From assembly GCF_018448935.1 (NCBI RefSeq), contig NZ_RCWC01000031.1, forward strand, positions 1-64,000: a DNA stretch of 64,000 nt, read 5' to 3'. The notes beneath the pieces were generated by a model, which was given only the letters and a program-made list of their open reading frames with translations, was not told the origin of the DNA and did not search any database. A program made the position numbers and the translations under genes. Shown piece after piece: positions 1 through 64,000 of the stretch (positions are counted from its first letter, which is position 1; the number at the start of each line of letters is the position of its first letter). Origin of the DNA: Photorhabdus noenieputensis. Lineage in GTDB: Bacteria; Pseudomonadota; Gammaproteobacteria; Enterobacterales; Enterobacteriaceae.

Positions 1-645
1 TAAAGAATCAAATACCAGAAAAGGAAAAATGAGAAAACATTATATTTACAACAACTACTCAATGAAAGTCATTCATTTCAATGAGTTTTTAACTTGCATT
101 CGTATAATAACAATCCCTTTATCAAAATATCTATTATTTATATTTCCGTTAATCTTGGATGTTCAAATCGCAAAAATTTGACTGAATTCCTTCCAGATGA
201 TCTATTATTTTTAAATATTACTTATATCAAATTATTAATTTATTAGATTTATAAGCTTCGTGTCAATAAAAATTAAGTTTTATTTTCTCATCACGATTAA
301 ATAATCTAACTTAGTAAACAATGTAAATAAATCAATAAATGCTATTTTTTACAGTTCAAGATAGAAATATTGAAAATTAAGTAAAGGAAACTTTAGTGAT
401 ATATTCATTGTCAGAAGAAAGAAACAAATCCGCTGCCTTTCTTCGACAACCATTAATATTCATAATTAACCAAATCAGAAGTTAATCACTATTTTTAGCA
501 TGAAGAAAAAGTTGAGTATTTAGCTTATTTTAATAATCTATTCTGAGATAACCCAGAAGATTATGAAACAGAATAATTAATCTAGGGTAATTTCAGTGTC
601 ATACTCATTGTTGAAAAATAAACCACAAACCTTTAAGGATACATT
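1..645. other. AT-rich intergenic region, no gene seen
   Basis: This leading stretch is strongly AT-rich and every frame is broken by stops. I see no RNA gene. Two short stretches resemble each other: agtgatatattcattgtcag near 394-413 and agtgtcatactcattgttga near 595-614. They could be a degenerate duplication of promoter DNA ahead of the first lectin gene, but this is weak. An AAGGA ribosome site lies at 635-639. Confidence 0.5.
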
Positions 646-1608
646 ATGGCTGATATACTTAAATATGGCGATACAGTAAGAATATTAAATGGTTACAATA
701 ACTGGCAAGGAGGATATCTCAGTACATATGGAGGAAATGACATACCAGGAGCAAAACATAGCGTATTAACTGTAGCTCCTTCTTTTTCTGATCTAGGAGG
801 AATATGGCGGATAAAATCAGGAACGGGAAAAGCCATCGGCAGTGAAATAATTAATGATGATATTATTTTACTTCATAATCTGTCTTTTTGCGATGGTGGT
901 TACTTGGGATATTATGATGGTCCTAACCAACCAGTACCAAGTGGAGAAATACACCCGGTAATCACATCAGATATAAATACTTATTCGCCAAAAACATTAG
1001 AATGGATTGTTTATTGCGAGACACCTTATTCCATAAACGGAAATATCATAGAAGGAGCAATTATCACCTTACATAATCGATGGGGGAATAAAGGTTTCCT
1101 TAATAGTTATGGTAATGCCAACAAACCAAACACGTTATATGGTGTATCTCTTTCTGGTAATAGCACTCGTAAAACAATTAAGGTAGAGCAGTGGAAAATG
1201 GAAAAGATTAATGATCCTTGTCCGCCTACCACTCCCTCAAATTGCGGTGGAGAATGCGGTACCAATGACACCGGTAAACACTGTTTCCAATTACCTAAAA
1301 ATATTCAATTTGGTCTGACAGCTTACAATAATACGAACATTCAGCAAACGGTAAAAGTGTATATTGACGATCTTCTGGTAGACACATTAACCGGCAAAGT
1401 AACAAATAATTTAATGGCGACCAAAACCTACACATCAGGTACAGGAAACGTTTGCATTGAAATTGAAGGAAATGGTAAACCTAGCAAACTGCGTTATTTC
1501 GATAACACTCTTGATGGAAAACCGGGAACGGCAATTATAGGAGCTGAAAATGATGCCAATAATAATTACAATGATTGCGTAGTAATATTAAATTGGTCGT
1601 TGGTGTGA
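646..1608 (+). CDS. Beta-trefoil-like / LecB-type two-domain lectin
   Basis: The 320-residue protein has no signal peptide and two domains. Residues about 5-190 hold three similar units of about 60 residues, each opening with a GDTVRILN-, NDDIILLHN- or GAIITLHN-type strand, a GGYL/KGFL turn with a nearby YG, and closing on a Trp. That three-fold pattern suggests a beta-trefoil. After a Pro-rich linker (CPPTTPS) comes a Cys-rich entry (NCGGECG, KHCFQLP) and a LecB/PA-IIL-like domain of about 115 residues with FGLTAYNN and NNNYND ending in LNWSLV. Relative to PA-IIL the calcium ligands N21, E95, N103 and D104 are kept and D99 and D101 are Asn. It is thus the best-preserved LecB domain in the window. 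AAGGA at 635-639 supports the ATG. Sugar binding (fucose or mannose) is inferred from the fold. A role in insect or nematode host contact is a guess from context. Confidence 0.8.
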   Translation: MADILKYGDTVRILNGYNNWQGGYLSTYGGNDIPGAKHSVLTVAPSFSDLGGIWRIKSGTGKAIGSEIINDDIILLHNLSFCDGGYLGYYDGPNQPVPSGEIHPVITSDINTYSPKTLEWIVYCETPYSINGNIIEGAIITLHNRWGNKGFLNSYGNANKPNTLYGVSLSGNSTRKTIKVEQWKMEKINDPCPPTTPSNCGGECGTNDTGKHCFQLPKNIQFGLTAYNNTNIQQTVKVYIDDLLVDTLTGKVTNNLMATKTYTSGTGNVCIEIEGNGKPSKLRYFDNTLDGKPGTAIIGAENDANNNYNDCVVILNWSLV

Positions 1609-1783
1609 ATTAAAAGTACTTTGGTAAATTTCACCAAAAATAAAGTTAATTTAATTAATATTAAATTACCCTTTAAAATAAATTATAAAAGTAGCATAAA
1701 AGAATTTAAATTCTATTTATTGATATTATTCTCATTCAATTTTATCTAAAATTAAATTCTAACAATATAAAGGAGATATAATA

Positions 1784-2794
1784 ATGAATACAAATACCTA
1801 TTTATTTCTTAACTCAGAAAATATTAAATATCATGATGATCCACAAATCAACAAAGGAGATACTCCCCGGCTTATCAGTAGAGATTGGCCTAGCCTTCCT
1901 GTCGAATTTCAACGACATATTGACGATGTGATTAATTTAAACGGCTATTTATATTTTTTTAAAGGCTCACAATATCTTAAATTCGATATCGAGAAAGCTC
2001 AGGTAAGTGAGGGACCAAAACACATTATAGAAGGATGGCCTGGATTGAGAGGCACCGAATTTGAAAATGGGATAGATGCAGCTACCGAGTTTGTCGATAC
2101 AAAACGAGATGTTGTCTGTTTCTTCAAAGGGCGAGACTGTATTGATTATACCGTCAGTTCACACACGATTAGTAAGAAAACTATTTCAGAGAGATGGGAA
2201 ACTATCGAAAAATACGCAGGATTCAATGCAAATCTGGATACCGTTGTTTTATGGAAAAGCATTGCAGGTTCTCTTATTTACTTCTTCAAAGACAACAATT
2301 ATGTCCGATACAATACAAAATCAAATACTATTGATATCGGACCTACATCCATCCAAACTTATTGGCATGGCGTCGCTTTTAATAGAGTTCAAGCTATGGT
2401 ATCGGTTGACGCAGATTTATTGGGTAGTCAAAACTGTGGCGGAAAATGTGGTACCAGTGACACCGGTAAATATTGTTTCCAATTACCTCAGAGTACCAAA
2501 TTTAGGCTGACAGCCTACACGAATACTGATGTTCATCAACAAACAGTAAAAGTCTATATTGACGATCTTCTGGTAGATACATTAACCGGCAAGGGGATAG
2601 ATAACCTGATAGCGACTAAAACCCATGCATCCGGTACAGGTAAAGTCTGTATTGAGATTACAGGCAATGACAAACCCTGCAAACTCCGTTATTTCGATAA
2701 TACTCTTGAGGGAAAACCCGGAACCGTCATTATTGGGGCTGAAAATGGTGCCGCTAATAAGTACAAGGATAGTGTCATCATTCTGAACTGGTGA
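1784..2794 (+). CDS. Hemopexin-repeat (photopexin-like) / LecB fusion
   Basis: This 336-residue protein starts after an excellent AAGGAG (1770-1775). Residues about 4-205 carry four hemopexin-type blades, recognisable as YLFLNSENIKY, LYFFKGSQYLKFD, VVCFFKGRDCIDY and IYFFKDNNYVRYN. They make one four-blade propeller, the repeat described for Photorhabdus photopexins. A Cys-rich hinge (NCGGKCG, YCFQLP) leads into a LecB-like domain. The calcium site is badly damaged: aligned to PA-IIL, D99 is Ala, D101 and N103 are Lys, and the protein stops at the LNW position, so the last three residues, including the ligand Gly114, are absent. N21, E95 and D104 remain. Ordinary calcium-dependent sugar binding is therefore doubtful, while the propeller may still bind its partner (haem-like ligand or glycan, unproven). 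No signal peptide is visible. A strong terminator follows at 2834. Confidence 0.8.
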   Translation: MNTNTYLFLNSENIKYHDDPQINKGDTPRLISRDWPSLPVEFQRHIDDVINLNGYLYFFKGSQYLKFDIEKAQVSEGPKHIIEGWPGLRGTEFENGIDAATEFVDTKRDVVCFFKGRDCIDYTVSSHTISKKTISERWETIEKYAGFNANLDTVVLWKSIAGSLIYFFKDNNYVRYNTKSNTIDIGPTSIQTYWHGVAFNRVQAMVSVDADLLGSQNCGGKCGTSDTGKYCFQLPQSTKFRLTAYTNTDVHQQTVKVYIDDLLVDTLTGKGIDNLIATKTHASGTGKVCIEITGNDKPCKLRYFDNTLEGKPGTVIIGAENGAANKYKDSVIILNW

Positions 2795-3257
2795 GTTAAA
2801 GATTTTCATTAGTGATAAACTCTGTCAATAATTAAAGCGGTATTATGCCGCTTTTTTACGCCACATTTATCAACACCAATAAAATTATCACCAAAATTAC
2901 TTTCGATATTACAACAATTATGGGGCCAAGAAGAAAGCCTCTCTCAGCACTGATACCTCCGCAATGAACTACACCAGATATAAAAACAAGAGAAATGATT
3001 AATTTTTTGTATCTCAATTATCTGATAGTTAAATATTAACATTGAGTTAAAATCAGCGACAAATAATATGAATTATCTATCTATTAGTTGAGCCATGAAC
3101 TTTATTTATAAAAAACAATGATGTTTGTTTAATTTTAAAAAAAGTAAATAATAGAGTCTTATGATAAGGTGATTTGTATAAGTTAAAAGTTAGGATAAGT
3201 ATTTTAGAGGGAACTAAATAAGAAAAAACGAAAATAACCAACCTAGGAGTATTAATC
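2795..3257. other. Intergenic region with a terminator and an AT-rich leader
   Basis: It contains the hairpin at 2834-2857, then about 400 bases of AT-rich DNA without a credible gene. An AGGAG site at 3243-3247 serves the next gene. A minus-strand frame at 3077-3295 has no ribosome site and low-complexity composition, so I do not call it. Confidence 0.5.
2834..2857 (+). terminator. Rho-independent terminator
   Basis: AAAGCGG, a 7-base loop and CCGCTTT form a perfect 7-bp stem followed by a T run. It lies 40 bases after the hemopexin-LecB stop. The same hairpin, with the same flanking letters, recurs at 6653-6676 behind the third hemopexin-LecB gene. Confidence 0.85.
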
Positions 3258-3677
3258 ATGTCAATTGTTTTTGCATCAATAGATCCACGTAGCAATCCCC
3301 TACAAACATCAAGTCAAAATTATGTTGATATACCCGGTTTGAAACTTGATGTTTCAAAGTATTCGAACTCACCATGCTTAACAGCATTAATCACGTTAAA
3401 TATACCAACTCCCTATGCTTCAGGTAACAATTTTCCTGGAGGGAACTTTATTATTGTAACTGATCAAGGCGAACAATTGGCTTTCGGTGGATTTACCTAC
3501 AGCAATAAGAGTCCAGAATCCTATGGACGTATGCCATTCACGCTGGTTGCCCATTGTTCCCTTGCGTCTAATGTTTCTACTATAAAAGCTCAATGGAGTA
3601 ATGTACGTGGTAGCACGGTACATATCGATACATATGCATCTATCTCTGCGGTTATTCAGTACAATCAGTTAGTTTAG
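3258..3677 (+). CDS. TNF-like fucose-binding lectin (BC2L-C N-terminal domain homologue)
   Basis: This is a complete 139-residue protein behind AGGAG. Nearly its whole length matches my memory of the N-terminal TNF-like domain of Burkholderia cenocepacia lectin BC2L-C: YVDIPGL.LDV, NIPTPYASGNNFPG, FTYSNKSPESYGRMPFTLVA and the closing VRGSTVHIDTYAS. In BC2L-C this domain forms a trimer with TNF-like jelly-roll fold and binds fucosylated glycans at the subunit interfaces; the PES.GRMPF segment lies in the binding region. BC2L-C carries a LecB domain at its C-terminus. Here the TNF-like half stands alone, surrounded by genes with LecB domains. There is no signal peptide and no extra domain. Binding to fucosyl glycans and trimer formation are inferred from homology. 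A partnership with the neighbouring LecB proteins is speculation. Confidence 0.82.
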   Translation: MSIVFASIDPRSNPLQTSSQNYVDIPGLKLDVSKYSNSPCLTALITLNIPTPYASGNNFPGGNFIIVTDQGEQLAFGGFTYSNKSPESYGRMPFTLVAHCSLASNVSTIKAQWSNVRGSTVHIDTYASISAVIQYNQLV

Positions 3678-4142
3678 TTTCAATGATTAGGTACTGCGTC
3701 ATACACAGTGTATAGAATTAATTTGGAGTTAAGCCGCTACCGACATTTTCTATTCATAAATGAAAAAATTAGTGGTGGCTTAGCCTCAGAAAGATAATTT
3801 CTATCAATTCATAAAACAACGATCAATTTTATTTTATACGATCGCCTTTCAAGGTGATATATATTTAAATGTGTCAACACATAATATAAATCTATATTAA
3901 AAACGACTATTTTTCCAGTAAGCCATTAATTATTCATATACTGATTATTTAAATTTTTCAAAACAATAGATAACGCTGGGGAACTCAGTCCAATTTTTTC
4001 GTTCTGTTTAATTGCAAAAAAACCAAACTTTTATCATTAAAACCAATACATTTTGAAAGATAACGGGTATATGGGGCTAATAAGAAAGCCCCTTTGCATA
4101 TATCATACAAAATAGTTAAATAACCAGATTCAATATTCCATA
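3678..4142. other. Intergenic region between convergent genes
   Basis: This AT-rich stretch of about 465 bases separates the TNF-like lectin from the convergent minus-strand gene. The only structure I see is the short hairpin at 4073-4095. No open frame with a ribosome site is present. Confidence 0.45.
4073..4095 (+). terminator. Possible terminator hairpin between convergent genes
   Basis: GGGGCT (4073-4078) pairs with AGCCCC (4087-4092) and is followed by TTT. It sits 50 bases beyond the stop of the minus-strand gene ending at 4143 and well after the TNF-like lectin. The T run is short, so termination is only possible. Confidence 0.4.
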
Positions 4143-4817
4143 TTAAAAATCTTGGAAAAATATCGCTCGATCAAACGGTGTCCGGTAAAGAGAATTTTGT
4201 TGATCTATTGTGGTAGCCTGAGAAGACATACCAAGAATAATCCCTATCTGACCAGACGCAAGATTTCCCGTCATCAGCGTGTTCATATTATATTGGCAAA
4301 GCTCCACCTTCCATTTATCTAGCACAGCATTATACCACTCAATGATTAATGTTCCGTTATTTGCCGCAAGCAAGCCAATACGCCAACGTGACCAAGAATT
4401 TTTTGGCCATTCATAACTCAGTGCAACACCATGAGCACTACCTAGCGTCGGTTGCCCTTTATAAATACCATCCGTTTGTTTGCCAACAAAGTTTACTGCT
4501 TGGATCAAATTAGCCGCCTGAAGATTCCAAACCATGACATAAGGCGTCGCAGTGTCAATCGAAGTACCTAACGAAATATTTGATGGCATCCATTGAGGCT
4601 TACCTTTATATCCCCCAGTCAAATGAATCGCCATATAGCCGTAACCAATATTTTGATATGTACCGCTTGCACTCGTTTTCCTGGATAGTACACTCACTGA
4701 AATGCCAGGATATGGATTACAAAACAGGTCAAGTTCACAATAACAATGTCTGGCATCAACCGGTGTATCTGTTGCAATCCCGAGACAGTGACTACCAATA
4801 TTGCCAAATTTAGACAA
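4143..4817 (-). CDS. Unrecognised protein, TTG start, inside the lectin island
   Basis: I do not recognise this 224-residue protein. It is rich in Gly, Ser, Asn, Trp and aromatic residues with alternating strands (GYGYMAIHLTGG, WSRWRIGLLAANNGTLIIEW). This suggests an all-beta fold, perhaps lectin-like given the neighbours. It has no signal peptide and no obvious catalytic motif. The frame opens after a TAG only 30 bases upstream; the first usable codon is a TTG with AAGG in front. The DNA just behind its start (from about 4841) reads as the interior of a hemopexin-LecB gene on the opposite strand. This gene has therefore been placed against a broken gene, and its original promoter, or even its true N-terminus, may be lost. 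It could be cargo of a small insertion or a deletion survivor. Confidence 0.55.
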   Translation of the reverse strand: MSKFGNIGSHCLGIATDTPVDARHCYCELDLFCNPYPGISVSVLSRKTSASGTYQNIGYGYMAIHLTGGYKGKPQWMPSNISLGTSIDTATPYVMVWNLQAANLIQAVNFVGKQTDGIYKGQPTLGSAHGVALSYEWPKNSWSRWRIGLLAANNGTLIIEWYNAVLDKWKVELCQYNMNTLMTGNLASGQIGIILGMSSQATTIDQQNSLYRTPFDRAIFFQDF

Positions 4818-4840
4818 AGTTTGTGCCTTGAAAGCTTTAA

Positions 4841-5473
4841 AAGACTATCGCAGATAGATGGGGGATAACAGAACAATACTCAGAATTTAGTGAAAATCTG
4901 GATGCGGCTATTTTATGGCGAAACTCCGGTTATTTTTTTTATCTTTTCAAAGGCAATGAATATCTCCGTTTACATCTAATGTTGAATAATATGTATAGTG
5001 AACCCGAGCTTATTCAAACTAAATGGAAAGGCGTCACTTTTAATAAAATCCAAGCGGCAGTGTCAGTCGATCCCAATATATTAGGCAGTGATATCAATGT
5101 AAACTGCGGCGGAACATGTGGGATGAATAACACCAGTAAACATTGCTTTCAATTACCTCAAAGTATTCGATTTGGCCTGACTGCCTACGTAAATAGTGAT
5201 GCTCATCAACAATCAATCAATGTCTATATCGACGACCGATTGGTCGATACCTTAACCGGTAAGGGGATAAGTCACATAACAGACGTTAGGACCTACACAT
5301 CAGGCACGGGCAAAGTCTGCATCGAGATTATCGGAGATGGTAAACCCTGCACACTTCGTTATGCCTATAACACTCTAGAAGCAAAACCCGGAACAGCCAT
5401 TATCGGCGCTAACAATGGTTCCAATGACAATTATGATGATAGTGTGGTAGTGTTGAATTGGCCATTATCATGA
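4841..5473 (+). pseudogene. 5'-truncated hemopexin-LecB gene
   Basis: From 4841 an uninterrupted frame reads KTIADRW, then ENLDAAILWRN, YLFKGNEYLR and WKGVTFNKIQAAVSVD. These match the third-fourth hemopexin blades of the copies at 1784 and 5567. The frame is cut by a TAA at 4838, exactly where homology ends. The first in-frame ATG is 4979 and lacks a ribosome site. The LecB domain is complete (NCGGTCG, KHCFQLP, FGLTAYVNSD, NDNYDDSVVVLNWPLS). Relative to PA-IIL, N21, D101-to-N, N103-to-D, D104 and a normal-length C-terminus are seen, while E95 is Asn and D99 Asn. The first two blades, the start codon and the promoter are gone, so expression is doubtful. If translation did begin at 4979 it would make a 164-residue, nearly pure LecB lectin. 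Confidence 0.78.
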
Positions 5474-5566
5474 GACAAAAATATATCACTGTGATATCTG
5501 AAAATAGAAAGTTGAGTAAACACATCAAAATGACATTCAAATTAACCATTATTAAGGATGTAAAAA

Positions 5567-6589
5567 ATGAATTCAAACACCTATTTATTTCTTAACTCAG
5601 AAAACATTAGATATAACGACTCAGAAGATAAAGCAGACACGGGTTATCCCCAAACTATCAGCAATGATTGGCCTAGTCTCCCCATCGAGTTTCAAAAAAA
5701 TATTGACGATGTGATTAATTTAAACGGCTCATTATATTTTTTTAAAGGCTCTCAATACCTTAAATTCGATATAGCCAAAGCTCTGGTGATTGATGGGCCA
5801 AAACCCATTATTGAGGGATGGCCGGGGTTGAAAGGTACTGGACTGGAAAATGGTATCGACGCCGCCACAGAATGGGTGGATACAAAACAAGATGTTGTCT
5901 GTTTCTTTAAAGGCAGAGATTGCATCGATTACACCGTCAGTTCACACACGATTAATAAGAAAACCATTTCAGACCGATGGGGCACTACCGGAAAATATGC
6001 AGGATTTAGCGAAGACCTCGATGCTGTTATTTTATGGAAGAATACCGCCGGCTCTACCATTTACTTTTTCAAAGATAGTTATTACATCCAATACAATACA
6101 AAATCTCATGTTATCGATGGTGAACCCTCCTTTATTCCAACTTACTGGAAAGGAGTCACCTTCAAAAAAATTCAAGCCGCCGTATCGGTTGATATCGATT
6201 CGTTAGGTAGTGAGTATAGAAACTGTGGTGGAATCTGTGGCAGCACGAACACCGGTAAACACTGTTTCCAGTTACCTGACAATATAAAGCTTAGCCTATC
6301 AGCCTACGGTAACACTGCTCATCAGCAAACGATAAAAGTGTATATTGACGATCAGTTAGTCGATACATTAATCAGCCAAGGTGCCAATAGTGTGTTGGGC
6401 TTTAAAAATTACTCATCAAGCACCGGCAAAGTCTGCATTGAAATTATAGGCGACGGCAAGCCCTGCAAACTCCGTTACGCCTATAACACCCTTGACGAAA
6501 AACCGGGAACAGCCATTATCGGTGCCAGCAATGGGGGCAATAATAATTACGATGACAGCATAGTCGTGTTAATTTGGTCACAGGCTTGA
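5567..6589 (+). CDS. Hemopexin-repeat (photopexin-like) / LecB fusion, second full copy
   Basis: The 340-residue product is a close paralogue of the protein from 1784: same opening MNSNTYLFLNSENI, the same four blades (YLFLNSENIRY, LYFFKGSQYLKFD, VVCFFKGRDCIDY, IYFFKDSYYIQYN) and the same hinge (NCGGICG, HCFQLP). AAGGA at 5554-5558 supports the start. The LecB domain keeps N21 and D104. N103 is Asp, E95 is Ser, D99 and D101 are Asn, and the tail ends WSQA rather than WPLG. The specificity loop (GNTAHQQ) differs from PA-IIL. Sugar or calcium affinity is therefore uncertain. It is probably a tandem-duplication product, since the terminator behind it is identical to that behind the first copy. 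No export signal is seen. The blades are separated by TISDRW and PKPIIEGWPGLKG-type linkers, as in the sister copy. Confidence 0.8.
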   Translation: MNSNTYLFLNSENIRYNDSEDKADTGYPQTISNDWPSLPIEFQKNIDDVINLNGSLYFFKGSQYLKFDIAKALVIDGPKPIIEGWPGLKGTGLENGIDAATEWVDTKQDVVCFFKGRDCIDYTVSSHTINKKTISDRWGTTGKYAGFSEDLDAVILWKNTAGSTIYFFKDSYYIQYNTKSHVIDGEPSFIPTYWKGVTFKKIQAAVSVDIDSLGSEYRNCGGICGSTNTGKHCFQLPDNIKLSLSAYGNTAHQQTIKVYIDDQLVDTLISQGANSVLGFKNYSSSTGKVCIEIIGDGKPCKLRYAYNTLDEKPGTAIIGASNGGNNNYDDSIVVLIWSQA

Positions 6590-7073
6590 ATCAAAAAGCC
6601 ACAAATACACTACTCTGGCAACATCAGTCGAGATGACATTTATCAATAAATTAAAGCGGTATTATGCCGCTTTTTTCTGTCTACCACGCAGATATATCTG
6701 CAAAATGATACCGTTTTTGCTGATATGAACACGGTCATAAACAGAAAAAACATGACTTACCCTTTCAAGTAACATGATATAGTCGAAACTCGGTTATCCG
6801 CCAAATAGCCTCCTATCCGATAAAAATTAACTTTTTGATCTTTTCTTTTCCTATCTCCCGTTGCTATGAATATTCAACAATGCAGGAATTCAACCCTATT
6901 TTAGGCCCACAAGGGATTAGATAAAAGGCGAGACAACCTGTTCGTGGCAATAACCGAATCCTGAAATGACACCAGAAGTTATGCACTAATAACATAGTCG
7001 GAGGGAAAATCATTTCAGGGTAAGTATCAGTTGTTTGAAGAGCGATAGCATATTTTCCGAGGAAATGATGGAT
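6590..7073. other. Intergenic region ahead of the trefoil remnant
   Basis: It holds the terminator at 6653-6676, then about 390 bases with no credible frame. GAGGA at 7059-7063 is the ribosome site for the following gene. No other structure is apparent to me. Confidence 0.45.
6653..6676 (+). terminator. Rho-independent terminator, duplicate of the 2834 hairpin
   Basis: AAAGCGG, a 7-base loop and CCGCTTT plus a T run are identical letter for letter to the terminator at 2834-2857. This supports duplication of a gene-plus-terminator unit. Confidence 0.85.
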
Positions 7074-7691
7074 ATGGATAATGTACTTAAATATGGCGAT
7101 ACCGTGACAATATTAAACAGCTACAAGAACTGGAGCGGTGGGTATCTCAGTGTATTTGGCAACGGTAATAAACCTGGAACAAAATATGGCGTGGTAACTG
7201 TAGATGCTTCTTTAGCTATTTATGGCGGTGCCTGGAGAATTGAGTCAGCAACGGGAAAACCTGTCGGCAGTGAAATAATCAATAATGATATTATTTTACT
7301 TCACAACCTATATTACTGTGATGGCGGTTATTTACGATATTATGATGTAGTGGATCAAAATGAACAATTGACCGAAATACATCAAGTCTACACCACAGAT
7401 ATCCGCAAAAGAGCAACATTAGAGTGGGTTATTTATTGTGAAACCACACCACCAAATGAAAATATCAGAGAAGGCGATAGTATCTCTCTCTATAATCGAT
7501 GGGGAAATAAAGGTTTTCTTGATACCCATAATCATGCCGGCGATACAGGCTCGTTATATCAAGTCTTCATGTCCAATAATGCTGCCCGTAAAAGCCAGAC
7601 CGGTTTATGGAAAATGGCAAAGGTGAATGATCCTTGCCCTCCCCCTGATGTGTTGACCAATATCATGCCGTTGTGGCGTAAGATGCGGTAA
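7074..7691 (+). pseudogene. Trefoil-LecB gene broken at the domain junction
   Basis: The product matches the trefoil half of the protein from 646: NVLKYGDTVTILN, GGYLSVFG, NDIILLHN, GGYLRYYD, LEWVIYCET, NRWGNKGFLDT and the linker VNDPCPPP. I place the start at ATG 7074 because it aligns with the first copy; ATGs at 7065 and 7068 with GAGGA at 7059 are alternatives. At the CGG.CG hinge the frame shifts. The other frame from 7666 reads CRCGVRCGNNN, the remnant of NCGGECGTND, then degenerates and stops near 7767. The LecB domain is lost. The remaining 205 residues might still fold as a free trefoil, so this may be a decayed gene or a shortened functional lectin. Confidence 0.7.
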
Positions 7692-8423
7692 CAACAACCC
7701 GTTTTATCACTCAAATAAAGCTGGTAAGAGCAAACGAAATCGATTTTTGTGCGCTTTAGCCGGCTAATTATCCTTACATTAGCCAGCCAAGTAATCAACT
7801 GTCCTCCTTCCAATGGTGATGTTCACCGGACGTTTATCAGTACTCCCAATTTAGTGTTCTTTATTATTAGAAAGAATGAGCCGAAGTAATAGCTACAAGT
7901 TTACTATCAGTTAATTTAAGTTTGGTTTGTTGGATATAATAGAGTTAGTTGATTATGTTAATAATACACCGAATCTATATATTTATCTCTTTTCATTATT
8001 TTTACATATTTATATTAACCGATAGAAAAATATTTAAAATCCATTCAGCAAGTGAATAATTATTTGGTACTGTTTGGAATCACTCTTTTGCTACAAAAAA
8101 CAGTAAATAAAATGAGGGAATAAGCCCTCGAAGTCTGTTCAGTATTTTGGTAAAAATTCAGTTTGTATCTAAGATATGGATAATACCCCCCTTTACACAC
8201 CAAATCTTCATGGTTAATAATATTAATAAAAACAATTAGTTATGCTTAAATCGAGAAAGCATTTCCTTTCCACTGATGATAATAAAAGTAGTTATCATTT
8301 GCATTTGCGTTTTTTTCTAGTTGTTTATATAATTTCCCAAGTTTTTTATTAATGGATGGTAAAAGCGTTTCCGCCGCTATTACTGAATGCCTATACCAGC
8401 TTCTTCTTGGAGATTAGCTATCT
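7692..8423. other. Intergenic region: decayed LecB tail, then promoter of the siderophore receptor
   Basis: The first 75 bases hold the out-of-frame remnant of the LecB hinge. Two small hairpins occur (GGCTAAT/ATTAGCC, 7762-7784; GAGGG/CCCTC, 8114-8129), neither with a T run. The rest is AT-rich promoter DNA with a Fur-like site at 8278. GGAG at 8409-8412 serves the receptor gene. Confidence 0.5.
8278..8296 (+). promoter_or_regulatory. Fur-box-like site ahead of the TonB receptor
   Basis: By my count this 19-mer, GATAATAAAAGTAGTTATC, matches the enterobacterial Fur consensus at 14 of 19 positions, including both outer half-sites. It lies about 130 bases before the receptor start. Iron repression of the receptor is expected for this gene class. 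No transcription start was mapped. Confidence 0.5.
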
Positions 8424-10496
8424 ATGTTGAAACATAGCGTAACCACTATTGCTGTGTTATCTGTTTTTTATTCCCATCAGAGTTTGGCAAATAAAAATAG
8501 CAAAACAGATTCGTTGGACACTATTGTTGTGACTGCGGAGAAAGTTTCTGCGGATCAGCAAAAAACAGCAGTAGGTATGACAGTATTATCTGATTTTGAC
8601 ATTGAACGGAAAGGGGTTGAAAATTTTTATGAGGCCGTTTCAGGGATTCCCAATTTATATATGATAAAAGCAGGTAATCCATCTGATGCCGGGTTTATTT
8701 CATTACGCGGCGTCACGCCTGGTATGGAAGGGGAACAGGCGGTGGGTTTCTTTACTGACGGTGTATATAGTCATTCATTTGACACCGAATTGCTGGATAT
8801 TGAACGCATCGAAGTATTACGTGGCCCACAGGCAACATTATATGGCCGCAATACTGAGGCCGGAGTCATTAATATCATTACCAAAGATCCCGATCCTGTA
8901 ACAGACCGGAAATTGGGCTTTTCATATGGTAGTTATAATCGTTTTCAAACTACTGCTATTTTAGGTGGTGGCATTGATGAATATGGCGATTGGTCTTACC
9001 GTACAGCATTACGTTATCTGAATAGCGATGGTTACTTTAAACGGGATTATGATAATAAAAAGAATATAAATGGTATTAATGATTTTAACGGGAGGTTTAA
9101 GCTTCGCTGGCAGCCATCAGACGGGCCGTGGGATATTATTACGACATTCGATGTACAAAACCGCAGAAATGGTAACGCCTCATTCGCACCTCTTGATAAA
9201 ATAAAGAAAGGGACGAAATCTGTAGACTCTGATTATGCAGGTAAGTCAGACGCTAATATTTATAAAGGGTCTCTTAAAGCGGTGTATCAATGGGATAGTA
9301 TGGATCTAACTTCAATTAGTTCATATACTTCGGAAGATAAAAAAGATTATCAGGATCTTGATTTTACCCGTAACCCATTTTCAGAATTGCGAATGGACCG
9401 TAAACAAAATTACCTCTCTCAGGAATTGCGTCTTAACTCTAAAAATACCGGGCCATTTAACTGGTTGATTGGTATGTATTACTTCAATCAGGATGATAAA
9501 TTAGATATTGATTACAGGATGTTGTCGGTCGGATATCAGATTAAAAATACCAACGTTAGAACCAATAATTATGCTCTGTTTGGTAATACCAGTTATTATC
9601 TCATGGATAATGTAGAGCTGGTTACGGGGCTGCGTTATGATTATGAGAAAAAGAATCTGAAATTCAGTAAGACAGAAAATTTCTCGGGAATGACAAGAGA
9701 AAACCTGACTGATGAACTCTCTTTTGATGCTTGGTTGCCAAAAGCCGGGGTCAATTATTATGCTACGGATAACGCTATGTTATATGCCAGTATTGCCCGT
9801 GGTTATAAAAGTGGAGGATTTAACAGTTTAGCACCGAAGGATCAGCGCCGTTTTGATGCTGAATACACCACCAACTATGAAATTGGTCTGAAATCGGAAT
9901 GGTTGGATAAGACTGTACGCTGGAATACCTCATTATTTTGGATTGACTTTACCGATCAGCAGGTTGAAAAGCAATTTTATCCAGAGTCCGTTACCCAGAA
10001 TGCAGGAAAATCAATCAGTAGAGGGCTAGAATCGGAAATTTCCTGGCGGGTGATTAAAGGGCTAACATTATCTGCTAATGCTGGTTTCAATGATGCTCAT
10101 TTTACTGAGTTTAAAGATAATGTTTATGACAAGAAGAGTGGAAAAATTGTGGGCGTTACTGATTATAAAGATAAACGTCCGGCAAATACGCCAAATTATA
10201 CCTATGGGGTTGGTGTAGATTACAATTTCCTCGACGGATATTTTATTCGTGCTGATTATAATGTTGCCGGTAAAGTTTATTTCGATAATGCTAATACTGA
10301 GAAGCAGTCTAATTACGGCTTGTTGAATCTTAGAGCTGGATATGAGACGTCAGCTTACGATATTACATTATGGGCGAAGAATCTGTTAAATAAGACCTAT
10401 GTTACTCGTGCATTCCCAATGTCTGGAGATAACAATTGGTATGGTCGTGCAGGAGAGCCTCTGACTTTTGGTGCGACAGTCAATGTTAAGTTCTGA
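8424..10496 (+). CDS. TonB-dependent siderophore receptor (FyuA-like)
   Basis: This 690-residue outer-membrane receptor would import the iron complex made by the downstream assembly line, using TonB energy. Residues 1-22 form a signal peptide ending near SLA. The TonB box is DTIVVTAEK (about residues 32-40). The plug domain follows, with ISLRGVTPG and the typical VLRGPQATLYGRNTEAGVINI segment. A 22-strand barrel is expected, ending in aromatic F (NVKF). Length and motifs agree with the yersiniabactin/pesticin receptor FyuA (about 673 residues). It is separated from the NRPS operon by 299 bases containing an ERIC repeat and carries its own Fur-like site, so it is probably a separate iron-regulated unit. 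The ligand is inferred from position. Confidence 0.88.
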   Translation: MLKHSVTTIAVLSVFYSHQSLANKNSKTDSLDTIVVTAEKVSADQQKTAVGMTVLSDFDIERKGVENFYEAVSGIPNLYMIKAGNPSDAGFISLRGVTPGMEGEQAVGFFTDGVYSHSFDTELLDIERIEVLRGPQATLYGRNTEAGVINIITKDPDPVTDRKLGFSYGSYNRFQTTAILGGGIDEYGDWSYRTALRYLNSDGYFKRDYDNKKNINGINDFNGRFKLRWQPSDGPWDIITTFDVQNRRNGNASFAPLDKIKKGTKSVDSDYAGKSDANIYKGSLKAVYQWDSMDLTSISSYTSEDKKDYQDLDFTRNPFSELRMDRKQNYLSQELRLNSKNTGPFNWLIGMYYFNQDDKLDIDYRMLSVGYQIKNTNVRTNNYALFGNTSYYLMDNVELVTGLRYDYEKKNLKFSKTENFSGMTRENLTDELSFDAWLPKAGVNYYATDNAMLYASIARGYKSGGFNSLAPKDQRRFDAEYTTNYEIGLKSEWLDKTVRWNTSLFWIDFTDQQVEKQFYPESVTQNAGKSISRGLESEISWRVIKGLTLSANAGFNDAHFTEFKDNVYDKKSGKIVGVTDYKDKRPANTPNYTYGVGVDYNFLDGYFIRADYNVAGKVYFDNANTEKQSNYGLLNLRAGYETSAYDITLWAKNLLNKTYVTRAFPMSGDNNWYGRAGEPLTFGATVNVKF

Positions 10497-10566
10497 TAAA
10501 TAGTAAATCGAATGATTGCAGTAGGCCATTACAATAATTCCTGTTGTGATGGATTATAAGGGTAGT

Positions 10567-10693
10567 TATACCCTATAGATTTCAAGATGCATCGCGACGG
10601 CAAGGGAGCGAATCCCCGGGAGCATAGAGAACTATGTGACCGGGGTGAGTGAGTGCAGCCAACAAAGAAGCAACTTGAAAGATGACGGGTATA
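10567..10693 (-). repeat. ERIC (intergenic repeat unit), 127 bp
   Basis: The element is exactly 127 bases and bounded by TATACCC and GGGTATA. Its inside shows the ERIC hallmarks: GACCGGGGTGAGTGAGTGCA and GCAACTTGAAAGATGACGGG. A near-identical copy in opposite orientation is at 58830-58956. ERICs fold as long hairpins when transcribed and can influence message stability. Here it lies between the receptor and the NRPS genes. Confidence 0.9.
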
Positions 10694-10764
10694 GATTTAT
10701 TAACTACTCTTATATGCTATGCGTTATTTATAAATTTTCACTGCCTGCTATTACTACCATTTTA

Positions 10765-10780
10765 AATGATAGTAATAATT
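10765..10780 (+). promoter_or_regulatory. Weak Fur-like site ahead of the NRPS operon
   Basis: AATGATAGTAATAATT resembles the core of the Fur consensus with several mismatches. It sits 16 bases before the NRPS start, with the ribosome site AAGGGA (10783-10788) in between. It is a plausible iron operator, but the match is imperfect. Confidence 0.3.
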
Positions 10781-10795
10781 GTAAGGGATTAAGGT

Positions 10796-13700
10796 ATGGA
10801 CGATAAAAATAACTCATCAGGATGGGTAAGAGATACTCTTTATTCATATGCAAATAGACAACCTGACGAAACAGTTTTAAGATATTGCCTTAAGAATAAT
10901 ACTCAAGAATTTAATTATAGAGATGTTATCTGTCTCAGTAGTTATATTGCCCGCCATATAAATTACCGCGAAAATGCTAAAGCGATTATTCTGATACCGG
11001 GTAATGCTCAATTTATTTTGGGATTCATAGCTTGTATTATCCGTGGCATCACGGCTGTCCCTGTTAACTTACCTGCCAGTCATCGTCTTGGACGAGTCGC
11101 GGATACAATTGATCATATTTTTGAAGATTGTCAGCCAGAATATATTATTACTTTAAAAAGCTCCGTTGATGAAATTGAAAAGCGACAATGGCATATAGGT
11201 CGTCAGGTTATTGTGCTAGATGATATTCTTACGGAGAATGATATATCAGAAATACCATCAGCTAATGAATATAAGGAGTTAATGTGTCCGAATGATGGTC
11301 CGGTATTCCTTCAATATTCTTCTGGTTCTACCGGTAAGCCGAAAGCGGTCTGCAATTTTGATGCAAATATGCAGGCGCAACATGAGATATTGCTTGAATT
11401 ACATCGCGATTGCCAGCCACGAATTATTACAGCCAATTGGATACCGTTTTATCATGATATGGGCATATTTTGTGGGTTATTAACGCCACTATTATCTGGC
11501 GGTTGTTGCAACTTCATTTTGCCTAGCCATTTTGCTGCTGATCCTGCCCGTTGGTTAAAGCTGATTACTGATTATTCTGCAAATTCTACAGCCGCACCAG
11601 ATTTCGCCTGGCAAATGTGCGTTGATAGTATCACTCAAAAACAAGCGGCAGAATTCGATCTCTCTTCGCTGAAAATGGTATTGAATGCCGCAGAACCTAT
11701 ACGGGCTGAAACTATGCCGCGGTTTGCCCGCCATTTTTCTGTATCAGGTTTTAATCCTTTAAGCTTTGTGCCCGCCTATGGTATGGCGGAAGCAACTCTC
11801 GTCATCAGCCGAAAACCCGCCGGGATGCCATTCATTAGCCAGCGTTTTGATGCAGATAGGCTTGTTGCTGGTTACGCTGTTCCTGATGAAAATGGTCGTG
11901 AGTTGGTAAGTTCAGGGCAGGTTGTCAGTGGGTGGAAACTACGGATTGTTGATCCCGAAACCGGTGAAATATTACCAGAAGGGCGAGTTGGTGAAATTTG
12001 GGTTGATGGTGATTCCAAGGCGCTTGGTTATTGGCAGAAACCCGAACTTAGCCGAAAGACTTTTATGGCTTGCCTTAATCAGTCTATAGATAAAAGCCAT
12101 TACCTGCGAACCGGGGATTTAGCCTTTATCTGGCAGGGAGAACTTTATATCTGTGGTCGGCATAAAGATCTTATTATTATCGCTGGCGAAAATTACATGC
12201 CAAATGATATTGAAGCTAATATTGAGACGGGATGTGAAGAAGTAAAAATCGGTGGAGTTTGTGCTTGCCAGCGGGTAGAAAGCGGAGAATTATTCGTTTT
12301 TGCTGAAGTTTATCGCCATCTTGAAACGACTGAATTACAGGCTATTGCCCGACAGATTGCTGCCAGAGTCGCATCGGAGTTTCAGCTTTCACTAGAGAAT
12401 GTTGTGTTATTGCCTCATGGAGAGTTGAAAAAAACGTCCAGTGGAAAAATCCGACGCAAACAAATGTTGGCTGATTTTGATAACAACCAGCTAAAAGTAC
12501 TTTTTATCTTGCCGTGTGATACGGATAAAAAAATATCGCCTTCCCTGTCCAGTTGGCTTTATCAGCTTCTTTGTAGTTTGTTGCACTTAGATAACCCAGA
12601 TCCTGCCTGTGGCTTTGCTGAATTGGGGTTAACCAGCCTATTAGCAGTCCGCTATTGCCAGCAAATAAACAAAACTTGGCATTGTAATCTAACCCCTGCG
12701 GATTTATTTGCTTATCCAAATATTACTCAATTGGCTAAATATATTGATAAATTATCAGGTGAAAAAATCACGGAGTCTGTCAGGAAATCTGAATCAGCCA
12801 GAAATAAACAAATTGCAATTATTGCGATAAGCTGTCGCCTGCCGGGGCAGACAAGCAACAGATGGCAGCAATACGGGCAATGGTTGGCAAAAGGAGAGTT
12901 AGCCGTCAGAGACAACAATTCAGAACTTCGCCAATTTACGCTGCCTATTGGCGCTCTGGAAGATATTGATCAATTTGACGCCCGTTTCTTCAACATTTCA
13001 GCCCGGGAAGCCGTATTACTTGATCCTCAGCAGAGGTTATTGCTTGAATTAAGCTGGCATTTATTCGAACAAGCCGGATGGTTGCCGGAGCAATTGAAAC
13101 AATCGGATATTGGTTTCTTTATCGGTCAGAGCGGCAGTGAATTCGGTCAGCAACTACTAAAACTGAATAATCCTGAATATGCCAAAAGTTATTTAGCTAC
13201 TGGGATTAATACGAGTGCAAGTTCTGGCAGATTAGCAAAGTTCTATGGAACAACAGGTCCGGCACTCACTATTGATACAGCCTGCTCTTCTTCTTTGGTG
13301 GCATTAGATACTGCGATACGTAGCTTACAACAAGGGCAATGCCACGCTGCTGTCGCTGGTGGCGTTAACATTTTACTGTCACCACAGATTGAACAAACAT
13401 TGATAAACGCGGGTATGTTATCACCTGAGGGGCGATGCGCTACGCTGAGTGAAGACGCGGATGGCTATGTCAGAGGAGAAGGTGCGGCATTACTATTGCT
13501 AAAACCTTATCAACAAGCTTTGGATGACGGTGATCCGGTACTGGCAGTGATTGAATCCAGTTGTGTCGCTCAGGATGGTGAAAGCAGCAGTTTGACTGCT
13601 CCGAATCCGCAAGCTCAGTCAGCAATGCTGATGCGATTATTGGAACAGGCTGATATTGCTCCTGATGATATTGATTTGCTGGAGATGCATGGCACGGGTA

Positions 13701-16700
13701 CAGCTTTAGGCGATCCAATTGAGTTACAAGCTATCGATAGTGTTTATGGTAAACGACGCCAACCATTGCCGTTGGCCGCTTGTAAAGCACAAATTGGTCA
13801 TCTGGAAGCTGCCGCAGGTGTGGCCTCCGTGGTTCGCGCCGTGGCACAGATACAGCAACAACAACGGTTTGGTCATCCAACTCTGGCTTCGTTCAGCACT
13901 AAATTGTCAGCGTTAATGCCACGTTATCGTTACAGTAAACAGACTGAATCTCATCGAATAGAATACGTTGCGGTTAGTTCATTCAGTTTTACCGGCACAA
14001 TGGCAGGCTTAGTGCTGAGTAAAGCAAACTTATCTGATCATCCGGTTCCTGCGCCATGTGTTGAAAATGGTTTATTACCGCTTTCAGCCTGTAGTGCATC
14101 CGCATTGCAACAGATGGCAAATCAACTAGCAGATTTGCTGGAAAATCACCAAGAGCAAGCCGGAGAATTACTCAACGGTTGGTTGAAGAAACGCCATCAT
14201 CATTTTGGTTGGCGGGTGTTAATTCCCTATCAGAATTTATCAGCTCTGATTGCGCATTTGCGCCATGTTGAACCGATTCAAATTGATCGCGTAAGAATGT
14301 TAGACAAGAGCGATGATCCTTACGATTGGTTACAAGGGCAATCCTATAACTGGGTTAAATATGCAGGGAGCATGCCTGTTAGCCGATTTGTACTAACCAA
14401 ACTGCCTCTTTATCCATTCAATCGCGCGAGTTACTGGCCAGAAGAACTTCGTTTAACTGAACAGGGGACCCAAGATCGATCCGAATCTTGCTCAAGTCAT
14501 ACCAGCTTTGATTTCGTTATCAATTGGGTAGCGGACATATTGGGAACTGAGCCTAATTTATTAGCAATGGATGATAATTTGCTCAATTTGGGCATTGATT
14601 CATTACAGATGTTGGATTTGGTGGATGAGTGTAAAAAACAGAATGTCATTCTGTCATTAGCTTCCTTATTCCAACAGCCAACGTTAGCCGCATGGCAACA
14701 GTGTTGGTTTTCTGCCGTTCAATCTAAAGATGTCTCAACAGAATCAGAGCAGCCGGTTATAAAATGGAATGGCGAGCCTTTCGAACTCACTTCGGTTCAG
14801 CAAGCCTACTGGACGGGGCGCCAAAAAGATCAGATTCTGGGGGGAATCGCTTGTCAGGTCTATCTGGAATTGGATTGCCCGCCACTGAAAGACAGTGATA
14901 TTGAATGGGCAGTTAATCAATTACATCAGCGCCATGATATGTTGCGGATGCGTATTATCCGTGATGGTAAAGGGGAAATTACGACTTACCAGCCGGTATC
15001 CATTGAATCTTATGGCTGGCAGCAACTTTCACTGAATTTATTGGAAGAGGAGAGATTCGCTCTCAGGCAACGTCTGGAAACCAAAGTTGCAGATCTGACA
15101 ATTGAAAGCGGATTTGGCGTAGTGGTAAGCCATACCGTGAATAGCAGTCGCTTACATATTAATATCGATATGGTGATGGCTGATGCTATGAGCCTTCAGA
15201 TTTTGTTGAAAGAACTCAGCCAGTTTATTTTGACGCCGGGTGTACTTCTTCCTCAATTAAATTACAGCTTCCCACAATATCTGTGTGAGCAAGCCGTTGA
15301 TAATCAGTTAATCGACAGTCGTCAATACTGGCAAAAAAGATTGGCTGAGCAATTCCCTTTCGCACCTCAGTTACCTCTGGCAGTGAAACCAGAACATATT
15401 GATAAACCTGATTTCTATCATCGCCAGTGGAGTCTGGAACAACCTCGTTGGCTATCATTGAAGGAAACCGCCCGCAGCAACGGTATAACCCCATCAATGT
15501 TGCTGGCGAATTGCTTTGCCGAAACATTACGTGGCTGGGCTGAATCACCGAATTTCACTCTGAATCTGACGATTTTCAACCGCCGTGGAAAACATCCTCA
15601 ACTACCTGATTTAGTTGCTGATTTTACAACATTACTGTTACTGGCTTGCCATACGCAGGCGGGGAACAGCATTTTAGAAAACTGCCGGGTTCTCAATCGC
15701 CAGTTTATGTCAGATCTGGATCATGTGGATTACAGCGCAATTCAGGTTATGCGGGACTGGTCGCAGATATGCGGGCATCAGGTTCTCATGCCGGTGGTAT
15801 TCACCAGCAATCTTGGCCGTGATCTGCTTAGCGGTAATGAACTGGGCGATCTGAATTATTTGGTATCCCAGACGCCACAAGTCTGGATTGACTGCCAGGT
15901 GATGGAGCATCAAGGGGAATTATTAGTCAGTTGGGATTGTGTGGATGGATTATTTCCTCAAGGGATGATTGATCAAATGTTCAGCTTTATGACTCAACTG
16001 ATCAGCGCGATTACCGACAATCCTCAACTGCTCTTAAAACCGGTTTCGCGTTATGTCACGCCAGAAATTATTGAACAGCGTACAGAGCCTAAAGATCGTG
16101 ATGGCATGCTTTTTACGCCTCGTTTACTACATCGCCGTTTTTATGAGATAGCTGAATTGTGGCGAGATTCACCTGCGGTTATCACGCCTCATCAACGATT
16201 AAGTTACGACGAACTTAAGCAGGATGTACTGGAACTGGCTTACAGACTGAAAGGAAAAAAAGTAAAGGCCGGAGATAATCTGGCATTACTGTTGCCAAAA
16301 GGTACAGAACAAGTTGTGGCGGTTTTGGCTTGCTTAAGTGTCGGGGCTGTATATGTTCCGTTGGATGTAGCGCAGCAAACAGCCCGTTTACAGACCATTA
16401 TCAGTCAGGCGGATATTTCGTTGATTATTACAAACAGTGAATATCAGGGGCTTGTTAGTCGCTGGTTTGATTCTGTTTTAGATATTCATCAGACAGGTCA
16501 TTCGCAACTGCCGTTATCACAGGTGGTTTATGGGGAACCGGGACTTTCTGCTTATATCATTTTTACATCCGGCTCTACCGGCACGCCTAAAGGTGTTGTG
16601 GTATCTCATCAGGCTGCCGCTAATACGATTGATGATATTAATCGCCGTTATGGTCGATGGGAAAAAACACGAGTATATGCGCTATCAGCACTGAATTTCG

Positions 16701-19700
16701 ATTTGTCGGTGTATGACACCTTTGGCCCTCTTGCGTCAGGGGGTTCCCTGATTATGCCTGGGGTGGGCCATGAGCGAGAAGCAAAACAGTGGTTAGAGCA
16801 GTTGCATAAGGAGCAGATAACCGTCTGGAACAGTGTTCCGGCACTGTTTGATATGTTGCTGGCGGCGGCTGAAAATGATCCTCGCGGTTTGCCTGATTCA
16901 TTGCAACAGATATTGTTATCCGGTGATTGGGTTGGTCTGGATCTGCTACCCCGTTTGCGTAAAGTCGGAAGCCAGGCGCAATTAACGGCAATGGGTGGAG
17001 CAACGGAAGCAGCGATCTGGTCTAACGCGATTGATGTCGATGCTATCCCGTTGGAATGGCATTCAATTCCTTACGGTTATCCGCTCTCTAATCAGCATTA
17101 CAGAGTCATGGATTCACAACAACGGGATTGTCCTGATTGGGTCGCAGGAGAGTTGTGGATCGGTGGAGAAGGCGTCGCACTGGGCTATTACGGCGACCAA
17201 GAAAAAACAGATGCTCAGTTTGTTCTGCATCAGGGACAGCGTTATTACCGGACGGGAGATTATGGCCGCTTTTGGCTAGGAGGATGCCTTGAGTTTCTTG
17301 GCCGCAAAGATAGCCAGATTAAACTGAATGGTTACAGGATTGAACTGGGTGAAATTGAGACTGTGGCTTTACGTCACCCTGCAATCAGTAAAGCCGTTGC
17401 ATTATGTTTATCTGAACCACAGAAACACCTGAGATTATTCGTTGAAGGTCAAGTTATCGCGGGTGATTCTTCAACATTAGCTGAGGATGTATTGCCTGAG
17501 ATGCCAACATTGGTTCAGGTAGAAAGCAGTCAGTATGATGAACAGCATATTGCTTTATCACTGTTGCAAAAGATATTGATTGATTCTTTGCAACTGACGC
17601 TAACTCAGCCACAGAGTGCAGAAATACTTTATCAACAAGCCGGGATAATACCCCGTTATCAGCCACTATTTATTCAGTGGTTGGAATGGCTGGTTCATCA
17701 GGGATGGTTATCTGAAAGTGAAAAAGGTTGGCAATTGAATCAAGATTGGCAATCAGATAACAAGCCGGTGCTGGTATCTCGAATGGATGAGATTTATCAA
17801 ACGCTTAATAGGTGTTGTGACTGGGTTGCGCAGGTTATCCAAGGGAAACAGAATCCACTGGTGCTGATTGATGATCCTGTATTATCACCGGAAGTTTTGG
17901 TTGCTGGTTCACCGGAAACTGGAGCGGCAATTACCCTTATCGCGGATCAAATCCATCAGTTATCCACGATATTGCAGCGACCTGTCAGAGTAGCAGAGCT
18001 GAATGGCCGCAGTGGTCTGTTTGCAGTCAAGTTACTCGATCTATTGTCGGATTTGGATATTGAATACTGCTTAGTTGAACAGGCTGGTTCACTGCGTGAA
18101 TTGGCGAAATATCGTCTGTCGGGTTATCCGCATCAGAGCCAGGTTTGTACGGTGCAAGAAGCGGCGCATTATCGTGCTGATCTGGTTATCAGTAATAATG
18201 CACTGCATCGCTATGCTGATATCCGTCAAGGAATCTCCGATCTGCAAGTCTTGGTGTCTTCTGGCAGTAAAGCATTGGTGTTTGAAAGTCAATATCTCAG
18301 CCCGCTGGCACAATTAACGGTATTACTGTTGCAGGATGAAAATGGTTTTACTGATCTGAGACAAGGGCAGCGAGATCCACTATTGGATAAGAAACGTTGG
18401 CAACAGCAGTTGTTGCAAGGTGATTTACCTGTGCAGTCTGTCACGGTAATTGGTGAGAACTCCATACTGTTGATGTGCAAAAACTGTAGTGGCAACGTTA
18501 TGGTTAATCGCCATGAACTGACGCAGCATCTGACAAATTATCTTCCAGCTTATATGTTGCCGCAGTATTTACATGTTTTAGATAAACTGCCATTGAATGC
18601 TAATGGAAAAATAGATCGCAAAGCACTTGAGCAATTAACGGTAGACGAGGCAGAACAGAAAATTCTGCAATCTGTACAGGGAGCCGAATTGTCGGGAAAA
18701 GCCGAATATCTGGTCGCTAAAATCTGGCAACAGGTATTGGGAACAGAACCAATGGCTGACAGCAATTTCTTCCTGCTCGGTGGTGATAGTTTACATGCGA
18801 CTCGGATTGTTGTGGCGCTGGAATCAGAAGGAGCTGTGGATGTCTCACTGGCTCAAGTGTTTTCCTCCCCGGTATTGCGTGATTTTGCGCGATTGATGAC
18901 TTTTGCTGAACGGCCAAAAACCGAAATGATGCAACTGCAACATCAGGAAAGTGAGCGTTATCATCCATTCCCCCCTACAGATGTACAACGAGCCTATCTG
19001 ATGGGACGTCAGGTCGGTTTCCGTCTCGGTGGTGTTGCAACTCATTATTATAATGAATATGAAGGTCAGCCTTTTGATGCAATACGGTTGGAACAAGCTT
19101 TATCCGTTTTGATTGCCCGTCATGATGCATTGAGAATTGTCTTTGATGAGCAAGGAATGCAACGAGTGCTGCCACAGCAGCCAAAACCTGCGCTGGAAGT
19201 GATCCACTGTTCTGAACAACAGTGGTCAGAAGAAACGAGTAAACTGCGAGAAATTTTATCTCATCGGGTACTTGATCCGACACAGTGGCCATTGTTCCAT
19301 GTGACGCTGATTCAATCAGATAATGGGCGTAATCGCCTGTATATCGGGTTGGATAATCTGATCTTAGATGGCTTGAGTATGCGTATTTTCTTCGCTGAAC
19401 TTGAGCAGCTTTATCAGCAACCGGAAGCGGTATTGCCGTCAGTCGGGATTGGTTTCCGTGATTATCTCACCACAGTGGTTTCTGATGAGGAAAAGAGCAG
19501 CAAATCAGCAAATTACTGGCGGCAGCGGCTGGCAGAATTACCTGAAGCGCCAAAACTGCCGCTGATTTGTGATCCACAGTCATTGGGGACTCCACGGTTT
19601 AAACGTTGGCAATCTGTTTTGCCTCAGCAACAGTGGCAAACTCTGACAGAAAAAGCACGGCATTATCAAGTGACGCCTTCTTGTTTATTGCTGACTTGTT

Positions 19701-22084
19701 ATGCTCAGGTGCTGGCGAAATGGTCTGAATCGGCGTCATTGAGTATCAATGTGACGTTATTTGATCGTCAGCCATTACATCCTGATATCAACCATATTCT
19801 GGGCGATTTCACTTCGCTTTTGTTACTGGAATGTCACCATTTAGCCGATGAAAACTGGCTCAACAGGGCACAGCGGTTACAGCAACAGCTTTGGCAAGAT
19901 CTGGCTCATACCGATGTTTCGGCTGTATGGGTTATCCGTGAATTGAATAAACAACGGCAAGTGACCGATTTGGCTATGCCCGTCGTGTTTACCAGCGCAT
20001 TAGGGGCAGAGGTCATGCCTTATCAAGAGAGTGCGCAACCTTTCCCGCCGTCTATCTGGGGAATTTCCCAGACCCCTCAGGTTTGGATCGATCATCAGGT
20101 ATATGAACAGGATGGAGAATTACGTTTCAACTGGGATGTGGTCGATGGTCTGTTCCCGCAAGATATGATTGATACGATGTTCAGCGCATATTGTGATTTG
20201 CTGATGCAGTTAAGTGTGATTCCTGACTGGCATATTCAGGTGAATGTCCCCTTGCCGATACAGCAGCAACAGTGTCGTAAACGGGTTAATGATACGTATC
20301 AGGAACTGAGTTTTGCACCAATGCACCAGCGTGTTGGACAAGCGATGAAACAGTTTGCAGATCGAACAGCGATTATTGATGGGGAATTACACGTCAGCTA
20401 TCAGCAGTTAGAGCAACATGTGCAACGTTTGGCTCAGGTTTTGGTTGAACAAGGCGTTTGTTCGGGGGATTGTGTTGGTGTTGCATTGCCAAGGGGGCAT
20501 CGACAAATCGTCGCGGTACTGGCTATTCAGTGGTTGGGTGCTGCCTATGTTCCCATCTCTGTCGAGTGGCCTGTACTTCGCCAGGAACAGGTTGCTCAAC
20601 AGGCGGGATTGATCTGCGTAGTAGCGGATAGCCACTTGCAATGGACGGGTTCTGTCGCTCTTGTTGATATTAACCAGTCACCATTAACAACCACGGTGAT
20701 TCAGCCCTGGAATTCACAAGCGCAAGATCTGGCTTACATTATTTTCACTTCTGGTAGCACTGGGGTGCCAAAAGGCGTAGCGATAAGTCATGAGGCGGCA
20801 GTTAATACTATTGAAGCGATCAATCGACAGCATTGTGTTGGTAAGCAGGACAAAATTCTGGCGCTGTCTGCACTGCATTTCGACCTTTCTGTGTGGGATA
20901 TCTTTGGTGTGTTGTCAGCCGGAGGGGCTTTAGTCACGGTACCTGAATCCTATGCCAAGGACGCTGCATATTGGTTGACTCTGATAAAACAGCACCGGAT
21001 AACGTTATGGAACAGCGTGCCAGCCCTACTGGAAATGGCCTTGTTACTGTGTGAAAACGATGAACAAACCGATGCGCTTACCTGTTTGCGTCTGGTAATG
21101 CTCTCCGGTGACTGGATTAACCTTGCATTGCCTGAGCGTTTGAAACGCTGGATGCCACAGGTGCAACTCGTTTCTATGGGGGGCGCGACAGAAGCAGCTA
21201 TTTGGTCGAATTACTGGTTAGTGGACGAGCTTGATCCTGAATGGAACTCCATTCCTTATGGATTACCGTTGCCGAATCAGCGTTTCCGGGTAGTAAACGA
21301 ACTAAATGAGGATTGCCCTGATTGGGTCGCCGGTGAACTGTGGATTGGCGGTCATGGTGTGGCGCTGGGTTATTTCGGTGATGATGAGCGTACTGCTAAT
21401 CAGTTTATTTTCTGGCAAGGCGAGCGTTGGTATCGTACTGGCGATATGGGGCGTTATCACTCAACAGGCGTACTTGAATTCCTGGGACGGCGTGATCAGC
21501 AAGTTAAAATTTCCGGCTACCGTATTGAGCTGGGTGAGATCGTACAGGCTTTGAAAGGTTGTGATGGTATTGAAGATGCGTTGGTATTTGTTAATCAACG
21601 TGGCGAACGTCCATCCCTCTCAGCTTGCGTCTTGGCATCGCAAGCGCCGGATTGGTCGCTATTGCAGCAACAACTGTTAGCACAATTACCAGAATATGCG
21701 GTCCCGGTCGAGTTTGGCTGGTTGTCTTGCTGGCCGTTGACAGACAATGGCAAGCTAGATCGCAAAATGATTGAGCAGCAGCTACGACATGTTGTCAATC
21801 AGGCTATGGATACATTGCCGGAAAGCCCATTGGAAAAACAACTGGCAGATGTGCTATTGCCATTACTCAATCTGACGCAACTCAGCGTTCATGACAATTT
21901 CTTTGCCCTTGGCGGCGACTCCTTTATTGCAACTCGTTTCACTTCTGAACTGAGGCGTCGTCATAACATTGATTTACCACTCTGGCAGGTTTTTAACCTG
22001 CAAACCATTGCACGTATGGCACAACAACTACAATCCACTCCCGCAGAGGAAGCGGAAATGATTTTTGAGGAAGGTTCTTTATGA
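10796..22084 (+). CDS. Hybrid FAAL-KS-NRPS megasynthase, 3762 residues
   Basis: Domain order: fatty acyl-AMP ligase (1-570; YSSGSTGKPK), carrier 1 (Ser614 in GLTSL), ketosynthase (673-1090; Cys830 in DTACSSSL, His in EMHGTGT and IGHLEAAAG), a 150-residue linker with no acyltransferase, carrier 2 (Ser1269), cyclisation domain Cy1 (D1458-D1463), adenylation A1 (about 1800-2600) interrupted by a methyltransferase-sized insert, carrier 3 (Ser2665), Cy2 (D2853-D2858), A2 (about 3165-3670, uninterrupted) and carrier 4 (Ser3709). Both A domains carry FDLSVYD/FDLSVWD and IWSN elements typical of Cys activation in PchE/PchF/HMWP2. The A1 insert reads VAELNGRSG instead of a glycine-rich SAM motif and probably acts as, or decays from, a PchE-like epimerase. 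Expected work: load a fatty acid, extend once with malonate supplied in trans, then add and heterocyclise two cysteines. AAGGGA precedes the start; the stop overlaps the next gene (ATGA). Confidence 0.9.
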   Translation: MDDKNNSSGWVRDTLYSYANRQPDETVLRYCLKNNTQEFNYRDVICLSSYIARHINYRENAKAIILIPGNAQFILGFIACIIRGITAVPVNLPASHRLGRVADTIDHIFEDCQPEYIITLKSSVDEIEKRQWHIGRQVIVLDDILTENDISEIPSANEYKELMCPNDGPVFLQYSSGSTGKPKAVCNFDANMQAQHEILLELHRDCQPRIITANWIPFYHDMGIFCGLLTPLLSGGCCNFILPSHFAADPARWLKLITDYSANSTAAPDFAWQMCVDSITQKQAAEFDLSSLKMVLNAAEPIRAETMPRFARHFSVSGFNPLSFVPAYGMAEATLVISRKPAGMPFISQRFDADRLVAGYAVPDENGRELVSSGQVVSGWKLRIVDPETGEILPEGRVGEIWVDGDSKALGYWQKPELSRKTFMACLNQSIDKSHYLRTGDLAFIWQGELYICGRHKDLIIIAGENYMPNDIEANIETGCEEVKIGGVCACQRVESGELFVFAEVYRHLETTELQAIARQIAARVASEFQLSLENVVLLPHGELKKTSSGKIRRKQMLADFDNNQLKVLFILPCDTDKKISPSLSSWLYQLLCSLLHLDNPDPACGFAELGLTSLLAVRYCQQINKTWHCNLTPADLFAYPNITQLAKYIDKLSGEKITESVRKSESARNKQIAIIAISCRLPGQTSNRWQQYGQWLAKGELAVRDNNSELRQFTLPIGALEDIDQFDARFFNISAREAVLLDPQQRLLLELSWHLFEQAGWLPEQLKQSDIGFFIGQSGSEFGQQLLKLNNPEYAKSYLATGINTSASSGRLAKFYGTTGPALTIDTACSSSLVALDTAIRSLQQGQCHAAVAGGVNILLSPQIEQTLINAGMLSPEGRCATLSEDADGYVRGEGAALLLLKPYQQALDDGDPVLAVIESSCVAQDGESSSLTAPNPQAQSAMLMRLLEQADIAPDDIDLLEMHGTGTALGDPIELQAIDSVYGKRRQPLPLAACKAQIGHLEAAAGVASVVRAVAQIQQQQRFGHPTLASFSTKLSALMPRYRYSKQTESHRIEYVAVSSFSFTGTMAGLVLSKANLSDHPVPAPCVENGLLPLSACSASALQQMANQLADLLENHQEQAGELLNGWLKKRHHHFGWRVLIPYQNLSALIAHLRHVEPIQIDRVRMLDKSDDPYDWLQGQSYNWVKYAGSMPVSRFVLTKLPLYPFNRASYWPEELRLTEQGTQDRSESCSSHTSFDFVINWVADILGTEPNLLAMDDNLLNLGIDSLQMLDLVDECKKQNVILSLASLFQQPTLAAWQQCWFSAVQSKDVSTESEQPVIKWNGEPFELTSVQQAYWTGRQKDQILGGIACQVYLELDCPPLKDSDIEWAVNQLHQRHDMLRMRIIRDGKGEITTYQPVSIESYGWQQLSLNLLEEERFALRQRLETKVADLTIESGFGVVVSHTVNSSRLHINIDMVMADAMSLQILLKELSQFILTPGVLLPQLNYSFPQYLCEQAVDNQLIDSRQYWQKRLAEQFPFAPQLPLAVKPEHIDKPDFYHRQWSLEQPRWLSLKETARSNGITPSMLLANCFAETLRGWAESPNFTLNLTIFNRRGKHPQLPDLVADFTTLLLLACHTQAGNSILENCRVLNRQFMSDLDHVDYSAIQVMRDWSQICGHQVLMPVVFTSNLGRDLLSGNELGDLNYLVSQTPQVWIDCQVMEHQGELLVSWDCVDGLFPQGMIDQMFSFMTQLISAITDNPQLLLKPVSRYVTPEIIEQRTEPKDRDGMLFTPRLLHRRFYEIAELWRDSPAVITPHQRLSYDELKQDVLELAYRLKGKKVKAGDNLALLLPKGTEQVVAVLACLSVGAVYVPLDVAQQTARLQTIISQADISLIITNSEYQGLVSRWFDSVLDIHQTGHSQLPLSQVVYGEPGLSAYIIFTSGSTGTPKGVVVSHQAAANTIDDINRRYGRWEKTRVYALSALNFDLSVYDTFGPLASGGSLIMPGVGHEREAKQWLEQLHKEQITVWNSVPALFDMLLAAAENDPRGLPDSLQQILLSGDWVGLDLLPRLRKVGSQAQLTAMGGATEAAIWSNAIDVDAIPLEWHSIPYGYPLSNQHYRVMDSQQRDCPDWVAGELWIGGEGVALGYYGDQEKTDAQFVLHQGQRYYRTGDYGRFWLGGCLEFLGRKDSQIKLNGYRIELGEIETVALRHPAISKAVALCLSEPQKHLRLFVEGQVIAGDSSTLAEDVLPEMPTLVQVESSQYDEQHIALSLLQKILIDSLQLTLTQPQSAEILYQQAGIIPRYQPLFIQWLEWLVHQGWLSESEKGWQLNQDWQSDNKPVLVSRMDEIYQTLNRCCDWVAQVIQGKQNPLVLIDDPVLSPEVLVAGSPETGAAITLIADQIHQLSTILQRPVRVAELNGRSGLFAVKLLDLLSDLDIEYCLVEQAGSLRELAKYRLSGYPHQSQVCTVQEAAHYRADLVISNNALHRYADIRQGISDLQVLVSSGSKALVFESQYLSPLAQLTVLLLQDENGFTDLRQGQRDPLLDKKRWQQQLLQGDLPVQSVTVIGENSILLMCKNCSGNVMVNRHELTQHLTNYLPAYMLPQYLHVLDKLPLNANGKIDRKALEQLTVDEAEQKILQSVQGAELSGKAEYLVAKIWQQVLGTEPMADSNFFLLGGDSLHATRIVVALESEGAVDVSLAQVFSSPVLRDFARLMTFAERPKTEMMQLQHQESERYHPFPPTDVQRAYLMGRQVGFRLGGVATHYYNEYEGQPFDAIRLEQALSVLIARHDALRIVFDEQGMQRVLPQQPKPALEVIHCSEQQWSEETSKLREILSHRVLDPTQWPLFHVTLIQSDNGRNRLYIGLDNLILDGLSMRIFFAELEQLYQQPEAVLPSVGIGFRDYLTTVVSDEEKSSKSANYWRQRLAELPEAPKLPLICDPQSLGTPRFKRWQSVLPQQQWQTLTEKARHYQVTPSCLLLTCYAQVLAKWSESASLSINVTLFDRQPLHPDINHILGDFTSLLLLECHHLADENWLNRAQRLQQQLWQDLAHTDVSAVWVIRELNKQRQVTDLAMPVVFTSALGAEVMPYQESAQPFPPSIWGISQTPQVWIDHQVYEQDGELRFNWDVVDGLFPQDMIDTMFSAYCDLLMQLSVIPDWHIQVNVPLPIQQQQCRKRVNDTYQELSFAPMHQRVGQAMKQFADRTAIIDGELHVSYQQLEQHVQRLAQVLVEQGVCSGDCVGVALPRGHRQIVAVLAIQWLGAAYVPISVEWPVLRQEQVAQQAGLICVVADSHLQWTGSVALVDINQSPLTTTVIQPWNSQAQDLAYIIFTSGSTGVPKGVAISHEAAVNTIEAINRQHCVGKQDKILALSALHFDLSVWDIFGVLSAGGALVTVPESYAKDAAYWLTLIKQHRITLWNSVPALLEMALLLCENDEQTDALTCLRLVMLSGDWINLALPERLKRWMPQVQLVSMGGATEAAIWSNYWLVDELDPEWNSIPYGLPLPNQRFRVVNELNEDCPDWVAGELWIGGHGVALGYFGDDERTANQFIFWQGERWYRTGDMGRYHSTGVLEFLGRRDQQVKISGYRIELGEIVQALKGCDGIEDALVFVNQRGERPSLSACVLASQAPDWSLLQQQLLAQLPEYAVPVEFGWLSCWPLTDNGKLDRKMIEQQLRHVVNQAMDTLPESPLEKQLADVLLPLLNLTQLSVHDNFFALGGDSFIATRFTSELRRRHNIDLPLWQVFNLQTIARMAQQLQSTPAEEAEMIFEEGSL

Positions 22085-25000
22085 ATGGCCAGGAAACTAT
22101 ACAGAAAAAAACAGCACAACTAGCAGTTTCACAACAAGCTATCGAGCTTTTGCTGCAACTTGAGCAACAACAGGTTAAATTCTGGCTGGAAGGTGACTCG
22201 TTGAAATTTCGCGCGCCTGAGGGAGTGATGAATAATCACGTTATCGCCCAGTTGAAGAATTTAAAACCACAAATTATTGCGTTAATACAGGAGTGGCAGG
22301 AACCACAGAATTTTGTAATAAACCCGGCACAGAAGCATTTGCCTTTCTCTCTAAGTGATGTGCAGTCAGCTTATTTTGTCGGGCGTCATTCAATGTTCGA
22401 TTATGGTGGCGTGGGTTGTCACGGCTATTTTGAGATCCTGACTGAACATTGGGACGTTAAACGTCTTGAACAGGTATGGAATCAACTGATCCAACGCCAT
22501 GATATGTTGCGGGCGGTATTTACTGTTCAGGGGCAGCAACAGATTTTGCCGAAAGTGCATTATTTCACCATAGATTGCGCTTCCTCTTCTCAGGAAGAAC
22601 TTCGGCAAACCATGTCTCACAGGGTTTATCAGACCGATTGTTGGCCTCTATTTGATCTGAAAGTCAGCCAAGCGACGGAGAAATCCTGCCTTCATTTCAG
22701 TATTGATTTGCTGATTGCTGATTTTCTCAGTGTACAAATTTTGCTGGCGGAACTGTTAAAAGGTTACCAAGAGCCTCAGACAGAATTTATTCCATTGCAG
22801 GCTAGTTTCCGTGATGTGATGGAGTTTGAGCGACGCCGCCGCCATCATCGTAGCTATGCCAGTGCTCGTGAATATTGGTTGAAACGTCTGCCTGAGTTGT
22901 CGGCAAGCCCACAATTACCTCACCTTCCGGTACAAAGTGGTGTTATCCCTCGTTTCAGCCGTTACGATTTGCAACTCACTACTAAGCAGTGGGAGCAATT
23001 GCAACAACGTTGTCGTTTACACGGCGTCTCTCCTTCCGCCCTACTTTTGGCTCTATTTAGTGAAACCCTTGGGCGCTGGTCGGAAACAAAATCTTTTTGC
23101 CTCAATCTGACGGTAATGAATCGCCGAGATCTTCATGACGATATCCACCGAATGGTTGGGGATTTTACCAGCGTTAACCTATTGCAGACAGATATTAGTC
23201 AGCCTCTCTCCCTGCTGGAACGGGTAAAAAATCTACAAGCGCAACTGTGGCAGGATTTGGAACATAACGCATTCAGCGGTATTGAGGTGATACGTGAGCT
23301 GGCACGACAAAGGGGAACAGAAGCTGCGAGAATGCCGATAGTATTTACCAGCGCATTAGTCGGCGAGGGTAAAGAGCAAGCGCAGGATATTATTAGCCAA
23401 TTACCGATGGATATTGAGATTGGCTATGGTATCAGCCAGACCCCGCAGGTATGGATTGATTGCCAGGTGATGACTCGTAACGGCGGGTTGTTGATCAACT
23501 GGGATATCATGGAGGGTGTATTCCCGGTGGATATGATCCGCGATATGTTCAGTTGCTTTACTGGAGCGATATATCAGGCGCTGGAACCTGTTGATATGTG
23601 GGATCAGGTACTCGTCATTAATCTGCCGGAATATCAGCAAAAAATGCGGCAACAGGTTAATGCGACTGAGGAAGTGATCCAATCGGCGTTATTACATCAA
23701 GGTGTCTTGGAACAAGCCGATAAGACGCCTGATGCATTGGCATTAATTGATGCGTGTGGACCGGTGACTTATCAACAGATGGTAACACGTGCAACAAAAC
23801 TGGCCGCTTTTTTACCCCAAGGCGGACATAGCGCGGTATTGATGGAGAAAAGCGCGGAGCAGATTATTGCTACCCTAGCGATTCTCATCGCTGGCGGTGC
23901 TTATTTGCCGCTTGATATTTCACAGCCGTTACCACGGATATTGCAAATTCTTGCTGATGCACAGATTGATGCGATATTGACAGATAATGAAGTTTTAGCT
24001 CGGCAGTTACGGGAACAGGGATTTAATGCTGCTAGCACAGAGAATTTGTCAGAACTGGCAACGACTTCCGTTATGTCAGAGAAACAAAATGACCCGCATG
24101 ATTTGGCTTATATTATTTATACCTCTGGCAGTACTGGGCAGCCGAAAGGTGTGATGATAAGCCATGATGCCGCGGTGAATACCATCAGCGATATCAATCG
24201 TCGTATGAATGTCACATCGACTGACAGCATATTGGCACTGGCGAGGTTGAGTTTTGATCTGTCTGTTTATGATATTTTTGGTGTACTTAGCTCTGGGGGC
24301 GCACTGATATTGCCTCAAGAACAGGATTTACAAAACCCTGCACAATGGGCGCGGTTAATTGATGAGCATCAGATTACGTTGTGGAACTCTGTCCCGGCAC
24401 AAATGACGATGTTGACCCGCTATCTGTCTGAAGGGGGAAGTGAATCAATGGGTAGTTTGCGCTGTGTAATGATGTCTGGCGACTGGATTCCGCTTAATTT
24501 GCCAACCGCTATTTATCAACATGCGCCAGATGCTTATCAATTTAGCCTTGGTGGGGCTACTGAAGCCGCTATTTGGTCGAATATTTGGCCGATAGAGCCA
24601 GCAACAACCTATCACAACAGCATTCCTTATGGTACGCCATTAGCTAATCAGCAGTTCCGTATTTTGGATCTTCATGGAGAGCCTTGTCCTGATTGGGTTG
24701 CGGGAGAGCTTTGGATTGGTGGCCGTGGTGTTGCTCAGGGCTATTGGCGGGATGAAGAAAAAACTTGCCATCATTTTATTACTGACAACCAAGGACAACG
24801 CTGGTATCGCACGGGAGACCGGGGGCGTTATACCATCAATGGCGTGATTGAATTTCTTGGACGCTGTGATAATCAGGTAAAAATTCGTGGTTATCGGGTA
24901 GAAACAGGTGAGATAGAGGCGGTGTTAGAACGACATCATAGTGTGGCTCAGGCTGCGGTTGTCGTAAAAGGAGATAAGCATAATCAAGAATTACACGCTT

Positions 25001-27540
25001 TTGTTGAAGCTGCGACAGAAAATTCTTTGGAACAGGCAGAGAAGCTATGTCAGCGCTGTGAGATTGCATTACAAAAAGTACGCTCGGTTGCCAGCAATAT
25101 TGAAGCAACGATAGATAAGCAAAAGGTAGAAAAACTGGTTTGGTTCCTTGATCGTGTGGCCTTGTTGCATATGGTTGGTGCGTTGGTGGATGTTGGTGCT
25201 TTACAGGTAGGAAAGTCCACTACTCTTGCTTCTGTGATGGAAAACGGAAATATTGCGGCAGAAAATCTGCAATTAACACGCCGATGGCTGAAAGCATTGA
25301 CTCAACATCAATTAATTCAACAACAAGGCGAGTATTACCAGTTGAATATTGATGTTTCAGAGCATGAAATCAAACAGTGTTGGCAACAATGTTATGATCT
25401 GATGTCAGCATTGGATGATGACCAAGGTTTGCTTACCTATTTGGAACGTAGCAGCCGGTGTCTACCAGAGTTGTTGCAAGGCAAAGAAGATCCGCTGAAT
25501 TTGTTATTCCCTGACGGCAAGCTGGATGTTGCGACTAAAACTTACCAAAACAATCTGATCAGTAAAATGATGAATCGCTTGTTGCTGGCAGCGGCTGAAC
25601 AAAAAGCGGCTCAGATTAATCATGAGGAAAAACGTTGCCTACGGGTATTGGAAATTGGAGCTGGCGTGGGTGGCACCAGTAACGTGTTGATCCCGCAACT
25701 GGCAGGCTGGAAAGTCGAATATACCTTTACCGATATTTCCCCATTCTTCCTAAATGAGGCCAGATTACGTTATCAGCAGTTTGATTTTGTTCGTTACCAG
25801 TTGTTTGATTTCAATCGTACACCGATAGAACAAGGGTTCGATTGTGGTCAGTTTGACGTGATTGTTTCTTCTAATGTTTTGCACAATGCCATTATTGCTC
25901 GTCAAGGATTAGAGCATCTGCGTCAGTTACTGGCTCCGAATGGATGGCTGTTGGTTATTGAGGCGACACGGGATAATTACCAGTTGATGACTTCTATGGA
26001 GTTTAAGCATGGTTTGAGTGATTTTGCGGATGAACGACTGGAGTTTGATTCACCGTTTATGCCGCAGAAAAATTGGCTCAATGCCATGCTCGACGTGGGG
26101 GCGGAGACGTTATGGGCTTATCCGCCAGCAGAGGATGCGCTTTATCAACTAGGGCAAAGTTTTATTTTGGCGCAATTTAATCTCAACCGTAAACAATGCG
26201 ACAGCGCAACATTACTAGAGTCATTAAAACAACAACTGCCTGCTTATATGGTGCCTGCTCGCCTTACCATACTTGATCGGCTGCCTGTGACAACTAATGG
26301 CAAAGTTGATCGTAAAAGTATGCCGGATTTACCAGAGCGTAGCGGAAATGAACCAGTAGCAGAAAGCAACAGCAGCGACGGATTGGAACAGACCTTACTG
26401 ACATTGTGCCGGGAATTGCTTGGGCACAATAATATTGGTCTTGATGATGATTTCTTCACTAACGGCGGTGACTCATTATTAATAACGCAATGGATAAGCA
26501 GGATTCGTCAGGAGCTTGGGGAAGATAACGTTCCGTGGGAGGGCAGTTTGCGTCAGGTTCTGCAACAGCCAACCGTTCGTGCCCTGGCGGCATTTCTGCG
26601 TACTCAATCAGAGCAGGATAAGAGATCATCAGATAGCCATTCTTGTCTGACGTTATTGAAAGAAGGTCACGGTGATCCCGTCATTATTTTGCATGAAGGT
26701 AGTGGTACGGTACTGCCTTGCCTGCCTTTGACCGAAAAACTTTCTGGCCCGGTTTATGCGTTGAGTGTGGTAGATACAGAAGCTTTCCTGCAAATTCCGT
26801 CTGAGCAGTTAATATCTCAATTAGCTCAACATTATCTGCGTGATATTCAATCCTTGTCTGGTCATTGCCATTTATTTGGTTATTGCATGGGTGGGTTATT
26901 GGCCTTTGAAATGGCGCGTCAAGCTATGGAAAATCAGACACCTGTCGCCTCAGTAACGATTGCCAGCAGTTATCAGATCCCTTATCTGATTGATGACCCA
27001 CTGATGATAGATATGGCGATTATCTGGGGATTGTCTGTGGAGTGCCCGTGGCCATTGCCTCAGGAACAACTGGAAACCGTTTATGAAGGGTTGCTGGCGG
27101 AAAAGCCAGCGATAATTGATCGCCATTCTGTTGCTGAGTACGCTCGTGCTCGCGGAATGGACGCTTTTGCCGATGCTTATATGGCTGTGGTAGATATCCA
27201 AGAAGATCAGCGTTTACAGCAATTAGTCAGCGCTATTCGTAAAAATGATATTGCTGAAAAAGAGTTGATGCGGATGTGTTCTGTTTTCCGTCACAGCATT
27301 AGTGGTGTGTGCCGTTATCAGCCAGATTATTTTACCGGTGATCTGACGTTTGCTTGCCAAAATAATGATACTTATTTGCTGCCTGCGCTTCAGCAGGATA
27401 TGAAAGAGTTCTGGCAGCAATATTGTCTTGGAGACGTGAATTATCTTTCACTGAATGGCGACCATTTTGACTGTATTAAATCAGATAATGTGATGCCATT
27501 GGTAAACCATCTTGAGCAACGCAAAACACAGGTGAGCTAA
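22081..27540 (+). CDS. Terminal NRPS: docking-Cy-A(MT)-PCP-TE, 1819 residues
   Basis: Residues about 14-64 form a TubC-type N-terminal docking domain (KFWLEGDSLKFRAPEG). Next are Cy3 (75-520; DLLIAD, D209-D214), a Cys-type A domain (540-1410; YTSGSTGQPK, FDLSVYDIFG) with an embedded methyltransferase at about 1070-1380 that has an intact SAM motif (VLEIGAGVGGTS), a carrier (Ser1465 in GGDSL), and a thioesterase (1540-1810). The TE nucleophile elbow reads GYCMGG: Cys1602 replaces the usual Ser. The residue aligned with the usual Asp (VDSY in SrfA-C) is Ser1629 (ASSY). His1795 (GDHFD) is present. It should add, cyclise and methylate a third cysteine and release the chain. The start overlaps the upstream stop, so the two synthetases are translationally coupled. 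The layout resembles PchF. Cys-type terminal TEs are uncommon and point to unusual release chemistry. Confidence 0.9.
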   Translation: MNGQETIQKKTAQLAVSQQAIELLLQLEQQQVKFWLEGDSLKFRAPEGVMNNHVIAQLKNLKPQIIALIQEWQEPQNFVINPAQKHLPFSLSDVQSAYFVGRHSMFDYGGVGCHGYFEILTEHWDVKRLEQVWNQLIQRHDMLRAVFTVQGQQQILPKVHYFTIDCASSSQEELRQTMSHRVYQTDCWPLFDLKVSQATEKSCLHFSIDLLIADFLSVQILLAELLKGYQEPQTEFIPLQASFRDVMEFERRRRHHRSYASAREYWLKRLPELSASPQLPHLPVQSGVIPRFSRYDLQLTTKQWEQLQQRCRLHGVSPSALLLALFSETLGRWSETKSFCLNLTVMNRRDLHDDIHRMVGDFTSVNLLQTDISQPLSLLERVKNLQAQLWQDLEHNAFSGIEVIRELARQRGTEAARMPIVFTSALVGEGKEQAQDIISQLPMDIEIGYGISQTPQVWIDCQVMTRNGGLLINWDIMEGVFPVDMIRDMFSCFTGAIYQALEPVDMWDQVLVINLPEYQQKMRQQVNATEEVIQSALLHQGVLEQADKTPDALALIDACGPVTYQQMVTRATKLAAFLPQGGHSAVLMEKSAEQIIATLAILIAGGAYLPLDISQPLPRILQILADAQIDAILTDNEVLARQLREQGFNAASTENLSELATTSVMSEKQNDPHDLAYIIYTSGSTGQPKGVMISHDAAVNTISDINRRMNVTSTDSILALARLSFDLSVYDIFGVLSSGGALILPQEQDLQNPAQWARLIDEHQITLWNSVPAQMTMLTRYLSEGGSESMGSLRCVMMSGDWIPLNLPTAIYQHAPDAYQFSLGGATEAAIWSNIWPIEPATTYHNSIPYGTPLANQQFRILDLHGEPCPDWVAGELWIGGRGVAQGYWRDEEKTCHHFITDNQGQRWYRTGDRGRYTINGVIEFLGRCDNQVKIRGYRVETGEIEAVLERHHSVAQAAVVVKGDKHNQELHAFVEAATENSLEQAEKLCQRCEIALQKVRSVASNIEATIDKQKVEKLVWFLDRVALLHMVGALVDVGALQVGKSTTLASVMENGNIAAENLQLTRRWLKALTQHQLIQQQGEYYQLNIDVSEHEIKQCWQQCYDLMSALDDDQGLLTYLERSSRCLPELLQGKEDPLNLLFPDGKLDVATKTYQNNLISKMMNRLLLAAAEQKAAQINHEEKRCLRVLEIGAGVGGTSNVLIPQLAGWKVEYTFTDISPFFLNEARLRYQQFDFVRYQLFDFNRTPIEQGFDCGQFDVIVSSNVLHNAIIARQGLEHLRQLLAPNGWLLVIEATRDNYQLMTSMEFKHGLSDFADERLEFDSPFMPQKNWLNAMLDVGAETLWAYPPAEDALYQLGQSFILAQFNLNRKQCDSATLLESLKQQLPAYMVPARLTILDRLPVTTNGKVDRKSMPDLPERSGNEPVAESNSSDGLEQTLLTLCRELLGHNNIGLDDDFFTNGGDSLLITQWISRIRQELGEDNVPWEGSLRQVLQQPTVRALAAFLRTQSEQDKRSSDSHSCLTLLKEGHGDPVIILHEGSGTVLPCLPLTEKLSGPVYALSVVDTEAFLQIPSEQLISQLAQHYLRDIQSLSGHCHLFGYCMGGLLAFEMARQAMENQTPVASVTIASSYQIPYLIDDPLMIDMAIIWGLSVECPWPLPQEQLETVYEGLLAEKPAIIDRHSVAEYARARGMDAFADAYMAVVDIQEDQRLQQLVSAIRKNDIAEKELMRMCSVFRHSISGVCRYQPDYFTGDLTFACQNNDTYLLPALQQDMKEFWQQYCLGDVNYLSLNGDHFDCIKSDNVMPLVNHLEQRKTQVS

Positions 27541-28614
27541 ATGCATTGGGATAAAAAAATTCTGGTCATAGGTTCCACGGGAGCAGTAGGACGCTCTGTT
27601 GTTGCTGCATTGAATCAACTGGGTTATCAGGTGTCAGGGGCAGGGCGTCGCCCCTGTGCTGAATTAGTTGATTATCATCAGATAGATTTATTCGATGAAA
27701 AAGCACTGACTGAGCTTTGTCAGCCGTTTTCTTTGATCATTAATGCCGCAGGCCCAGCTTCGCAAATTCAGGACAGAATTGCCAGAGCAGCATTGGCTGC
27801 GGCAACGCATTATCTGGATGTTGCAGGAGAACCTATTGTCTGGCGGCAATTGGCGTCAGATGAGAAATTAGCGCCGTTATTACAGAAATCAGCTTGTGTC
27901 TTGGGCGCGGGATATGTTCCGGGATTTGCTTCGATTTTACCTTTTCTAGCGGCAAACCGGCTGAGATCAGTAAGTAAAATGCGGTCATATCTTGGGGGAA
28001 TAGAGCCTTTTACGGTGACTTCTGCCATTGATTTTATTGATAGCCTGAATGAACAGAATGGTAAAGCAGGTCATATCTTATCTGGAGGGAGGTTACAACG
28101 GGCAGCAATAGAAAAGAATGTTCAGCCCGAAACGGCTAACAGGACATTTGATGCCCTGCCATATCTCAGTTTTGAATTGGAAAGAGTTGCTCGTCAACTA
28201 AATCTGATTGATTTTGCCGCATTTAATTTACTGGCGGATCGCCAGCTATTGCTGACAGATCAGTTCAATGGTGAGCTGGGAATTAAACAGCTAATCAGCC
28301 AGAGTGAAGAACTAACGCATCGTTATGGTCAACAGCAACATATTTTGCTGGAAGCAGAAGGCGTATTGGTAGGGCAACCCGTTACTCTCATTGCCAAAGG
28401 GCGTTTTACTGATAGCTATCGTTTTACCGGAGTAGTTGCTGCATTGGCGGCTGATATGATGCTCAAAACACCACAATCAGGGTTGAAATGGCTATCTGAT
28501 TTAGCTGATGCAGAGCAGTTATTGTCAGGGCTTGAGCGAATGGGGGCCTTTGAATACTGGCAGATAGAGATGAAGCTGCGTCAGAGTGCAGATTATGTCG
28601 AGGGAGAACTATGA
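27541..28614 (+). CDS. Saccharopine-dehydrogenase-like NAD(P) oxidoreductase
   Basis: The 357-residue protein begins directly after the NRPS stop. It has an N-terminal Rossmann fold (ILVIGSTGAVGRSV), followed by the INAAGPASQ and THYLDVAGE segments typical of saccharopine-dehydrogenase-like proteins, an NADP-binding superfamily with many uncharacterised members in biosynthetic clusters. There is no membrane segment. Its position inside the operon, ATGA-coupled to the next reductase, says that it tailors the NRPS product or a precursor. Yersiniabactin and pyochelin operons lack this gene as far as I recall, so it may make the product differ. The substrate cannot be told from sequence. Confidence 0.75.
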   Translation: MHWDKKILVIGSTGAVGRSVVAALNQLGYQVSGAGRRPCAELVDYHQIDLFDEKALTELCQPFSLIINAAGPASQIQDRIARAALAAATHYLDVAGEPIVWRQLASDEKLAPLLQKSACVLGAGYVPGFASILPFLAANRLRSVSKMRSYLGGIEPFTVTSAIDFIDSLNEQNGKAGHILSGGRLQRAAIEKNVQPETANRTFDALPYLSFELERVARQLNLIDFAAFNLLADRQLLLTDQFNGELGIKQLISQSEELTHRYGQQQHILLEAEGVLVGQPVTLIAKGRFTDSYRFTGVVAALAADMMLKTPQSGLKWLSDLADAEQLLSGLERMGAFEYWQIEMKLRQSADYVEGEL

Positions 28615-29738
28615 GCCGTCCATTGCGTGTTATCGTTTGTGGTACTTTGTTCGGTCAAGTCTATTTGTCAGCGTTTAAAACCCATTTTCCGGGTTTTGAA
28701 TTGGCAGGAATTATTGCCCGCGGCAGTGAACGCTCACAGAGGTTGGCGGCTGAATATCAGGTGCCTTTGTATGAACAAGTTTCCCAGTTGCCAGATGATA
28801 TCGATATTGCCTGTGTGGTGGTACGTTCCGCCATTGTTGGCGGCGCGGGAAGTGAACTGACAAAACAATTGTTGAGCAGAGGAATTCATGTTTTACAGGA
28901 ACATCCGGTTTATCAACGTGATGTGGCGGAGTGTTTGAAACTTGCTCGTCAGCATAATTGCTGCTACTCAGTCAATACGCACTATCCGAATGTTCCGGCA
29001 GTACGGCAATTTACTGATTATTTGCAACAGGCAATGCAACATCAGCAACCTTTATTTATTGAAGCCACCTGTGGCGTTCAAGTGATTTGCGGTTTACTGG
29101 ATATTCTAGGGCGTGCATTAGGGAGATTTACCCCTTTTGCTTTTGGGGACGCACATCACTGGGATAAACAATTATTGGCTCAGGCGACCAGTTATCCACC
29201 GTATACCACTATTCAAGGGGTTATTATGGGGATTCCTTTGATTCTGAATTTGCAGAATCAGCTTGATCCTGGTGATCCTGATAATCATTTCCACATTATG
29301 CAGCGTATTTGCGTAGGTCTGCCCAGTGGTAATTTGCTATTGGTGAATACACATGGTCCGGTGCTGTGGAATTCACGTTTCCATATACCACGCCAGCGTA
29401 CAACCAGTGGGGTAAGGGAGCCTCTGCTGCCACAACAGGCTGCCCATTACTTTAAACCACCAACCGCCATTTCTCTGTATGACTGTTGTCCAAGTCTGGA
29501 GCAGATTACCAATCAGCACTGGCCTGAGGCTATTCGCCATGCTTTGCGGCAATTTGCCATACAGATGAAACAGCCTGATCCTCGTATGGCGCAATATTTA
29601 CTGACAATGGCCTCTGTTTGGAAAACATTAATGAGTAAGGTTGGTAATCCAGAAAGTTTGCATGTGCCTGATCCTATTCCACCTCAACCAGAGATCAGCG
29701 AATTTCTGAAACAACAAGGGGATGTTTACTATGTTTGA
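28611..29738 (+). CDS. Thiazolinyl imide reductase (Irp3/YbtU/PchG family)
   Basis: The 375-residue protein belongs to the Gfo/Idh/MocA-type NADPH reductases that reduce one carrier-bound thiazoline to thiazolidine during yersiniabactin and pyochelin assembly. Supporting marks are the start (RVIVCGTLFGQVYLSAF), ACVVVRS.IVGG, GIHVLQEHPVY and CCYSVNTHYPN, which correspond closely to remembered Irp3/YbtU segments; Irp3 has about 365 residues. GGGAG lies before the ATG. The gene overlaps both neighbours. It predicts that one ring of the product is a thiazolidine. Confidence 0.88.
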   Translation: MSRPLRVIVCGTLFGQVYLSAFKTHFPGFELAGIIARGSERSQRLAAEYQVPLYEQVSQLPDDIDIACVVVRSAIVGGAGSELTKQLLSRGIHVLQEHPVYQRDVAECLKLARQHNCCYSVNTHYPNVPAVRQFTDYLQQAMQHQQPLFIEATCGVQVICGLLDILGRALGRFTPFAFGDAHHWDKQLLAQATSYPPYTTIQGVIMGIPLILNLQNQLDPGDPDNHFHIMQRICVGLPSGNLLLVNTHGPVLWNSRFHIPRQRTTSGVREPLLPQQAAHYFKPPTAISLYDCCPSLEQITNQHWPEAIRHALRQFAIQMKQPDPRMAQYLLTMASVWKTLMSKVGNPESLHVPDPIPPQPEISEFLKQQGDVYYV

Positions 29739-30495
29739 TAACGCATCGTTTGCTAGAACAGCGCAATTAATAAAGCCAGGGAGTAATAGCCAACTGATAT
29801 GTTTTCATTATGCCGGGGGAAGAGCGGAATATTTTATCCCCTGGCGTGACGGAATTTCAAAGGATATTGCAGTTTATGCAGTTCAATTACCTGGACATGG
29901 CTCGCGAATTAACGAACCGTTGCAAACTTGTATTCATCAGTTAGCTGATAGCTTAGTCGAGGTATTGAATATCTTGCCTTCACGTCCGACTTATTTTTTT
30001 GGGCATAGTATGGGGGCTGCGCTGGCATTTGAGGTGGCATTGCGTATGCAACAACAGGGTAGAAAAATCTGCGCGTTATTTGTTTCTGCCCGTCTGCCGC
30101 CACACAAAAATAATGGTAATGATTATCATCGTCGAGATGAGCTGCAACTGTTGAATAAAATTACTTCTTTGGGTGGTTCTGCGATTGATTATCAGGCAAT
30201 GCCCGAATTGAAAGCATTATTAATGCCCATTTTCCGAGCGGATTTTCAGGCTATTGAAACGTATCAACGTCGTTGCCGACAACAACTTGATTGCCCGGTG
30301 TTTGCTTGCGCTGGGGAACGTGATACGGAAGTTTCCCCGGAAGAGATGGCACAGTGGCAGTTGATAACTAAAGGTAAATTTGAATTGAGAGTATTTGATG
30401 GAGGGCATTTTTACCTCAATGATAAATCTTCAATTTTATTTGACTATATCAACAGTAATATTGCTGCTTCTATGGCGTCATTGAGTAATAAATAA
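29731..30495 (+). CDS. Type II thioesterase (Irp4/YbtT/PchC-like)
   Basis: This alpha/beta-hydrolase of about 254 residues edits misloaded carrier domains of the synthetases. It shows the canonical GHSMGAALAFE elbow with Ser nucleophile, the oxyanion region FHYAGG, Asp in ERDTEV and the His of GGHFYL. The contrast with the Cys elbow in the terminal TE of the same operon is notable. I prefer ATG 29731 because GGGG lies 8 bases ahead. The ATG at 29722 is the longer alternative but has no ribosome site. The start overlaps the preceding stop. Confidence 0.88.
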   Translation: MFDNASFARTAQLIKPGSNSQLICFHYAGGRAEYFIPWRDGISKDIAVYAVQLPGHGSRINEPLQTCIHQLADSLVEVLNILPSRPTYFFGHSMGAALAFEVALRMQQQGRKICALFVSARLPPHKNNGNDYHRRDELQLLNKITSLGGSAIDYQAMPELKALLMPIFRADFQAIETYQRRCRQQLDCPVFACAGERDTEVSPEEMAQWQLITKGKFELRVFDGGHFYLNDKSSILFDYINSNIAASMASLSNK

Positions 30496-30509
30496 ATTTA
30501 GGAAATATC

Positions 30510-31781
30510 ATGAAATATAATCATAACCTTGTTGGTTTATTCGGTCTTTATTGTGCGCAAGGCGCTCCTCTGGGGTTGGCAATTTTTGCCTTGCCAGGGA
30601 TCTTACGGCAACAAGGGGCTGATATGCAGTTTATCGGTCTTATTGGTTTATGCATGTTACCCTGGGCATTCAAATTTATCTGGGCTTCTTTCATTGAAAA
30701 CCATAAACCGTGGGGGTTTAGCAAACTTTCTTCTGGATTAGCTTGGATTCAGCTACTTAAAATACTTTCATTGCTTGCTGTCGCTTCTCTATGGTTTTTC
30801 AGTCCCCAAACTGATGTCATTGGTTTGCTGATCATACTCACATTAATTAATCTGCTTTATGCCAGCCAGGATGTTGCTGTTGATGCTCTGGCAGTGCGCA
30901 CTTTTGCCGGCAGCCGTCATGTCAAAGTGAATGTCGGTCAGGTTGCCGGGTTTAGTTTGGGCATGCTGGCAGGGGGTATTCTTAGCCTTTATGTTTTCAG
31001 TTCTGTGGGTTGGCGTAATATGGTGCTGTTTTTTTTACTAGTTCAGATAGTCTGCCATATCCCATTTATGCTTAATAAGGATAAATTCAATATCGATCAG
31101 CAACTTCCTGTTAATCCCGGCAGTGCTTCCATATGGAAAATATTCCGCCGTCAGGGAAGCTTGCCAGTCATTCTGATGGCATTGCTGTTCAAGTTCGCCA
31201 GTACGCTTGGGGCTGCATTGATATCACCTCTCCTTGTGGATATGGGCGTTAATCTGGAATTTATTGCTCTGATTTCCGGCAGTGTTTTAATTATCAGTTA
31301 TATCACAGGAGCGCTAGTTGCGGGTTTTCTTCATCGCTGGTTTTCCAGCCCGGCTTTGGCATTAAGCGGGCTGATTGCCAGTGCGTTATGTTGGCTAGGA
31401 CTGGCGATTTCACTGACTGTATCGTCAACAGATCCCACAATGGTCTTTATCTTTTTTGTCTTAGAGGGCTTCTTTTTCAATCTGAGTTGCGTCTCTTTCT
31501 TTTCTTGCTTCATGTGCTGGAGCGAAGGCGACAGCAAACAGGATGTTATTCAGCCAGGAACAAATTTTACATTGCTGCAATGTTGTGAAGTGCTTGGTAG
31601 TAGTGCGGCAATGGTCATTGCCGGAACGTTGGCGCACTACTGGGGATTCACCAATGCTTTCTATGCGGCGGTTGCCGGGAGTATTACGACAATTATTATC
31701 GTGACAGTCTGTTTCCGTTTGGCTCCGTCTATGATTGTCCGCCCGCCTGCTCAGCTTCAGCAAGTTGAGGTACATCAATGA
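30510..31781 (+). CDS. MFS transporter (YbtX/Irp8-like)
   Basis: The 423-residue polytopic membrane protein has about 12 predicted helices and the major-facilitator layout, with the opening YCAQGAPLGLAIFALPGILR typical of the AmpG/YbtX-type subgroup. AGGAA precedes the start. In yersiniabactin clusters the homologue YbtX/Irp8 lies beside the ABC pair, as here, and has been linked to siderophore or zinc handling. Here it may export the product or import it after outer-membrane uptake. The end overlaps the ABC gene (ATGA). Confidence 0.82.
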   Translation: MKYNHNLVGLFGLYCAQGAPLGLAIFALPGILRQQGADMQFIGLIGLCMLPWAFKFIWASFIENHKPWGFSKLSSGLAWIQLLKILSLLAVASLWFFSPQTDVIGLLIILTLINLLYASQDVAVDALAVRTFAGSRHVKVNVGQVAGFSLGMLAGGILSLYVFSSVGWRNMVLFFLLVQIVCHIPFMLNKDKFNIDQQLPVNPGSASIWKIFRRQGSLPVILMALLFKFASTLGAALISPLLVDMGVNLEFIALISGSVLIISYITGALVAGFLHRWFSSPALALSGLIASALCWLGLAISLTVSSTDPTMVFIFFVLEGFFFNLSCVSFFSCFMCWSEGDSKQDVIQPGTNFTLLQCCEVLGSSAAMVIAGTLAHYWGFTNAFYAAVAGSITTIIIVTVCFRLAPSMIVRPPAQLQQVEVHQ

Positions 31782-33550
31782 AATCAGATGATAGTGCTTT
31801 TTCTTGGTTGATGAAATTGATCAGGACTCAAAGGAAAAGAGTGATCATTTCCATGATCTTAGCTGTTGTCTACTCTTTGTTGGCATTGGTGCCTTATGTG
31901 CTGATCTATCGCCTGATAGATATTTTTCTGCATCAGCCTGATGTGACGGCATCGCAGGTATGGTGGTTGGTCAGCCTGGCGGCAATGGCGTTGGCTGGTA
32001 AGATCATATTGCAACTATTTTCCGGTTTACTATCACATAAAGCCGCTTTCCAGCTTCTGTTTGAATTGCGCCGCAAAGTAATTGCACGAGTGGGTGATTT
32101 GCCGTTGGGTGCGTCTAATCGCCATACCTCTGCAACAATGAAAAAAATCATCTCAGATGATATTGGTAGAATAGAAACATTCATTGCTCACCACTTACCG
32201 GATATTGCGGCGGCTATTGTTTCACCGTTAGCAGCGGCAACATTGCTGTTTTTCTTTGACTGGAGGCTGGCGTTATTAGCGTTGATCCCGCTGCCGTTAG
32301 CGATTGCCATGCAATGCTGGATTTTTAAGGGGTTTGATTCGCGTATTAGAACTTATCATCAGGTGGTAGCAGATTTGCATACTAGCGTAGTGGATTTTGT
32401 TAAAAGCATGCCACTCGTCAAAGCCTTCAATATGACAGTCGATTCCCATCAGCGATATGCTAATGCAGTGGAGCAACACCATAGATTAGTTACCGGATGG
32501 CTCGCCGATACCCGAACTCCTGCTGCGTTGTTTAAGTTGGCTTTAGATTTGGGGTTGTTGTGTATTATGCCCGTTGGTATCTGGTTATATGCTCAAGGGG
32601 ATGTGGAGCTAGCGATATTATTTATCTTCATGCTGTTGGGAATTGGCTTGATGGAACCATTCTACAACCTGTTGCAATTTGCTGGCATGTTCAGCGAAAT
32701 GCTAAAAGGCGTGGAAAATATCCGTGATTTTTCTAATCAGCCTCAGCAACGGGAAGGGCATGTTCCACAATCAATCAATGGCAGTGATATCTGTTTTGAG
32801 CACGTCACATTCAGCCATAATAATGCGGTTATTCCTACGGTAGATGCTCTCTCTTTTATTGCGCGGCAAGGGGAAATTACTGCGATTGTTGGCCCCTCAG
32901 GGGCAGGGAAAACAACCGCGGCTCAACTTATTCCACGGTTATATGAGTATCAGCAAGGTTGTATTTCGATTGGTGGAAGCGATATTACCGCGATGCCTTT
33001 GGATCAACTAATGTCATTGGTTAGTTTCGTTTTTCAGGATGTATTTATCTTCGAAGACACCATTATGAATAATATCAGGATGGGGAATCAGGATATTTCG
33101 GAATCGCAGATTATTGCAGCCGCTAAAGCGGCTTGCGTTGATGAATTTGTTCGTGAATTACCGCAAGGATATCAAACAGTGGTTCAGCAGGGGTCGCTCA
33201 GTGGTGGGCAGGCTCAGCGGATCTCTATTGCTAGAGCGATAGCAAAAGATTCTCCAGTTTTAATTTTGGATGAAGCGACTGCCTATGCGGATGCGAAAAA
33301 TGAAGTGAGAATCCAGCAGGCATTGTCCCATTTGATGAAAGGGCGCACGGTATTGGTCATTGCTCATCGGCTAAATACACTGGTCAATGTCAATAAAATC
33401 ATTGTGATGGATAATGGAGGTAAAGTGGCGGAAGGAACGCATCAGCAACTTTTGCAGGAGTGCCAACTTTATCAGAATATGTGGGATGCTCATCAGGCGG
33501 CAAAAAGCTGGCATGTGGCTATGCGTAATCAGGAGGTTTCGCATGTTTAA
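31778..33550 (+). CDS. ABC transporter, fused membrane/ATPase (YbtP/Irp6-like)
   Basis: The 590-residue half-transporter has about six N-terminal membrane helices (20-310) and a C-terminal nucleotide-binding domain (about 340-575) with Walker A GPSGAGKTT, signature LSGGQAQRISIARA, Walker B VLILDEATAYAD and H-loop IAHRL. It probably pairs with the next gene product as a heterodimer. In Yersinia, YbtP/YbtQ have exporter-like architecture yet import ferric yersiniabactin, so uptake of the ferric product is a reasonable inference. GAGG precedes the start, which overlaps the MFS stop. Confidence 0.88.
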   Translation: MKSDDSAFSWLMKLIRTQRKRVIISMILAVVYSLLALVPYVLIYRLIDIFLHQPDVTASQVWWLVSLAAMALAGKIILQLFSGLLSHKAAFQLLFELRRKVIARVGDLPLGASNRHTSATMKKIISDDIGRIETFIAHHLPDIAAAIVSPLAAATLLFFFDWRLALLALIPLPLAIAMQCWIFKGFDSRIRTYHQVVADLHTSVVDFVKSMPLVKAFNMTVDSHQRYANAVEQHHRLVTGWLADTRTPAALFKLALDLGLLCIMPVGIWLYAQGDVELAILFIFMLLGIGLMEPFYNLLQFAGMFSEMLKGVENIRDFSNQPQQREGHVPQSINGSDICFEHVTFSHNNAVIPTVDALSFIARQGEITAIVGPSGAGKTTAAQLIPRLYEYQQGCISIGGSDITAMPLDQLMSLVSFVFQDVFIFEDTIMNNIRMGNQDISESQIIAAAKAACVDEFVRELPQGYQTVVQQGSLSGGQAQRISIARAIAKDSPVLILDEATAYADAKNEVRIQQALSHLMKGRTVLVIAHRLNTLVNVNKIIVMDNGGKVAEGTHQQLLQECQLYQNMWDAHQAAKSWHVAMRNQEVSHV

Positions 33551-35288
33551 GGCGTTTAATCTTTCCCACTTGGTTGGAAAACCACTGAAAGGGCTTTCAG
33601 GTATGGTGGCCCTCTCCATATTAGATGCTTTACTGGCATCAGCGCCTTACGCATTTCTTTACTACATCATTCTCGATATGCTTTCTGATATGCCCGATAT
33701 GGTGTATCAGTTTAAATTAGTCGGAGGTTGTGCAGCTTTGATGTTGGTTCGAGTATTACTGGCTCGTACACTTTATTTCAATATTTCACTGATTGGTTTC
33801 GATGCAGGGCGTACGTTACGTAAAAACCTGGGAGAACATTTGCGCCGTATGCCGATGGGTTTTTTTCAGCGGACGGATATGAGTAGCGTTAATAATACAT
33901 TGCTGAAAGATATCGATATGATCGAACATATTTTCACGCACTTGTATGCGCCAATGATCGCAACGGCTTCCGTACTTTGTTTCTTTTCTATCGGATTATT
34001 ATTGAAAGATTGGCGTATGGCGCTGGCTATGCTTTCAACTTTACCTCTGGCGGTATGTGCTTATTTACTGATGCGGCAATATGCGCGTCGCTGGCAAAAT
34101 AGGATGCAGCAATTACTGTTCAAACTTAATGATGCTTTGATGGAGTATATTGATGGCTTGAAAGTGTTGAAATCTTATCGGATGCTTGGTCAGGCTTTTG
34201 GCCGTTTGAATAATGTACTTACGACAACTTATCAACAATCGCTGACTGCCGAAAAAGCTGGCGTCTGGCCGATATACAGTTTTAATTTGCTGGTGGAATG
34301 CGGATTTATCGTGTTGTTGATCGCGCTGACTTGGGGATGGTTGGGGCATACTCTGTCACTAGCGGAGGTACTGGTATTTCTTATTGCAGCGGTGCGTTTT
34401 TTCCGGCCATTATTGAATATGTCAATGTTTCTGGCGGAGTTGAATTATTTTAGCTTGGCAACAGAACGGGTTAAAAAAGTATTTGAATTGCCTGAATTAT
34501 CGCAGGGAAATACCCGACCGCAGCTCAATAATATGACGATTGAATTAGATAATGTGTATTTTGCGTATCCTGATAAACCAGAAATTTTTCGAGGAATAAA
34601 TCTAACTATTGAAGCGAATAAAGTGACTGCTTTGGTTGGGGCATCCGGTTCAGGGAAATCAACGCTGGCTGCACTAATAGCCCGTTTTTGGCAACTTTCA
34701 GCAGGAAGTATTTGGGTAGGTAGTGGGGACCAAAAAATTGATATTGCCTCTATGGAGATGGAATATTGGCAACAATATATCAGTGTGGTATTCCAGAATA
34801 ATTATATGCTCAATGACACGATTGGTAATAACCTCCGAATTGCCAACTCTGATGCCTGTGATGAAGAATTATTGCGTGTCTGCTGTCTAGCAAGGTTGGA
34901 TAGTTTATTGAATAAATTGCCTGATGGATTGAATACGAAAATCGGTGCAGATGGAATACGCCTTTCTGGCGGAGAGTTGCAACGGCTTTCTATAGCAAGA
35001 GCATTACTAAAAAATGCGCCTCTGGTTATTTTGGATGAAGCAACGGCTTCGCTCGATCCAGAAAATGAAAGAGATATTCAATTAGCGATGCAGTCATTGA
35101 TAACTAATAAAACGGTGTTGGTTATTGCACATAAATTGTCATCCATTGAATATGCGGACAAAATTGTGGTGATGAATAATGGTGAAATTGCTGAGCAAGG
35201 ACAACATCAGCAATTATTGGCAAATCGAGGGCTTTACCACGATCTTTGGACACTACAGCAATCCGCACAAAATTGGCGGTTAGCTTAA
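33543..35288 (+). CDS. ABC transporter, fused membrane/ATPase (YbtQ/Irp7-like)
   Basis: I place the start at ATG 33543: AGGAGG lies at 33531-33536, it overlaps the previous stop by 8 bases, and the protein then begins MFKAFNLSHLVG. The frame is open upstream to 33414 but that part is the shadow of the previous gene. The 581-residue product has about six helices, then Walker A GASGSGKST, signature LSGGELQRLSIARAL, Walker B LVILDEATASLD and H-loop IAHKL. It is the probable partner of the preceding half-transporter and the last gene of the operon. A stem-loop follows at 35311. Confidence 0.88.
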   Translation: MFKAFNLSHLVGKPLKGLSGMVALSILDALLASAPYAFLYYIILDMLSDMPDMVYQFKLVGGCAALMLVRVLLARTLYFNISLIGFDAGRTLRKNLGEHLRRMPMGFFQRTDMSSVNNTLLKDIDMIEHIFTHLYAPMIATASVLCFFSIGLLLKDWRMALAMLSTLPLAVCAYLLMRQYARRWQNRMQQLLFKLNDALMEYIDGLKVLKSYRMLGQAFGRLNNVLTTTYQQSLTAEKAGVWPIYSFNLLVECGFIVLLIALTWGWLGHTLSLAEVLVFLIAAVRFFRPLLNMSMFLAELNYFSLATERVKKVFELPELSQGNTRPQLNNMTIELDNVYFAYPDKPEIFRGINLTIEANKVTALVGASGSGKSTLAALIARFWQLSAGSIWVGSGDQKIDIASMEMEYWQQYISVVFQNNYMLNDTIGNNLRIANSDACDEELLRVCCLARLDSLLNKLPDGLNTKIGADGIRLSGGELQRLSIARALLKNAPLVILDEATASLDPENERDIQLAMQSLITNKTVLVIAHKLSSIEYADKIVVMNNGEIAEQGQHQQLLANRGLYHDLWTLQQSAQNWRLA

Positions 35289-35310
35289 GCTATTGAATAG
35301 TTAATATTTC

Positions 35311-35336
35311 CTGTGGGCAGATCAAATGGCCCACAG
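35311..35336 (+). terminator. Stem-loop after the siderophore operon
   Basis: CTGTGGGC (35311-35318) pairs perfectly with GCCCACAG (35329-35336) across a 10-base loop, 22 bases after the last stop. No T run follows, so intrinsic termination may be weak. Confidence 0.5.
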
Positions 35337-35426
35337 CGTATTGACAAAGTGCTGGTTTTTATCTGACATTTAATAAGCAACTGTCTTGAGCAACAATTTA
35401 TGACACAATCTGATGGTATGACTCAT

Positions 35427-35555
35427 CTATTCTTCGTTCTTTCTGATCATGGCATTCAGGATGGTCAGAAGTTTGCGCATACAGGCAACCAGAGCCACTT
35501 TTTGGGCTTTACTCGCGGGCTTTAATCCCCCGGGGTTTATCAGGCTGCACACACT
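35427..35555 (-). mobile_element. IS110-family transposase C-terminal remnant
   Basis: The minus strand reads KPASKAQKVALVACMRKLL and TILNAMIRKNEE, then TAG at 35427-35429. This is the usual C-terminal end of IS110-family (transposase_20 domain) proteins. Only about 40 residues survive; upstream the reading is lost. I see no second end of the element. It lies between the siderophore operon and the damaged tca locus and marks past rearrangement. Confidence 0.6.
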
Positions 35556-36069
35556 GTGCCAAATCTAATCATGTCAACATTGTAATCAATTTTCAAGATA
35601 CAAGGGGTTACTGCGGATTTTGTTAAAAATCTAAAATGCCCCGATAGATGCAAGCCTGATTACTTTCAAGCTGAAACTATTACGGGGTTTCTTTTCCACT
35701 ATGATTAAATTAATTTTTTATTCCTACATTAATAAAAATTGAGCTTAACATAATAAGCTTCCACGCTATAAAGTCATGCCTCCATCAATTAACAACTCTT
35801 ACTAAATAGTGAAAATGATTCTAATTGCCTAAGATAAATGATGCGCTAGCCTATTATCATAAATTATTTTTCATTTTTATAACACTTTTGCTATCAGCAC
35901 CTTAGATGAAGTTTCTCATACTGGTCGTTTTGTTTATCTCTGTATCACCTCAATTGAACCAGCAATAAACAAACAGAAATAAAAGGCGTGTTTATGAATT
36001 GTTACACCAAGAAAGCTAGCTCGATTTTCGAAACTAACCTTCCAAGATGTTCTAATTCTAAGCCATGTA
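35556..36069. other. Intergenic region ahead of the tca remnant
   Basis: It holds AT-rich DNA without a credible gene. It presumably contains the old tca promoter. I could not pick out a convincing -35/-10 pair or an operator. Confidence 0.4.
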
Positions 36070-37764
36070 ATGGTGACTGTTATGCAAAATAAAATATCAT
36101 TTTTATCAGGTATATCCGAACAGCCCCTGCTTGACGCTGGTTATCAAAACGTTTTTGACATCGCATCAATCAGCCGGGCTGCTTTCGTTCAGCCCGTTCC
36201 CACCCTACCCGTTAAAGAAGCTTATACAGTCCATCGTCAGGCGCGGCAACGTGCAGAAAATCTGAAATCCCTCTACCGAGCCTGGCAATTACGTCAGGAG
36301 CCGGTTATTAAAGGGCTGGCTAAACTTAACGTACAATCCGACGTATCTGTGCTTAAAGATAGTTTGGTAGAGAATATTGGCGGTGATAAAGAAGCACGCC
36401 GCGATGCTAATGGCGAGCTCATTATGGATGGCAGTAAACCACGTTATTGGAATGTGATGCCATTGGAACTGGATACCGCATGGGATACCACACAGCTCGC
36501 CACCACTGATCCAGATGTGATTGCAATGGCAGATCCAATACATTACAAGCTGGCGATATTCCTGCATGCCCTTGATCTATTGATTGCCTGCGGCGACAGT
36601 GCTTACCGCCAACTTGAACGCGATACTTTAGTCGAAGCCAAAATGTACTACATTCAGGCACAACAACTACTAGGGCCGCGTCCTGATATCCATACCACCA
36701 ATACTTGGCCCAATCCCACCTTAAGTGAAGAAGCGAGTGCCATTGCCATACCAACACTGCTTAGCTCACCGAAGGTGATGACGTTTGCCGCTTGGCTGAG
36801 TACAGGTGATACCGCCGATATCGGTGATGGCAATTTCCTGCCACCGTACAACAATGTACTGCTCAGTTACTGGGATAAACTTGAATTACGCCTATACAAC
36901 CTGCGCCACAATCTGAGTCTGGATGGTCAACCACTAAATCTGCCTCTGTATGCCACGCCGGTAGACTCGAAAACCTTGCAACGTCAACAAGCCGGGGGCG
37001 ATGGTACAGGCAGCAGTCCGGCTGGCGGTCAAGGTAGTGTCCGAGGCTGGCGCTATCCACTATTGGTAGAACGCGCCCGTTCTGCCGTCAGTTTGTTGAC
37101 TCAGTTCGGCAACAGCTTACAAACGACGTTAGAACGTCAGGATAATGAAAAAATGACGCTGTTGTTGCAGACTCAACAACAAGCCATCCTGAAACAACAG
37201 CACGATATACAACAAAATAATCTCAAAGGATTGCAACACAGCCTGACCGCATTACAAGCCAGCCGGGATGGTGCATCATTGCGCCAGAAACACTACAGCG
37301 ACCTCATTAACGGCGGTCTATCTGCGGCAGAAATCGCCGGTCTGACACTGCGCAGCACCGCCATGATCACCAATGGCGTTGCGACAGGATTACTGATTGC
37401 CGGTGGAGTCGCCAACGCTGTACCTAACGTCTTTGGGCTGGCTAACGGTGGATCTGAGAAGAAACGCCGTCTCAAACGTATCGCCGTTACCCTGCCAACA
37501 CTTCTGGGACCCTATCAAGATCTTGAAGCCACGCTGGTAATGGGAGCGGAAATCGCCGCCTTATCACATGGTGTAAATGACGGAGGCCGATTTGTCACCG
37601 ACTTTAACGACAGCCGTTTTCTGCCTTTTGAAGGTCGAGATGCAACAACCGGCACACTGGCGCTCAATATTTTCCATGCGGGTAAAGAGGGATCGCAACA
37701 CGAGTTGGTTGCTAATCTGAGTGACATCATTGTGCATCTGAATTACATCATTCGAGACGCGTAA
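36070..37764 (+). CDS. TcaA-TcaB fusion remnant (decayed Tc toxin A subunit)
   Basis: The 564-residue frame is a collage of the insecticidal toxin-complex A component. Residues 1 to about 106 match the TcaA start ([24 protein letters not shown]). From there to about 463 it matches the late part of TcaB ([57 protein letters not shown]). Then, straight after ANGGSE, it continues with [17 protein letters not shown], the final TcaB segment, ending IIRDA. As I remember it, about 250 residues that should lie between SE and KKRR are missing, and so is nearly all of TcaA and the first half of TcaB. Together TcaA plus TcaB are about 2280 residues, so three quarters are lost, yet the frame stays open. 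The channel and most of the pore shell would be missing; it is unlikely to form a working A subunit. It is 60 bases upstream of tcaC. Confidence 0.82.
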
Positions 37765-37823
37765 ATTTCTTTTCTTTTTCGATCACAGGTCCCTATCAGG
37801 GGCCTGTTATTAAGGAGTACTTT

Positions 37824-40800
37824 ATGCAGGATTCACCAGAAGTATCGATTACAACGCTGTCACTTCCCAAAGGTGGCGGCGCTATCAATGGCATGGGAGA
37901 AGCACTGAATGCTGCCGGCCCTGATGGCATGGCCACCCTATCTCTACCATTGCCCCTTTCAACCGGCAGAGGGACCGCTCCTGGATTATCGCTGATTTAC
38001 AGCAACAGTGCAGGTAACGGACCTTTCGGCATCGGCTGGCAATGTGGTGTCATGACCATTAGCCGACGCACTCAACATGGCATTCCACAATACGGTAATG
38101 ACGACACGTTCTTATCCCCACAAGGCGAAGTCATGAATATCGCCCTGAATGACCAAGGACAACCTGATATTCGTCAAGACGTTAAGACATTGCAGGGCGT
38201 TACCTTGCCAATTTCCTATACCGTGACCCGCTATCAAGCCCGCCAGATCGTGGATTTCAGTAAAATCGAATACTGGCAACCTGCCTCCGGTCAAGAAGGA
38301 CGCGCTTTCTGGCTGATATCGTCACCGGACGGTCAACTGCACATCTTAGGGAAAACCGCGCAGGCTTGTCTGGCAAATCCGCAAAATGACCAACAAATCG
38401 CCCAGTGGTTGCTGGAAGAAACCGTGACGCCAACCGGTGAACATGTCAGCTACCAATACCGAGCCGAAGATGAAGCCCATTGTGACGACAATGAAAAAAC
38501 AACTCATCCTAATGTTACCGCACTGCGCTATCTGGTACAGGTGAACTACGGTAACATCAACCCCCAAACCAGCCTGTTTGTACTGGATAATACCCCTCCG
38601 GCACCGGAAGAGTGGCTGTTTCATCTGGTCTTTGACCACGGCGAGCGCGATACCTCACTTCATACCGTACCGACATGGGATACCGGTACAGCGCAATGGT
38701 CTGTACGCCCGGATATCTTCTCTCGCTATGAATATGGCTTTGAAGTGCGTACCCGCCGCTTATGTCAACAAGTGCTGATGTTTCACCGTACCGCGCTCAT
38801 GGCCGGAGAAACTAGTACCAATGACACGCCGGAACTGGTTGGACGCTTGATACTGGAATATGACAAAAACGCCAGCGTCACCACGTTGATTACCATCCGT
38901 CAATTAAGCCATGAACAAGATGGCCTCCCTGTCACCCTGCCACCACTGGAGTTAGCCTGGCAGCGATTTGATCTGGAGAAGATGCCAACATGGCAACGTT
39001 TTGATGCACTAGATAATTTTAACTCGCAGCAACGTTATCAATTGGTTGATCTGCGGGGAGAAGGGTTGCCGGGTATGCTGTATCAAGATCGCGGCGCTTG
39101 GTGGTATAAAGCGCCGCAACGTCAGGAAGACGGAGACAGTAATGCCGTCACTTACGGCAAAATCGCCCCACTGCCTACCCTACCCAGTTTGCAGGATAAC
39201 GCCTCACTAATGGATATCAACGGAGACGGCCAACTGGATTGGGTAGTCACCGCCTCCGGTATTCGCGGGTACCATAGCCAGCAACCCGATGGAAAATGGA
39301 CACACTTTACGCCAATCAATGCCTTGCCAGTGGAATATTTTCATCCAAACATCCAGTTCGCTGACCTTACCGGGGCAGGCTTATCCGATTTAGTGTTGAT
39401 CGGGCCGAAAAGCGTGCGTCTATATGCCAACCAGCGAAACGGCTGGCGTAAAGGGCAAGATATCCCCCAATCCACAGGTATCACTCTACCCGTCACTGGA
39501 ACCGATGCCCGCAAACTGGTAGCTTTCAGTGACATGCTCGGCTCCGGGCAACAACATCTGGTGGAAATCAAGGCTAATCGCGTCACCTGTTGGCCTAATC
39601 TGGGACATGGCCGTTTTGGTCAACCACTAACTCTGTCAGGATTTAGCCAGCCCGAAAATAGCTTCAATCCCGAACGGCTGTTTCTGGCGGATATTGATGG
39701 TTCCGGCACCACCGATCTTATCTATGCACAATCCGGCTCTTTACTCATTTATCTCAACCAAAGTGGTAATCAGTTTGATGCTCCACTGACATTAGCATTG
39801 CCAGAAGGCGTACAATTTGACAACACTTGCCAACTTCAAGTCGCCGATATTCAGGGATTAGGGATAGCCAGCCTGATTCTGACTGTGCCACATATCGCGC
39901 CACATCACTGGCGTTGTGATCTGTCACTGACTAAACCCTGGTTATTGAATGTGATGAACAATAATCGGGGCGCACATCACACTCTGCATTATCGTAGTTC
40001 CGCGCAATTCTGGTTGGATGAGAAATTACAACTCACCAAAACAGGCAAATCCCCGGTTTGTTACCTGCCATTTCCGATGCATTTGCTATGGTATACCGAA
40101 ATTCAGGATGAAATCAGCGGCAACCGGCTCACCAGTGAAGTCAGCTACAGCCACGGCGTCTGGGATGGTAAAGAACGGGAATTCAGAGGATTTGGTTGTA
40201 TCAAACAGACAGATACCACAACGTTTTCTCACGGCACCGCCCCCGAACAGGCGGCACCGTCACTGAGTATTAGCTGGTTTGCCACCGGGATGGATCAGGT
40301 AGATAGCCAATTAGCCACGGAATATTGGCAGGCAGACACTCAAGCTTATAGCGGATTTGAAACCCGTTATACCGTCTGGGATAACGCCAACCAGACAGAC
40401 CAAGCATTCACTCCCAATGAGACACAACGTAACTGGCTGACGCGGGCACTTAAAGGCCAACTGCTACGCACTGAGCTCTACGGTCTGGACGGAACGGATA
40501 AGCAAACGGTGCCTTATACCGTCAGTGAATCGCGCTATCAGGTACGCTCTATTCCCGTAGATAAAGAAACCGAATTATCTGCCTGGGTGACTGCTATTGA
40601 AAATCGCAGCTACCACTATGAACGTATCATCACTGATCCGCAGTTCAGCCAGAGTATCCGGTTGCAGCATGATGTCTTTGGTCAATCACTGCAAAGTGTC
40701 GATATTGCCTGGCCGCGCCGCGAAAAACCGGCAGTAAATCCCTATCCGCCTACCCTGCCGGAAACACTGTTTGACAGTAGCTATGATGACCAGCAACAAC

Positions 40801-42281
40801 TATTACGTCTGATGAGACAAAAAAATAGCTGGCATCACCTGACTGACGAGGAAAACTGGCGATTAGGTTTACCGAATGCGCAACGCCGTGACGTTTATAC
40901 TTATGACCGGAGCAAAATTCCGGCCGACGGGATCTCTCTCGAAGCCTTGCTGAAAGCAGACGGCCTGCTAGCAGATGAAAAAGCGGCCGTTTATCTGGGG
41001 CAACAACAGACGTTTTACACCGCCGGTCAATCGGAAGTCACACTGGAAAAGCCCACATTACAGGCTCTGGTCGCGTTTCAAGAAACCGCCATGATGGACG
41101 ATACCTCATTACAGGCGTATGAGGGCGTGATTGAAGAACAGGAGTTGAATACCACACTGATACAGGCCGGTTATCAGCAAGTCGCGCGGTTGTTTAATAC
41201 TGGATCAGAAAGCCCGGTATGGGTAGCACGGCAAGGCTATACCGATTACGGTAATGCCACGCAGTTCTGGCGGCCTCAGGCTCAGCGTAACTCGTTGCTG
41301 ACAGGGAAAACCACACTGACCTGGGATACCCATCATTGTGTAATAATACAGACTCAGGATGCCGCTGGATTAACGACGCAAGCCCGTTACGATTATCGTT
41401 TCCTGACTCCGGTACAACTGACAGATATTAATGATAATCAACATATTGTAACTCTGGATGCACTAGGTCGAGTGACCACCAGCCGGTTCTGGGGCACGGA
41501 AGCAGGACAAGCCACAGGCTATTCCAACCAGCCCTTTACACCACCGGATTCTGTAGACAAAGCGCTGGCATTAACTGGCGCACTCCCCATTGCCCAATGT
41601 TTAGTCTATGCCGTTGATAGCTGGATGCCGTCGTTATCTTTGTCTCAGCTTTCTCAGTCACCAGAAGAGGCAGAAGCGCTATGGGCGCAACTGCGTGCCG
41701 CTCATATGGTTACCGAAGATGGGAAAGTGTGTGCGCTGAGCGGAAAACGGGGAATAGTCCATCAGCACCTAACGATTCAACTTATCTCGCTATTGGCAAG
41801 TATTCCCCGTTTACCGCCACATATACTGGGGATCACCACTGATCGCTATGATAACGATCCGCAACAGCAGCACCAACAGACAGTGAGTTTTAGTGATGGT
41901 TTTGGCCGGTTACTCCAGAGTTCAGTCCGTCATGAGCCCGGTGATGCCTGGCAACGTAAAGAGGATGGTGGGCTGGTTGTGGATGCAAATGGCGTTCTGG
42001 TCAGTGCCGCTACAGACACTCGATGGGCGGTTTCCGGGCGCACAGAATATGACGACAAAGGCCAACCGGTACGTACTTATCAGCCCTATTTTCTAAATGA
42101 CTGGCGCTACGTTAGTGATGATAGCGCACGAGATGACCTGTTTGCTGATACCCACCTTTATGATCCACTGGGACGGGAATACAAGGTCATCACTGCTAAG
42201 AAATATTTGCGAGAAAAACTGTACACTCCGTGGTTTATCGTCAGTGAGGATGAAAACGATACCGCATCAAGAACCCCATAG
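37824..42281 (+). CDS. tcaC: Insecticidal toxin complex protein TcaC (Tc B component)
   Basis: The 1485-residue protein equals the length I recall for TcaC. The N-terminus is a SpvB-like domain ([28 protein letters not shown]), followed by FG-GAP-like beta-propeller segments ([44 protein letters not shown]) and TcdB-type middle domains. In Tc toxins, B and C proteins form a cocoon that holds the toxic C-terminal part of the C component and docks by its propeller on the A pentamer. AAGGAG precedes the ATG. The reading frame is intact, but its cognate A partner upstream is wrecked and no TccC-type gene is in the window. If active, TcaC must work with A and C proteins encoded elsewhere. Confidence 0.93.
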
Positions 42282-42382
42282 TTTTATATATTTTTATCTG
42301 TTGCCCAGCAGTACATTGCGGGGCAATATCTAATCAACGATGAAAATTCAGTATTTTCGGTGAGTTCCACCGTTCTTTAATA

Positions 42383-42412
42383 ATGCGGGTTGCCTTTAAA
42401 AGCAACCCGCAT
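42383..42412. terminator. Bidirectional hairpin between tcaC and the chitinase gene
   Basis: ATGCGGGTTGC and GCAACCCGCAT form a perfect 11-bp stem around an 8-base loop. It lies between two convergent genes, 100 bases after tcaC and 30 beyond the chitinase stop. It probably ends transcripts from both sides. Confidence 0.8.
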
Positions 42413-42442
42413 ATCCACAGAATTAAAGATAAAATATCAACA

Positions 42443-44041
42443 TCAATGTTCTTTCTTGGTAAAAGCTGAAACAGGATCAGGTGTCGGGACAGAACTATCA
42501 CAATTATAATGTTCTCCTGTCAGCCCTATTTTTTTGCAAGCCGTAGACAAAAGATCATTAGGTGTTGCCCACTCATCTTTCCAGTTACTACCGTCATAAC
42601 GTTCATTCTTAAATAGATCCCACATTATAAGGCCCGTTTTACCATATTTGATCGTACCATCTAATATGCTATTGAGAGCTGTTTTCGTGAGCGGTAAATT
42701 ACCGGTTGCGGGCCTGCCGACTTCAAACCCAACCGTAATAGGCGGCAAAACCAATAATTTTTGCGGTTGAATTGATGCCTGAGCGTAATTACGAGCCCCT
42801 TTCAGTTTGATATGGAAGGTAACAACTTCATTACCTGATTTAAGCCAATTAATATATTGACCATAATAATACTTAACCTGTCCAGGAAGGTCACAAGGAA
42901 TATATGTTTCACCTCCGCCAATAAATCCACAATCTTTTTCACTTAAATCATAGGTCATCACACCAATATAACTGAGTCGGTTGATTAAATCGGGATAACT
43001 CAGCGCAGTATTATAAATCAAACCATAGAGATTTCCTCCCCACCAGGCACCACCATAAATATCACTATTCCTCGCATTGGTTCCCCAGTTAGCGGACATA
43101 TTCGGGATACCTCCCGTTGCAGGACCTGCAATACTTAGCTTAAGTGATGGTTTAACTGCATTAATTGAAGTGTAAAAAGATTTTAAAATAGCGGCGAATT
43201 TATCCACGGTTACAGGCATTACGCGGGGAATTTTTTCTGCACCAGGAACAATCTTCATTGACGCATCATAAACATAACCGCCTAGTCCCTTTGCTATTAA
43301 AGTTGATGTAATAAGAGTTTCACTATTATTAGGAGGAACCTTGATTGAATCAGGCGTTAATTTCCAGCTTTTTGCATTAATATCAGCGTGCCAGAATTCT
43401 TCATAATCAACATCAATTCCCTCGACTCCCAAGTTAGCAGCCAAATTGACAATATTTCTATATGCCTTATCTGCTGCTTTACCCGTAATAGTACTGTCAA
43501 ATCGAGGAATTTTGGTCAGAGGATTAGGAAAGATGTCATAAACCGCACCGGGTTCATTACCACAAGCATCTTTTTTGCTGGCAGTGATATCATAAATTTT
43601 CGGATAACAACTAAAGTTCCATCCACCTACTGCAATATAAGTGCTCACGCCATGAGATCTTAAATCAGCAATAACACCTTTTAATGCCATAAAATCAGCC
43701 CTGGCATTTTCGGCTTCTTTGGTACTAATGATTTGACCAGAAGTACAAGTATAGCCAAACAATCCTGAACATTTCAGACTGTTTTTTTCATAATTAACAA
43801 AACTAGGCTGGACAAAAGACAATACCAATGTATTAAAGTTACTCTTATTCTTAGAAATATCTCTACTTAATTTTTTAAAATTATCAAGACTGGCATAATA
43901 TTCTTGATTATCAACCTGCGCAGCAGGTCCACTCAGATAATATGCAGATATTTTAGGATTGGCGGCAATAACATTTCCTGATATGAAAGCATACAATACA
44001 GAAATTGCTAATAAATATCGGTTTAATTTGTATTTAGACAT
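42443..44041 (-). CDS. Secreted GH18 chitinase
   Basis: The 532-residue protein starts with a signal peptide (cleavage near VIAA-NP). It has the GH18 barrel marks: substrate-site strand STYIAVGGWNFS and the catalytic segment GVEGIDVDYEEFW near residue 213. The classic motif is DG.D.D.E; here the first Asp is Glu, while the two inner Asp and the catalytic Glu stand. Later segments (IGVMTYDLS, GLIMWDLF) complete the barrel. No chitin-binding module is obvious. It converges on tcaC. Chitinases accompany Tc toxin genes in Yersinia entomophaga and Xenorhabdus, where some are structural parts of the complex. Here a free role in attacking insect peritrophic matrix or exoskeleton is likely. Confidence 0.85.
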   Translation of the reverse strand: MSKYKLNRYLLAISVLYAFISGNVIAANPKISAYYLSGPAAQVDNQEYYASLDNFKKLSRDISKNKSNFNTLVLSFVQPSFVNYEKNSLKCSGLFGYTCTSGQIISTKEAENARADFMALKGVIADLRSHGVSTYIAVGGWNFSCYPKIYDITASKKDACGNEPGAVYDIFPNPLTKIPRFDSTITGKAADKAYRNIVNLAANLGVEGIDVDYEEFWHADINAKSWKLTPDSIKVPPNNSETLITSTLIAKGLGGYVYDASMKIVPGAEKIPRVMPVTVDKFAAILKSFYTSINAVKPSLKLSIAGPATGGIPNMSANWGTNARNSDIYGGAWWGGNLYGLIYNTALSYPDLINRLSYIGVMTYDLSEKDCGFIGGGETYIPCDLPGQVKYYYGQYINWLKSGNEVVTFHIKLKGARNYAQASIQPQKLLVLPPITVGFEVGRPATGNLPLTKTALNSILDGTIKYGKTGLIMWDLFKNERYDGSNWKDEWATPNDLLSTACKKIGLTGEHYNCDSSVPTPDPVSAFTKKEH

Positions 44042-44904
44042 ATATCTATCTCCACTTGGTTAACATTACTTTTCCGATTACAGCCAATGAGCTATCATGA
44101 CACTTCATTGCCTTTTCATCATGAACGGTATAAGTTTTTCCCTAATAGAGCGTTAATATGTTCAGTCTGTTATTATAGACTATGATGTAGTTACTAAACT
44201 GTTATATTGGCATTAATTATTTCAACGCACCAATTTCATAATAGTATAGTTTTCACCATTGTCCACAAAAGAGATAGAAATTAGTTGTAATAATATTTCT
44301 CTTTAATCTATCTAAATAAAAAACAATATTATTACATGATAATTCCACTAGATTATACCTATGTTGATTAATTACTACAGGTTTAACGCTTTAGAGATAA
44401 CTATTTTCTTCCGCAATTGAGTTTAGAAAGTATTACTTTAATGAATAGATTTGGCATTAAATAAACAATGTATTTCAGAAAAAATATAAATAGACTATGT
44501 TTATTTCATTTTCATTAAAACATGATTATTTCCTATAGGCTATAAGTTATAAATAGTGTGCAAGCAGACTGGCAATAATAATTAATTACAGCTTGTGCAA
44601 ACCTGCTTATGAATGAACAGCTAACACGAACAACGCACAAAACCCGGGGTATACATGTCAATAGAAGACCCATCGCTTTAAATAAACACTCTCTGTTATC
44701 AGGCAAATCATGCCCAAAAACTTCAACGATTCTTCAACGAATTATAAAAACCTATAAAAAGGCATTATCTTAAATTGCTGAATTAACGATCAAGCCCGTA
44801 TACTCACTGAGCGTTAAGACAAATCTGGAATAGCAAGTCGCTTACTTAGTCGCTCAAAATGTATTCCAGCAAGTGAAACAAAGTTAAAACACAGGAAAAT
44901 TATC
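44042..44904. other. Long AT-rich divergent intergenic region
   Basis: This 860-base stretch separates the divergently transcribed chitinase and small secreted protein genes and must hold both promoters. A plausible sigma-70 pair is TTGCTG and TATACT with 18 bases between, around 44776-44805, for the rightward gene. No frame with a ribosome site is visible. The AT-rich sequence suits H-NS silencing, which is an inference. Confidence 0.4.
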
Positions 44905-45120
44905 ATGAAACGTTTAGGCTTATCTATAACTGTATTATCACTGTTATTCTCTGGCGCAGTATTAGCCGCACCTAGCACCCCCGTACCCCAATCTTCGAAT
45001 ACCAAGGCGACTTCTTCCCATATGGAAAATACCAAAGTAGAGAAGAAATCTGGTAAAAACGCACCTAAACAACACTCACACCAAAAGGCAACAAGCAAAG
45101 AAGCCAAGAAGACTCACTGA
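44905..45120 (+). CDS. Asr-like small secreted basic protein
   Basis: The 71-residue protein has a clear signal peptide (SLLFSGAVLAA) and a short mature part of about 48 residues rich in Lys, Ser, Thr, His and Gln, ending KEAKKTH. The composition and layout resemble the acid-shock protein Asr, whose mature part is also Lys/Ala/His/Gln-rich and periplasmic. The sequence itself is too simple to prove homology. AGGAAA precedes the start. Most likely an intrinsically disordered periplasmic polybasic protein; acid induction is untested here. Confidence 0.6.
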   Translation: MKRLGLSITVLSLLFSGAVLAAPSTPVPQSSNTKATSSHMENTKVEKKSGKNAPKQHSHQKATSKEAKKTH

Positions 45121-45205
45121 GTTTTCCGGCCTAAAACTATATTATTCCGCAATTATGTCCTCAATCGTTATGACACAAGTTTGGTAACGTCATAACTGTA
45201 AATTC

Positions 45206-45225
45206 AGGGGGGAAAATCCCCCCCT
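45206..45225. terminator. G/C hairpin between convergent genes
   Basis: AGGGGGG pairs with CCCCCCT around an AAAAT loop. It ends the queH transcript (minus strand) and perhaps that of the small secreted protein gene. Confidence 0.65.
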
Positions 45226-45246
45226 CAACAGGCTATCGTGAAAAGC

Positions 45247-45915
45247 TTAACAAGCCCCTTCGGTATCTTCATCACCATAATATTGAACACCAATCCTGAT
45301 GATATCCCGTCCCTGAGATTTACGGTGTTTATTCGTGTCACGCAATGAATAGATACAACCACAATATTCCTGCTGATAAAATCTTTCTCGTTTACTGATT
45401 TCGATCATCCGGGCTGAACCGCCTTGCTTACGCCAGTTGTAATCCCAGTATTGAATCCCCGGATACTGACTTGCCGCTCGTTTTCCACAATCATTTATCT
45501 GCTGCATGTTTTTCCAACGGGAAATACCCAACGAGCTTGAAATAACGCTGAAATTATTTTCATACGCATACAAAGCAGTACGCTCAAAACGCATATCAAA
45601 GCACATGGTGCAGCGAACACCTCTCTCTGGCTCCAACTCCATGCCTTTAGCACGTTCAAACCAGTTATCGCTGTCATAATCCGCATCCACAAATGGCACA
45701 TTATGTTGTTCCGCAAAGCGAATGTTCTCTTCTTTGCGAATTAAATATTCCCGTTTTGGATGAATATTCGGATTATAGAAAAAGACGGTGTAATCAATTC
45801 CAGAAGCATGTAGCGCTTCCATCACTTCACCAGAACAAGGAGCACAACAAGAGTGCAATAGTAATCGTTCCGCATTATCCGGTAACGTTAAAACAGGGCG
45901 AACATAGTTTTCCAT
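45247..45915 (-). CDS. queH: Epoxyqueuosine reductase QueH
   Basis: The 222-residue protein catalyses the last step of queuosine synthesis in tRNA, reducing epoxyqueuosine to queuosine. It is the non-homologous alternative to QueG. The family marks (former DUF208) are the N-terminal [63 protein letters not shown] and the C-terminal YCGCIYS. The paired Cys and CxxC bind an iron-sulfur cluster and metal. GGAG lies just upstream of the ATG. It is a monocistronic housekeeping gene set in an otherwise accessory region. Confidence 0.9.
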
Positions 45916-46198
45916 TTAGCAGGCTCCATATAATTATAAGAATTAATTATAGAATATAGTTATTTTTAGCTTCAAATTTTTCGAATGAAATTCATCATGA
46001 CTTATTTGCCGTTGCGATCCTTACCTTTTCGATCACAGTAAATTACTTGAAATTCTGGCAGGTTCTACCGTTATCTTGTCATCATCAAAGTTTGTACTAA
46101 GAAGTTCACTACAGATAAATCTGTTTTACGCTGATAGTTAACTAAATTATAGCCAAATTCAGATGCTTTTAACCAAAATAATTTAAATGGAGACCAAC

Positions 46199-47392
46199 AT
46201 GCGCCATACAATTTCTCTGCGTGACCTCTCTTTTCCGGCAATCACTGCCGGATTTGTCGCTGTTTTAGTTGGATATACCAGTTCAGCGGCAATTATCTTT
46301 CAGGCAGCGGAAGCTGCGGGTGCCACTACCATGCAGATCGGTGGCTGGCTAAGTATGCTAGGACTTGGAATGGGTATTAGCTCCCTAGGGCTATCGCTTT
46401 ATTACCGCACCCCCGTCCTTACCGCATGGTCAACACCGGGTGCCGCGCTACTGGCGACAACGCTACCAGGCACATCAATCAATGAAGCCATTGGTATCTT
46501 TATCTTTGCTTCAGCACTAATCTTGCTGTGCGGTATTACTGGCCTGTTTGCTCGATTGATGAACCATATCCCACAGGCACTTTCCGCAGCCATGCTGGCC
46601 GGTATTCTATTACGCTTTGGTTTGGATGCTTTTTCCTCATTTTCAGTCAACTTCATACTGACTGCCGGAATGTGTTTGACTTATCTTCTGGCACGCAGAT
46701 ATTTATCCCGCTATGCCATTATCTTAACACTCTTGTCAGGGCTGATTATCGCCGCTTTACAGGGAAATATTCACTTTGAACAACAATCCACAGTCGCGTT
46801 TGTTGCTCCTGAATTTATTGCACCCAGTTTCACACTCTCTTCGTTATTGAGTGTCGGTATTCCATTTTTTATCGTCACGATGGCATCTCAAAACGCGCCC
46901 GGCATAGCCACACTGAAAGCCGCAGGGTATCCAGTTTCTGTTTCATCATTGATAAGCTGGACTGCGCTCATTGCACTGATCTTGTCACCTTTTGGTGGTT
47001 TTTCCGTCTGTATTGCCGCCATTACGGCAGCAATTTGTATGAGTCCAGAAATCCACCCTGACCCAAATCGCCGCTATATGGCCGCTGCTGTAGCGGGTGT
47101 GTTTTACCTGATAGCGGGGCTGTTCGGTGGTTCAATCAGTATGTTATTCAGCGCACTGCCAGCGGCCCTCATTCATATTATTGCCGGATTAGCATTGCTT
47201 GGAACAATTTCTGGCAGTCTGCTACAAGCACTACAGAATGAAAAGCAACGGGACGCAGCCATAATCACATTTTTGATCACCGCTTCCGGTGTGACGTTAC
47301 TTGGCGTAGGCGCTGCATTCTGGGGGTTAATCGGTGGCGTAATAACCATGCTCCTTTTATCTTTGCCTGAGAAAGACAAGACCGCTCATTAA
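46199..47392 (+). CDS. BenE-family benzoate/H+ symporter-like transporter
   Basis: The 397-residue inner-membrane protein has about 12 helices. It carries the BenE-family opening (LRDLSFPAITAGFVAVLVGY.SSAAIIFQAA), the GWLSMLGLGMG stretch and TPGAALLATTLPGTSINEAIG, and the later MASQNAPGIATLKAAGY. The family transports benzoate-like compounds with protons; E. coli YdcO is a member. I choose ATG 46199 because GGAG (46189-46192) sits 6 bases ahead; an ATG at 46187 overlaps this site. No benzoate catabolic genes are nearby, so the substrate is open. Confidence 0.85.
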   Translation: MRHTISLRDLSFPAITAGFVAVLVGYTSSAAIIFQAAEAAGATTMQIGGWLSMLGLGMGISSLGLSLYYRTPVLTAWSTPGAALLATTLPGTSINEAIGIFIFASALILLCGITGLFARLMNHIPQALSAAMLAGILLRFGLDAFSSFSVNFILTAGMCLTYLLARRYLSRYAIILTLLSGLIIAALQGNIHFEQQSTVAFVAPEFIAPSFTLSSLLSVGIPFFIVTMASQNAPGIATLKAAGYPVSVSSLISWTALIALILSPFGGFSVCIAAITAAICMSPEIHPDPNRRYMAAAVAGVFYLIAGLFGGSISMLFSALPAALIHIIAGLALLGTISGSLLQALQNEKQRDAAIITFLITASGVTLLGVGAAFWGLIGGVITMLLLSLPEKDKTAH

Positions 47393-47553
47393 ACATACAG
47401 CAAAATTATACTTTTCAGCATCTTATGATATTTCTTATCCATACAACTTGTGCTAATTTGCCGGGTTTGTTGCGCTTTAAATATTACAGTGAGAAATCAA
47501 TAGCCTTAAATGAAAACTTTAATTTCCCTACTAGCAAAACCGAGCTTCCTATT

Positions 47554-48552
47554 ATGAAATTTTTTGACATAAAATTTTCTGATATTAGCAAGTTAGCTGT
47601 TCTTTCATCCTGCCTGGCAATCCCTTATAGCTACGCTGATGACCGCCCAATTCTTTCTCTCTCTGTTAGCCAGTCCGGTGGAAACCAAGCGACTGCTGAT
47701 GGCAGCTTATCCAGAAAACCGAATAAGCAAGAATCACGGATACTCCCAATTTGGGGTGACGAGGCCAGAGCTAAAGGTTATGACCTACCGGAACCTTTTG
47801 GTGCCAGTTACGGCTATATGAATATGCGGCAGAATATCGTTGTAGATGATATTAAAATCATTATGCCGAAAAACCCAGAAACGGGAGAATCTCTAGATAT
47901 CCAAGCAGGGAAAACCAGAGAAAAGAATGAATCACATATGTTTAAGCTAGACACTTGGGTTCTGCCTTTTCTAAATGTGTATGGTGTTTATGGCTGGACA
48001 AAAGGAACATCAAAAACCAACATTGAAGGTATTAATTTGGGCGGTATGGTTTTTCCTAGCATGAAAGATATTCCTTTCGCACTGGATTTTAAAGGTAAAA
48101 CCTATGGCGGCGGTTTTACTCTGGCAGGAGGATACGATCAGTTTTTCGGTACACTTGATACCAACTATACCTACACTAATCTGGATATTCTGGATGGTAA
48201 AATTAGTGCGCTAGTTGTCACGCCACGTGTCGGTTATGAATTTATATTCCCGTCAATAGTCCCCGGACAAGGAAATACCAAATTGCAGGTATGGACCGGT
48301 GGTATGTACCAGAAAATTACTCAGGAATTTAAAGGCAATATCAGTAACCTGGATTTACCACCTGCATTTTCTGGGCTGGTAAAAGCATTAAATGATCCTG
48401 ATATGAAATTCAAAGTAAAACAGCATGTTGCATCTCGTTGGAATAATACTGTTGGTGCAAGGCTGGAAGTCACACGCAACTTCAATATGTTGACCGAAGT
48501 TGGCTTTAACAAACGTAACAGCTTCTATATCTCAGGTGAGTTCCGTTTTTAA
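47554..48552 (+). CDS. Outer-membrane beta-barrel protein, uncharacterised
   Basis: The frame is open from 47425, but ATG 47554 gives a good signal peptide (LAVLSSCLAIPYSYA-DD), so I start there (332 residues). The mature part has alternating Gly/aromatic strands (FKGKTYGGGFTLAGGYD, YTYTNLDILDG) and ends in SGEFRF, the terminal Phe of a barrel recognised by BamA. I do not know the family function. Its stop overlaps the next gene (TAATG), and the three genes 47554-50815 are one coupled unit of outer-membrane proteins. Phospholipid or lipid handling, or export of a surface factor, would fit but is unproven. Confidence 0.65.
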   Translation: MKFFDIKFSDISKLAVLSSCLAIPYSYADDRPILSLSVSQSGGNQATADGSLSRKPNKQESRILPIWGDEARAKGYDLPEPFGASYGYMNMRQNIVVDDIKIIMPKNPETGESLDIQAGKTREKNESHMFKLDTWVLPFLNVYGVYGWTKGTSKTNIEGINLGGMVFPSMKDIPFALDFKGKTYGGGFTLAGGYDQFFGTLDTNYTYTNLDILDGKISALVVTPRVGYEFIFPSIVPGQGNTKLQVWTGGMYQKITQEFKGNISNLDLPPAFSGLVKALNDPDMKFKVKQHVASRWNNTVGARLEVTRNFNMLTEVGFNKRNSFYISGEFRF

Positions 48553-49697
48553 TGAATATCCGCTGTACTTTACATGGGCTGGCTCTAGTCAGCCTTCTTA
48601 TTTCTGATTTCTCATATGGCGAAGCACTACTCAGCAGGGAAAAAATCGATGGCTGGCTGGAAAAATTAGGTGGCAGTAATACCTATGACAGCAGTAAGGC
48701 GATTGACTGGGGCGTTTTACCCGGCCCTTTTTATACTCCAGAGTTAGGTGCTGGTCTCGGGGTTGCTGTCGTTGGTCTCTATCGGCCAGATGATAATGAT
48801 CATACCAGTCAAATCTCTTCTCTTTCCCTGAATGGATTTGCTTCTTCAACGGGTGCCTTTGGCTTCACATTTGATAACTACAATTTCTTTGCTGATGATC
48901 AATGGCGTTTTTTTCTTTCCGGTACATTGAACAACGTTCCCACCTATTATTGGGGAACGGGATATCAAGCAGGTAAGGTAGATGATCGCAAAGAAAAATA
49001 TCGCTCACAGGAATTGCGCTTGCAACCCAGAATCCTCTATCGCGTTGCTGATTCTACCTATTTAGGCACTGGCTGGCATTTTTCATCATTACACGCCAAA
49101 GATCCCGATTATGGTGCTAAAAAACTTTTCGTAGCGGAAAACGATGGCCGGTCCATATTGAGTTCAGGCGTCAGTGCCTATTTCAGCTACGACACACGGG
49201 ATTTTCTGCCTAACGCTCATCAAGGGCACGTTCTTGATATTACCTATACCCATTTTTCCCCGGCATTAGGCAGCGATCGCCGGTTTAACACTGTTGATAT
49301 GCAATACAGCACCTATTATCAATTAGATGAAAAGTCCGTACTGGCATTTGATAGTTATGGTCGTTTCACTGACGGCCAGGTACCCTGGAATATGCTGTCA
49401 ATGCTAGGTAATAGCAATCGGATGCGCGGATATTATGAAGGTAGATACCGGGACAAAAATGTTATCAGCACCCAACTGGAATATCGGCACAAATTAAACT
49501 GGCGGCACGGATTTGTTTTATGGGCAGGGGCTGGTACCCTAAGTCATTACGCAGAAGATATTGGCTCAGAAAACTGGTTACCTACAGTTGGCGCTGGCTA
49601 TCGTTTTGAATTCAAACCTAAAATGAATGTCAGACTGGATTTTGGTATCGGTAAAAAAAGCAATGGATTTTATTTTCAAGTGGGAGAGGCGTTTTGA
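48552..49697 (+). CDS. BamA/TamA-type (Omp85) 16-strand barrel without POTRA
   Basis: The 381-residue protein has a signal peptide (residues about 1-23) and a short N-terminal region that cannot hold a POTRA domain. The barrel follows, with segments typical of the bacterial surface-antigen family: PELGAGLGVAVVGL, SYDTRDFLPNAHQGHVLDI and the loop-6 motif NRMRGYYEGRYRDKN (compare VRGF in BamA). It ends in QVGEAF. A barrel-only Omp85 protein cannot fold others in the usual manner, so transport or a structural role with its operon partners is more likely. It is translationally coupled to both neighbours. Confidence 0.75.
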   Translation: MNIRCTLHGLALVSLLISDFSYGEALLSREKIDGWLEKLGGSNTYDSSKAIDWGVLPGPFYTPELGAGLGVAVVGLYRPDDNDHTSQISSLSLNGFASSTGAFGFTFDNYNFFADDQWRFFLSGTLNNVPTYYWGTGYQAGKVDDRKEKYRSQELRLQPRILYRVADSTYLGTGWHFSSLHAKDPDYGAKKLFVAENDGRSILSSGVSAYFSYDTRDFLPNAHQGHVLDITYTHFSPALGSDRRFNTVDMQYSTYYQLDEKSVLAFDSYGRFTDGQVPWNMLSMLGNSNRMRGYYEGRYRDKNVISTQLEYRHKLNWRHGFVLWAGAGTLSHYAEDIGSENWLPTVGAGYRFEFKPKMNVRLDFGIGKKSNGFYFQVGEAF

Positions 49698-50815
49698 AAT
49701 TGCGTTTATGGATTGCTGCTTTAACGTTAGTTGCAGGATGCCAAGGAACTTTTTCTTCAATCGCACCAGTACAACCTGACTTAAATAGTGAAACAACCGC
49801 CGAAGCCACCCGTGCGTGGCCGGTGCTTGCTCCGATTCCCTCTCCCGAAGGATTAAGAGCTTGCTGTGCTTTTGGCTATAATTTAAAAACTGAATTACTG
49901 ACCATTCCAGTACCTTTTTACCACATAAGTAATGTGCTGGATGCCAATAATCTTGGGGCACATAATTACAACAACAGTTTTTTTGGTACCGTTGCTTCAT
50001 TAACAGGACTCAGTAATGAAAAAGTGGGGATGATATATACCCGTAGAGGCGGATTCATTGATATTTCCCATGTACGGGATACCGCTGATAATGCGGTTTT
50101 TCTGTTCAGTCAAATCTGGCCTCGTCTTGGAGAAGAGTGGCAAATAGAACTCAGCAACGAATTAGCATCACGCCGTATCCAGTTCTATCAATTCACACCA
50201 CCAGCAGCGATAGAACAACGTTATACCTTAAGTGCTTATCTAGCCGTAAAATTGGCTTTTGAACTTGCTGCATGGCATGAAATCGCCCAATGGTATGGCT
50301 ATCAGTCTGTACCGGGATTTTCTGAAAAAGTCTCTGCGTTTTCTCCTGAAGACCTCTATTCTAATCTATTAGGCGCTCGTCTTTCCCTCTCTTTGATATT
50401 GGCAGGACAAGTACCGTCAATGAAACAATACCGTCTATCAATGCAAGCTATTCTGCCTCCAGCACTGCATGAACTGGAAGCCTTATCCCCTGATGAAACG
50501 CGGAAAATGTTTGAACAGGTTGATGGTATCTGGTGGGACAGCAAGCGCCGCATTCCTGATAAACGCTTAATCCTTCAACGTGATTTCCATATTCACAGCG
50601 ATCGCACACCTAATATGGTGCCTACAGAACAGCAATTTCCACTTAGGCTTACCTTGCCACAACAATATATTGGCTACAAATTATCTGAATTGGCTGAATT
50701 ACAATTGTGGCCTAGCCGCCAAATGAAAGATCTTCCTGTACCAGAAAGCTACTGGATTGCCCCTGATTTTCCTCAATTAGCAGAAAAAGCGAAAGAACAA
50801 CAAGAGAATTATTGA
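49694..50815 (+). CDS. DUF4056-type lipoprotein
   Basis: The 373-residue protein begins at TTG 49694 with GGGAGAGG ahead; no in-frame ATG fits as well. The lipobox LVAGC makes Cys16 the lipidation site. The sequence matches what I recall of the DUF4056 family (RACCAFGYNLKTELL, DISHVRDTADNAVFL, LAAWHEIAQWYG, SDRTPNMVP). The HEIAQ segment resembles but does not meet the zinc-protease HExxH rule. Function is unknown. Its link to two barrels suggests an outer-membrane complex. Confidence 0.72.
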   Translation: MKLRLWIAALTLVAGCQGTFSSIAPVQPDLNSETTAEATRAWPVLAPIPSPEGLRACCAFGYNLKTELLTIPVPFYHISNVLDANNLGAHNYNNSFFGTVASLTGLSNEKVGMIYTRRGGFIDISHVRDTADNAVFLFSQIWPRLGEEWQIELSNELASRRIQFYQFTPPAAIEQRYTLSAYLAVKLAFELAAWHEIAQWYGYQSVPGFSEKVSAFSPEDLYSNLLGARLSLSLILAGQVPSMKQYRLSMQAILPPALHELEALSPDETRKMFEQVDGIWWDSKRRIPDKRLILQRDFHIHSDRTPNMVPTEQQFPLRLTLPQQYIGYKLSELAELQLWPSRQMKDLPVPESYWIAPDFPQLAEKAKEQQENY

Positions 50816-51643
50816 TTCACATATTTTCAATGAAAGAATTAATATAGCATTATGAGTTAAAGTATATAGGAAATTTTAGATTACTATTTTCTAAACAATA
50901 ATCCCATTGAAGTATCATCAATCATTATTTACTATTTACGCAATGTTACACCACAATATAAAATCGACATTATCTATAATAAAATTAAACTATACTGACT
51001 GTACTTAAATTAAATCAGAAGAGTAAAACCCACATCAACAAGCCATTATTTCACCGGATAAAAAAATCGTATTGAAATATTTACAAAGATAAAAAATCAA
51101 TAAACAACTGATATAAAATAATTAATATTACATAACATCTAAAAAATAAATCAAAAAATTATAAAAACATTAACCAACCAAATAGATCAAAAAAGAAATA
51201 AAATCTCAAAAAGACAAAAAAATTAGAGAATAATCCCTAATTATACTCACAAACTGTGTATTTCACTTATTTTTATCGAAAAACCAGACATTCACTCTTA
51301 ATTTACTTTAAATAATAAAAATCCCTTCTTAAATAGGTTTAATCGTCTATAATATATGTTTCCAAGTTATAAATATGTATAAACAATATCATCTTTATCC
51401 AAATGGATAAAATAAGAATTTACATTAGCAATAATTATAATTATTCAAAAAATCTCAAGTTACTAAACTATTTTCAACTATATAATATATTGATTTTTAT
51501 TTTAAATTTACAGAATCAATCAATTTAATAGATAAATACCAACATTGTTTTCTTAATTTTTTTGATGTATCGGGGGATTCAGGGCCCCTATCTTTACCCC
51601 CTGTTCAAACCAATTAAGATGTCCCTACTCCTGGAGAGGAAAA
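50816..51643. other. AT-rich fimbrial promoter region
   Basis: This stretch of about 830 bases is extremely AT-rich except for a GC-rich patch at 51571-51603 (cgggggattcagggccccta and a C run), which can fold. GGAGAGGA before 51644 is the pilin ribosome site. I looked for inverted repeats that would flank an invertible promoter and found none that convince me. H-NS binding is likely from composition. Confidence 0.4.
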
Positions 51644-52225
51644 ATGAATAAACTCGCGTTATCAACCACCGCCGCCCTTATTTTTACCGCAGGTTCTGCT
51701 GTTGCAGCCGATAATGCTGCTGGCGGTACACTGCATTTCTCTGGTGCAGTCACTGATGCCACTTGTACTATTAACGGCGGTGCTTCAACTAGTCTGTCGA
51801 TTATATTGGAACCTATCTCAGTCACTCAAGCCGGACAAAAGGAAGGCTTAATTGATTTTGGTAAGAAAGCATTTACAATGGAATTTTCTAACTGTCAGTC
51901 CAAAGCCGTTGGTTTTGACCCCTCAACCTCTATGTTGAAAATCCAGTTCTCATCATCACATACCATTGCTAACGATGGTAAGTACCTGATGAACCAAGAA
52001 CTCAATGCAAACGGCAAGCCGAAAAACGTAGGTATCGCTCTTGTTAAACATGCCGAAGAACATACCCCTATTATGCTGAATAAAGCGTTTGATACAGGAA
52101 TCAAAGGCTCTGGAGCAGTACCTGAAACAGTCGATTTCTATGCGAAATACTACAAAATAGGCACTGCTGAGGCAGATTTAGGTAAAGTAGTAACAATGGT
52201 TACTTATCACGTTACTTATATGTAA
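51644..52225 (+). CDS. Major fimbrial subunit (chaperone-usher pilin)
   Basis: The 193-residue protein has a signal peptide (AGSAVAA-DN) and a type 1-like pilin fold. The marks are the opening GTLHFSGAVTDATCTING with the first Cys, the second Cys in FSNCQSKAVGFD, a donor-strand-compatible N-terminus, and a closing beta strand TYHVTYM with penultimate Tyr. It is exported by Sec, capped by the chaperone at 52293 and polymerised by the usher at 53017. GGAGAGGA precedes the ATG. A hairpin after the stop should give it more message than the downstream genes. Confidence 0.85.
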   Translation: MNKLALSTTAALIFTAGSAVAADNAAGGTLHFSGAVTDATCTINGGASTSLSIILEPISVTQAGQKEGLIDFGKKAFTMEFSNCQSKAVGFDPSTSMLKIQFSSSHTIANDGKYLMNQELNANGKPKNVGIALVKHAEEHTPIMLNKAFDTGIKGSGAVPETVDFYAKYYKIGTAEADLGKVVTMVTYHVTYM

Positions 52226-52244
52226 TTATTTACTACAATAAATA

Positions 52245-52268
52245 AAGCCTATTTAGATAAATAGGCTT
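52245..52268 (+). terminator. Intercistronic hairpin between pilin and chaperone genes
   Basis: AAGCCTATTTA (52245-52255) and TAAATAGGCTT (52258-52268) are perfect complements around GA, followed by ATTT. Partial termination or 3' stabilisation here is a common way to make pilin in excess of chaperone and usher. Confidence 0.65.
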
Positions 52269-52292
52269 ATTTAATTTGGCAAAAATAACATT

Positions 52293-52991
52293 ATGAAGAA
52301 ATTATTTTTAGCTATACTATTAGGGATGACGACTTTATCGGCTCATGCCAACATCGTTATTAACACAACACGTGTTATTTATCCAGCCAGTAATAAAGAG
52401 GTATCGGTTCAATTATTAAATGCAGGAGATCAACCCTCCTTGGTACAATCCTGGATAGATGATGGTGATCCTAATTCAACACCTGAAACAGCTAAAGTCC
52501 CCTTTTTACTCACCCCTCCAGTTGTCAAAATTGATGGCAATAACGGGCAACAATTAAGAATTAAACACATCAACAGCAATCTACCGACTGATCGCGAATC
52601 ACTGTTTTACTTAAATGTTCTGGATATTCCCCCCGTCGCAGAAAATATTGGCGACAAAAATGTCATGCAGATTGCGATTCGTACCCGGATCAAATTTTTC
52701 TACCGGCCTGATAAGCTTTCTATCTTACCTAAACAGATCCAACAATATATTGTATTAAAACGTGAGGGTAGCCAACTAAAATTGGAGAATTCATCACCCT
52801 ATTTCATGAATATCGTCGGCCTTAAATCTTCTGACACTCAACCTAACTTACTCAATGAAGGAACAATTATAAAACCATTCTCTTTTTATTCATTCAGTAC
52901 CAATGAAAAAGTAAAAGTTGGAGACAAATTAACTCTAGCTATTGTTGACGATTTTGGTGCTATACATAAATTAACTTTACCACTTCAATAG
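52293..52991 (+). CDS. Periplasmic fimbrial chaperone (PapD/FimC family)
   Basis: The 232-residue protein has a signal peptide (LSAHA-NI) and two Ig-like domains. It shows the family motifs NTTRVIYPASNKEVSVQL (first strands), PFLLTPPVVKIDGNNGQQLR, and LPTDRESLFYLNVLDIPP (the G1-F1 region with alternating hydrophobics that donates a strand to pilins). The Lys that anchors the pilin C-terminus is expected in the IAIRTRIKFFYRP segment. It serves this operon's pilin and tip protein. Confidence 0.9.
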   Translation: MKKLFLAILLGMTTLSAHANIVINTTRVIYPASNKEVSVQLLNAGDQPSLVQSWIDDGDPNSTPETAKVPFLLTPPVVKIDGNNGQQLRIKHINSNLPTDRESLFYLNVLDIPPVAENIGDKNVMQIAIRTRIKFFYRPDKLSILPKQIQQYIVLKREGSQLKLENSSPYFMNIVGLKSSDTQPNLLNEGTIIKPFSFYSFSTNEKVKVGDKLTLAIVDDFGAIHKLTLPLQ

Positions 52992-53016
52992 TGATATTAC
53001 TGGCATAGCATAGAAC

Positions 53017-55491
53017 ATGATAAGACAAAAAGTTAGTCCGTTAGCTCTGACAATAGGTACACTGCTGTATACAGGTTGTTTATGTTATGCCGCAACATTT
53101 AATACTGATTTTCTAGCCGGTGAATCTGCAAAAGCAGATTTATCCCGATTTTATTCCACATCAGAACTGCCCGCCGGCCGTTACGATATTGATATATATC
53201 TAAATAATGACTGGAAAGGGAGATTTGATATTAATATCCAGAATGATGGTAAAGATATTTACTTATTCAATGAAGATCTTCCCAGGTTAGGTATAAAAAT
53301 TGATAAAAACCAATTATCAGAATCAAACTTATCCAAAGATGAAATTCTTCTTACTAAAATAATATATGAAGGAACCGCTAATCTCGATGTGCCTAAACTC
53401 AGCCTACATCTGGTGGTCCCGCAGGCGTATGTCAAAAACGAACTAAAAGGCTATATCGATCCTGCATTCTGGGACAGAGGTATCCCCGGCGCTATGCTGT
53501 CCTATAATGCCAACTATTATCATACTCAAAATAGGAATAAACAAAACCGCGACCATGAAGATGAAGATAATGTTTACGTGTCACTTAATAGCGGTTTGAA
53601 TCTATTTGGCTGGCAATTACGTGATCAATCTTCTTATCAATACACACGCTCAAATGGTGATAAATGGAGTAACAATACCCGTTATCTGCAACGGGGAATT
53701 TCATCAATTAATTCAGAAATTCGCATTGGCGATAGCTATACATCAAGCGATTTATTCGACTCTTTCCGCTTTCGAGGTATTAATCTGAAAACAGATATGC
53801 GCATGTACCCCGATGCCTGGCAAGGATTTTCCCCTATCGTTAGGGGAGTTGCACAGACTAACGCTCTGGTAAAGATCACCCAAAATAATGTTGTTATTTA
53901 TCAAGGTAATGTACCTCCGGGGCCGTTTGCCATTGATACTATTTTACCAACAGGTTCAGGTGGTGATTTGCTCGTTGAAGTAACGGAAGCAGACGGACGT
54001 ATTAACAGTTTTACCGTCCCCTTTTCATCTGTTCCTAATATGATGAAAGAAGGTCTTGGCAAATATGATATCAGTGCCGGTAAAACACATATTGCCAACA
54101 GTCGTTATAAACCAAACTTTTTTCAAGCCAGCTATCAATATGGTTTTAATAATATCCTGACCGGTTATACAGGCACTATTATCAGTAAAGATTATTACTC
54201 ACTACTGTTAGGTAGTGGCTTTAATCTACCCATTGGCGCTGTCTCAATTGACGTTTCACAGTCCAGCGCCAAATTTGATAATAGCCCGACGATGAAAGGT
54301 CAAAGCTACAAATTGGCTTATAGCCGCTATCTTCCACAAACAAAAACAAATTTTTCGCTGGCAGCTTATCGTTATTCAACTAAAAATTATCTCACCCTAA
54401 TCGATGCGATTGATCTCCATGACTGGATAAGCAACGGATATAACCAACAATACTATTCTCATCAAAAAAATACCTTTAATATCAATTTGAACCAGAATCT
54501 TGGTAGTGGTGCAGGTTCACTTTTTCTTTCGGGAACATTCCGCGATTACTGGGGAACCCAGAATAAAAGCAGAGAATATCAAATGGGGTATTCCAACAAT
54601 CTGGGTAAAGTCAATTATTCCCTGACAGCAAGCCGTGTCCGATACAATATCAATGAAACAGAAAGTCAAGAGGAACAGCGTTACTATCTGATGCTATCTA
54701 TTCCTTTTGAATTGTTTGGCTACCCCGCCTATTTGACCAACAATGTCTCAGTCAATGAAAACCACTATGACAACAGTAACGTAGGATTAAGCGGCAGCGC
54801 AGGCCCAAGCAACCGTTTGAATTACCACTTCAACATTTCAGATCAGAAAAGCGGTTCGACAACAACCAGTGCAAATTTGACCTATAAAACATCCGTTTCC
54901 ACATTGAGTAGCTCTTATAGCCAATCCACGGAGTACCGCCAAATGGGGCTTGGCGCAATCGGCAGTTTAGTTGCTTATCAAGGCGGCATTCTGGCTGCTA
55001 ATCAGGTTGGGGAAACTTTCGCCATCATTGACGCGCCGGGCACGGCAAACGCTTCTGTGAATGGAGATAAAAGCATGGTGACAAACAACAGCGGTAAGTT
55101 GCTGATACCTTATCTTTCTCCTTACCGTAAAAACGCCATCATGCTAGATACCAGTGAAGTATCAGAAGATGCCGCTGAACTTATCGGTAACATCCGAGAT
55201 GTTGCGCCATATTCCGGTGCGATTACCCACATCGGATTTAAAACAGACCAGCGGAAAACTTTTATTTTCTACGCCGCTCAGGCTGATGGTAAACCTTTAC
55301 CTTTCGGGACTGAAATTGTCGATTCAGAAGGTAACAGCTTAGGATACGTTGGGCAGGGCAGTATGGTTTTCCTACGAGTAGAAAAATTACCACCGCAAAT
55401 TTATGTCCGCATCGGTCAGATAGGCGAAAAAAGCTGCATGATAAACGATCCACAGCCTGAAATGGGCTCCACTGCCAATATTTGCCGTTAG
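53017..55491 (+). CDS. Fimbrial usher (PapC/FimD family)
   Basis: The 824-residue outer-membrane usher has a signal peptide (GCLCYA-AT), an N-terminal chaperone-docking domain (FNTDFLAG...ADLSRF, LPAGRYDIDIYLN), a 24-strand barrel with plug (ARPxxRG-like region around FSPIVRGVAQTNALVKITQN and VYQGNVPPGPFAIDTI), and two C-terminal domains ending CMINDPQPEMGSTANICR. It secretes and assembles the pilus. The ribosome site is weak. Length is normal. Confidence 0.92.
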   Translation: MIRQKVSPLALTIGTLLYTGCLCYAATFNTDFLAGESAKADLSRFYSTSELPAGRYDIDIYLNNDWKGRFDINIQNDGKDIYLFNEDLPRLGIKIDKNQLSESNLSKDEILLTKIIYEGTANLDVPKLSLHLVVPQAYVKNELKGYIDPAFWDRGIPGAMLSYNANYYHTQNRNKQNRDHEDEDNVYVSLNSGLNLFGWQLRDQSSYQYTRSNGDKWSNNTRYLQRGISSINSEIRIGDSYTSSDLFDSFRFRGINLKTDMRMYPDAWQGFSPIVRGVAQTNALVKITQNNVVIYQGNVPPGPFAIDTILPTGSGGDLLVEVTEADGRINSFTVPFSSVPNMMKEGLGKYDISAGKTHIANSRYKPNFFQASYQYGFNNILTGYTGTIISKDYYSLLLGSGFNLPIGAVSIDVSQSSAKFDNSPTMKGQSYKLAYSRYLPQTKTNFSLAAYRYSTKNYLTLIDAIDLHDWISNGYNQQYYSHQKNTFNINLNQNLGSGAGSLFLSGTFRDYWGTQNKSREYQMGYSNNLGKVNYSLTASRVRYNINETESQEEQRYYLMLSIPFELFGYPAYLTNNVSVNENHYDNSNVGLSGSAGPSNRLNYHFNISDQKSGSTTTSANLTYKTSVSTLSSSYSQSTEYRQMGLGAIGSLVAYQGGILAANQVGETFAIIDAPGTANASVNGDKSMVTNNSGKLLIPYLSPYRKNAIMLDTSEVSEDAAELIGNIRDVAPYSGAITHIGFKTDQRKTFIFYAAQADGKPLPFGTEIVDSEGNSLGYVGQGSMVFLRVEKLPPQIYVRIGQIGEKSCMINDPQPEMGSTANICR

Positions 55492-55501
55492 GGAGAAGAT
55501 A

Positions 55502-56578
55502 ATGAAACTTAAACTATTATATCTGGCGGCCATAATCAGTCTGAATAGCACCATAGCCTATGCAGACTGCCAACCTAAATATGCAATAACAGCACCGGCA
55601 ATCACGGTAGATATAACAGATAATCTCACCCTGAACAGTAATGCAACCTGGATACTCAACACCCAATATTCTGGCTATTTTACCTGCACAAGAAATTCAT
55701 TATGGAAACAAAACTCTGTTGCTAACGGCTCGCCTTTTACCAAAAACAAAGTTGTCTTAGGATTCAATGGTGGCAAAGATTATGCCGAAGTGACTATCAC
55801 GAATCTTTCTCCTAGCAACAGTATTAACCTAGGAAACAGTAACGACACATACCCTGCCGGCAAATTGCAAGCCCAATTTACACTTAATGTAAAACTACTG
55901 AGTGGCAGACCCGGTGGTAGTAATATTCATGTCTTTTCCGGTAATTCTGCAACATTAAAAACTGCTGTAATTGCGATGGATACCACCAACTTAGGAATCC
56001 TTGATGCCATTCTCCGTTTCGCTACCGATTTCCTGACCTTTATTCTTACCTGGGAGTGGCCGACGCATTCTGAAGATATCTATTACCAACCCGTCACAAT
56101 GATTTTTAATCACAGAGATACAACTTGTCACTTCTTAAATGAGGGATTGACGGTGAATCTACCAAAAGTCAACCGCATTAGATTGCTTAACGGAACAGAT
56201 AAAGGAGAAACACCTTTTACCCTCAACTTTGAATGCAAATATCTTCAAAACGGTAAAACTTCACGCTCAGTTAAAGCTTACCTGAGCAGTAATAATCTGC
56301 TACCAAATGACAATCGAACTTTAATTGATAGCAAAGCAGGGGCCGCTAAAGGTGTTGGTATCCGTGTCTCTCAGTCAAATGATTCAACACCGATAACTTT
56401 CAGTGCCTCGCAATCCTCATCCCTCGGCGCAACGCTGCTATTCAGCAAAAACTCCGGCAATGTCATCGATAAAAACTTTGCCATCGACCTTAATGCTTAC
56501 TACCACGTTTATGATCCGCAAAACATCATAGCAGGGGACCTGAAAGCAACTTCTATGCTGAACTTTGAATACAATTAA
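55502..56578 (+). CDS. Two-domain fimbrial tip protein (probable adhesin)
   Basis: The 358-residue protein has a signal peptide (STIAYA-DC), an N-terminal region of about 190 residues with no recognisable family, and a C-terminal pilin domain (TTCHFLNEGLTVNLPKV, FTLNFECKY, final MLNFEYN with penultimate Tyr). That architecture is typical of tip adhesins. The binding domain has Cys23 and Cys60 for a disulfide and many Asn/Ser/Thr. The ligand is unknown. AGGGAGAAG gives good translation. It is the last of four genes; no minor pilin is present. Confidence 0.8.
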   Translation: MKLKLLYLAAIISLNSTIAYADCQPKYAITAPAITVDITDNLTLNSNATWILNTQYSGYFTCTRNSLWKQNSVANGSPFTKNKVVLGFNGGKDYAEVTITNLSPSNSINLGNSNDTYPAGKLQAQFTLNVKLLSGRPGGSNIHVFSGNSATLKTAVIAMDTTNLGILDAILRFATDFLTFILTWEWPTHSEDIYYQPVTMIFNHRDTTCHFLNEGLTVNLPKVNRIRLLNGTDKGETPFTLNFECKYLQNGKTSRSVKAYLSSNNLLPNDNRTLIDSKAGAAKGVGIRVSQSNDSTPITFSASQSSSLGATLLFSKNSGNVIDKNFAIDLNAYYHVYDPQNIIAGDLKATSMLNFEYN

Positions 56579-56596
56579 TCAAGAGGAAAATTAACC

Positions 56597-56619
56597 AAGA
56601 GGCAAAGGAGATGCCTCTT
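56597..56619 (+). terminator. Terminator of the fimbrial operon
   Basis: AAGAGGCA and TGCCTCTT form a perfect 8-bp stem with a 7-base loop, 18 bases after the last stop. The T run is weak. Confidence 0.65.
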
Positions 56620-57430
56620 ATCCCTCATCTTAATTAAAAATTTGTGTTTCAATAAGTAATAATTTGTAATAAAGTGTTTCTATAGAAAAATTCATTTACA
56701 TTTATAACTTACCCTGAATTGATGTAACACAATGATAATCCTAGTATTAATTCATCACGCAAATTCACTTAATTTCCTAATAAAATAGTGTAATTCTATG
56801 AAAAATAGAAAAAACATATTTACATTTATCAATTAAATTAAAAAAAACAATATCAATATAATGTTTTTTAACCCTATTAAATAATAAACAAAAACAACAG
56901 ACAACCAGAAACCAAAAAAGATTACCGAAGAATAACAATACGCTAAAAAACATATAAACAGAAAAATAAAACATATGAAAAATTTCAATTTACATTGATT
57001 AGAAACGGAAATAAATTATTAAAAATCAATAACATAAAAATAAATCAAAAATAATAGATTAGACATCAATATAATTACATGCAATGAAAAAACGTAAGAA
57101 AAAATTTAATCAAACATAATAAAAATATAACTTTAACTCCCCAAAAAAATACCTTTAATATAAAAATAGAAAGATAAATATTTATATTGCCAACCAATAA
57201 ACCATTAAGATTTTTTTATTCTTATATACACATCCATTATTACATCCTTACAATATCACCCAAAGTAAATATTTGTAACACATTGTTACTTATTTTAACT
57301 TAACATTTAGAACCATATCGAATATCCTGCACCGCACCAATGACAATAGATATATATAAAATTATCTCAGACCTGACAGATACGACTTAATTTTAACTCC
57401 CAGAGGAAAGAGACCATATCGGTAACAGGT
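56620..57430. other. Very AT-rich intergenic DNA
   Basis: About 800 bases with poly-A/T runs and no credible gene. A minus-strand frame at 56777-56974 (FYFSVYMFFSVLLFF...) is low-complexity translation of A-rich DNA. Likely silenced by H-NS or the remains of a lost gene. GGTAACAGGTTACC at 57421-57434 closes the region. Confidence 0.4.
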
Positions 57431-57439
57431 TACCTTTTT

Positions 57440-57529
57440 ATGAAAATGATACTTATTCTTATAACGGCAATATTAATATCAATTAGTTTATTACTCGCCG
57501 CAGTGTTCTTACGATTAGCAGTACTATAA
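57440..57529 (+). CDS. Possible 29-residue single-span membrane peptide
   Basis: The small frame reads MKMILILITAILISISLLLA followed by AVFLRLAVL, a single uninterrupted hydrophobic span with Lys2 and one Arg near the end. Size and layout recall small inner-membrane proteins such as YohP or the small type I toxins, but I cannot assign a family. It stands out because almost all codons are those of hydrophobic residues in otherwise non-coding DNA. No good ribosome site is near the ATG; the palindrome GGTAACAGGTTACC and TTTTT lie just before it and could hide or regulate it. It might equally be chance. Confidence 0.3.
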   Translation: MKMILILITAILISISLLLAAVFLRLAVL

Positions 57530-57863
57530 TTAACCGTACTATATAAAACTAAGTTCAATCACTTTCGATATTATACTAGCTGGTTTACAAATCACTTTTC
57601 TTTTGAGAAAGCGACCTACAGGCACAAAATTAACTCAAAAATCATGATTATATCTAATGAATAATCCACCACGAACAGGTAATATTTTGTACACAAACAG
57701 CACATAACCATATATAAATTAATAAAAAACCACAGAACAAATTAGCAAAATAATAATTTTTATTACAGAAAATATATTTATGAGTCGCTAATAACTCTGG
57801 CTATGCTGGATTTATTTTGCTAACATCAGCTTGTTTTTTATTCAGAGCAAACGAGGAAAAGCA

Positions 57864-58652
57864 ATGCCCTCCCAAACGACGAGGACAACTGCCATCTTCG
57901 CTTTCTTTATCTCACTATTGTTTTCCGCTTTTAGTCATGCCTCAACCAGCACCGCTAAAAGCATAGAGTATTCTCACAATGACATGCAAAGCAGTTTGCC
58001 AGATTTGCGAAAATACCCTTCGGGCACCCTACGTAAGAAAGCGTTTTTAAATGTTGTTGTCCCTGTGATTGATCAACACAATCAACAAATTATGCAGGAA
58101 CGGAAATGGCTATTGGAACACCAAAACGCCAAGCATTGGTCCATACAGGATATCAAGCGCCTGCAACAAATTTGTAAAAACTACAATGTGAGCTGTAGCA
58201 GCTCGCCTAAAAAAGTTAACTGGAACAAGCTACTAAGTCGTGTTGATATCATCCCAACCCATTTTGTTGCCACTCAAGCTGCAACAGAATCTGGCTGGGG
58301 AACATCTAAGCTTGCACAACAGAATAACAATTTGTTCGGTATGCGTTGCGGTAACAACTGCAAGAAAACCCAAGGTAAAATAAAAGGTTATTTTTCCTAC
58401 CCGACCATCAATGATTCTGTCGAAGCCTATATGAAAAATATGAATACTCATAACGCTTATGAATCATTACGTGTTTCACGCGCCAAGCAGAGAAGCCTTC
58501 AAGAATCACTAAATACCAGTAAATTGATTGATAATCTTGAAGGGTATTCACAATTGGGTTCGACTTACAACAACTACCTGCACAAAGTATTTAACAGCAA
58601 TAAAGGGCTTATTACTCAGGCGCAGAAGTTAGCTAAAAACGATCATGACTAA
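57864..58652 (+). CDS. bax: Bax-like peptidoglycan N-acetylglucosaminidase-domain protein
   Basis: The 262-residue protein starts at ATG 57864 with GAGGAAAA ahead; the frame is open further back to a TTG at 57831, which I reject. It has a signal peptide (FSAFSHA-ST). The glucosaminidase domain follows, with the catalytic Glu in THFVATQAATESGWGTSKLA, then QNNNLFGMRC and YFSYPTINDSVEAYM. Length and layout match E. coli Bax (274 residues). It is likely a periplasmic murein hydrolase. Confidence 0.88.
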   Translation: MPSQTTRTTAIFAFFISLLFSAFSHASTSTAKSIEYSHNDMQSSLPDLRKYPSGTLRKKAFLNVVVPVIDQHNQQIMQERKWLLEHQNAKHWSIQDIKRLQQICKNYNVSCSSSPKKVNWNKLLSRVDIIPTHFVATQAATESGWGTSKLAQQNNNLFGMRCGNNCKKTQGKIKGYFSYPTINDSVEAYMKNMNTHNAYESLRVSRAKQRSLQESLNTSKLIDNLEGYSQLGSTYNNYLHKVFNSNKGLITQAQKLAKNDHD

Positions 58653-58988
58653 GGGCCTAAATAAGTCATTAGCATGAATATCTTCTGTTTGAATATCTTG
58701 TGCTAAGTACCAAAATCATCCGTTACCATAACCAACTATGGAACGGGTGATTTTCTTATGCCCACCAGTTTGTTCTTTTCATTGATAGAATGTTTAGATT
58801 AAATACTATAATATCATTCAATACTAACCTATACCCGTCATCTTTCAAGTTGCCTCTTTGTTGGCTGCGCTCACTCACCCCGGTCACATAGTTATCTATG
58901 CTCCCGGAGATTCGCTCCCTTGCCGTCGCGATCCATCTTGAAATCCATTGGGTATGTATTGAGATAAAATGATTGACCAGAGTTTAAT
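58653..58988. other. Intergenic region with ERIC before the acyltransferase operon
   Basis: The 336-base gap has a short AT-rich left part and the ERIC element at 58830-58956 only 32 bases before the acyltransferase gene. It must be transcribed as leader or overlap the promoter. Confidence 0.5.
58830..58956 (+). repeat. ERIC (intergenic repeat unit), 127 bp, second copy
   Basis: The element is again 127 bases, from TATACCC to GGGTATG, with the ERIC segments GTTGGCTGCGCTCACTCACC and ATGCTCCCGGAGATTCGCTC. It is the reverse orientation of the copy at 10567-10693 and very similar along its length. Confidence 0.9.
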
Positions 58989-60410
58989 ATGAATTTCTTT
59001 TCTTTTGAGTTTCTTGGTTCCTTTGTTGCTTTCTTTCTCTTGTATTGGGTGCTACAAAAAAATGCGAAAGCACAAAACTATCTGCTGATAATCGCAAGCT
59101 ATCTGTTTGTCTTTTCCTTTAATCCGCTTTTCATCGGCATCTTATTTGGCTATACGCTATTTATTTATCTTTTAACAAACATAGCCAGCAAATTTCTATC
59201 CAATCGCATTACATTTACTATCCTGACGATAGGTATTCTGGGATGTTTTACTCTATTCAAATATTATTCTTTCTTTCAGGAAAGCCTCCAACAAGCATTT
59301 GCCAAATTTGGCTTGTCCATAGATTTACCTGTACTGACACTACTCGTCCCTTTAGGTTTATCTTTCTATGCATTTCATTCCGTCAGCTATGTCGTTGCTG
59401 TCGCAAGAAAAGAAATGCCCAAAGCATCATTTCCTGATGTCGCTTTATATCTATGCTTTTTCCCAAGTATTGTTGCCGGACCAATTAACCGAGCTAAAGA
59501 TTTTCTACCTCAAATCCAGATTTCATCAAGAGTAATCATTGAACCATCAAAAGCCATCTTATTGATTGCATTGGCAATAACCAAACTATTTTTATTCAGC
59601 TCTTATTTATCTGAAAATTATGTTAATCCAGTTTTTGATGATCCTACCAGCTACAATGCAGGGCAAATACTGGTTGGTATCTATGCCTATGCATGGCATA
59701 TCTATTTTAATTTTTCTGGTTATACCAACCTTGTTACCGGATTAGCACTACTCCTTGGTTTCAGGGTACCTAAAAACTTCAATGCCCCTTATCTGGCTGA
59801 AAACTTACAAGCCTTCTGGCACCGTTGGCATATCAGTTTATCTGAATTTATCCGTGATTATGTCTATATTCCTTTTGGCGGTAATAAGAAAAGATTTATA
59901 CGTAAAAATCTTAATTTGTTTATCGCTATGGTAATCTCTGGGTTATGGCATGGAGCCGGAATTAACTTCATTATCTGGGGAGCTATTCATGGATTGGGAT
60001 TAATAATCCTCAATGTCAAATACCAGTTAATTCCTCCAATAGACAAAAAAAATCAAAATATTCCCAAAAATCCAGTTATCTCATTTTTATCCAGAATTAC
60101 CACTTTCCACTTTGTCTGCCTGGCATGGGTTTTCTTCCGTTGTCCTACTCCAGATGATGCACTAATGTTATTAAATCAATTGATATCATCAGATTTATTT
60201 CACTCGATAATAGCCAACAGTGGGCTGTTACTGATGTTCTGGGGACTCTTTATTATTTATCCGTGGCTGATTAATCTAAAAATAATGGTTGAGAAAATAC
60301 ATTCTCAGATTTCATGGATATGTTACCCAATACCATTAGCGATTATTCTGACTTTGGTATTTATGCTTTCACCACAAGGAATACCAGGATTCATTTATGC
60401 CAATTTCTGA
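58989..60410 (+). CDS. MBOAT-family O-acyltransferase (AlgI/PatA-like)
   Basis: The 473-residue polytopic inner-membrane protein has 10-12 helices. It shows the signature of the alginate/peptidoglycan O-acetyltransferase branch: FWHRWHISLSEFIRDYVYIP followed by FGGNKK, and the active-site His in ISGLWHGAGINFIIWGAIHG. It moves acetyl groups across the membrane to periplasmic partners. The two following genes overlap by 14 bases each and encode SGNH proteins that could transfer or remove the acetyl group. The target may be peptidoglycan or a polysaccharide; no alginate genes are present. Confidence 0.87.
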   Translation: MNFFSFEFLGSFVAFFLLYWVLQKNAKAQNYLLIIASYLFVFSFNPLFIGILFGYTLFIYLLTNIASKFLSNRITFTILTIGILGCFTLFKYYSFFQESLQQAFAKFGLSIDLPVLTLLVPLGLSFYAFHSVSYVVAVARKEMPKASFPDVALYLCFFPSIVAGPINRAKDFLPQIQISSRVIIEPSKAILLIALAITKLFLFSSYLSENYVNPVFDDPTSYNAGQILVGIYAYAWHIYFNFSGYTNLVTGLALLLGFRVPKNFNAPYLAENLQAFWHRWHISLSEFIRDYVYIPFGGNKKRFIRKNLNLFIAMVISGLWHGAGINFIIWGAIHGLGLIILNVKYQLIPPIDKKNQNIPKNPVISFLSRITTFHFVCLAWVFFRCPTPDDALMLLNQLISSDLFHSIIANSGLLLMFWGLFIIYPWLINLKIMVEKIHSQISWICYPIPLAIILTLVFMLSPQGIPGFIYANF

Positions 60411-61533
60411 ATTCAAATCTAATTTAAAAACGGCCGGACAAGTCACTTTTATCGTAATATTAACTAGCCTACTGTTAATCTGGCTAAATCATCGTTCACT
60501 GGATAGATTCTGGCAACAGGAATATCACCGGCAAAGTCTTTGGGCAACTTTACAAGGTTATCCACTCTGGGATTTCGGTGATAACCTAGAACAAGGCGTA
60601 CTCGCTGCGGGGGAAGCTTTCATATTACATACTACCGGCAATAACAGTGACAATCATCAGCAACCCCCTCAGAAAGCTGATATCACACTGCCTGCGGATT
60701 TTCAGATTGGGCTAAAGCTCCTGAGTGGTTATCCCTCTTCTGTTACAAATTTGCCTGCAACTTTCCCTGAATTATTACAGAAATCTCCCCATACTCATCC
60801 TGTCAATTCATCAATACCCCATGACTCAAGGAATAACATTTTCCACAGTATGGTTATCGCTAAAACCAACGTGACACTAACAACCAAAGATAAGGTGCTG
60901 TTTGCTGGAGATTCAATGATGCAGGGTATCGCTCCCCACCTGAAACGTCGGCTTTACCAAGATTACGGTATTTCAAGTATTAATCTCAGCAAACAAAGTA
61001 CTGGACTTGCTTACCCTAGCTTTTTTAACTGGCCGGAAACTATCAACAAAACACTGGAGGCCAACCATGATATCAAGCTAGTTGTTATTTTTTTGGGGCC
61101 AAATGATCCCTGGGATATGCCACCAAAACATGGAAACATCTACCTGAAATTCGCCAGTCCCGATTGGGAAAATCTCTATCGTCAACGTATCGACATGATC
61201 CTTACCGAAACACGTAACCACGGTGCTGATATTATCTGGGTTGGTCCTCCTAATATGCGGCAGAAAAAACTTTCCACCAGCATGGAATATCTGAGATCCT
61301 TATATCAATCGGAAGTAACAAAAGCCGGAGAAATCTACGTTTCTGTTAATGATATTTTTAAATATCATGCAAATAATTATTCCGATTATATTGGCGACAA
61401 TAGTAACAAAATTAAACTCAGAAGTGGTGATGGTATACACTTTAGCTTGAAAGGCCAGCAAACTATCTCAGACAACATATTTTCATTGATTAAATTTATT
61501 CAGGAGCCAACCAAACAAAATGAAAATAGTTAA
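60397..61533 (+). CDS. SGNH-hydrolase-like protein (DUF459), membrane-anchored
   Basis: The 378-residue protein has one N-terminal span (TFIVILTSLLLIWL) and a periplasmic SGNH domain in the second half: block I LFAGDSMMQGIAPHL (Ser), VIFLGPNDPWDMPP (Gly/Asn) and the Asp/His pair DGIHFSLKG. This is the DUF459-type family. The region 30-160 is unassigned. It overlaps the MBOAT gene by 14 bases and the next gene by 14, so the three act together. It may be the periplasmic O-acetyltransferase or esterase. Confidence 0.82.
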   Translation: MPISEFKSNLKTAGQVTFIVILTSLLLIWLNHRSLDRFWQQEYHRQSLWATLQGYPLWDFGDNLEQGVLAAGEAFILHTTGNNSDNHQQPPQKADITLPADFQIGLKLLSGYPSSVTNLPATFPELLQKSPHTHPVNSSIPHDSRNNIFHSMVIAKTNVTLTTKDKVLFAGDSMMQGIAPHLKRRLYQDYGISSINLSKQSTGLAYPSFFNWPETINKTLEANHDIKLVVIFLGPNDPWDMPPKHGNIYLKFASPDWENLYRQRIDMILTETRNHGADIIWVGPPNMRQKKLSTSMEYLRSLYQSEVTKAGEIYVSVNDIFKYHANNYSDYIGDNSNKIKLRSGDGIHFSLKGQQTISDNIFSLIKFIQEPTKQNENS

Positions 61534-62740
61534 ACAACTCCGTCGGCGATACCAATATGCTGGCATCAGTTTGATCATCGTACTCTCTTTAAGTTTGATA
61601 TCGTGCCATAGACAAAAACCAGGACCATTGCCAGCACAACAACCGGCAAAAGAGAACCAACAGCTAATAGACTTTGGTGAACCCAATTTAGTCTTACTGG
61701 CGAACAAACTGCATAACAGCCGTCATAATCAACTGCATTTTGTTCAGATAGGAGATTCCCATACCGCGGCAGACTTTTTTACCGGCAAGCTTCGTTCTTT
61801 ATTGCAACAACGTTTTGGCGATGCAGGGATTGGTTTTGTTAGCCCAATTAATATACCTGGCCAACGTAACGCTATAGTCAGTATGACCGGTAATAAACAG
61901 CAATGGAAACTCACTACCAGCCGCAAAGATAATCGGCCTGATTTTCCTCTCGGCGGTGCAATTGCAGAACCCAATAGCCAAATAAGTCAATTAATTCTCA
62001 GACTGTTTGTACCATCCCATGATCGCTATCAACTCAAGACGTTATACCAAGCATCAGGTAATGCTCAGATTTTGGTTCAATCTGCAACCAAACGAATAGT
62101 GAAATTACCGGCAACCCACGGTCACTGGCAATTTTCTACTGAAGAATCAGTTATATTCCCAGTTAATATTATGGCGATACAAAATAATCAGTTAGAATTA
62201 GGTGGCTGGTTTATCAAACGTACACAACCGGGTATTATGCTATCTGCCTTAGGTATTAATGGTGCAACTATTAATATGATGGATAAGTGGCAACCACAAT
62301 GGATTGATACATTAGTTCAAATGCGTCCTGATATGGTGATCCTCGCTTATGGCACAAATGAGGCATTTAATCATTCACTTGATTTATCAAGCTATCGCCA
62401 GCAACTGGAAGCTAAGATAAAGCAGATTCGTAATCAGTTACCACAAGCAGTTATCCTTATCATTGGGCCGGGTGATTCTTTGAAAAACAACCAACTCACA
62501 AGTTGTGCAGCACAACAACCAACAATGTTGGATAATATCATCCATATTCAACAAAAAGTCGCTCAAGATCAGCACACACTATTCTGGAATTGGCGTGAAT
62601 ATATGGGTGGCAAATGTTCAGTTCGGCGCTGGGCGCAACAAGATCTTGCTCGTCCCGATTATGTTCATCTTTCAGCCGCGGGTTATGAACGCAGTGCTGA
62701 AGCTTTATACCAACAATTAATAAATATTCTCGATCAATAA
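61520..62740 (+). CDS. SGNH/GDSL lipoprotein (possible PatB/Ape1-like)
   Basis: The 406-residue protein has a lipobox (SLSLISC) near residue 29, then an SGNH domain with block I FVQIGDSHTAADFFTGKL, YGTNEAFN and the C-terminal DYVHLSAAGYE (Asp/His). The order and the GDSHTA block recall Neisseria/Campylobacter Ape1-type peptidoglycan O-acetyl esterases and PatB. GGAG at 61503 is a usable ribosome site. The insert between blocks (about 110-240) suggests a carbohydrate-binding module. Role inferred from the operon. Confidence 0.8.
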   Translation: MKIVKQLRRRYQYAGISLIIVLSLSLISCHRQKPGPLPAQQPAKENQQLIDFGEPNLVLLANKLHNSRHNQLHFVQIGDSHTAADFFTGKLRSLLQQRFGDAGIGFVSPINIPGQRNAIVSMTGNKQQWKLTTSRKDNRPDFPLGGAIAEPNSQISQLILRLFVPSHDRYQLKTLYQASGNAQILVQSATKRIVKLPATHGHWQFSTEESVIFPVNIMAIQNNQLELGGWFIKRTQPGIMLSALGINGATINMMDKWQPQWIDTLVQMRPDMVILAYGTNEAFNHSLDLSSYRQQLEAKIKQIRNQLPQAVILIIGPGDSLKNNQLTSCAAQQPTMLDNIIHIQQKVAQDQHTLFWNWREYMGGKCSVRRWAQQDLARPDYVHLSAAGYERSAEALYQQLINILDQ

Positions 62741-62957
62741 GCAACAATAAAGCTTGATTGGGAATTGGGAATAGTACTAAACACTTATCTTGTTTTTAGT
62801 GCAGAAAAATTAAACTTATAATCTTAGATTTATAATATGTACGAGTTCACAAGAAACCCATTTAATAAAGACAAACTATCTTTTTTGTTGTATTTAATGC
62901 GTTGAAAATAAGTCTATACCATGCGTAAGACATAGCATCAAAAAGAGTATTTAAAAT

Positions 62958-63881
62958 ATGATTTTTCCAAAAAAGTATCCTCTCAGCACGATAAAAAGGC
63001 TCATCTCCGGCTGGAAAGAGTGTAGTTTCGAACGTTACCAACAAGCGTATTCCCTCTATGGTGGTGGAATATCTACTCATCCAGATATTGTACGTTTTTT
63101 AAATGAAAAATTTGGCAATAGTTTTATCTTTTACGTCAAAGAAAATCCACAAATAGAAAACGTTATCGAAGGGGCATACTTTACATGTAAAGATCATCAT
63201 CTGGCAGCAAGTCACCAAAAGGACTACCACTTCTTCACCTATGATGAAATTATCTTTCCTATCGCCAAACATCTAAAAACCATCATCCCAGGGAAATCTA
63301 AAACCATATCGCTCCTGCACAAAGAAAATTTTATCAACGTTTGTTATGGTCGGTTAAACAAGCGAACAGTCTGTCTTGCTAAAGAAAATTTTTCTTATAA
63401 AACAAAAAGAAATCGAAGTAATGAAATTAACAAATTTAAGCGTGCAGGTGGGGAAATACACCAAATTAACGATTTTACCTGCCAAGAATTCATCGATATT
63501 TACACTACACTGTACGAAAAACGCTGGACATATAAAACGCATAATGAAGAAGAGAAAGAAAAATTAACTGAATTATATACCGAACTCAAACAACATCTAT
63601 ACGGAAATGTATTAACTATCAATGGTGCCCCAGTAGCCTACGATTTAGTTATGAAAGCAGACAGCCCCCTGTGGATTTCATTTGATGCAGTAGACGGCGG
63701 ACTCGACCCTGAATATTCCAATCTCAGTGTTGGCAGTATTCTAATGTGGTTAAATATTCAGAATGCTTCAGATCTCTGCCAGCAGCATCAAAAAATTATG
63801 CGCTATTCTATTGGTAGACCTTCTCTCTCCTATAAAGATCGCTGGTGCAATCGCCATCCATTAGCGAGAACGCTATTCTAG
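62958..63881 (+). CDS. mig-14: Mig-14 family antimicrobial-peptide resistance protein
   Basis: The 307-residue protein resembles Salmonella Mig-14, an inner-membrane-associated protein with a GNAT-like fold, needed for resistance to host antimicrobial peptides and survival in macrophages. Marks: SFERYQQAYSLYGGG, STHPDIVRFL, and the GNAT-like half with NGAPVAYDLVMKAD, FDAVDGGLDPEYSNLSVGSI and YSIGRPSLSYKDRW. AAGAG lies 11 bases ahead of ATG. It follows the acetylation genes with a 217-base gap, so it has its own promoter. In this organism resistance to insect antimicrobial peptides is the likely value. Confidence 0.82.
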   Translation: MIFPKKYPLSTIKRLISGWKECSFERYQQAYSLYGGGISTHPDIVRFLNEKFGNSFIFYVKENPQIENVIEGAYFTCKDHHLAASHQKDYHFFTYDEIIFPIAKHLKTIIPGKSKTISLLHKENFINVCYGRLNKRTVCLAKENFSYKTKRNRSNEINKFKRAGGEIHQINDFTCQEFIDIYTTLYEKRWTYKTHNEEEKEKLTELYTELKQHLYGNVLTINGAPVAYDLVMKADSPLWISFDAVDGGLDPEYSNLSVGSILMWLNIQNASDLCQQHQKIMRYSIGRPSLSYKDRWCNRHPLARTLF

Positions 63882-63914
63882 CTTTATTCATCATCTGCAC
63901 AGTTGGCTTCTCAT

Positions 63915-63934
63915 CCGCCTTCTATAGAAGGCGG
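63915..63934 (+). terminator. Terminator after mig-14
   Basis: CCGCCTTC, loop TATA and GAAGGCGG form a perfect 8-bp stem 33 bases beyond the stop. Only a short T-rich tail follows. Confidence 0.7.
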
Positions 63935-64000
63935 CATTATTTAACACAGAGAAAAGCACTCTAAATTTTAGCTATTAAGATGGCAGAAGAATTACATCAC

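What the first reader, a model, noticed from the sequence alone, without database searches (positions are those of the whole stretch)
3258..3677. Free-standing TNF-like lectin next to LecB proteins: BC2L-C split into parts
The small protein matches the N-terminal domain of Burkholderia BC2L-C, whose other half is a LecB domain. Here the TNF-like half is a separate gene among genes with LecB halves fused to hemopexin or trefoil domains. This suggests a modular lectin system where the same two fucose-lectin folds are shuffled. It may bind two glycan types on insect or nematode surfaces.
Basis: partly seen in the sequence, partly recalled or inferred. Interest (0 to 1): 0.85.

Follow-up and report, generated by a model that had tools for sequence, protein, structure and literature searches.

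The report
Free-standing TNF-like fucose lectin
The gene encodes a small sugar-binding protein whose close twin from a sister bacterium was crystallised in 2025, so the find is mostly known; new here are a changed residue in its sugar pocket, a history partly separate from its neighbours, and signs that the neighbouring lectin domains have lost their classical sugar site.

Summary
In detail: window 3258-3677 encodes a 139-aa free-standing TNF-like lectin (Pfam Bc2l-C_N, E 1.3e-77) beside genes with LecB-type (PA-IIL) domains. It is not new: it is 128/139 identical to PLTL of Photorhabdus laumondii (PDB 9IB6-9IB9, FEBS J 2025).
'BC2L-C split into a shuffled fucose-lectin system' is only partly supported. 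(1) Stand-alone proteins occur in several lineages; the TNF-LecB fusion was seen only in Burkholderia, 14 of 14 scanned loci. (2) TNF and LecB genes are not inherited as a unit: TNF in 4 of 12 Photorhabdus, LecB in 12 of 12; no LecB near it in 3 Xenorhabdus; synonymous divergences disagree in most pairs, not all. (3) Photorhabdus LecB domains lack the two-calcium site: D96, D99, D101 and terminal Gly kept in 0 of 47 scored, against 48 of 48 controls. (4) The window lectin differs from PLTL mainly around its fucose loop: Tyr89, not Ser89, as in 6 of 7 Photorhabdus/Xenorhabdus proteins.
Most likely it is a hexameric lectin for fucosylated nematode glycans.

The parts
3258..3677 (+). Free-standing TNF-like fucose lectin, ortholog of PLTL (139 aa), with Tyr89 and Ser88 in the fucose loop and Cys40 for hexamer formation
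   Evidence: PF21592 E 1.3e-77; 128/139 identical to PDB 9IB6; residue comparison
3245..3249 (+). Likely ribosome-binding site AGGAG
   Evidence: read directly from sequence
646..1608 (+). N-domain (threefold repeat, possibly beta-trefoil) fused to a LecB-like domain without the canonical calcium ligands (E95, N96, N99, N101, N103, D104; C-terminal Val)
1784..2794 (+). Hemopexin repeats + LecB-like domain (photopexin type); calcium motif further degraded and reading frame ends after NW
4143..4817 (-). 5'-truncated member of an unknown ~297-aa Photorhabdus family (called U297 here) that flanks the TNF gene in other genomes
4979..5473 (+). Remnant of a multi-hemopexin + LecB gene (photopexin) that lost its 5' part; junction with U297 near 4840
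   Evidence: tblastn: hemopexin residues 132-215 start at 4841 while the U297 match ends at 4838
5567..6589 (+). Hemopexin repeats + LecB-like domain (photopexin type) with Ser/Asn at three of the calcium-site carboxylate positions
7035..7691 (+). N-domain alone, no LecB part

Best explanation
Window 3258-3677 is the Photorhabdus TNF-like lectin (ortholog of PLTL). Shown by comparison: the same family, the conserved fucose-pocket residues Y53, T80, R91, R117 and D124, the wide-pocket residues N63 and G78, and the hexamer residues C40, Q137, S38, V139. Inferred: three chains form a TNF-like trimer with a fucoside pocket at each chain interface; two trimers join through opposing chain ends and C40-C40 disulfides, giving six pockets on the two ends. 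BC2L-C also displays two TNF trimers but joins them through LecB dimers, so the stand-alone form does not need a LecB partner. The released hexamer most likely cross-links Fuc-alpha1-2-type glycans of the nematode partner. The Tyr89/Ser88 loop, shared with Xenorhabdus and two other Photorhabdus but not with the crystallised PLTL, probably keeps fucose binding (the equivalent contact in BC2L-C is through the main chain) but changes fine specificity at the fucose C6 side. The gene has moved between strains and genera, at least in part independently of its neighbours; the flanking LecB-like domains belong to a photopexin island and probably do not act as two-calcium fucose lectins.
For: Pfam/PDB matches; residue table; ortholog structures, hexamer, specificity, nematode binding (PMC12914763: abstract, sections 6, 9, 10, part 1 of 2 of section 11, and passages); BC2L-C Thr83 main-chain O to fucose O4 and side chain beside C6 (PMC7024360 passages); BC2L-C hexamer of two TNF trimers and three LecB dimers (PMC3164656 passages); Tyr89 in window, P. 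khanii, Photorhabdus sp. CRCIA-P01 and 3 of 3 Xenorhabdus; dS window-P. khanii: TNF 0.149, gyrB 0.605, U297 0.421, N-domain gene 0.630, hemopexin-LecB gene 1.178; window-X. griffiniae: TNF 0.511, gyrB 1.386; patchy presence; LecB calcium ligands lost in 47 of 47 scored domains against the ligand list in PMC8752737 (passages).
Against: No sugar binding was or could be measured here; Tyr89 could instead block the pocket. Native PLTL was found in the cytosol in small amount, so release is assumed. Xenorhabdus proteins have Gly40, so the disulfide hexamer is not general. dS of the TNF gene rests on about 96 synonymous sites and one yardstick gene (gyrB), with one Xenorhabdus genome. Against independent movement: window-CRCIA-P01 dS is as low for the hemopexin-LecB (0.207) and N-domain (0.156) genes as for TNF (0.188), gyrB 0.597, so part of the island moved there too. 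A neighbouring-type photopexin gene, plu1645, is induced by insect homogenate (passages), which would fit an insect role for the island. Functional conclusions are carried over from one ortholog that differs in the binding loop.
Confidence: 0.75

Rival explanations
1. One reading: BC2L-C was split, and the TNF half and the LecB halves act together as a modular two-fold fucose-lectin system.
For: TNF and LecB genes lie side by side in Burkholderia (14 of 14 loci fused, with neighbouring LecB genes) and in 4 of 4 TNF-bearing Photorhabdus islands; window-CRCIA-P01 dS is alike for TNF and two right-hand island genes.
Against: Stand-alone also in Xenorhabdus (no LecB in the fetched flanks of 3 of 3; none in the whole X. 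griffiniae genome) and in two distant genomes; TNF absent from 8 of 12 Photorhabdus that all have LecB; different synonymous divergence in other pairs, for instance P. khanii-CRCIA-P01 TNF 0.054 against hemopexin-LecB 1.302; LecB calcium site lost; not in an operon by layout (463-bp gap upstream, opposite-strand gene downstream).
Confidence: 0.1
2. The Tyr89 form has lost fucose binding and serves another ligand or is decaying.
For: Residue 89 lines the fucose C6 side of the pocket (BC2L-C Thr83); Ser89 is listed as a fucose contact in PLTL.
Against: The open frame is kept in 6 species of two genera with the other pocket residues intact; the corresponding BC2L-C contact is main-chain; window-khanii dN/dS about 0.2.
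Confidence: 0.15
3. The loop difference between PLTL and the window protein reflects recombination with a more BC2L-C-like allele rather than selection on specificity.
For: PLTL shares A65, S83 and a small residue at 89 with Burkholderia; in the tree PLTL sits next to Burkholderia with weak support 87/64; dS window-PLTL is higher in codons 65-100 (0.186) than in 1-64 (0.046) or 101-139 (0.118), on about 24, 45 and 28 sites.
Against: Counted as codons, only 2 of 7 synonymous changes but 8 of 11 replacement changes fall in 65-100; no donor allele was found.
Confidence: 0.3

Closest known systems
PLTL, Photorhabdus laumondii TTO1 TNF-like lectin (PDB 9IB6-9IB9)
   Same: Stand-alone 139-aa protein, 128/139 identical; same island setting in G007, whose lectin has the 9IB6 sequence; same hexamer residues, most pocket residues
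   Different: Window has I65, F76, N83, S85, S88, Y89, H99, C100, V116, T125, Y135; PLTL has A65, Y76, S83, I85, N88, S89, R99, Y100, I116, S125, C135; the left flanking U297 gene is missing in the window
BC2L-C N-terminal domain, Burkholderia cenocepacia (2WQ4, 6TID)
   Same: Same family (about 57% identical), conserved fucose pocket
   Different: Fused to a mannose/heptose-binding LecB domain and set among LecB genes in closely packed frames; shorter loops, no Cys40, narrower pocket
Photopexins PpxA/PpxB (Plu4242, Plu4243) and Plu1645, hemopexin + PA-IIL proteins
   Same: The neighbouring genes are of this type; a photopexin region plu4234-plu4243 is listed as P. luminescens-specific in PMC2717986 (passages)
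   Different: Not related to the TNF lectin; the scored LecB-like domains lack the two-calcium site

Membership tests
TNF-like lectin family Bc2l-C_N (PF21592) | Profile match over the curated cut-off | tested here: met
   258.4 bits, cut-off 27, positions 1-123/123
TNF-like lectin family Bc2l-C_N (PF21592) | Fucose pocket residues (PLTL Y53, T80, R91, R117, D124) | tested here: met
   All five identical
TNF-like lectin family Bc2l-C_N (PF21592) | PLTL loop residues N88/S89 | tested here: not met
   S88/Y89; the family varies here (T or P at 89 in Burkholderia), so this bears on specificity, not membership
TNF-like lectin family Bc2l-C_N (PF21592) | Binding of fucosylated glycans | not testable with these tools
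   Needs purified protein
PLTL-type hexamer | Cys40 and residues S2, Y35, S38, L41, I133, Q137, V139 | tested here: met
   All identical; the hexamer itself was not shown for this protein
BC2L-C superlectin | TNF-like and LecB domains in one chain | tested here: not met
   Stop after 139 aa; no LecB in the frame
BC2L-C superlectin | Closely packed with LecB genes (as in the Burkholderia loci) | tested here: not met
   463-bp gap upstream, opposite-strand gene downstream; Burkholderia frames nearly abut
LecB/PA-IIL two-calcium lectins (the neighbours) | Carboxylates E95, D99, D101, D104 and terminal Gly114, fucose contact D96 | tested here: not met
   D96, D99, D101 and C-terminal Gly in 0 of 47 scored Photorhabdus domains (E95 in 33, D104 in 46); 48 of 48 in controls (ligands)
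Photopexin (hemopexin + PA-IIL) | Hemopexin repeats followed by PA-IIL domain | tested here: met
   1784-2794 and 5567-6589; applies to neighbours only

The most novel reading that the evidence does not exclude
The LecB-fold domains of the Photorhabdus photopexin islands have, across the genus, given up the two-calcium fucose site and been put to another use, leaving the mobile TNF-like lectin as the only canonical fucose binder of the island; its common Tyr89 form in Photorhabdus and Xenorhabdus has a glycan specificity different from the crystallised PLTL, perhaps fitted to each strain's nematode partner.
Probability: 0.35. Interest if true: 0.5.

Novelty: new member of a known kind. Interest (0 to 1): 0.35.

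Why it matters
rBC2LCN is used as a probe for fucosylated stem-cell and cancer glycans (abstract starts), and PLTL is proposed as a tool and as a symbiosis factor. The comparison says that the one characterised Photorhabdus lectin is atypical in its binding loop, that Xenorhabdus has close relatives, and that a 'PA-IIL domain' in photopexins should not be read as fucose binding without a test.

Tried and rejected
Structure prediction of the N-domain (mean pLDDT 32.4) and of the U297 protein (27.2) failed with 3- and 4-row alignments; no fold search was run on them. Searches of the N-domain against PDB, Pfam and PHROGs and of U297 against PDB, Pfam and PHROGs gave nothing significant (best were DUF5669 at E 0.051 in 2 of 13 N-domain members and L,D-transpeptidase at E 0.033 for U297). 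The weak DUF1543 hit of the TNF lectin (E 0.026, below cut-off) and the gastric lipase hit (E 0.082) were rejected as chance. NCBIfam has no model for the lectin. The promoter scan of 2700-4200 found fewer sites than shuffles (2 against 8.8) and is not used; three terminator-like sites against 0.8 expected were not followed. Enterobacter EclA was considered because it also binds fucose; it pairs a LecA domain with a novel fold, and its text has no TNF or BC2L-C (abstract and passages). The idea that the TNF and LecB genes are one co-inherited unit was tested and not borne out overall, with one pair against. The direction of the residue-89 change was left open: Xenorhabdus as outgroup makes PLTL derived, Burkholderia as outgroup makes Tyr89 derived. 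The clustering test (8 of 11 replacements in codons 65-100, binomial p 0.0015) used bins chosen after seeing the data; dN does not exceed dS there (0.130 against 0.186).

In one search the P. khanii gyrB frame was picked wrongly (312 nt); those rows are void and were redone.

Full report
What is there. The reading frame at 3258-3677 (+) is a 139-aa protein with a good ribosome-binding site. It matches the whole Pfam profile PF21592, the BC2L-C N-terminal domain, with E 1.3e-77. In the PDB its closest chain is 9IB6-9IB9, a Photorhabdus laumondii TTO1 protein, identical at 128 of 139 positions; BC2L-C chains follow at E about 1e-36. The window lies in a 5.36-Mb genome (233 contigs) of the same genus as G008 and G002, whose contigs have the lengths of the named P. 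khanii NC19 and Photorhabdus sp. CRCIA-P01 contigs, and as G007, whose lectin has the 9IB6 sequence; its gyrB is 95.4% identical to that of G007. I call it Photorhabdus on that basis.

It is already published in its ortholog. A search for the PDB codes found one paper, PMC12914763 (FEBS J, October 2025). I read its abstract, sections 6, 9 and 10, part 1 of 2 of section 11, and passages. PLTL is a hexamer of two TNF-like trimers held by Cys40-Cys40 bridges, prefers branched Fuc-alpha1-2 glycans, is not toxic to flies, does not bind Galleria haemocytes, and binds tissue of Heterorhabditis (blocked by fucose) and C. elegans. Its main text has no occurrence of hemopexin, PA-IIL, LecB, operon or photopexin, and 'Xenorhabdus' occurs only in its references. 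A search for papers that hold Xenorhabdus, BC2L-C and lectin returned three, all titled on Photorhabdus lectins (of two of them I saw the listing only).

The pocket. Of the 11 differences from PLTL, 8 fall in codons 65-100, the part that holds the fucose loop; of 7 synonymous codon changes 2 fall there. The bins were chosen after looking, so p = 0.0015 is indicative only, and by site counting dS is also highest there (0.186, with dN 0.130), so selection is not shown. Tyr53, Phe59, Asn63, Gly78, Thr80, Tyr81, Arg91, Arg117, Asp124 and Arg11 are kept; Asn88 is Ser and Ser89 is Tyr. In PLTL, Ser89 is listed as a direct hydrogen-bond partner of fucose. In BC2L-C the equivalent Thr83 contacts fucose O4 through its main-chain oxygen, and its side chain lies beside the C6 methyl (PMC7024360 passages). 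So the main contact should survive and the C6 side of the pocket should change; this is inference. Tyr89 occurs in the window, in P. khanii, in Photorhabdus sp. CRCIA-P01 and in the three Xenorhabdus proteins; PLTL alone of the seven has Ser, and the 14 Burkholderia proteins have Thr or Pro. The characterised lectin is thus the exception among the seven. Which state is older is open.

Fusion or split. A scan of the genome collection (84,980 species by its description) with two short motifs, which would miss distant relatives, gave 19 loci: 14 Burkholderia, all 14 with TNF and LecB domains in one frame, 13 of them with a LecB frame on both sides and one (L033) on one side only; 2 Photorhabdus and 3 Xenorhabdus, all stand-alone. 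Family searches found the domain in 5 of 58 relatives (4 of 12 Photorhabdus and X. griffiniae), in 1 of 369 genomes of the class, the window's own, and in 4 of 398 of the phylum, of which two (G729, G518) are new, distant and stand-alone with no LecB in about 5-6 kb on either side. In the tree the fused proteins are one clade (100/100); the two distant rows have very long branches and the root is not fixed. The simplest reading is that stand-alone is older and the Burkholderia fusion derived.

Not one inherited system. LecB domains occur in 12 of 12 Photorhabdus genomes and in 0 of 46 other relatives, including X. griffiniae, which has the TNF lectin. Near the Xenorhabdus genes no LecB was seen in 10 kb on each side (X. 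japonica, X. sp. BG5) or up to the contig ends, 8.1 and 5.6 kb away (X. griffiniae). The TNF gene is in 4 of 12 Photorhabdus, in two gyrB clades that also hold genomes without it (10 of 12 Photorhabdus were in the gyrB tree). Between window and P. khanii dS is 0.149 for the TNF gene, against 0.605 for gyrB, 0.421 for U297, 0.630 for the N-domain gene and 1.178 for the last hemopexin-LecB gene; between P. khanii and CRCIA-P01 it is 0.054 against 0.077 (gyrB) and 1.302 (hemopexin-LecB); between window and X. griffiniae 0.511 against 1.386 for gyrB. Against this, between window and CRCIA-P01 the TNF gene (0.188), the hemopexin-LecB gene (0.207) and the N-domain gene (0.156) are alike and all below gyrB (0.597), and within the closest pair (window, G007) the TNF gene (0.099) is not far from its neighbours (0.144-0.177). 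So parts of the island move too; what the data show is that the TNF gene and the LecB genes do not share one history. DNA similarity to Xenorhabdus includes about 90 bp upstream of the gene, as expected for a gene moving with its promoter. An IS30-like transposase (name recalled) lies beside the X. japonica gene (L026).

The LecB neighbours. In LecB, two calcium ions are held by E95, D99, D101, D104, the terminal Gly114 carboxylate, N103 and the main chain of N21, and fucose is hydrogen-bonded by D96, D99 and Gly114 (PMC8752737 passages). The fetched Photorhabdus regions hold 51 LecB hits (one search lists 73 matches, fragments included, in the 12 genomes); I scored 47, dropping 4 in which gaps covered the site. 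They come from 12 genomes and are 47 distinct sequences. D96, D99 and D101 are kept in 0 of 47, terminal Gly in 0 of 47, E95 in 33, N103 in 32, D104 in 46. The positions E95, D96, D99, D101, N103, D104 and the terminal Gly are kept in 48 of 48 control domains from Burkholderia and G719 (two of the 48 are repeats because L122 and L125 overlap; two very weak LecB matches, L123 and L124, were not used). The Photorhabdus domains are copies within one genus, so the loss may be a single event. They keep the profile match and have extra cysteines. Binding of one calcium, or calcium-free binding, is not excluded. A 2008 paper links the PA-IIL domain of Plu1645 to lectin virulence and the photopexins to iron scavenging, and finds the plu1645 promoter induced 10-fold by insect homogenate (PMC2422844 passages; also PMC2266911 passages). 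Three listings showed me no paper on the sugar site of these domains; two searches were long lists of which only the first 20 and 5 were shown.

The island and the window's version of it. In G007, P. khanii and G002 the order is LecB genes, a U297 gene or a piece of one (minus strand), TNF lectin, a second U297 gene (minus), a gene with two or three hemopexin parts and LecB, hemopexin-LecB, N-domain. The genomes with U297 but no TNF gene (G004, G005, G006, G009) have one U297, so gain or loss through the repeated U297 is plausible; the direction is not settled. In the window the left U297 is gone apart from a short trace of its flank, and a deletion with its edge near 4840 has removed the start of the right U297 and the first part of the large photopexin, leaving 4143-4817 and 4979-5473 as truncated remains.

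How it works. Best reading: a released hexamer with six fucoside pockets on two ends that cross-links glycans of the nematode partner. BC2L-C also presents two TNF trimers, but holds them together with LecB dimers; PLTL does so with Cys40 and the chain ends. This explains why the stand-alone protein needs no LecB half. Xenorhabdus proteins have Gly at 40, so they may be trimers. Family, pocket and hexamer residues are shown by comparison; sugar binding, export and the nematode role of this very protein are inferred from PLTL.

Verdict. The finding is real and correctly identified, but already described in a sister species, and the proposed modular system is not supported as a whole. New here, as far as my searches go, are the Tyr89 group, the Xenorhabdus and distant stand-alone relatives, the partly separate history of the gene, and the loss of the two-calcium site in the neighbouring LecB-like domains.

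Noticed in passing
window 4143-4817 (-); L016:10839-11720 (-); L017:8180-9076 (-): Unknown ~297-aa protein family (U297), found in 8 of 12 Photorhabdus and in none of 26 other relatives searched; no significant Pfam, PDB or PHROGs match; copies or pieces flank the TNF lectin on both sides in three genomes.
   Followed up: partly
window 646-1260 and 7077-7646; L113:351-905: N-domain with a threefold ~60-residue repeat: all three pairs beat 500 shuffles in L113, two of three in the 646 copy and one of three in the 7077 copy. Present in 12 of 12 Photorhabdus, no significant Pfam or PDB match; possibly a beta-trefoil family, also as free ~200-aa proteins.
   Followed up: partly
window about 4840: Deletion edge that truncates two divergent genes at once (U297 and a large photopexin).
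   Followed up: partly
window 1784-2794: Hemopexin-LecB gene whose frame ends after NW, short of the usual C terminus; one search counts a TGA inside a LecB match in two other Photorhabdus genomes as well (position not checked), and one search has three domains ending in NW.
   Followed up: no
L120:5943-6341 (+); L121:6057-6440 (-): Two distant stand-alone TNF-like lectins (G729, G518) with no LecB in about 5-6 kb on either side; not looked up in the literature.
   Followed up: partly
L017 about 10194-10320; many copies in L080, L081, L082: A repeat of about 127 bp scattered through the lectin islands, ERIC-like by length (name recalled).
   Followed up: no
window 8424-10496 and 10796-22084: TonB-receptor-like gene followed by a very large NRPS/PKS-like gene (by motif recall, not searched) directly beside the lectin island; looks like a siderophore cluster.
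   Followed up: no
G000:C49 (L020): Second cluster of hemopexin-LecB and N-domain-LecB genes in the same genome, with a stretch of unknown bases in one of them.
   Followed up: no
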